Shown here piece after piece: positions 1 to 27,668 of a stretch of DNA of 27,668 nt. This DNA comes from a virus. Below the pieces are notes generated by a model. That model was not told where the DNA came from. It did no database searches and saw only the letters and a list, made by a program, of their open reading frames with translations. Position numbers and translations under genes: made by a program. The stretch lies in the IMG/VR virus record IMGVR_UViG_3300034120_000784, positions 1-27,668 of that record. One strand, 5' to 3'. How positions within the stretch are numbered: the first letter of the stretch is position 1; each line of letters starts with the position of its first letter.

Positions 1-49
1 CTACCGGGGGGCAGCAGATAGTGGCTTTTTTGTTGGTCAAGCGCTAATA

Positions 50-590
50 CCTCCCAGCGGTTAGCTGGGCCTTGGCAGAGTCTATCGGGCTAGGTATGGT
101 AGGGGGCTACTGGAGGAACCCGCAGCGGTGGATGCCGCAGAGTCGGGGTAGGCCGGAAAGCGTCAGATCCTTCAACGTTCTGGCTGTCAAGGTAAGCGCA
201 CAGAAGAACCAGGCGCAAGCGGGGAGTTTCAGGACGCATCCGGGGCGGAATGGCATCGGGGAGTGCGGACTGGCAGGAGGCCGCGGTAGGCATCGGCAAC
301 GGTGAAAAGCTCCTGAGTGCGTTACAAGTTGCACTGAGACGCATACCGGGTTGACCGGGGAAAAGTCGGGTGGTGAGAGGTTACAAAAGTAGCTCTCACC
401 CCTAGGCAGACTTTTGCCCGAGTTTGGCCGCAAAGCAAACGGGCCAGCGGGAAGGCAAGTGAAAACTTGCATCCCGCGAACCCGAAAGGCCAAACGTCAC
501 TTACAACAAACGACGGGTCACTTCAACTTGCTGCGAGGGCAAAAGCAAAGGCGACGCAACGTGACTTTCAGTTAACTGCGTCGTTGGCCG
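50..590 (+). ncRNA. Candidate large structured non-coding RNA
   Basis: No credible protein gene lies in the first 629 bases, but the plus strand can fold into many hairpins. Seen directly: 53-58 pairs with 64-69; 125-128 with 135-138; 180-183 with 209-212 plus 184-187 with 200-203; 316-320 with 331-335; 346-349 with 355-358; 372-379 with 393-400 (8 bp); an 8-bp helix 422-429 with 488-495 enclosing 447-452 with 472-477 and 455-460 with 465-470, capped by a GAAA tetraloop; and 552-558 with 577-583. GAAA is a GNRA loop only when read on the plus strand, which sets the orientation. Bases 496-500 (GTCAC) can also pair with 561-565 in the loop of the last hairpin, a possible pseudoknot. Large ornate RNAs such as GOLLD are known from phages; I cannot confirm that family by eye. 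Ends are approximate and no promoter was recognised. Confidence 0.5.
422..495 (+). other. Nested RNA hairpin domain with GAAA tetraloop
   Basis: This is the clearest secondary structure in the 5' region. An outer 8-bp perfect helix (GTTTGGCC at 422-429 with GGCCAAAC at 488-495) encloses GCGGGA/TCCCGC (447-452 with 472-477), then a small internal loop, then GCAAGT/ACTTGC (455-460 with 465-470) closed by GAAA. Three stacked perfect helices in 74 bases are unlikely by chance. The reverse strand would have a TTTC loop, so the plus strand is the likely transcript. The helices are seen; the role is unknown. Confidence 0.6.
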
Positions 591-629
591 TCATTCCGTT
601 TTTCGTTCAAAAGGTAAGTAAAAACTTTA

Positions 630-872
630 ATGAGCTACACACACCGTTTTCAGAATCCGTACCGGCGGACAGAGCGGCGTAGCTTCAAGCTGCCTGACAC
701 CGGATGTGACTGTGTACCGTGGGTGGTCTGTGAACACCACCCTCTTTACCCCGATGTACAGAAGCTGGTCCATGAGCACTACGGGTTTCCCCGTATGGTG
801 CGAAACGATCTGTTTGACGTATTGTTCCCGGACTCACCCGTCGAGGTGACGCCCTACATTCCTTTGGAGTAA
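630..872 (+). CDS. Small unknown phage protein (80 aa)
   Basis: I do not recognise a family. The protein has a basic N-terminal stretch (HRFQNPYRRTERRSFK), then a central part rich in cysteine and histidine (C26, C28, C34 and neighbouring histidines) that could bind metal but has no clear CxxC pair, and an acidic C-terminus. A ribosome-binding sequence AAGGTAAG lies at 611-618 ahead of the ATG. It ends 3 bases before the ParB-like gene starts, so the two are probably co-transcribed and translationally linked. It is the first gene after the candidate structured RNA. That it is a gene is supported by spacing and operon fit, not by homology. Confidence 0.6.
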   Translation: MSYTHRFQNPYRRTERRSFKLPDTGCDCVPWVVCEHHPLYPDVQKLVHEHYGFPRMVRNDLFDVLFPDSPVEVTPYIPLE

Positions 873-875
873 CCC

Positions 876-1709
876 ATGCTCATCAGCGTGTCCGCTATCA
901 AACTGGACGGAGATACCCAGGTTCGCAAGAAGCTCGATCAGGACCAGATCGAGGACTTCGCTCAACTCATGCTTACCGGCACAGCGTTTGAAGACATCAC
1001 GGTCTTCAATGACGGCAAAAACCTATGGCTGGCCGATGGGTTCCACCGCGTGCTCGGAGCCAAGATGGCCGGTGCAACCGAGATCGGCGCAACGGTCCAA
1101 GTCGGCTCCCTCGAAGACGCCCGCCTCTACTCCTACGGCGCTAACACCCGTCGCGGCCTATCGCTCTCCACCGAGGACAAGATCAACATCCTCAAAAAGA
1201 TGGAGCAGCACCCGCTCACAAAAGGCTGGTCCAACCGGCAAATCGCTAAACACCTCAACTGCTCCGACGTACAGATCGGGCGGCTGAAGAAACGCATGAT
1301 CGCAGTACCCGATGGCATCCGTCGGCCCAAGGTCGTGAAGAACCCATTCCAGGATGAACAGAAAGCCCCAGAAGCGACGATCGCACCCGAGGTGGTATCA
1401 CCCCCTTCGGAAGACAAACAAGAGCTCCTGGACGCGATTGATAGCCTGGCGAGCGAGAACGAAACCCTGCGAGACAAGATCTCTCTTGGCCAATACGACG
1501 GGTCGGAGTTCGAGAAGATTGATCTTGAGGAACGGATGGATTGGATGCGCAAGAGGATTACGGAGCTGGAGCTGGAGGTGAGGACGCTGACCGAATCACG
1601 CGATTACCTCCAGAACCGGAATGCCGAACTTTTATCGGCCATCAAGAGTCTGAAGAGCAAACTGAAGAAGGCGACCAATGTTAGTGATCGACTTGATCAG
1701 GCTGCTTGA
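876..1709 (+). CDS. ParB-like nuclease-domain protein with HTH and C-terminal coiled coil
   Basis: The N-terminal ~100 residues match the ParB/sulfiredoxin fold pattern, with the signature DGFHR at residues 54-58 followed by an alanine-rich helix (the phosphate-binding ParB box, usually G-x-HR). A helix-turn-helix-like segment follows at about 118-141 (WSNRQIAKHLNCSDVQIGRL). Residues ~190-275 are highly charged heptad-like sequence, a probable dimerising coiled coil. In ParB the fold binds and hydrolyses CTP and spreads on DNA; phage versions also act as nucleases or transcription regulators, so the role here is open. A GGAG ribosome-binding site precedes the ATG inside the end of the upstream gene. 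No ParA-type ATPase lies nearby, which argues against a plasmid-style partition cassette. Confidence 0.85.
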   Translation: MLISVSAIKLDGDTQVRKKLDQDQIEDFAQLMLTGTAFEDITVFNDGKNLWLADGFHRVLGAKMAGATEIGATVQVGSLEDARLYSYGANTRRGLSLSTEDKINILKKMEQHPLTKGWSNRQIAKHLNCSDVQIGRLKKRMIAVPDGIRRPKVVKNPFQDEQKAPEATIAPEVVSPPSEDKQELLDAIDSLASENETLRDKISLGQYDGSEFEKIDLEERMDWMRKRITELELEVRTLTESRDYLQNRNAELLSAIKSLKSKLKKATNVSDRLDQAA

Positions 1710-1896
1710 GCGGCACCTCGATCTCTCCGGGGCGTACCCTTCTGCCACCAATCTGGCCATCAACGAACTGAGAAAGATCTTCGATGATTACCCTTACGCT
1801 TCCCTACCCTCCATCCGTCAATCACTACTGGGGGTCCAAAGGCATGAGGAGGTTCGTCGGAAAGAAAGGAATGGACTTCAGGAAGGCCGTGAGTGA
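1678..1896 (+). CDS. Possible small overlapping ORF between parB-like and rusA-like genes (72 aa)
   Basis: It starts 32 bases before the end of the ParB-like gene, in another frame, behind an AAGAAGG ribosome-binding sequence, and runs 113 bases into the RusA-like gene. The first ~45 residues read like an amphipathic helical protein (MLVIDLIRLLERHLDL); the rest, where it overlaps rusA, is charged and may be only frame read-through. It covers the only non-overlapped gap (1710-1783) in this operon. It could be a real small gene whose translation couples ParB to RusA expression, or a chance reading frame. No family is recognised. Confidence 0.35.
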   Translation: MLVIDLIRLLERHLDLSGAYPSATNLAINELRKIFDDYPYASLPSIRQSLLGVQRHEEVRRKERNGLQEGRE

Positions 1897-2134
1897 GAGG
1901 GTAGCGGAGGCGGGATACCAGACGATGACCGGCAAGATCGCGGTCTTCGTATCGCTTTATCCGCCAGATCGAAGGACCAGGGACATTGATAACGTCACCA
2001 AAGCCCTTCTGGATGCGTTACAGCACGCTGGATGCTTCGAGGACGATTCAGATATAGATGACCTACATCTCATGCGGTTTGACGTTCGCAAGGGCGGCTC
2101 TTGCACCGTAGTGATCACGCCCATAGAATCGTAG
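1784..2134 (+). CDS. rusA: RusA-family Holliday-junction resolvase
   Basis: Length (116 aa) and the opening LTLPYPPSVNHYW are typical of RusA. The metal-binding signature DIDNVTK is at residues 67-73 and an acidic cluster DDSDIDD at 87-93. By position these correspond to the D70, D72, K76 and D91 active-site pattern of E. coli RusA (D67, D69, K73, ~D88 here). The enzyme is a dimeric, metal-dependent endonuclease that resolves four-way DNA junctions, in phages usually acting on recombination or replication intermediates before packaging. The start gives the canonical family N-terminus although its ribosome-binding site is weak (GAGAAAG). It is the last gene of the plus-strand operon, 19 bases before the terminator hairpin. 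Confidence 0.92.
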   Translation: MITLTLPYPPSVNHYWGSKGMRRFVGKKGMDFRKAVSERVAEAGYQTMTGKIAVFVSLYPPDRRTRDIDNVTKALLDALQHAGCFEDDSDIDDLHLMRFDVRKGGSCTVVITPIES

Positions 2135-2153
2135 CGCATGAGACGTGGGTTTA

Positions 2154-2182
2154 CGGCGGACTGTGTGCCGCCGTTTTTTTTT
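2154..2182 (+). terminator. Rho-independent terminator of the plus-strand operon
   Basis: A perfect 6-bp GC stem (CGGCGG at 2154-2159, CCGCCG at 2168-2173) with an 8-base loop is followed at once by nine T (2174-2182). It sits between the end of the rusA-like gene and the convergent stop of the giant gene (2181-2183). The other strand has no T-run after the hairpin, so it should stop only plus-strand transcripts. Confidence 0.9.
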
Positions 2183-5100
2183 ACAACCCAGCTTCCTTCC
2201 GAAGCAGCTCGATCCCTTCCAGCAACTCCGACTTGTCCCTCTGAAGCAGGTCAATCTCTTTGCGCCGTTCTTTAGCGGTGCCTTCTTCCCGACCCCGTGA
2301 AAGCATCCGGATCTCAGTGTTGATCTTCTTCAGCTTGGCCTCTGTCCGGTTCATTTCACGGGACAGGTCAAGGAGAAGCTCCTTCTCGCGCTCGTACTTC
2401 TCAGCGGTCTTGTACTCGCCGGTCTGTTCGAGGTCTCGCAACGTCGAGGTTGCCTTGCGGACCCGTTCATGGAGGTCGTAGAACAGATCCTCTCGACCCC
2501 GGCCTTCAGTGGGTGCAATGAAGCGTCCAACGAACGGCGCTTGTTTGGCTGTAGGTTCTGGTCGAACGTCGAGATACTGTCCGACAAGGTTCGAGCCGTA
2601 CTGAGCTAACAGGCCAGCGGTACCGAGCGTTCCACGAATGAGATGGTCGTACTCGATCGGGCTGAGGCCACCAGCTTTACCCATGAGCTTGGCGATCTCC
2701 GAGGTCTGGTCGGTGTACTGTCGGAACTTCTCCATGCTCTCCATACCGCGCGGCACCAAAGGACGCTCGGTAAAGAAGCTGCGACCCGTAGAGATCTCAA
2801 CAATCGGCCTAATCACAGTTGGAACGAGTTCTGGACCAAGGAACGCATCCACCGCAGCCCCAGCCACGCCCTGTCTATACCGCGTGGCATCCATCGGCGT
2901 CTTGGTGGCCTGTGTTGACAGCATGTTGTAGGTCAGCTCAGGCAGAGCTTTGAACATGAACGATGCCGAGGTGTTCATGGGGACCAAGATACCGTTCTCT
3001 GTTCCAAGCACCGACTTTGGAATCAAGATGTTTCTTGTTTTGGTTCCATCATCCAGCTTCTCGTACTCGTCATCACCACCGACCAAGAAGCTGTAGAGCA
3101 GGGTCATGGAAGCAAGCTGTGCCGTCGTGCCAGCAAACACGGCCATCGCCCTGCTCTTGTCCCGGCCAGTCATGCCACGCGCAGTCATCGCTCGGAACAG
3201 CGTATCAATCGACTGCATGTAGGCGTTGGCAAAGATCACATACTTAGCGAAGAACATGGCGACGTTGCTTGACCCCATGCGGTTGAAGTTGATGACATTG
3301 GCGGCACGATACAGAGCCAGTGCTTCATCACCATTCGGCATGTCATCTGACTTCGTTTCGGCCAGCGTCCTCTTGTACACCGCAATCCTGGATGCGAAGT
3401 CTGATGAATCACCGATGTGATCCATGATCGCCATGACTGCGGCTAGGGGGGAGCGTTTGATTAACCCTTTCTGAACCTTGATCGCGGCTTCTGGGGTTCT
3501 TGCTGCGGATTGGAATCCACCAATACCGTTGGCTCGAAGGATGTCGGCCACAGGATCTTGGTTTAGAACAGTCTTCGTGAACGAACCAAACACACTCGCC
3601 ATGAACACAGGAGCGTTCCGGATACCGGTGATCATTGCAGCAGACGGAGCGTCCTTGATGACCTGAGCCACTTGGAAGCCCGGATCAATCGTGATGGATC
3701 GACGAATGAACTCTGTCAGCCCGGCAATCGCTGCGTTCATACGTAGGTTGTCTCTCGCCAGGCCATACACCGATTCAGCAATCACGGGATCTTGGATCTC
3801 GACGATCACTCTACGGCCGTCAGAGATGTAGTCGAACCGACCTTTGTTGGGATCGGCCTTGCCGAAGGTCTTGATCTTCCCGGTCTCGGGATCCCGAGTG
3901 GCGTAATCGTTCACGATCCTCAGAGCGGCGTTCTGACGCAAGACACTCTGAGTCAGACGGATGATGTTGTCCGTCATGTTGTCCACGATGTAATCCACAG
4001 GACGCTCGACCTTGCCCTTCTTGAACGATCGCTCCTTGGAGATGTTCGTAGCGGCCCGGGGGTTACCAATGAAATGGATGTCTACGTCGTCATCTTGAAC
4101 CCGCTGCCACGGCACATAGTCCTTGATCGACATCAGTCGCTTATAGCGTTTTTCACTGATCATGCGAACTTGGCGCATCATGCCCAATAACCGATGGTTG
4201 GTCGCCGTCCACGCATTCATCATGCCCCGAAGCTCGGGGTACACAGCATCCTGATCAATGAACGCCTCGATATCCTTTTCAGACATCAACACTTTCTCTT
4301 CGTTGATCCGAACGATTTCATCAAGCTGTGTTTTGGTTTCGTTGTACTCCTGAGCTAGACGGTCCACGACCTTTTGTTGTTGGCCGATTGCACTATCAGA
4401 CGCCTTCGCTTTTTTTTGCTCACTCAAGCGAGCACGAGCGTCATCGAGGGCTTCTTTCTGGACCTCGCTCACCTCGGCTAATTCAGCCATCTCATCACGA
4501 ATGCTCTTCGATCGTTTGGCTTCAAAGTAGCCTTGGGCGAGTTTGGCACCACGCTCATCACCAAGTTTGATCTTGAGCTGATGTTCGAGTTGGTACACAT
4601 CGACCATGCTTCCGTCGGCATCGTGCGCTTCGATGCGCTTGGTGGTGGGGTTGTACCGAAGACCGCCTTTCATGATGAACTGAGCGGCAATCCCTCGGCC
4701 ATGCAGCATGTTGTCCAGAGCCAGGGTTGCAGTAGCCTCGTCATTGCTGGTAACAACCTGACCCCCATACCGCTCCGCATCTCGCTCTTCAAGCCCGGCA
4801 CCGAAGAAGAACGCTTTGTTGCGAACGGTAGCAATGCCACGGTTCAGCGGCCCAAACATCGAGTTGATCGCTTGCCGGGGGTTCTCAATCATCTCTTTGA
4901 ACGTAGACCTGATAGCCGTGGTGCTGGGCATCAGGTCTGACCGAACGGTCTGAGTAGCCCGGCCGGTTACATCAGGACGATTGAACTCCTCTAAAAGCGC
5001 ATCAACACGTTCGCGCTCTTCCTTGGGTGCCTCAACATTGAACAAAGTTAAGGAATCGCTTACCTTTTGAATGTGATCGACCAACATATCCTGAGAGATA

Positions 5101-8100
5101 CGCTGACCGTCACTATCCATGATCTGCTTGAACGTCTTATAGACAGGAGACTTGTTGTCGAATCCAAAGACATCTTTCAAGCCCTCGAACAGCCTACGCA
5201 CTGCCATCTTGAACCGGTTCCAGGGCGTCCCAAGCTGTGCGTCCATCAAGGGTTCAGCATTCACCGCCCAATACTCTGAAGGGCTCAGGTATTGGTACAT
5301 GTCGTAGCTTGGAAGATTCCGAATCGCAGTCTGAAAGTTCCGTAGATTTGGGTTATCCATGAAGTCCAAGACCGATTTGAAGTACCGTTGGTGCTTCTCG
5401 TCTTGGTGCTTTTGCATTGCTTTTTCGAGAGACTGGTACCACTGATCCACCAAAATCTGACGCTGCTCCGGCGTCATCATCTGCTCAAGCGAATGTGCCA
5501 GCTCGTGCCGAATGGAGACCGGGCTATTTACTCCAGAGGTTCCTTTGAACAGCCGAACGATCCGATCCAAAGGATTAAAGTCTGCCGCCGAAGCTCCGCC
5601 TTCCGGTTGTTTCTGAACCCTTAATCTCAGACCGTTGAGCAACCCGGGTGCTTTGCTATACGCAGCCTGAACAACCGCGAGCACATCGGCTGAGATGTTG
5701 CCCTTGTCGTATTCCTCCAAAGCCTTGGCTAGAAACCTTTCAGGCGTGTCTCGTCGAGGCTTGGTGGCCTCAATCTCTTGCTTGAGCTCTTGGGTTGTTT
5801 TAAGAAGCCGAGCCGTTTCACGTTGGACATCAATCCCCGCTTCGCCACGGGCCACCTTCTTGGGTACACCCGCCAGCTTCCGACGAAGCCTTGCGTACTC
5901 TTTGATGTTCTCTTCGCGGATCCGTTGACTACCAAAGATTAGGTCGCCTTCTTGTTCTGCGAGAGATGGTTCGATGTTGGCAAGCGTCGGCCCTTGACCT
6001 TTAGGCTGTGTTGCACGGAACAGCGCGTTGCTCGCATCAACCTCGGCCTTCTTGAGCTTGCCGTACTTACGCTTCCACGAGTTGTACTTCTTCACTCCAT
6101 CGTCGTATCGACGAACGGTCTCAGGATTAGCGCCTTCTCGGCCATTCTTGCCGAAGAACTGACGCTCTGTGCGAGGCTTGGGAGGCTCTGCGCCGAGTGC
6201 GTCTAGTGCTGACTTGGCGTCGTCGTAGGTCTTTTGAAGTCTCTCGATCTCGGGCGCAACAGCGGGGGCTTCGGGTGTTGCCTCACCGCGTTCTGCTTTG
6301 ATGCGTTTTACCTCATCCAACAAGGCACGGTCAGCAGCTTTGTAGTCAGCATCAAAGTAAGGATCGTCTACAACATCAGAAACTTGCTGGACGCTCATGC
6401 CAGCATCAACCGCTTGTTTGATGACCTCCGGCGACATCATGTCGTACTTGTTGGCAATCGCCATCACCGGATTGTCTATCGCATTGTTCGCTTGGAAGAA
6501 GGCATACGCAAAACCCTCTGGCGTCACGCTACGCGCATTTTTGGTAGCCTGGGACTTGCCGCCATACATGCGGTGCATCTTTGAACCCTCAACAGGTTCC
6601 ACGGGAGCAATCGGCAAGTTTGCGTTGAACCTACCCCACAGCAGCGTCTTCTTGGTGTACGGATCCCCGAAGTGATTCGGGTTGAACGACATCCTCCACG
6701 GCGGCAGGCCGGTGAGTTTTTCAATCCGTCCAACCGGGTTTTCAATGGCCCACACGGAAGGTTTGAAATACTCGACGGTGGCCAGGGTTTGCCTCACCAG
6801 CTCGACGGACTCCACGGTGCGGCCATCGGCATCCTTGGCTGCAAAGTGCCGAGCCCCGCTGGATGCAAAGTCAGTGCATGGGCAGGCAGCGAGGATGGCG
6901 TAAATGTCCTGACCTTCAAACGCGCCATACAGGTCGTTGAAAAACTCGGACGAAAACTTGTTGACATCACCCATCTCTGGGTCGGTCTGGATGTCAAAAC
7001 GGTAAACCTGATACCCCGCTTCTTCCCAAGGCTTGCTCCACTCGCCGGTCATATCGAACAGCGAGAGGACGATCTTGTCGGAGTTGCGGCCAGTCTCGCC
7101 CTGCTGCTCGGCGTTGCGCTTCCACTCCTCGATGCGCTGCTTGGCCTGATCAACGGTCAGGTAGCCAACGTCCTTTACGAAGATACGGGCCTTGTCCTCA
7201 ATGCGAACAATATCCGTCTTCTTGGGCGCATCAAACACTCGTGTGACGGTTTCGGCGTCCTGTGACTGTTTGGCTTTTTGAAACGCCTCCGCAACATCTG
7301 CTACTTCTTCATCAGATGCGCCACGGAAGCCCGGATCGTTTTCATCCGGTCTATCTTGCGGAGTTGCTTCCTTGGCTACCTCCTGGGCTTTCTTCTCAGC
7401 TTCGGTGGCACCAGCTTGTTCCGCTTCCTCACGAGTTGTGATCTCTGCTTCTGTTTCGCCGGTCAGCTGAAGCTCCGGTGCGGTGGGTGCAAGTTCTGCG
7501 CGCACTTCCGCGATCAGGTCAGGATTGGTCTGCCAGTTATCCCATGCCGCACGTTGCGCTTTGAGTTCACTGATCCGCTGCTGAACCGCTTCGGGGTTCT
7601 TGAGGTCAACACCTTCCTGTGCAGCGAGCTTGGGATTCCGAGATACGTTATTGAGAATGGAAATACGCTGGCCGAGTTCAGCCTTCTTGCGCTCGGCAAC
7701 CCTGCCCATCTCCACCGCTTGCTTGATGCCCGAGTCATCAAAGCCAAACATATCGGTGGTGGTGGCTTGTTCCAGCGCCATTGCTTGAATGGCACGCACG
7801 GCGTTGAGCGCGTCTTGGTTGGATCCACCGCGCTGACGAACACTGAGGGCTACGGCTTGGAGGCGGGCGTCATTCGGGGCGATTTTGGCAATTTCGGCGG
7901 CTGCTTCATCACTGATGAGATCGGCGCGATGGGCGGCAACAAGCTCCGGCGAGCCGAGATTTGCAATGGCGTAACCCCTTTTGCCTTTAGTGCGGCCCAG
8001 AAGTCCGCGTGCGTCAGCCTCTTCTTGGGTGATGCCGGAGCCTTGGAAGTATTGGACATAATCTTTTACCTTTCCTTGTTCGTCACGGATGTTGAGTTCA

Positions 8101-9923
8101 GCATCCAAGATCGAGGCATCTTGTGCTGTGAATCCATCCGCTTCTCGGTAGATCTGAGCAGGAATGCGATCAATGTTGTTCCGTCGTGCAAGGTCAAGAC
8201 GATGCCGACCCGAGATGACTTCGAGGTCACCGTTCAGTCTTTGCCAGACTTGGATTGCACCAGCATCGCGGTAGTCAAACTTGCCCTCTAGTCGCTCTAC
8301 CACACCCTGTTCATCGGCTTCTTCTTTGAACTGAGGAACGTCATCAGAGAGCTTCAGAGACTTGACCAACGGGTAAACGATCGGAGGCCCAACAGCAATG
8401 TTCGGCTCAGTTTCAGCTTTCTTCTCCGTTTCCTCGGGCGGCTCTTGAGCGACCTGCTTCTGCACCGCTACCGCTTCCGGTGTGGGAGTCGTCGAGATCT
8501 CCGGTGCCTTGCCTTCAGCTACATCAGTGGCTTCTTGGGCTTCAAACTCTTCAATGCTAGGAAGGCCAGGGATGGTCGGGGCTTCAGCCGGCGGGGCTTC
8601 GCGCACGGCAGGACGAACAGCGCTCGGCTCTTCTTCGGGAACTCCGCGAACCGTGGGCTTGAGCACAACCGGCTCTTCTTCTGCCAGCGTCGGTTCAACG
8701 CGCTCAGTAACTGCGGGTTCTGTTTCAAGCGTGGGCTCTACACGTTCAGGTGTAGGAGTTTCTTTGGGCGCAGATTCAGCAATAGTACGCAGTGCGGTAC
8801 TGACTACGGCTTGAGGCCCAGCACCCAATCCCTCGGCAAGCACTTGACCGAGCTTCAACTCCTCGCCCGTGGCGGTCTGTGCTCCGGCCTCACCGACCAT
8901 CTCGGTGCCAACTTCCGAAGCTACGTTAGCTGCACCGCGCGCTATGTTGCGACCAAGCTGTCCAGCCTTAAACGGCAACAGCAAGGCACCTGTAGCCGCA
9001 TCTGCCGCTGAGATGACACGCGCCCTCGTCACGGCACGTTCACCAGCAGCCTTCAAGAAGTCAGGATCTTTCAGCTTTGCCTCAACAGCCTTGACATCTG
9101 ACAGGTCTACACCAGACTCCCGCAACGATTCGGAAATTGATGCCATGTATTCAACGGGAAACGAGCCGGTAGCTAGACCCGTCATTAGTCCTGCCACGCC
9201 GCCTCGCAATAACACGCCGGCGGCACCACCGATTAAGCTGGGCAGTGCGTTCGGAGCTGACTCAACGGAGAGTTGCTGCAAGATTCCCAACGGGTCGCTG
9301 GCAAAGAGCTTTAGCGCACCCTTGAGATCTCCATCGTCGGCCAGCTTGATCATCCGGTCGGCATTCTCATTGCGCTTATAGCCCTGTCGCTCCTGGCCAT
9401 ACGCAACCGTCTTGGCTGTTGTTTGAGCAAGCGCAGACTGAATAGCATCCCGGGTCTGTGCTTTGGCGCTGGCATCCATGTCCGCATAACCAAGCACGTC
9501 TTCGATCGGCGGCACACTCTCACCCCGATCAATACGATCCATTAAGTTCAAAAGCTGGGCGTTGTTTTTGGCAGCATTGGCGTAATAGCCCTCTTGCATA
9601 CCAGTCACGCCGGACTTGAACTGTTCGGCCATGAGCGATGGTTGAAAGCCGCGAGCAGGCGGCCCTTTCACAAACCCACTGATACTGGCCTCCGGAGGAA
9701 GAATCGACTCCTCGGCAACCGGAGCCATGCCTTGACCTGGCGTCTCTACCGGGATGGAGAAGTCTCTCGGAAGCTGCATAGGTCCAGCACCGGCAATTCC
9801 CGGAGGAAACTCTTCTGGGGCGCGCTCAACAACCTGCGGTGCTGCTTGCGATGGCTGTTCAAGCGGAACGAAACGAAATTGAGCCGCCGGCTTTTCAGCC
9901 TCGTCAATCGGAACGAAGCGCAT
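2181..9923 (-). CDS. Giant multi-domain virion protein: ParB-like, C5-methylase-like and zincin regions (2580 aa)
   Basis: Order seen: tandem RFVP motifs at the N-terminus (RFVPIDE, RFVPLEQ); a glycine/leucine hydrophobic stretch at ~228-253; a Pro/Glu/Thr-rich linker at ~385-510; a ParB-like region with SGRHR near 568; a C5-cytosine-methyltransferase-like region at ~930-1180, with LSLFDMTG near 951, CPCTDF near 1013 and ENPVGR near 1059; a long helical part; a zinc-protease motif HELAH at 1473-1477 with a candidate third ligand in SEYWAVNAEP near 1556; further helical regions including a hydrophobic segment at ~2261-2287; and a C-terminal coiled coil (~2485-2580). Such mixtures are known as phage polyvalent proteins, thought to enter the cell with the DNA. 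Its place after the internal-virion-like genes fits ejection. Ribosome-binding site AGAGGA lies 7 bases before the ATG. Enzyme activities are not proven, and no lysozyme or transglycosylase was recognised. Confidence 0.88.
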   Translation of the reverse strand: MRFVPIDEAEKPAAQFRFVPLEQPSQAAPQVVERAPEEFPPGIAGAGPMQLPRDFSIPVETPGQGMAPVAEESILPPEASISGFVKGPPARGFQPSLMAEQFKSGVTGMQEGYYANAAKNNAQLLNLMDRIDRGESVPPIEDVLGYADMDASAKAQTRDAIQSALAQTTAKTVAYGQERQGYKRNENADRMIKLADDGDLKGALKLFASDPLGILQQLSVESAPNALPSLIGGAAGVLLRGGVAGLMTGLATGSFPVEYMASISESLRESGVDLSDVKAVEAKLKDPDFLKAAGERAVTRARVISAADAATGALLLPFKAGQLGRNIARGAANVASEVGTEMVGEAGAQTATGEELKLGQVLAEGLGAGPQAVVSTALRTIAESAPKETPTPERVEPTLETEPAVTERVEPTLAEEEPVVLKPTVRGVPEEEPSAVRPAVREAPPAEAPTIPGLPSIEEFEAQEATDVAEGKAPEISTTPTPEAVAVQKQVAQEPPEETEKKAETEPNIAVGPPIVYPLVKSLKLSDDVPQFKEEADEQGVVERLEGKFDYRDAGAIQVWQRLNGDLEVISGRHRLDLARRNNIDRIPAQIYREADGFTAQDASILDAELNIRDEQGKVKDYVQYFQGSGITQEEADARGLLGRTKGKRGYAIANLGSPELVAAHRADLISDEAAAEIAKIAPNDARLQAVALSVRQRGGSNQDALNAVRAIQAMALEQATTTDMFGFDDSGIKQAVEMGRVAERKKAELGQRISILNNVSRNPKLAAQEGVDLKNPEAVQQRISELKAQRAAWDNWQTNPDLIAEVRAELAPTAPELQLTGETEAEITTREEAEQAGATEAEKKAQEVAKEATPQDRPDENDPGFRGASDEEVADVAEAFQKAKQSQDAETVTRVFDAPKKTDIVRIEDKARIFVKDVGYLTVDQAKQRIEEWKRNAEQQGETGRNSDKIVLSLFDMTGEWSKPWEEAGYQVYRFDIQTDPEMGDVNKFSSEFFNDLYGAFEGQDIYAILAACPCTDFASSGARHFAAKDADGRTVESVELVRQTLATVEYFKPSVWAIENPVGRIEKLTGLPPWRMSFNPNHFGDPYTKKTLLWGRFNANLPIAPVEPVEGSKMHRMYGGKSQATKNARSVTPEGFAYAFFQANNAIDNPVMAIANKYDMMSPEVIKQAVDAGMSVQQVSDVVDDPYFDADYKAADRALLDEVKRIKAERGEATPEAPAVAPEIERLQKTYDDAKSALDALGAEPPKPRTERQFFGKNGREGANPETVRRYDDGVKKYNSWKRKYGKLKKAEVDASNALFRATQPKGQGPTLANIEPSLAEQEGDLIFGSQRIREENIKEYARLRRKLAGVPKKVARGEAGIDVQRETARLLKTTQELKQEIEATKPRRDTPERFLAKALEEYDKGNISADVLAVVQAAYSKAPGLLNGLRLRVQKQPEGGASAADFNPLDRIVRLFKGTSGVNSPVSIRHELAHSLEQMMTPEQRQILVDQWYQSLEKAMQKHQDEKHQRYFKSVLDFMDNPNLRNFQTAIRNLPSYDMYQYLSPSEYWAVNAEPLMDAQLGTPWNRFKMAVRRLFEGLKDVFGFDNKSPVYKTFKQIMDSDGQRISQDMLVDHIQKVSDSLTLFNVEAPKEERERVDALLEEFNRPDVTGRATQTVRSDLMPSTTAIRSTFKEMIENPRQAINSMFGPLNRGIATVRNKAFFFGAGLEERDAERYGGQVVTSNDEATATLALDNMLHGRGIAAQFIMKGGLRYNPTTKRIEAHDADGSMVDVYQLEHQLKIKLGDERGAKLAQGYFEAKRSKSIRDEMAELAEVSEVQKEALDDARARLSEQKKAKASDSAIGQQQKVVDRLAQEYNETKTQLDEIVRINEEKVLMSEKDIEAFIDQDAVYPELRGMMNAWTATNHRLLGMMRQVRMISEKRYKRLMSIKDYVPWQRVQDDDVDIHFIGNPRAATNISKERSFKKGKVERPVDYIVDNMTDNIIRLTQSVLRQNAALRIVNDYATRDPETGKIKTFGKADPNKGRFDYISDGRRVIVEIQDPVIAESVYGLARDNLRMNAAIAGLTEFIRRSITIDPGFQVAQVIKDAPSAAMITGIRNAPVFMASVFGSFTKTVLNQDPVADILRANGIGGFQSAARTPEAAIKVQKGLIKRSPLAAVMAIMDHIGDSSDFASRIAVYKRTLAETKSDDMPNGDEALALYRAANVINFNRMGSSNVAMFFAKYVIFANAYMQSIDTLFRAMTARGMTGRDKSRAMAVFAGTTAQLASMTLLYSFLVGGDDEYEKLDDGTKTRNILIPKSVLGTENGILVPMNTSASFMFKALPELTYNMLSTQATKTPMDATRYRQGVAGAAVDAFLGPELVPTVIRPIVEISTGRSFFTERPLVPRGMESMEKFRQYTDQTSEIAKLMGKAGGLSPIEYDHLIRGTLGTAGLLAQYGSNLVGQYLDVRPEPTAKQAPFVGRFIAPTEGRGREDLFYDLHERVRKATSTLRDLEQTGEYKTAEKYEREKELLLDLSREMNRTEAKLKKINTEIRMLSRGREEGTAKERRKEIDLLQRDKSELLEGIELLRKEAGL

Positions 9924-9926
9924 AAC

Positions 9927-11312
9927 TCAATCCTCTTGAATATGACCACGCACCTTGCCACCTTGGAGCACTTCCCATCCTTTGCCTTCCACAAACTTTC
10001 CGATGGTGGATCCCGGTGGTACGCCGGAAATTTTGGTGAGGTCTGGTGCTTGCCCAGTTGATCGCTGCGGCGAGAAGCGTCCTTGGCTTTCAGCAAACCT
10101 GCGAGTTATGGCTTGTCTGCGTTCGGCGTCCCAGTATTCGCGCTCAGTTCCGCCGCCAGCCACCCATTTGCGAAGGTCCGCTCTGTCGTTCTTAGGCATC
10201 TCACTCTGACGACGCAAGATTTCCGTGTCTACTTGATTGACAATCGTGGCTTCAAGTTGCCTTGCTTGCAAATCAAATTGGGCTTGTTGATTGTTAAATT
10301 GCTTCTGACCCTCAAGACGCAATACGGCTTCGGGTCGTTTATCGCCTTCTTCACGCATCCCGGCCACATAGTCAGCAACGAATTCCGCTCTGTTAGTCTG
10401 ACGCCCACCGCTCAATCCACGGGCAAGCGCTTCGTTCCGCGACTCCTGACGACGCTCGGCAGACTCAGCACGTTGACGCTCGATCTCTTCTCTGGATGCC
10501 AGCTTCTTCTCTTCCAACACTTCCTTGCGAGCCGCAGCGTACTGGGCTTCACCGGATGCAATATCGGCCAAGGCTTGTTCTTGCTTCCGAACATCCAAAG
10601 CGGCACGTTGACCCAGGGCTTCACGCTCTTGTCTACGAATATCACCAAGCTGCCGTTGATAGGATTCGGCCGCACCCGCAGCACCACGCCCGATGTTCTG
10701 GAGAGCATACGGGGATGCACCACCCAGAATGCCCAGACCGGCCTGTAACAGCGCCATGTTGCGAGCCTCATCCCGAGCACCCTGGAACCGTCCGGTATCA
10801 CCAAGTGCCTTTTCTAGCGCGAGCATCGCTTCTGATGGCTTCCTAGCCTCAGCACGACGAGCTGCCGCCTCACGGATGTAGGCATCTATACCTGATACCG
10901 TAGACGGAGAGCTGGCCGGAGGAGTGTAGGTCTCCGTCGGCTCACCGTAGATGACATCGGTCGGATCCGCAAAGCCACCACCCTGGAAGGCTACGATCCC
11001 TCCACCGGCGTAGTTCCGCTCATCAAACATCTGAGTAGGAATAGATGCGACTCCGGTCATTGAAGCTTCAGCCTGGGCGTTCTGTGCCATAGCTTGTTCG
11101 AGAACCGTGGGTTGCATCGGCGCTTGAGAGGCTTGCATCTGCGCTGTTTGTTGCGCCATACGAGCCTTCTCATTGATGATGACAGGCACCACCTCGGCCG
11201 GGATCTGACCCATCTGGGCGAGTTTCATGATCTGCGCCTGTGGGAGCATGGCTAGATCCCGCACAGAACTGTTTTCTGCCTGCTGAACTCGCAGAGCGTC
11301 AAGAATGCTCAT
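9927..11312 (-). CDS. Putative internal virion protein, alanine/glutamine-rich (461 aa)
   Basis: I recognise no enzyme. The N-terminal ~90 residues are helical and Gln/Met-rich. Residues ~99-112 carry a glycine motif, YAGGGIVAFQGGG. From ~130 to ~330 the sequence is long charged helix with an A/R/E/Q bias (a probable coiled coil), and the last ~50 residues form a short globular tail containing GKGWEVLQGG. Composition and position between other helical proteins and the giant polyvalent protein fit the ejection (core) protein set of podoviruses, in the manner of T7 gp14/15/16, although no sequence match to those is visible. It ends 3 bases before the giant gene, whose ribosome-binding site lies within its last codons, so the two are translationally linked. 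Confidence 0.7.
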   Translation of the reverse strand: MSILDALRVQQAENSSVRDLAMLPQAQIMKLAQMGQIPAEVVPVIINEKARMAQQTAQMQASQAPMQPTVLEQAMAQNAQAEASMTGVASIPTQMFDERNYAGGGIVAFQGGGFADPTDVIYGEPTETYTPPASSPSTVSGIDAYIREAAARRAEARKPSEAMLALEKALGDTGRFQGARDEARNMALLQAGLGILGGASPYALQNIGRGAAGAAESYQRQLGDIRRQEREALGQRAALDVRKQEQALADIASGEAQYAAARKEVLEEKKLASREEIERQRAESAERRQESRNEALARGLSGGRQTNRAEFVADYVAGMREEGDKRPEAVLRLEGQKQFNNQQAQFDLQARQLEATIVNQVDTEILRRQSEMPKNDRADLRKWVAGGGTEREYWDAERRQAITRRFAESQGRFSPQRSTGQAPDLTKISGVPPGSTIGKFVEGKGWEVLQGGKVRGHIQED

Positions 11313-11320
11313 GGCGACCC

Positions 11321-12463
11321 CTATCGGTTCATCAAATTGTAGAGGCTTAGACCAGACAGACCAAGCCCTGCTAGTTGCGACATGAGGCTCGGTGCCGGCG
11401 TCGTGGATGATGTCGTTCCCAGCCGATCACCCATCGGGGTTCCACGGAGCAGGCTCGACATTCCAAAGAGCCTCTGCTCTGGGTATCCAACCTCTCTCAT
11501 GACATCCTGATAACCAATGTCGCGGCGCTGTTGCTCCAGTCCACGCTCAAGTTCACTGTAGGCACCCAAGGCTTTGAGACGGTCCATTTCTGCTGCATTC
11601 TGGAGAGCGCCGATCTGACCTGTTGTGGCCGCTAATGATCCCAATCCCTGAGCCGCCGCCATCCGTTGACGCGCCGCCTCTAAGTTTGCCGCTTGGTTGA
11701 GCTGTTGAGCAGTCATGGTCTGAGTAGAACCCAACTGCTGAACGCCCAACTGCGCTTCGAGGTTCCTCTGTTGAGCCAGCATCTGTGCGGCACGATCACG
11801 CTCAAACTGAGATTGTGCCCCGGCAAACGCCTCCTGAAGTCCACGAACTTGAATATCGCCTAGTTGAGTTCCAAGGTTTCGCTCACGTTCCGTGGTAGCT
11901 AGAAGCTGTCCAGAAGCGCCCAAAGACCCTCTGCGGCCCGCTGCAAGGTTCGCCTGTAGCTGTCCACGCTGGGCGTCTTCCATCGCCTTACGCTTGGCTA
12001 CATCCACCACGTTTTGCATGTAGGGCGACATGTACTGCTGGGCTTGTTCAGCACCAAACGTCTGAGGCGCAGCCATTTGAAACTGCGTCAAACCCGGGGC
12101 GGCGACTGTCGAGGGTTGAGTTCCCATCGACCCCATCAACCCGGCCCCAGCCTGTCCAGCAAACGATTCAGCGGTTCCGTAAGCACCCGGAGGGGTAAGC
12201 CCCATGATGCCCGCTCTGAACTGTTGGCCAGCTTCCGTTTCTGCCGGTCCTACAATTCTTTGACCGCCGGCATACGGCGACTGAAGATACGGAGCGTATG
12301 CTTCAGAGAAGGGCCGGGCATAGGTTTTATAGGCCTCACCCAAGAGGCCAGGCTGAAACCCCGGAGTACCAGGCTCACCAAGTCCCGTGTAGTACGGCTG
12401 TAGCTCAGGGGAGATGGCTTGATATTCGCGTACTACGTTTGTACTGGTTGCACCGTTACTCAT
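11321..12463 (-). CDS. Putative internal virion protein, helical, Gln/Ala-rich (380 aa)
   Basis: Its N-terminus (to ~100) is Pro/Gly/Tyr-rich, with repeated tyrosine/proline turns (LQPYYTGLGEPGTPGF, APYLQSPYAGG). The central part (~130-320) is almost all helix with many Gln, Ala, Leu and Arg, including GRRGSLGASGQLL. The C-terminus is short and hydrophobic (LAGLGLSGLSLYNL), possibly membrane-seeking. The pattern resembles phage internal or ejection proteins, which must be flexible enough to pass the tail. An AAGGGG ribosome-binding site lies 6 bases before the ATG. It sits 8 bases upstream of the 461-aa gene in the same operon. Function is assigned by context and composition only. Confidence 0.7.
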   Translation of the reverse strand: MSNGATSTNVVREYQAISPELQPYYTGLGEPGTPGFQPGLLGEAYKTYARPFSEAYAPYLQSPYAGGQRIVGPAETEAGQQFRAGIMGLTPPGAYGTAESFAGQAGAGLMGSMGTQPSTVAAPGLTQFQMAAPQTFGAEQAQQYMSPYMQNVVDVAKRKAMEDAQRGQLQANLAAGRRGSLGASGQLLATTERERNLGTQLGDIQVRGLQEAFAGAQSQFERDRAAQMLAQQRNLEAQLGVQQLGSTQTMTAQQLNQAANLEAARQRMAAAQGLGSLAATTGQIGALQNAAEMDRLKALGAYSELERGLEQQRRDIGYQDVMREVGYPEQRLFGMSSLLRGTPMGDRLGTTSSTTPAPSLMSQLAGLGLSGLSLYNLMNR

Positions 12464-12473
12464 GTTCTACCCC

Positions 12474-14357
12474 TTACGCTGGCATCATTCGAGATGCGTT
12501 GATTTCTTTGCCCTGACGCGGGTTGCCGGTTCTGGCCTTACGCACCCTGTCCATCATGGAATAGAGTTGCTTTGCTCCCGCCTTGCTTGAGCCGTTACCC
12601 AAATGGCTCACCACATCGGCCGGGATCACAAACTCCCCATCGGCGAGTCGAGCAGGCTGACGATTGCTGATCATGGCTGGTACTGAATCGCTCATGCCAT
12701 CACCATGACCGTCAATGTATCGAGGGGGTAATCCGGCAACTCCGCCCTTCTTCAGTCCAAAGACATTACGCTCTGACTCAGGCTTCCCACCCAATTCAGG
12801 GGTGGTCAGAGAGTAAGTGTTGCTGATCTCACCACCGACTGCATAGCGCCATTCACCCGCCATGATCGCCTTGATACGAGCCATATTCTGCTCTTCAGGC
12901 GTCATCTCTGCGTAAGTTTTTTCTTTCTTGTCCGACACAAGATTGAGTAACTGAACAGGAGGCGGCATGAGTGACCCAATACCAGAGTCACCAGCCGACG
13001 CCTCGCCGGGGCTGGCATCCGCCACAGAAGGAGCGGCTTGAGACGCGCCCAACGAAGCCTCACTCATTTCAGCGATTGCTTGTGAGTCGGCCATCATGTC
13101 GGCCATCGATGGTCCAATGCTGCCAAGAGCCGCGATGCCCGGCACCGCACCAGCCTCGGCAATCTGTGCGTCCATATCTGCGGTTGACAGGCCGGTTGTC
13201 CCCAAACCAACAATACCGGGGCCAATACTCGGAGCAGATTCAAAGCTACCTAGATCGCTCGTTGAAGCCATCGAATCGCTCATGCCCGACATGGCCGCAC
13301 CCATCGCAGCATCATCAGCCGCAGCGCCGCTAGTGTCGCCACCAGAGTCCGCAGCATCACCGCCTGCATCACCGTCGCCGGTGCCACCACCGTCGTCAAA
13401 CCGTTTGGCCCGACTGTAGTCAATCGCACCACCGTGAGCGTATCTCCACGGGTTTTGCGTCATTGTGTACTGTGCCCGCGCTTGAGATTCACGAATCTTC
13501 TTCATGAAGTCATCGTGCTGGGCTTGGCTGATCTTGCCAGCCTCAAGAGCCGCTTTGGCCGCACGCTCTTGTTCGTCCAATGCTGCGGTGCCCAAAAAGC
13601 CCAAACCACCCGCCATCAAAGCGCCTCGGCCCACCTGACTACCAAACGCTTGTTGCGCTGCCGCACGAGTTGCCGCATCGCTTGAGAACAGGTTGCTGAT
13701 GCCCTGACTGGCTGATCCCATAGGAACAGCAGACGCCACAGGAGCGCCGCTTACGCCACGAATACCAGCAATGCCAGCCTCTTGTGCGCCAAGTGCAGCC
13801 GCAGCAGCTTTGGTGCCGGGAGCAGCGACTGAGCCGTATCCCGCCGGAGCACTCGCTATCGCGGCTTGAGCTTGTGGGCTCATCTTGGCTAGTTCACCCG
13901 CCGTAAACTCGCCGGCCGCACTACCTGCCTCAGCAGCACCAGCGGCTTGTAGCCCCTGCATGGCTGATCCAATCCCATACGACAACAGTCCTGACATCAG
14001 GCCACGCTTGAGGTCTACGCCCTTCTCTCCCGAGAGAGAGCCCGCTACACCGCCCGCTACCGCTGCACCCATCGGCGTGGTCAAGAACGGCAACGCCGCA
14101 CCAAGCCCAGGAATGAATGCCGCTGCCACAGGTAGAAGGGTAGCAATCCCTCGAAGCGCCTTACGGAGATTGAGGGCTTCCGGTAGACCAGTGACCGGGT
14201 TAATGGTCATCGTGGTGCCTTGAGAGCGAGCAACCTTCTGGAGATCCATAACCTCTTGGGGCGACATGTGGACCAGCATCGTGTCACCGTCACGCCCTTG
14301 GGATGCCAGACCGGCGATCCCGCCACCGGCATACTGAGGAAGGTAGTAATTCATCAT
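12474..14357 (-). CDS. Putative internal/ejection virion protein with conserved-type C-terminal domain (627 aa)
   Basis: The N-terminus carries YAGGGIAGL from residue 9. Residues ~68-140 are strongly hydrophobic and glycine/alanine-rich (TLLPVAAAFIPGLGAALPFL), so membrane insertion is plausible. A low-complexity Gly/Asp/Ala/Ser stretch lies at ~320-450. The C-terminal ~85 residues form a compact domain of a type I recall from aquatic phages, with DGMSDSVPA, ADGEFVIPADVV, LGNGSSKAGAKQLYSMMDRV at ~546-608. YAHGG (~304) and YAVGG (~503) repeat the N-terminal motif. A tape-measure-like or core-protein role is possible; the hydrophobic part and the neighbours favour a protein ejected into the host envelope. 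Ribosome-binding site AAGGA lies ahead of the first of two adjacent ATGs. Confidence 0.75.
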   Translation of the reverse strand: MMNYYLPQYAGGGIAGLASQGRDGDTMLVHMSPQEVMDLQKVARSQGTTMTINPVTGLPEALNLRKALRGIATLLPVAAAFIPGLGAALPFLTTPMGAAVAGGVAGSLSGEKGVDLKRGLMSGLLSYGIGSAMQGLQAAGAAEAGSAAGEFTAGELAKMSPQAQAAIASAPAGYGSVAAPGTKAAAAALGAQEAGIAGIRGVSGAPVASAVPMGSASQGISNLFSSDAATRAAAQQAFGSQVGRGALMAGGLGFLGTAALDEQERAAKAALEAGKISQAQHDDFMKKIRESQARAQYTMTQNPWRYAHGGAIDYSRAKRFDDGGGTGDGDAGGDAADSGGDTSGAAADDAAMGAAMSGMSDSMASTSDLGSFESAPSIGPGIVGLGTTGLSTADMDAQIAEAGAVPGIAALGSIGPSMADMMADSQAIAEMSEASLGASQAAPSVADASPGEASAGDSGIGSLMPPPVQLLNLVSDKKEKTYAEMTPEEQNMARIKAIMAGEWRYAVGGEISNTYSLTTPELGGKPESERNVFGLKKGGVAGLPPRYIDGHGDGMSDSVPAMISNRQPARLADGEFVIPADVVSHLGNGSSKAGAKQLYSMMDRVRKARTGNPRQGKEINASRMMPA

Positions 14358-14383
14358 TCAGTCCTTCAATAATCCTTGGGCCG

Positions 14384-15109
14384 TTATGTAATTGTGACGG
14401 TTACTGAACCCACAAGTCCAGCAGACACCGTTCCTTTGGGCTCCGCAAATAGGCTTGGGTCGGTAATGCCTGACACCAGATCTACGGTCAAAATTACCGA
14501 TGGTATGTTTGGACCAACACCGGGAGAGGTGTCGTGCTCTAACCGAATGTTGGTGTCATCACCCGCCCACATGAGCTGAAAAAAGTCTCCAGCATTCATA
14601 GTGAGCATAAAGTTCCAAGCCGCCACTTCTGCGGCATTTGACCCATCTACATCAATGCGTGTGTTGCTTTCGGAAACATCAACACCATTGACTCTTGCCC
14701 AAAAAAACGCTTTGCCCGAACTGGCGTTGGTTTTAATGATCTGGGTTGAAAACTCAAAGTTATACACGCCGTCATAGGGCACAACAATTTTTGAGCCGTC
14801 TTGAATGCCCACGCCAATCTCTGATTCAACATTATTGACCGTGACGGGATACGGGGTGTTAATAGATGCTAACGTCTGATCTACAGTGCTGAAATAGCTT
14901 CCATGTGGGATCAGAATTTGTTGTCCGTATCCAATAAACTCACCACCATAGAATCTCTCTGCTCGATACGATTGCGCTTGTTGCGGGGCAAACGAATCCA
15001 ACAGATTGAAATACAACGTCAGCGCACGGACCAGTTGTTGTTGATACTGCTGGTCGTACTTGGGAGGAGGAGCCGGTAATGCAGGGGCTCTGAAGTTCTC
15101 CAGTGCCAC
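14384..15109 (-). CDS. Phage structural protein with C1q/TNF-like jelly-roll domain (241 aa)
   Basis: After a helical N-terminus rich in Pro and Gln (~1-55), residues ~70-225 read as an all-beta jelly-roll. The segment around 108 (VPYDGVYNFEFSTQI), followed by FWARVNGVDV and later AGDFFQLMWAGDD, matches the core of C1q/TNF-like domains found on phage decoration and fibre proteins, which usually trimerise and bind surfaces. The last residues, LVGSVTVTIT, match the repeat unit of the 738-aa protein at 20258-22474. The start is GTG, supported by GGAGG six bases upstream and direct contact with the preceding stop codon. Probable tail or surface protein; its receptor is unknown. Confidence 0.75.
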   Translation of the reverse strand: MALENFRAPALPAPPPKYDQQYQQQLVRALTLYFNLLDSFAPQQAQSYRAERFYGGEFIGYGQQILIPHGSYFSTVDQTLASINTPYPVTVNNVESEIGVGIQDGSKIVVPYDGVYNFEFSTQIIKTNASSGKAFFWARVNGVDVSESNTRIDVDGSNAAEVAAWNFMLTMNAGDFFQLMWAGDDTNIRLEHDTSPGVGPNIPSVILTVDLVSGITDPSLFAEPKGTVSAGLVGSVTVTIT

Positions 15110-17020
15110 CTAGCGCCTCCCATCCTTGGTGACGTCTAGCCGGGGCGATCCAAGCTGCCATGTCACACCAAGATCCGTAGATTGAATCTTGAGCGCCATC
15201 TGCCTAGCTCTTGCTCGAATGAACACCTGATTGGTGTAGTTGTTCACCGAGCTTTGCACCACCGCCTGACTATCAAACGCATCGTCTTGGTACTGAGATC
15301 CGGGGAAGTTTCTAGGCCGGATCATGAAGTCTACTTCTGGTGAGTTGGCCGTTGATCCAGTGAAGTCCACGTCCGGGATCACCCGCCGGCTCAACATGAA
15401 GTTCTCGCCATCACCCAGGTCAAAATCTGACGATTGGATGTAAGCCGTCATCGGAGAGCCGTTTGCATCCACGCCACGCTCGTGGTCGTAAAGGATGTTG
15501 TCGGTTCCAACAGCTTGCGGATACTCCCGTTGCGCGGCATCCAGCCAAGCCGTGCGATCAATCGAGCCAAAGTACCAAATCTGCTCCAGATAGTTGTAGC
15601 AGACATAACTATCGTTGTACTCCGCATTAGAGCTTGGATAGAACCACCAGATCTCATGGAACCCTTCGTTGGTTCCGCTCACAATCTGATCAGCCTGGTC
15701 GTAATTGAGGTTCTGGAAGATGTAGTTACGGATGGTACAAGGAAGGGTTTGCACCACGCCTGCGTAGGAGTAGAACTTGTCTGCCCCCATCCAGTACGTC
15801 ACGTTACTGGCCGTAGATACCGCTCGTGGGCTGATGATGGAGATGTTGTCTGCATACTCTTGTAGGTCAAATACGTCTGTAGTTCCTACAAACTGTAGCG
15901 AGTACATATGGGTATCGGTGAACACCAGAATAGCTTGCCGAGTTGGAAGGGCTCGCACGATGCGTGAACCACGCGATACTCGACGGAACCCCGCGCTACT
16001 TAGGGCTGCCGTAGACGGCACAGTCACAGTCCCCGGCGTCCAGAACTCTGGTGCATCCTGTGAGGCCCAGCGAATCAACATGGGATCAAAGTCAGTAGAT
16101 GATGTTGATCCATACGGGATACAGCCAAATGCCATGAGGTGCCGGTCGTTCTGAGACACCAGACACTGCATGACTTCACCGGGAACGTCAGCCGCTCCGG
16201 GTAAGTCCGACAAGCTGATCGCTCGTGTGGCCAACGCCGGATCAATGCCCCCGGTGGTGCGCTCCCAATAGAACATCGGCCCATTCCGATAATTCATCAC
16301 CAAGTCGTTATCAAACTGATCAAAGAACCAGTCTCGTTGAGGAAGCAGAATTGGTACCGCCGATCCTAGACCCCACGGCACCGTACCCCAGGTAGACGTT
16401 CCCCAGCCGTATCCAAAGGTTGCGTAGTCATACCCCACCGGGATTTCATACGAACCCACAACAGCCGCACCACCACTACCCACATCAGAGGCGTTGGCAG
16501 TTACCGCCGCCCCGGTCGTTGGACTCTTGGCCACAATCGTGTATTGACTGGCACTAACAACAGTCGCAATCTCATAGTTTTGATTAAGGACTGCTGCGGT
16601 GATGTTGCCGCCCAACGATACAGCGCCACTAAACGTGACGTAGTTGCCTGCTACAGCATTGGAGTTTGTATCATAGACCGTGATGGACGAACTACCGTTG
16701 GTGGCCCCAAAGGTTACGTCACCGGCCGCTGTAACGCTCTCATACGGCGTAATGTCGTAATACTGGGCACCCACATTGATGTAGACCTTCTTGCTCGTTC
16801 CAAGAGCTAGAAGATTGTCACCGTAACTGGTGATCCATCCAAACAGTTGGCGGCACACCCCCAGAAATGTCTGAGAGGTCGCCTCTAACCATCCACCAAT
16901 CTTCTGTGGATAACCTGACCGAAACCGAACCTTGTCGCAAGCAAACCAACCACCCTCATTGGTGTAGTTGGTCTGGTCACGATTCAGGCCCGGTCGGAAC
17001 TGGAGTTTGATAAACGCCAT
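15110..17020 (-). CDS. Packaged-DNA stabilisation / tail protein, P22 gp10-like (636 aa)
   Basis: The opening (FRPGLNRDQTNYTNEGGWF, then DKVRFRSGYPQKIGGW) and the repeating beta-strand/aromatic pattern through LLALGTSKKVYI, DNDLVMNYRNGPMFYW and HLMAFGCIPYG are characteristic of the stabilisation/tail-hub proteins of podoviruses related in role to P22 gp10, which closes the portal channel after packaging. Residues ~95-170 look like an inserted Ig-like or beta domain (VTFGATNGSSSITVYD). The C-terminal third is beta-rich (EVDFMIRPRNFPGSQYQDD). Ribosome-binding site AAGGAAG with GGAG closer in. The family assignment is by motif recognition; the exact structural role is inferred. Confidence 0.78.
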   Translation of the reverse strand: MAFIKLQFRPGLNRDQTNYTNEGGWFACDKVRFRSGYPQKIGGWLEATSQTFLGVCRQLFGWITSYGDNLLALGTSKKVYINVGAQYYDITPYESVTAAGDVTFGATNGSSSITVYDTNSNAVAGNYVTFSGAVSLGGNITAAVLNQNYEIATVVSASQYTIVAKSPTTGAAVTANASDVGSGGAAVVGSYEIPVGYDYATFGYGWGTSTWGTVPWGLGSAVPILLPQRDWFFDQFDNDLVMNYRNGPMFYWERTTGGIDPALATRAISLSDLPGAADVPGEVMQCLVSQNDRHLMAFGCIPYGSTSSTDFDPMLIRWASQDAPEFWTPGTVTVPSTAALSSAGFRRVSRGSRIVRALPTRQAILVFTDTHMYSLQFVGTTDVFDLQEYADNISIISPRAVSTASNVTYWMGADKFYSYAGVVQTLPCTIRNYIFQNLNYDQADQIVSGTNEGFHEIWWFYPSSNAEYNDSYVCYNYLEQIWYFGSIDRTAWLDAAQREYPQAVGTDNILYDHERGVDANGSPMTAYIQSSDFDLGDGENFMLSRRVIPDVDFTGSTANSPEVDFMIRPRNFPGSQYQDDAFDSQAVVQSSVNNYTNQVFIRARARQMALKIQSTDLGVTWQLGSPRLDVTKDGRR

Positions 17021-17033
17021 CGCTCCGCTTCCT

Positions 17034-17249
17034 TTAGAGCAACGTACCGCCTCCGGCTGCCGGAACGGTCGTCGCGTAAATCGCTACGTTCTGCTTCGGC
17101 TCTGACAGGTCTTGTCCACAGTCATTGCACTTCAGGTCTAACAGCTCTTGCGCGTCCACATCTCTTTCACACGCTGGACACAGAATCTCCACCGTGTGCC
17201 GAGGCTCAATAGCACCCGAGTTGTCGTGAGCTTCAACGGTCGTAATCAT
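17034..17249 (-). CDS. Small zinc-ribbon protein (71 aa)
   Basis: Two CxxC pairs (C24/C27 in CPAC and C41/C44 in CNDC) 13 residues apart form a probable zinc ribbon; the rest is short and beta-like, ending in a Gly-rich tail. I chose the ATG at 17249 because it overlaps the previous stop as ATGA, the coupling used repeatedly in this operon; a GTG three codons upstream (17258) is possible. The function is unknown. Small zinc ribbons in phages may stabilise proteins or bind nucleic acid. It precedes the gp10-like gene by 13 bases. Confidence 0.75.
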   Translation of the reverse strand: MITTVEAHDNSGAIEPRHTVEILCPACERDVDAQELLDLKCNDCGQDLSEPKQNVAIYATTVPAAGGGTLL

Positions 17250-17575
17250 GACAGCCACGGCAATTTCGGGGTGAGATAAGGCGGATTGATCTGCTGATCG
17301 ATCTGGGACTGCATAGAGGCTTCGTATGCGTCTTTATCCACACCATTCGCCCACACCCAGCCCAGCACTTGATTCTCGGTCAGATTGGCATAGGGCGTAA
17401 ACGGATCACCGGGAGCGGAGAATCCGCAAGTGCCGTAAGCGGTGGAGGTATAGGTCTTGCCATCTTGGACTTGGGTTCCCGTTACCCGCCAGCCTACAGT
17501 GACCACGCACTTGGGCGGGTTTGCTGATTCGGGGGTCGTTTTAACCCATTCTATCCGCCAATCACAAATACTCAT
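17246..17575 (-). CDS. Small phage protein of unknown function (109 aa)
   Basis: The protein opens MSICDWRIEWVKTTPES and has a beta-rich first half (CVVTVGWRVTGTQV, TYTSTAYGTCGFS) and a helical second half ending in LPWLS. I recall similar small proteins near tail genes in aquatic phages but cannot name a function. The start at 17575 is preferred to an in-frame TTG at 17593: a GGAG sequence lies 7 bases before the ATG, and the ATG overlaps the stop of the HNH gene as ATGA. Its stop in turn overlaps the start of the zinc-ribbon gene. The tryptophans and cysteines suggest a compact fold. Confidence 0.75.
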   Translation of the reverse strand: MSICDWRIEWVKTTPESANPPKCVVTVGWRVTGTQVQDGKTYTSTAYGTCGFSAPGDPFTPYANLTENQVLGWVWANGVDKDAYEASMQSQIDQQINPPYLTPKLPWLS

Positions 17576-18207
17576 TTTGAACTCCAGTGCCAAGGCAATG
17601 CTTTGCCTGTTACCATGATTCCGTCTAAAACGGGCCTATAAACACTATCCGTAATCTTGTTGTGCTTTGCACAGTTTGCAGAAAAATCCATGATTTGCAG
17701 ATTCCAAGGAACATGCAGACCACATACCTTTTTATTCTTTAGAGGCACAATGTGGTCCACCGCCATTCGGATTCCAGATCGTTTTTGTATTGTTTCTGCG
17801 TGATAATAGATCTGTTCCATTTGATTCAGGTGTTCTTTTGTAATCCAATTCGGCAAGCGTCCCATGCGTTTTGCAGCTGCCAAGCGCTCATTAGCAACGT
17901 GCTTGTACATATTGTCAGCACGGTATGCCTTGAATATTTCTTTCACTTTTTTCGGGTTTGTTTTGGCATACATTCTTGAGTATTCATTAACATATTGCCT
18001 GTTATTGTCTCTCCATTGTGCAGCGTAACTCAGCCAACGGTCTTTATCTTTTGCATATGCCTTCTTAAATGTTTCTTTTTTACAGGTTACACAAAGATTT
18101 GTAGATACATAACGCTCACAGTGATGGCCGTTTATACAAGGTTTTTCTGGCATATACCGATCCAATCCAGAAGCCTTGGCCGCATCGCGCAGCGGGTTTG
18201 GCTTCAT
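17572..18207 (-). CDS. Free-standing HNH endonuclease, probably mobile (211 aa)
   Basis: It has an N-terminal zinc-binding region (C24, H28, C30, C39, C42 in PCINGHHC and LCVTC), a long basic helical middle, and a C-terminal HNH nuclease core with VDHIVPLKNKK (D151, H152), then CGLHVPWNLQIM and NCAKHNK. This arrangement is typical of phage HNH homing-type nucleases, which cut at a ββα-metal site and promote their own spread. The start is the ATG at 18207, with AAAGGAG six bases upstream inside the last codons of the fibre gene; an ATG at 18258 would overlap that gene by 50 bases. The stretch is visibly richer in A/T than its neighbours, a sign of separate origin, yet it is joined to both neighbours without a gap. 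No intron features were seen. Confidence 0.9.
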   Translation of the reverse strand: MKPNPLRDAAKASGLDRYMPEKPCINGHHCERYVSTNLCVTCKKETFKKAYAKDKDRWLSYAAQWRDNNRQYVNEYSRMYAKTNPKKVKEIFKAYRADNMYKHVANERLAAAKRMGRLPNWITKEHLNQMEQIYYHAETIQKRSGIRMAVDHIVPLKNKKVCGLHVPWNLQIMDFSANCAKHNKITDSVYRPVLDGIMVTGKALPWHWSSK

Positions 18208-18208
18208 C

Positions 18209-20248
18209 TTAAGCTCCTTTAGATTCGAGCGCCGAGACTTTTGCCTCAAGCTGTTCAATACGTGCCATTGCTTCCTGCAAAGCCACGGCTGCTTTCATCA
18301 GCAGCACAGAGGTCTTGACTGACTTCGTGGTCGTGCCAAGGTCGTTGCCTTCAGCGTCGCGGTCTTGATGTTCATCTACTAGACCGGGAGAGGTCAGCTC
18401 GACTTCCTGCGCCACCACGCCCAACTGTACAAGGCCAGACGGGTCGTCTTTCATCTTGAACTTGCGGAAGCGCAGCGCTTTGATGTCTGTCCACTGTGAA
18501 CCTGCGTCCACAATGTCAGTTTTCATCTTCTGATCGGAGATGGTGCCGTAAGTGCCGTTGGTGTTGGTTACGTCGCCGGAGTCGGCTATTCTGAGTTTGT
18601 ACGCCCCTGCTGTTCCGTTATAGCAGCCAAAATAATAATAACTGTTGTTTGTTGTGTTTCGCTCTGTATACACAAACAGTTGGGCGTCTGTTGAAAGAGA
18701 TGCATTCGTGTTTTCAATTTCGACTGTTCGTGCGTTAGTCGCCCAATTAAATCTGCTTAAAGAACTGCTTGACGTTGTCGTCCCAACCAACAACTGCCCA
18801 GCGCTCGTGATCCGGGCGCGTTCGGCTGTATTTGTAAGAAACGCAATACCTCTCGATGCTGGGGCATAGAAACCCCAGATGGTACTATCTCCAGTGCCAG
18901 CGCCCGGGCCAATTTCAAACGCATTGCCTCCACTGTTGTCTTGAGAAATGCGAGTGCCGCGAACTCGAAGATTGTCGCTTACATCTAACCTTTGAGTCGG
19001 CGAAGTCGTACCAATTCCGACGAGGCCGGAGGAGTCGATACGCATGCGTTCGGCTTTAGTCCCAGTTACGCTACCGGTAAATAACAGCGCATCGCTAAAC
19101 CCAACCTCTGTATTGCCCGTTCCATCTCTATACCTACGCAACCACCCTTGCGCTCCTCCAGCTTCATTAAACACAAAACTCATGGTTGTCGCAGCGTTAC
19201 TTGTGCCATTGTTGCTTACTGCGATTGCAGTATCAGCGGTTTGATCTTTTTTGACCGCAAGCACCCCAAAAGAACTCGGCGAATTCGTACCAATCCCGAG
19301 GTTGCCGGAGGAGTCGAGACGCATGCGTTCGCTAAACGATATGGTGTTCCCTGCTGTGCCGGATGTTGCTGTGTACCATTGATGCGTTCCAACGTTTTGT
19401 ATGTAGTAACTCGCAAGGTCAGTGTTTTGATAAATCCAATTTGTGCCGTTATAAAAACCATTGCAAGTCAAATATAAAGCTGCTCCCGCATTTACAGCTG
19501 CATTTGACCCAAATTGTAGTGCTCTAGGTACAGCACCACTCCACGCACTCGGCGTTGCTCCAATCCCGAGGTTGCCGGAAGCATCAATCCGCATTGACTC
19601 CGTACCACCCTCGGTAAACGCAATTGTGTCCGCAGCAGGGAAGAAGATGCCAGTATTGGTATCACCTGTGGTTGTGATTGCAGGGGCAGCGGCGGAACCC
19701 GCAGGAACGGTGACTACGCCAGTAGTCGTAAGCGCCACCACACCCGTCATGTTGTTGGAGTCGTCGATCGTGACTCCAGAGTTCTGAACAACCTTCCCTG
19801 TCGTACCGTCGTACCGTGTAATGGCGTTATCGGTGGAGGAAGAGGGGCCGACCATTGATACCAGTTCAAAGTCTGAGCCGTTCCAAAACGCTAGAGCTTC
19901 AACCCCGGCCGGAATGGTGACGCCCGTGGTAGCCGATCCTTTCAGCACCACCTCGGCGTTCGATCCGTTCTTGACGATGTACCACTTGCTTGTGCTCGGG
20001 GCTACGATGTTTCGAGATACCCCCGGCGTACCAGTCACCAGCAAGATCGCCATCCTGGCCTGGTCAGACGAACCGTTGTTATCGGTCAGCGTTACGTTGC
20101 CGCTCGCGACGTTGAGCGAGGCCGCGTTAGCAATCGCGTCTTCAACCAACGATGTGATCTGATCGTTGACAACATCGCCCCAGGTTCCGGATTCAGTACC
20201 CGTAACCGGTTTGGCCAGACCCAGGAGGGTGGTGTAATTGATCGTCAT
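18209..20248 (-). CDS. Tail fibre / spike with C-terminal S74 intramolecular chaperone (679 aa)
   Basis: The N-terminal ~150 residues (GLAKPVTGTESGTWGDVVND...) are of the attachment type seen in many aquatic phage fibres. The middle is beta-rich with four copies of a fibre motif (for example RIDASGNLGIGATP, RLDSSGNLGIGTNSP, RIDSSGLVGIGTTSP, and the weaker ARITSAGQLLVGTT). The last ~109 residues match the peptidase S74/endosialidase chaperone, beginning ISDQKMKTDIV with S571 and D572, and ending in a heptad coiled coil (EQLEAKVSALESK). Such chaperones trimerise the fibre and then cut themselves off before the conserved serine, leaving ~570 residues. It probably determines host binding. Ribosome-binding site AGGGG precedes the ATG. 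Confidence 0.93.
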   Translation of the reverse strand: MTINYTTLLGLAKPVTGTESGTWGDVVNDQITSLVEDAIANAASLNVASGNVTLTDNNGSSDQARMAILLVTGTPGVSRNIVAPSTSKWYIVKNGSNAEVVLKGSATTGVTIPAGVEALAFWNGSDFELVSMVGPSSSTDNAITRYDGTTGKVVQNSGVTIDDSNNMTGVVALTTTGVVTVPAGSAAAPAITTTGDTNTGIFFPAADTIAFTEGGTESMRIDASGNLGIGATPSAWSGAVPRALQFGSNAAVNAGAALYLTCNGFYNGTNWIYQNTDLASYYIQNVGTHQWYTATSGTAGNTISFSERMRLDSSGNLGIGTNSPSSFGVLAVKKDQTADTAIAVSNNGTSNAATTMSFVFNEAGGAQGWLRRYRDGTGNTEVGFSDALLFTGSVTGTKAERMRIDSSGLVGIGTTSPTQRLDVSDNLRVRGTRISQDNSGGNAFEIGPGAGTGDSTIWGFYAPASRGIAFLTNTAERARITSAGQLLVGTTTSSSSLSRFNWATNARTVEIENTNASLSTDAQLFVYTERNTTNNSYYYFGCYNGTAGAYKLRIADSGDVTNTNGTYGTISDQKMKTDIVDAGSQWTDIKALRFRKFKMKDDPSGLVQLGVVAQEVELTSPGLVDEHQDRDAEGNDLGTTTKSVKTSVLLMKAAVALQEAMARIEQLEAKVSALESKGA

Positions 20249-20257
20249 GTTGAACCC

Positions 20258-22474
20258 CTACGCTACAATCTCTTCCCATTCGGGAACTTGAGTGTCGTTG
20301 ACAGCAGTCCAAACAGAACTTTGACTGTCGTTGATGTTAATCCAATTTGGCGTCTGATTCTCATCTATCAGACCCCAGACCAATACGGTTCCTACTTGGC
20401 CGATCCCAGCTACGCCGACTGGGAATACCACGATTCCACTGGTAACGGTGACCGACCCAACTTCACCGGTTGCTGACACACCGGTCAGTAAGACGTCGAT
20501 ACCAAATCCTACTGTAACCGATCCTACCTGTCCTGTCGCCTCTGATCCGGTGACATCAACATCAACCCCAATGCCAACCTCGATCGTTCCTACTTCACCG
20601 GTAGCAACAACGCCTGTTAAATCTACGTTGGCGTCAATAACAACTAACAGGCTTCCGACTTCGCCCGTACCGGAGACTCCGGTAACGTCAACAGGAATGG
20701 CAACTTCGGCGGTTACTGTTCCAACCTCTCCGGTAGCACTGACCCCAGTAACCGAAACATCGGATGATCCAGCAACCGTAACCGACCCTACCGAGCCGGT
20801 GGCTTCCAAGCCCGAAATATCTACATTGGCTTCGCCCGTGACCGTGACCGAACCAACATCTCCGGTAGCGGATACCCCGGTAACCGATACATCCGTCCCA
20901 GCTCCCACGGTGACGGTTCCGACAAAACCGGTTGCGCTAACACCGGTTACCGTAACACTGGCCGCTGCGGCTACTGTGACATCACCAACTTGACCTGTAC
21001 CAGAAGAGCCAGTTACTGAGACATTTGCGTCTCCAGTAATCGTGACGCTTCCTACTTGAGCAGTCGCCGAAAGGCCCGTTGTCGTTACATTGGAATCGCC
21101 GGTTATATTGACCGCGCCAACTTGGCCGGTGCCAGAAACGCCCGTGACATCAACTGGAGTAACCAGGCCGATTGTGACGCTACCTACTTGCCCTGTAGCC
21201 GACAGACCAGTCGTATCAACATCAGCATCACCGGTTACTGTGACTGTTCCGACTTCCCCAGTCGCAGAAACTCCGGTCACATAAACATCAATACCAAAGT
21301 CGATCGTGACCTGACCAACTTCACCTGTGGCAAATACGCCGGTCAGATCTACATCAGCGCCAGCCTGCGCCTCAACCGTTCCAACCTCTCCCGTTGCAGA
21401 CAGGCCGGTAACCGTGACGTTGGCGTCACCAGCAACTGCTACAGATCCAACTTGGCCTGTGGCGCTTAGTCCTGTTACATCAACATCGGCCGCTCCTGTA
21501 ACCGTGACAGATCCAACTTGTCCAGTTGCAGAGACCCCAGTGACATCAACATTTGCATCCGCCGTGACTGTGACCGAGCCTACTTGTCCAGTCGCTGAAA
21601 GCCCTGTGACATTGACAATCGCAGCAGCTTCAACAGTAACCGAGCCTACTTGTCCGGTTGCCGATACACCTGTCAGCGTGACATTAGCGTCACCAGTAAC
21701 CGTTACAGAGCCAACCTGCCCAGTCGCAGCAAGACCGGTGACGTTGACATCCGCGTCTGCTGTAACAGTAACCGAACCAACCTGACCCGTACCCGATACG
21801 CCGGTAACAGTGGTGTTGGCATCACCGGTAACAGTAACGGACCCAACAAACCCAGTAGCCGATAGCCCGGTAACACTGACATCAGCATCACCAGTAACAG
21901 TAACGGATCCGACTTGCCCGGTAGCCGACAGTCCGGTGACCGGCACATCCGTGCTGGCCGTAACAGTAACGCTGCCAACTTCGCCCGTTCCAGATGAGCC
22001 TGTGGTGGAAACATTGGCATCACCGGTGACAGTTACCGATCCAACTTGGCCGGTAGCCGAGAGCCCGGTGACATCGACATCGGTACCCGTATTGACCGTA
22101 ACTGATCCAACCTGCCCCGTAGCAGATAGACCAGTCACATCAACATTGGCATCGCCTGTGACAGTGACGTTACCCACTTGACCGGTTGCAGACAATCCGG
22201 TCACAGAAACATCTGCCGCACCAGAAACCGTAACCGAACCTACCTGCCCAGTAGCGGACACGCCGGTCACATCAACATTGGCATCGCCCTGAACGGTTAC
22301 ACTACCAACCTGTCCGGTGCCAAGCGGTAACGAGGCAAGACTTTCCCCCCAAGGGTCTTCACCCCAGGTAACGCCAGACGCACCCCAGCCAGAAAACCCG
22401 ACGTTAACATTAACTTCGGTTTCGGCTGCGGTGGATGCAAACGGCGCGCCCGCAAATGACTGGAACCCGAACAT
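20258..22474 (-). CDS. 22-residue tandem-repeat tail/virion protein (738 aa)
   Basis: The first 52 residues include GFSGWGASGVTWGEDPWGE. From T53 the chain is 29 uninterrupted copies of a 22-residue unit (consensus TGQVGSVTVTGDANVDVTGL plus SA) and a partial 30th, then a 36-residue tail with two related segments (NWININDSQ, VWTAVNDTQ). Strict alternation of valine/threonine with turns at glycine and asparagine suggests a beta-solenoid or chain of beta-arches; there are no RTX-type calcium motifs and almost no charged residues except Asp/Glu at fixed sites. Similar repeats occur in marine phage virion proteins as I recall, but no function is established. Its place between a tail-fibre chaperone and an S74 fibre suggests a fibre or surface shaft. 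The ribosome-binding site is weak, unlike its neighbours. Confidence 0.82.
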   Translation of the reverse strand: MFGFQSFAGAPFASTAAETEVNVNVGFSGWGASGVTWGEDPWGESLASLPLGTGQVGSVTVQGDANVDVTGVSATGQVGSVTVSGAADVSVTGLSATGQVGNVTVTGDANVDVTGLSATGQVGSVTVNTGTDVDVTGLSATGQVGSVTVTGDANVSTTGSSGTGEVGSVTVTASTDVPVTGLSATGQVGSVTVTGDADVSVTGLSATGFVGSVTVTGDANTTVTGVSGTGQVGSVTVTADADVNVTGLAATGQVGSVTVTGDANVTLTGVSATGQVGSVTVEAAAIVNVTGLSATGQVGSVTVTADANVDVTGVSATGQVGSVTVTGAADVDVTGLSATGQVGSVAVAGDANVTVTGLSATGEVGTVEAQAGADVDLTGVFATGEVGQVTIDFGIDVYVTGVSATGEVGTVTVTGDADVDTTGLSATGQVGSVTIGLVTPVDVTGVSGTGQVGAVNITGDSNVTTTGLSATAQVGSVTITGDANVSVTGSSGTGQVGDVTVAAAASVTVTGVSATGFVGTVTVGAGTDVSVTGVSATGDVGSVTVTGEANVDISGLEATGSVGSVTVAGSSDVSVTGVSATGEVGTVTAEVAIPVDVTGVSGTGEVGSLLVVIDANVDLTGVVATGEVGTIEVGIGVDVDVTGSEATGQVGSVTVGFGIDVLLTGVSATGEVGSVTVTSGIVVFPVGVAGIGQVGTVLVWGLIDENQTPNWININDSQSSVWTAVNDTQVPEWEEIVA
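20405..22318 (-). repeat. 29 tandem 66-bp coding repeats (22 aa per unit)
   Basis: Every unit is exactly 66 bases, in frame, over 1914 bases, and a truncated 30th unit continues to about 20369. The protein positions GxVGxVTV are nearly constant, while the 6-8 residues in the middle of the unit vary, and synonymous changes between copies are frequent. The array is therefore old or under protein-level selection rather than freshly duplicated DNA. The antisense strand also lacks stops for long stretches because of this periodicity; those reading frames are not genes. Confidence 0.95.
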
Positions 22475-22510
22475 TTCGGTTTCTCAAACCCTTACTGATT
22501 ATGCGGCCAC

Positions 22511-22525
22511 CTGTACATGGTACAG
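22511..22525. other. Perfect inverted repeat in the gap before the repeat-protein gene
   Basis: CTGTAC-ATG-GTACAG has two 6-base arms around a 3-base centre within the 68-base gap (22475-22542), the longest non-coding gap in the minus-strand operon. It could form a small mRNA hairpin or be a protein-binding site. No good promoter or T-tract accompanies it. Confidence 0.4.
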
Positions 22526-22542
22526 AACCACCGCCATACCGT

Positions 22543-22974
22543 CTATGGAGCGACCGGCCAAGTAATCGAGTACGGAAAGCCCGACTGACTAGGCAGATCG
22601 CGCAAGGCTTGCCGGTATTGCGCCCAACTTGTCTTATCAACGGACGCATCAGCTAATTGCGTCCAGTCGCTTGCACTCAACAAGTCATTGCGTTTGTTAC
22701 GAATGTTTCGCGCAGCCACGTCTACTGGCTTAGACTCAACCACCCAATCACGCACCCACTGACCGTTTTGTTGAACCGGCACACCAAGTACAACGCTCTG
22801 AACCATTGGGTCATGCGCGGGCTGTGGGTTAGTAATCAAAGGAAATACCCCAAGCTCCGCAAGATTGATCCTCGACAGGTCATCCGGAAAGCTGGTGTTG
22901 GGGTAGTGGCCTTGTAACATATACAGATCAAACGGATAAACCATTGATCCGTCCTTGATCAAAATATATGACAT
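22543..22974 (-). CDS. Tail-fibre assembly chaperone-like protein (143 aa)
   Basis: The C-terminal half carries the typical signature of phage tail assembly chaperones (APC-type): ARNIRNKRNDLLSASDWTQL, then WAQYRQALRDLP and GFPYSITWP. The N-terminal half is a short beta-rich domain (YILIKDGSMVYPFDLYML). These proteins help fold or attach fibres and normally lie beside fibre genes, as here. The start is supported by CGAGG six bases before the ATG and by direct contact with the preceding stop. The only larger operon gap (68 bases) follows it. Confidence 0.88.
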   Translation of the reverse strand: MSYILIKDGSMVYPFDLYMLQGHYPNTSFPDDLSRINLAELGVFPLITNPQPAHDPMVQSVVLGVPVQQNGQWVRDWVVESKPVDVAARNIRNKRNDLLSASDWTQLADASVDKTSWAQYRQALRDLPSQSGFPYSITWPVAP

Positions 22975-24324
22975 CTAAGACCTCGGGAAGAAAAGTTGCT
23001 GAGACACATAAGTGGTACTGGTTCCAGCTACCATGCTTAGTGCTGACGTGTTAACCGCCATCTGCTTGCGTGTGTACAAAAAGATGGAGATTGTGCTGAC
23101 AGCAGTATTCTCTGTAAGCGTTGATAGCGATGCCCCGTAAACCTCTGTTGATGCAGCAGACGAGGCATAAAAAGAAATCAATATGCCCCTGGACGATAGC
23201 GTCAGTCCAGAAGCCGATGGTGTGTTTGTTGTAGCTTCGGCATTAGTCCCGTACACAGCTCCCGTCGTCGTTGCATCTCTTAACGTAATGCAAGCGATTG
23301 AAAACGCCTGACTGACTGGAGATCCGGATTTCGTCCACGAAACGCTGTAATTCGCAGGCTCGCTGCCTCCAGCCACCTTGGTATACACGTACTTCACCAA
23401 GGCGGTGCCGTCATAGGTGTCAGCCGTTGAGAATCCACTCGGCCCTGTAAACACAAGCGGACTATTCTGAGCGACCACCACGATGATGACAACCAAGTCT
23501 CCGCTGGCCGTTCCCGTTGGCTTGGTGACTGTTGCGGTGGAATTGGTGCCGGATGCACTTGTAGCATCAACAATAGTCGGATAGTTCGACGATTGTGTAG
23601 GCCCAGGCTTTAGAGCAAATGCAAATGAGTTGTAACTGTAGCTCGTTGAATTTGTTCCTGAGCTCAACGAAAAAGCGCCAACATCTACAGCACCCGAGTT
23701 CCACACTACGCTGCCCACGGCCACCGTAGTATCGTAAGTGTCATCCAAACCATTCGTTTGAATGAAGTTGCTTAACTCAGATGGCGTGTTGTACGTAAGG
23801 CTGGTGATATGAGCACTACCGCCACCTGCCAATATCATGGCCTTCTGAGTAATAGGCGTGATAGACGGCGGATTGATTAGAGCCGTATCGGTTCCAGAGG
23901 CTTGAGCAAGCTGTTCAACAATAATGTCTGTATCAACATTGCGCCAAACCTGAACCGCAATCGCTGCTGAATCGGTTCCAGTACCCGATGATGATGTGTT
24001 AACCGAGGTTTCGCTTGCACCCGCAACTTTGACCGCGACAAACAAGTTGTTGTCATAGGTATCGTTGACATAAGCCTTGGTGCCAACAATTAAGTACCCT
24101 GATGTAATCATCTTAATCTGACGACTATTGATAGCTCCTGTTGAAAACACCACAACAATTACATCGCCTTCTGCTGGCTGAGATGCAACGCCACCAGTTA
24201 AGGAAGTAAGAGAAATGGTGTATCCAGCGATAGACGCTGTACCCAAAAAGCCTTGGGTGACGCCGCCGACATACACAGGTGGAGTAACTTTATTGACGGC
24301 TCTTAGGGCATGAGGGAGCAGCAC
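22975..24324 (-). CDS. Beta-rich tail protein with two tandem similar domains (449 aa)
   Basis: The protein consists of two similar ~200-residue beta-sandwich-like halves. Each has an early hydrophobic strand (GDVIVVVFSTG in the first, GDLVVIIVVVAQ in the second), a DTYD motif (NDTYDNNLFVAVKVAG and ADTYDGTALVKYVYTKVAG) and a similar later strand (SIACITLRDA in the second). This suggests an internal duplication. I chose the GTG at 24324, which overlaps the upstream stop as TAGTG and has GGGAG ahead of it; an ATG at 24375 would overlap the upstream gene by 52 bases without a ribosome-binding site. A fibre, baseplate or receptor-related role is inferred from context only. Confidence 0.75.
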   Translation of the reverse strand: MLLPHALRAVNKVTPPVYVGGVTQGFLGTASIAGYTISLTSLTGGVASQPAEGDVIVVVFSTGAINSRQIKMITSGYLIVGTKAYVNDTYDNNLFVAVKVAGASETSVNTSSSGTGTDSAAIAVQVWRNVDTDIIVEQLAQASGTDTALINPPSITPITQKAMILAGGGSAHITSLTYNTPSELSNFIQTNGLDDTYDTTVAVGSVVWNSGAVDVGAFSLSSGTNSTSYSYNSFAFALKPGPTQSSNYPTIVDATSASGTNSTATVTKPTGTASGDLVVIIVVVAQNSPLVFTGPSGFSTADTYDGTALVKYVYTKVAGGSEPANYSVSWTKSGSPVSQAFSIACITLRDATTTGAVYGTNAEATTNTPSASGLTLSSRGILISFYASSAASTEVYGASLSTLTENTAVSTISIFLYTRKQMAVNTSALSMVAGTSTTYVSQQLFFPRS

Positions 24325-24983
24325 TATGCCACGCTCCCGACCAAGGCTCCGTAAAGAGTCGTGCTCACCTTCCATAGCTCAATCACGGTGTACCCGGAGG
24401 TCGCCAATGTAGGCGGAGATCCTCCTGCCCAAGTGACTGAGGGCCATGTGATTGTGTATGCCGAACCATCATTGACCATAAGCGTCATTGATTGGCCGGC
24501 TGCAAACCCCGTGGCTGTAGGAGACCTACTAGCACCTAGCGTCCATAGTTGGACCGTGCCATTGGACGGATCTAAATCTACGGAAGCACCATCTGTGATG
24601 GTAAAAACCTCTTCCGTGTAATCACCATCAAAGATCAGATTGGTGATGGTCTTGTTACTAAGGGTTTGCTCTAAGTCCGTTGCAACTGCGCGTTCAGCGG
24701 GGTAGGTGACAAACACTTCTTTAGTGCCCGCCGCCCAATCCACCGCTGACCCGCTGTTGCTTGACTCAAGGATCGTGTCTCTGCTCAGAGTGGTACCGGA
24801 CAACGTGTACGTTCCGATACCGACTTCCCAGCTTGTGCCCGCAGTAATGGCGTAATACGTAGTGTTACCGTTGCCAATCACCGAGAACGATTGAAACCCA
24901 GCAACGGCACCGGCAAGGGTAAAAGTCCCCGTGCCAGTGGTCGTGCTGGTTTCTTTGACCCGATCCTTGATTACAAGCGCCAT
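24324..24983 (-). CDS. Phage tail/virion structural protein (219 aa)
   Basis: The opening MALVIKDRVKETSTTTGTGT and the following TFTLAGAVAGFQSF...GNGNTTYYAI belong to a set of beta-rich structural proteins I recognise from aquatic tailed phages. The rest is beta-strand-rich with Gly/Ser/Thr turns and ends LVGSVA, which resembles the repeat core of the 738-aa protein. AGGA lies 7 bases before the ATG, which overlaps the previous stop as TAATG. Its own stop overlaps the next GTG start. Probable tail or fibre-base component; no biochemical function is known to me. Confidence 0.75.
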   Translation of the reverse strand: MALVIKDRVKETSTTTGTGTFTLAGAVAGFQSFSVIGNGNTTYYAITAGTSWEVGIGTYTLSGTTLSRDTILESSNSGSAVDWAAGTKEVFVTYPAERAVATDLEQTLSNKTITNLIFDGDYTEEVFTITDGASVDLDPSNGTVQLWTLGASRSPTATGFAAGQSMTLMVNDGSAYTITWPSVTWAGGSPPTLATSGYTVIELWKVSTTLYGALVGSVA

Positions 24984-25420
24984 TAAGCAATCCTAATGAT
25001 CGCGTTCGAAGCATCGGCTGCTGGGAAGATCACCTGGAAGGTGCCAGCGGTCGAGGTCTTGTCCGAGCCGAAGTCCAGCACCACAACCGTCGGATCACTA
25101 GTAGCCGTGTCGTTGTAAATCAAAGCGCCACGAGCCGTGATGGTGGCCGTGGTAAAGCTGATGTCCGCAAAGTCCGTGAACGCCGTGGTGCCAGAGCTGG
25201 TCGGGGTGACATTGGTAAGAGTGCCGCCGCCAGCCGAGTACGAACCCGAGGCCGTGACCTCGTTGGACGTGGTGTACGCCGTGGTTGCTGCGGTGAACGA
25301 TGCGCTGTTGGTGTACATCGCCAGCTTGAACGTGTTGCCAGTGCTGGCCGTAAAGTTGTGAATAGCGCGCATCAGCTCAACCTTGAAGCTGGTACACATA
25401 AAGTTGCCGGTAAAGGCCAT
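24983..25420 (-). CDS. Conserved-type small virion protein (145 aa)
   Basis: A short helical N-terminus (MCTSFKVELMRAIHNF) precedes a beta-rich, threonine/alanine-rich body (TFKLAMYTNSASFTAATT, FTDFADISFTTATITARGAL) and a final strand set (GTFQVIFPAADASNAIIRI). I recall similar proteins at this position in aquatic phage genomes, adjacent to adaptor and tail genes, but they lack an assigned function. GGAG lies 7 bases before the ATG. A structural role in the neck or tail is inferred from order. Confidence 0.75.
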   Translation of the reverse strand: MAFTGNFMCTSFKVELMRAIHNFTASTGNTFKLAMYTNSASFTAATTAYTTSNEVTASGSYSAGGGTLTNVTPTSSGTTAFTDFADISFTTATITARGALIYNDTATSDPTVVVLDFGSDKTSTAGTFQVIFPAADASNAIIRIA

Positions 25421-25421
25421 G

Positions 25422-25712
25422 TTATTTCTCCAGAAGAGTGGTTAATTCAGGATGACCCGCATCCCGAAGCCTGATAGCAAGCGTAGCCCGATCGTTCTTG
25501 ATCGCTTCCTTCATGTAGAAGGTGACTACTGCTTGAATATGTTCCCTGAACGCCTGAGCTTGATCACGAATAGCCGGATGAGAGCTCTGCCCCACCGAGA
25601 TGATTCGATCAACGGCACGCTCCGCGACTTCCTCGGCTGTTAACCCACGGTTTTGTGTCGTCTGTACTTGAACGAGCCCGCCAAGCAGAACTCCAACGTC
25701 ATTCATAATCAT
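25422..25712 (-). CDS. Small helical phage protein, unknown function (96 aa)
   Basis: An almost fully helical protein with LTAEEVAERAVDRIISV, then SHPAIRDQAQAFREHIQAVV and a basic C-terminus (RLRDAGHPELTTLLEK). Similar small proteins follow the adaptor gene in other aquatic phages as I recall, but their role is unknown. The start overlaps the adaptor stop as ATGA; a second ATG two codons later is possible. Translational coupling to the adaptor suggests a connector or assembly role, which is inference. Confidence 0.75.
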   Translation of the reverse strand: MIMNDVGVLLGGLVQVQTTQNRGLTAEEVAERAVDRIISVGQSSHPAIRDQAQAFREHIQAVVTFYMKEAIKNDRATLAIRLRDAGHPELTTLLEK

Positions 25713-26395
25713 GTGACTTGATACCTCACTTGTCCAGACCGATAGGTGTCTTGACGATCCTTGCCATCGCCAAGTTTCTTGAGCAACACCATAGCCTCTT
25801 CATACCGCTTCGTGTACAGCGCAATCATGTCGGTTTCACCCTTCATGAACGTGTACCCTTCAATCAGTGATCCGTAAAGCAAGGTGCTGTCAAAGTGATC
25901 ACCCAGCCACGTCGTGTTCGCGGTCACGATCGATTCTGGGTAATAGTAGTAGTGCATCTCCATACTGTACGAAGCATCGGGCGTCGGACCCAGGATCATC
26001 GTATCGTTGTCAAAGATGGCATAGTGCGTCGGCTCCCCAGTGTCAGACGGACTGGGGAACGATTCACGGATGTATTCAACATCTTTGTTCAACAGGAAAT
26101 GCTGAGAACCATCAGCTCGAATGATCGACAACGAGAACATAGCCAGCCAGTCAGACGGCATGGCAAGGTACTTGTTACTGATCGTACAGTTGCCTGTCAC
26201 GTTCTTCCGAAGCGCCGGAAGCTGGACCGTGTTATAGATCCGCTGTTCGGCCTGCTTGATAAACGTGTTGATCTGCTCAGTTGACGAAAAGGTCACCGTC
26301 CCGGTTTCAGCCGAATCCGTCCAGGTGGTACTTGGGAAGTCATTCTCCAGGTACCCTTTAATCGTCTCAAAGAGCGTCGCGTAGTTCACGTTCAA
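25709..26395 (-). CDS. Putative head-tail adaptor protein (228 aa)
   Basis: Helical N-terminus (YATLFETIKGYLENDFP) and QINTFIKQAEQRIYNTVQLP, then a beta part with YLAMPSDWLAMFSLSI and a tyrosine-rich strand (MEMHYYYYPESI), and a helical C-terminus (EEAMVLLKKLGDGKDRQDTY). This pattern and length match the podovirus adaptor proteins that bind under the portal ring. The start is an unusual TTG that overlaps the previous stop as TTGA; a GTG two codons further in is an alternative. The ribosome-binding site is weak, so coupling is likely important. Position next to the expected portal/capsid side of the operon supports the call. Confidence 0.75.
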   Translation of the reverse strand: MNVNYATLFETIKGYLENDFPSTTWTDSAETGTVTFSSTEQINTFIKQAEQRIYNTVQLPALRKNVTGNCTISNKYLAMPSDWLAMFSLSIIRADGSQHFLLNKDVEYIRESFPSPSDTGEPTHYAIFDNDTMILGPTPDASYSMEMHYYYYPESIVTANTTWLGDHFDSTLLYGSLIEGYTFMKGETDMIALYTKRYEEAMVLLKKLGDGKDRQDTYRSGQVRYQVT

Positions 26396-26592
26396 CCCAT
26401 CTTGGTCGAGCTGCTGTTCCCACGAGTCGTGTTCTTCGTCCCACGGGTACGCAAGGTTTGAGTATTAGCAATGGCATTCGGATAGCCATTCTTACCCATC
26501 GTATCGGTGTACTGACGGGGCTGAGTGTACTTCCCAATCGGATCTTTAGTATCCACCGGGAAGAAATGGCACTGATCGTTAGCCTTGCTCAT
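26392..26592 (-). CDS. Small unknown phage protein (66 aa)
   Basis: Polar, Asn/Thr/Gly-rich and probably unstructured, with HFFPVDTKDPIGKYTQPRQY near the start and a basic tail (RGTKNTTRGNSSSTKMG). GGAG lies six bases before the ATG, and the ATG overlaps the upstream stop as ATGA, which supports it as a real gene. Function unknown; a minor virion or assembly protein is possible. Confidence 0.65.
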   Translation of the reverse strand: MSKANDQCHFFPVDTKDPIGKYTQPRQYTDTMGKNGYPNAIANTQTLRTRGTKNTTRGNSSSTKMG

Positions 26593-26765
26593 GATCCACT
26601 CCGCTGGTTCATGACACGAGCCATGTTGCGACCGTACTGCTTGCGCTGGGCGTTCGTCACACCACCCTTGGCGTACTTGTGCATCCGCTTCTCATGACCG
26701 GCAACCTCGGCCTTGGCGATCTTCTTCACCTGCTTAACGTCACCGCCTGACATGTACTTCTTCAT
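26589..26765 (-). CDS. Very small basic protein with two Y-x-x-GG motifs (58 aa)
   Basis: A lysine/arginine-rich helical protein (VKQVKKIAKAEVAGHEKRMH) bearing KKYMSGGD near its start and HKYAKGGV in the middle, the same short motif seen in the 461- and 627-aa virion proteins. The ATG at 26765 has AGGAG five bases upstream; a GTG two codons earlier would sit on that sequence and is unlikely. The charge suggests contact with DNA or an acidic partner, which is inference. Confidence 0.7.
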   Translation of the reverse strand: MKKYMSGGDVKQVKKIAKAEVAGHEKRMHKYAKGGVTNAQRKQYGRNMARVMNQRSGS

Positions 26766-26773
26766 GATCACTC

Positions 26774-27208
26774 CTAACTGACCGTAATGGTCACGGTTCC
26801 CACTGAACCTTGTGCTTGGAGATTATCCTCCAAACCCACAAGTTGCAACGGATTGTTTAGACCCACAGGATTCCATCCCCACTGAATAATCCTGCTACCA
26901 CCCTCCGGTGTACCAAACGCCTCTGTACTGGTCGTCGGTGCTGTCAATGGATCAGTCTGCAATCCATTCAATCCAGAGGTGATGTAGCTGTTATCCGGCC
27001 GAGGATTCCTCAACGCCTGCGGATCATCTACCGGATACATCCCCAACTGAAGCTGCGGCTGATCAGGCTCCCAACAGGTTGGACACACCAACAAGTTCAC
27101 GTTCTTGGTCTTAATGACCAGTTGTTTCAACTCTTTCAGCTTGTAGCGGAAATTGCAACGATCGCATTGAGCGATGGCCCAGCGCCCTGACGCAAACCTA
27201 TTAGGCAT
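26774..27208 (-). CDS. Zinc-ribbon phage protein with repeat-like C-terminus (144 aa)
   Basis: The N-terminal 45 residues hold a zinc ribbon with C15/C18 (CDRC) and C42/C45 (CPTC) in a basic helical setting (RYKLKELKQLVIKTKN). A proline-rich stretch follows (DQPQLQLGMYPVDDPQALRN), and the last residues are GSVGTVTITVS, matching the core of the 22-residue repeat in the 738-aa protein. I recall similar proteins upstream of adaptor genes in aquatic phages. GGAG lies six bases before the ATG, which overlaps the end of the upstream gene by 8 bases. The role is unknown; a virion component with a nucleic-acid or metal-binding head is possible. Confidence 0.78.
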   Translation of the reverse strand: MPNRFASGRWAIAQCDRCNFRYKLKELKQLVIKTKNVNLLVCPTCWEPDQPQLQLGMYPVDDPQALRNPRPDNSYITSGLNGLQTDPLTAPTTSTEAFGTPEGGSRIIQWGWNPVGLNNPLQLVGLEDNLQAQGSVGTVTITVS

Positions 27209-27668
27209 TTACGTCTCCTGCGTTCTCCGGGTACAAGAGTACGTATTGCTCCTTCCAGTTGTCTGTAAAGCGCCGCTTAGTGTGCATGATACGAGCATTC
27301 CGCCGCCTAGTCTCTACCTGCTCAGGAGTGCATTTGTAGCCTGCGTTATAGGCTTTGCCTTTGCGTACGGCTACGGCCTTGGCACGATACTCTGGATCTT
27401 CCCATAGCTTGCGAGTTCGCTCTTTGCGTTGGGCTCGCTCCTCATCCGTCATTGCCTTGCGTATCGCCTCAGTGTTGATCTTCCGAAGCTGCTCGTCTTC
27501 CCAACGAGCTTTAGATTGAACAGATACAGATTGCCGATACTCTTCGGATCTTGGCGGGTGTATGACTTTGAAGCCAGACGCATATCTAGCCACTACTGTG
27601 GCACGCACCTTTTCTGCCCATTCTTTAGGCAGTTTTTGACCGGCTATCACTGGCGCTGACGCACTTTG
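27201..27668 (-). CDS. Basic DNA-binding/homing-type protein, cut by the window edge (at least 149 aa)
   Basis: The visible part is very basic and helical, with spaced tryptophan/arginine blocks (SKARWEDEQLRKIN, RTRKLWEDPEYRAKAVAV, EQVETRRRNARIMHTKRR) resembling the modular DNA-binding repeats (NUMOD type) found C-terminal to homing nucleases. No nuclease core is visible. The frame has no stop up to the right edge, so the true start, and perhaps a nuclease domain, may lie outside the window; an internal GTG at 27650 is the first start inside it. The stop lies within the start region of the zinc-ribbon gene. The homing assignment is a guess from composition. Confidence 0.55.
   Translation of the reverse strand, partial: QSASAPVIAGQKLPKEWAEKVRATVVARYASGFKVIHPPRSEEYRQSVSVQSKARWEDEQLRKINTEAIRKAMTDEERAQRKERTRKLWEDPEYRAKAVAVRKGKAYNAGYKCTPEQVETRRRNARIMHTKRRFTDNWKEQYVLLYPENAGDVNA

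Follow-up and report, generated by a model that had tools for sequence, protein, structure and literature searches.

A phage-type polyvalent protein with ParB-like, cytosine-C5 methylase-like and probable zinc peptidase regions on a putative virion carrier

Gene content of the locus

The window analysed in this study, positions 1 to 27,668 of IMG/VR virus record IMGVR_UViG_3300034120_000784 (27,668 nucleotides), contains a giant gene and, upstream of it on the same strand, a run of probable virion genes (Table 1). The intact 2580-residue frame given by the initial annotation at 2181-9923 was recovered, but its strand had been left unstated: the open frame is that of the minus strand, and the plus strand of this interval is riddled with stops. 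Recounting of the motifs left HELAH exactly at 1473-1477 and moved the others by a few residues, SGRHR from ~568 to 571-575, CPCTDF from ~1013 to 1014-1019 and ENP from ~1059 to 1061-1063. Composition of the chain predicts 0.006 GRHR, 0.011 HExxH, 0.11 PC and 0.44 ENP by chance, thus ENP on its own is weak evidence.

Table 1. Features of the polyvalent protein and of the genes upstream of it
Feature	Residues	Position	Strand	Remark
Whole polyvalent protein gene	1-2580	2181..9923	minus	2580 aa, ATG start, ~286 kDa, no internal stops
Duplicated short motif RFVPI...RFVPL	1-25	9849..9923	minus	candidate virion-address tag
Most hydrophobic stretch	230-248	9180..9236	minus	hydropathy maximum 1.46 over 19 residues
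ParB-like region	511-840	7404..8393	minus	fold match over ~215 columns
SGRHR box	571-575	8199-8213	minus	within ParB-like region
C5 methylase-like region	890-1205	6309..7256	minus	motif IV CPC 1014-1016, motif VI ENP 1061-1063
Linker	1226-1307	6003..6248	minus	94% identical in L013, there beside different cargo
Metallopeptidase-like region	1360-1634	5022..5846	minus	HExxH motif
HELAH	1473-1477	5493-5507	minus	HExxH site
Glu1550, candidate third ligand	1550	5274-5276	minus	within PSE-[YF]-W-A-x-N motif
Conserved, mostly helical C-terminal carrier	1690-2580	2184..4856	minus	holds LPD38; homology to JC1 gp69
Pfam LPD38 (PF18857)	2284-2465	2529..3074	minus	E 4.1e-26, 92.7 bits (cut-off 27)
461-aa gene directly upstream in operon		9927..11312	minus	likely internal virion protein (conserved position)
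380-aa gene		11321..12463	minus	likely internal virion protein (conserved position)
627-aa gene		12474..14357	minus	relative of annotated tail tape measure, DSL-LC04 and Caulobacter phages
241-aa gene		14384..15109	minus	lies between the stabilization and internal virion genes
Stabilization-type (P22 gp10-like) tail protein, 636 aa		15110..17020	minus	PHROG 3287 E 4e-64

The stabilization-type protein is 36% identical over its full length to the stabilization protein of DSL-LC04, and the gene order of 636, 241, 627, 380 and 461 aa followed by the giant gene was found again in relatives, both of which support the earlier placement of the giant after internal-virion-like genes. As in the P22 gp16 type, the giant gene is the last of the ejection block, and in DSL-LC04 the corresponding last slot is held by a gene annotated as "DNA transfer protein". 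A separate feature of the window, at 45-629, gave nothing above threshold in Rfam, and exact-pattern scans for it matched one relative only.

The 2580-aa protein is a phage-type polyvalent protein, as the initial annotation had proposed. The class is marked by at least two unlike domains per chain, and here a ParB fold, a C5 methylase-like region and LPD38 are joined; LPD38, which according to the class-defining paper is confined to phage-type polyvalent proteins (PMC5512222), scores well above its cut-off, and the gene is placed among late virion genes. Homologues of 1900-5150 aa are present in many viral contigs; a scan of these contigs with the whole protein returned one relative only, and segment alignments were required to find more. 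The whole protein gave no match in NCBIfam, and MTase_II (4.8e-5) was the sole PADLOC match apart from one weak model.

Enzyme-like regions

The segment-wise fold search that the initial annotation had suggested returned a ParB fold, was not decisive for the methylase and gave no known fold for the peptidase. The model of residues 505-1210, itself weak (pLDDT 66), matched ParB/Noc/KorB in Foldseek with probability 1.00 (best E 1.5e-4, ~215 columns aligned), which confirmed, at the level of predicted structure, that the ParB-like part noted earlier has the fold of the CTP-binding ParB/Noc superfamily. Pfam ParB_N was detected in 22 of 46 relatives (best E 1.9e-4), and a profile search of solved structures with this part gave a weak Noc match only, at the GERR box. 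GRHR is conserved in all 71 ParB relatives and aligns with the GERRWR box of Noc, a phosphate-binding box of the GxRR type. In the ENxxR box, with the register set by eye, Asn611 (71/71) and Arg613 (70/71) are kept, and where a catalytic Glu is usual, Leu610 (64/71) is found. The DdrB-like ParB family (PF18763) was rejected as an assignment: it did not match this protein and was not one of the 25 families best represented in the 46 relatives, in contrast to 134.8 bits for P1 DdrB, and no homology of this ParB part to the DdrB ParB was found.

Membership of residues 890-1205 in the cytosine-C5 methylase family is supported by a PHROG 757 match (E 2.6e-47) and by Pfam DNA_methylase (PF00145) in 16 of 17 relatives (best 1.5e-6), the score of this protein itself being below the Pfam cut-off. 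Motifs I, IV and VI are present, Phe956, Gly960, Cys1016, Glu1061 and Asn1062 are invariant among the 17 methylase relatives, and motif VI reads ENP where ENV is usual, with Cys1016 and ENP kept in 17/17. A pN/pS of 0.11 against the relative L007 indicates strong purifying selection on this region. The family assignment of the initial annotation stood on this evidence, but the fold was not decisive: the 505-1210 model gave no significant methylase match (DNMT3A at E 0.33), in a single-sequence alignment with a canonical C5 methylase motifs IV and VI lined up but significance was not reached, and a profile search of solved structures with the methylase part returned nothing significant. Judged by eye from the alignment, only ~40 residues separate the motif VIII-like block from the C-terminal conserved block, and a classical target-recognition domain is not evident.

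Residues 1360-1634 form a probable zinc peptidase, judging from conserved motif residues: HExxH is retained in 66 of 67 relatives, and Glu1550 of the PSE-[YF]-W-A-x-N motif in ~91%. The zinc-protease-like reading draws support from these residues but not from a known fold, given that nothing significant was found among solved structures, either by fold for 1340-2490 or by profile for the peptidase part. Pfam MPTase-PolyVal matched weakly in 2 of 43 relatives only, and sequence comparison with P1 DdrB gave a match at the HELGH site only (probability 4.8).

Carrier module and N-terminal segment

The C-terminal carrier is homologous to JC1 gp69 (hhalign probability 99.8, E 3.6e-30) and phiARM81mr p69 (E 6.7e-33), and Foldseek matched it to many viral polyvalent proteins with E down to 6e-32. 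In JC1 virions purified by CsCl, gp69 was represented by 51 unique peptides (PMC9144972). With the C-terminal ~800 residues assigned as a helical module homologous to JC1 gp69, the earlier statement that more than half of the chain is unassigned no longer holds. Two further candidates for a carrier homologue were rejected, the N4 virion RNA polymerase (hhalign probability 0.4) and the "DNA transfer protein" of DSL-LC04 (probability 0.2). Since the latter shares no carrier homology, its occurrence in the same slot does not prove the same function.

At the other end of the chain, the RFVPI...RFVPL repeat beats all 100 shuffles (z 3.4, among the weaker cases in the family). Short tandem N-terminal motifs were found in 40 of 89 family members, against 1/89 and 0/89 for internal windows. 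An N-terminal capsid signal has been reported in P1 DarB (PMC9024508), and the duplicated motif may likewise serve as a virion-address signal. Comparison of the N-terminal motifs with the remaining ORFs of each locus gave no convincing sharing, thus a general signal of ejection proteins is unsupported. The most hydrophobic stretch, at residues 230-248, hints weakly at a possible membrane contact.

Exchange of enzyme parts among relatives

Eight other nonredundant viral contigs show the order ParB, methylase, protease and carrier, and ten show ParB with the C5-methylase in the same order; the combination singled out by the initial annotation is therefore not unique to this window. The nearest relative, L013, shares the N-terminus, the ParB part, the 82-aa linker (94%) and the carrier (75%), but a GHKL ATPase and a different HExxH stretch take the place of this methylase and peptidase; neither of the two missing parts was found elsewhere in its 60-kb record. 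Against L007, the methylase is 87% identical in nucleotides with a dS of 0.63, silent sites have reached saturation in the ParB and peptidase parts, and dS is 1.6 in the carrier. Many unrelated enzymes were found on the same carrier, and an ADP-ribosyltransferase is the cargo in some relatives. These comparisons show that the enzyme parts are exchanged between phages as cassettes.

Proposed role

We propose, with a probability of about 0.6, that this protein is a virion-packed giant injected with the DNA, in which a carrier brings exchangeable cargo and methylation acts against restriction. Synthesised late, along with the proteins for tail and ejection, the protein would be built into the particle and enter the cell together with the genome. 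The constant helical module of ~800 residues, including LPD38, would serve as carrier, fitting the chain into both the particle and the ejection machinery, with the duplicated N-terminal motif as a possible address signal. The exchangeable cargo would lie between the N-terminus and the carrier and comprise the ParB-like part, the C5-methylase and, beside the carrier, the zinc peptidase. In the cell, the peptidase would cut the cargo loose from the carrier, the DNA/nucleotide-binding ParB part would keep it bound to the incoming DNA, and the methylase would act on cytosines before host restriction sets in. Delivery in the virion is suggested by synteny and by the C-terminal homology to JC1 gp69, and we infer packaging, ejection, cleavage, phage-DNA binding, methylation and restriction protection for this protein. 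The role in early takeover or defence evasion put forward from the sequence in the initial annotation seems plausible on this reading.

The position of the gene within the ejection-gene block, the constancy of carrier and N-terminus beside variable enzymes, and the hydrophobic stretch at 230-248 would also suit a mainly structural ejection protein of the P22 gp16/T7 gp16 type, which helps build a conduit and whose enzyme parts are secondary or used in assembly only. We consider this rather unlikely, as the catalytic residues are invariant, purifying selection on the methylase is strong, the same carrier bears many unrelated enzymes, and the "DNA transfer protein" that fills this slot in DSL-LC04 shows no detectable homology.

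It is improbable that the enzymes are instead directed at the host or at rival elements, with the ParB part as a nuclease or nucleotidase and the methylase triggering methyl-dependent restriction or altering host genes. DNase or NTP-sensing roles have been proposed for polyvalent ParB domains by Iyer et al. (PMC5512222), and the ADP-ribosyltransferase cargo of relatives suggests that host-directed effectors can be carried; however, this ParB differs from the DdrB type discussed by those authors, its fold matches CTP-binding, DNA-binding ParB/Noc, and the methylase better suits protection in cis, as with DarB. A late enzyme that stays unpackaged in the producer cell and methylates progeny DNA, which could be suspected from methylase relatives in 1,419 phage records (mostly short separate genes among those inspected), is very improbable: the carrier fused to the enzymes has a homologue proven to be part of virions, and the gene keeps its position within the ejection block in relatives.

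Beyond the delivery role proposed for this protein, such giants might tentatively be seen as a modular delivery platform, with a short, often duplicated N-terminal address motif, a constant carrier for packing and ejection, and enzyme cassettes, namely C5-methylase, GHKL ATPase, ADP-ribosyltransferase and peptidases, that recombination swaps to match host defences, of which the C5 version would be a virion antirestriction methylase acting at DNA entry, unlike the adenine methylase-helicase of DarB; we regard this wider reading as possible rather than probable. Polyvalent proteins have so far mostly been described by listing their domains. Here, two close phages with a common N-terminus, ParB, linker and carrier and with different enzymes form a natural experiment that separates constant from variable parts, and this leads to testable claims, namely that packing would be governed by the carrier and the N-terminal motif, and action in the cell by the cassette. 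If true, a virion-delivered cytosine methylase would be named, and phage counter-defence could be read from cassette content.

Comparison with known systems

The LPD38 phage polyvalent proteins described by Iyer et al. in 2017 resemble this protein in their unlike domains, LPD38, a zincin-like motif and late virion gene placement. The usual polyvalent methylases in the main text of that study are adenine-N6 methylase-helicase pairs (PMC5512222), whereas the methylase here is of the cytosine-C5 type, the ParB part is not DdrB-like, and the carrier extends far past the Pfam LPD38. The N4 virion RNA polymerase is likewise a giant multidomain protein injected with DNA, whose C-terminal part is required for packaging (PMC5512222), but it has no detectable homology to the carrier. 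P1 DarB and DdrB are virion-borne giants acting against restriction, and DdrB joins a ParB-type domain to an HExxH region; DdrB differs in that its ParB belongs to PF18763, not found here, and LPD38 was not found in it.

Closer likeness in individual parts was found in other phages. The 8P_023 protein of Pseudomonas phage 8P (5145 aa, annotated as "structural protein") shares the C5-methylase (50% identical) and also has a motif duplicated at its N-terminus (two copies of DQKPWESF), but is twice as long, and the ParB, peptidase and carrier profiles gave no match in it. The giants of Vibrio phage 1.183.O and Shewanella phage X14 combine the ParB region with the LPD38 carrier, and that of 1.183.O occupies the same slot after the stabilization and internal virion genes, but a different methyltransferase stands in mid-chain (MTS in 1.183.O), and in both phages the C5-methylase is a separate gene. 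In Burkholderia phage JC1 gp69 and the Bcep22-type DarB-like giants, the C-terminal ~800 residues are homologous; the cargo of gp69 differs, with a transglycosylase, LPD3 and a DarB-like adenine methylase/helicase in place of ParB and C5-methylase, and its gene, like the one described here, comes last among the large genes of the virion block.

Results

The giant gene (table) runs without an internal stop in a window that is a complete virus record of 27,668 bases, classed as linear and so possibly a fragment. All four motifs named in the initial annotation exist in the protein, the first three at slightly shifted positions: SGRHR lies at residues 571-575, CPCTDF at 1014-1019, ENP at 1061-1063 and HELAH at 1473-1477. 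ENP by itself is expected by chance, at 0.44 occurrences per chain, whereas GRHR (0.006) and HExxH (0.011) are not. Scanning viral contigs segment by segment yielded about 200 loci and 151 nonredundant related ORFs. Among relatives, GRHR is kept in 71 of 71, Cys1016 and ENP in 17 of 17 and HExxH in 66 of 67. ParB and C5-methylase parts follow each other in the same order in ten other contigs (L002, L007, L012, L017, L020, L025, L029, L033, L060 and L100), and the peptidase profile is also matched in eight of the ten, the match being divergent and split in L029, L033 and L060; of 46 proteins that combine ParB with the C-terminal module, 36 are devoid of the methylase. Bacterial-genome relatives of the ParB region are mostly from Gammaproteobacteria, including the cultured Oceanisphaera litoralis DSM 15406 and Agitococcus lubricus DSM 5822, and the methylase profile matched none of these loci. 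Two bacterial-genome ORFs with ParB and the LPD38 carrier, L236 (O. litoralis DSM 15406, 3597 residues) and L233 (Paraglaciecola, 3295 residues), are possibly prophages.

Features of the window, with coordinates in nucleotides
Feature	Position	Strand	Remark
Candidate RNA	45-629	+	
277-aa protein	876-1709	+	adjoins RusA; convergent with giant gene
RusA	1784-2134		
Giant protein ORF	2181-9923	-	2580 aa
Endonuclease VII/HNH-like gene	17572-18258	-	PHROG 1035; flanked by the tail fibre and stabilization protein genes
Virion-block protein	20258-22474	-	738 aa
92-nt repeat	20511-22318		24 copies in virion-block gene; spacing mostly 66 nt (22 residues)

A fold search with the model of residues 505-1210 (mean pLDDT 66, higher in the ParB part) retrieved structures of the CTP-binding proteins ParB, Noc and KorB at probability 1.00, with a best E of 1.5e-4 and about 215 columns aligned; 22 of 46 relatives have a weak Pfam ParB_N match. 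The GERRWR box of Noc aligns with the GRHR box of the giant protein, and by eye the ENxxR box of ParB aligns with LNIRD, with Asn611 invariant and Leu610 in place of the ParB catalytic Glu, so that the ParB part could conceivably bind nucleotide without hydrolysing it. A DdrB-type ParB was rejected, since PF18763 scores 134.8 bits in P1 DdrB and has no match in the ParB family of the giant protein. Judged by eye, the 277-aa protein may be another ParB-like protein, equipped with a helix-turn-helix; Pfam gave a weak HTH_23 match to it and no ParB match.

In the same fold search no match to a methylase reached significance, so the methylase assignment is based on families and motifs: PHROG 757 'DNA methyltransferase' (E 2.6e-47), PADLOC MTase_II (4.8e-5), and PF00145 in 16 of 17 methylase relatives. 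The methylase pN/pS of 0.11-0.17 is below that of every other chain domain compared in the same pairs, a low value that argues for a working protein. Phage records with relatives of the methylase number 1,419; in those inspected the relative is mostly a short gene of its own, and several carry the annotation C-5 cytosine methylase. Pseudomonas phage 8P was the only member of the phage collection seen with a match over at least 80% of the segment, and there the match sits within a 5145-aa 'structural protein'.

Both HExxH and, further downstream, PSE-[YF]-W-A-x-N are conserved motifs of the peptidase part; neither profile searches nor a fold search confirmed a zincin.

Discussion

The nearest relative found, the giant of L013 (60-kb record G001, stabilization protein 88% identical), matches the window giant in residues 1-98 and in the ParB part, as well as in an 82-aa linker (94%) and in the carrier (75%). 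Where the window has methylase and peptidase, L013 has a GHKL ATPase and, at the place corresponding by eye to the peptidase region, a different HExxH stretch, MIHEIAHTG; neither the methylase nor the peptidase profile was found in the rest of the record. Other HExxH stretches may likewise replace the peptidase region in relatives devoid of it. Between the window and L013, dS is 0.31 in the linker versus 1.2 in the carrier; between the window and L007, the methylase is 87% identical in nucleotides (dS 0.63), the carrier has a dS of 1.6, and ParB and peptidase are saturated at silent sites. Recombination within the giant gene is the simplest account of such domain-wise divergence.

Related giants carry further cargo: a GHKL/HSP90-type ATPase (HATPase_c_3; L013:3074-11479, L007:5747-17740, L012:8285-17653) and, directly ahead of the peptidase region, an ART-PolyVal ADP-ribosyltransferase (L022:7661-17869, L007:5747-17740), the L022 giant also having DUF6884 and a weak GNAT match.

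The stretch at 45-629 is 91.6% identical in nucleotides to the nearest relative, versus 74% over the aligned sequence beside it, coding genes included. Its folding beats all 100 shuffles (z -4.0 on the plus strand), and a two-sequence consensus, fitted to the same two sequences, has three two-sided and seven one-sided pair changes and none broken. Rfam gave nothing at gathering score for this stretch, a candidate structured RNA limited to a small clade.

Many members start with a short motif in two or three copies, RFVPI/RFVPL in the window giant and elsewhere NPFDQFD, FDPDAYL, NPFAKY, FTTFTPLD, NPQTGEVLFLVNNQW and, in 8P, DQKPWESF. Self-repeat in the first 60 residues exceeds all 100 shuffles in 40 of 89 members, versus 1/89 and 0/89 internal windows and 7/120 N-termini of other ORFs; the members are related and so are not 89 independent events, although motif sequences differ widely, and the window repeat is among the weaker cases. 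Within the first 60 residues, the motifs checked are essentially limited to giants among ORFs of the same loci. The first 30 residues of P1 DarB suffice to direct a reporter to the capsid (PMC9024508), and by analogy the motifs might be a capsid-targeting signal. By eye, three kinds can be told apart among the 89 N-termini (duplicated short motifs, a small 'APDGxxYxVxAPEGATxxQ' and a helical-looking 'FRxxNPQYxDMxDDQL'), which may be alternative address signals.

The polyvalent class, LPD38, and ParB-type and peptidase cargo are already known. In main-text passages of the defining paper (PMC5512222), a cytosine-C5 methylase is unmentioned as polyvalent cargo, and it may be new in that role. Pfam LPD38 spans only about 180 residues of the carrier, and in the model of residues 1340-2490 (pLDDT 76) the chain from about residue 1690 towards 2580 is mostly helical. 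With hhalign, the carrier matches JC1 gp69 (probability 99.8, E 3.6e-30, about 700 columns) and phiARM81mr p69 (E 6.7e-33), the comparison with N4 vRNAP giving 0.4%; JC1 gp69 is contained in CsCl-purified virions (51 unique peptides; PMC9144972). With Foldseek, the carrier turns up in numerous viral giants, among them proteins whose annotation includes RelA/SpoT, transglycosylase or type I methylase parts. In phage DSL-LC04 a 'DNA transfer protein' occupies the slot of the giant gene but has no homology to the carrier, so the two are alike in position only. Upstream of the giant gene lie a stabilization-type protein gene and then four conserved genes, and Vibrio phage 1.183.O has, as in the window, four genes between its stabilization protein and its giant.
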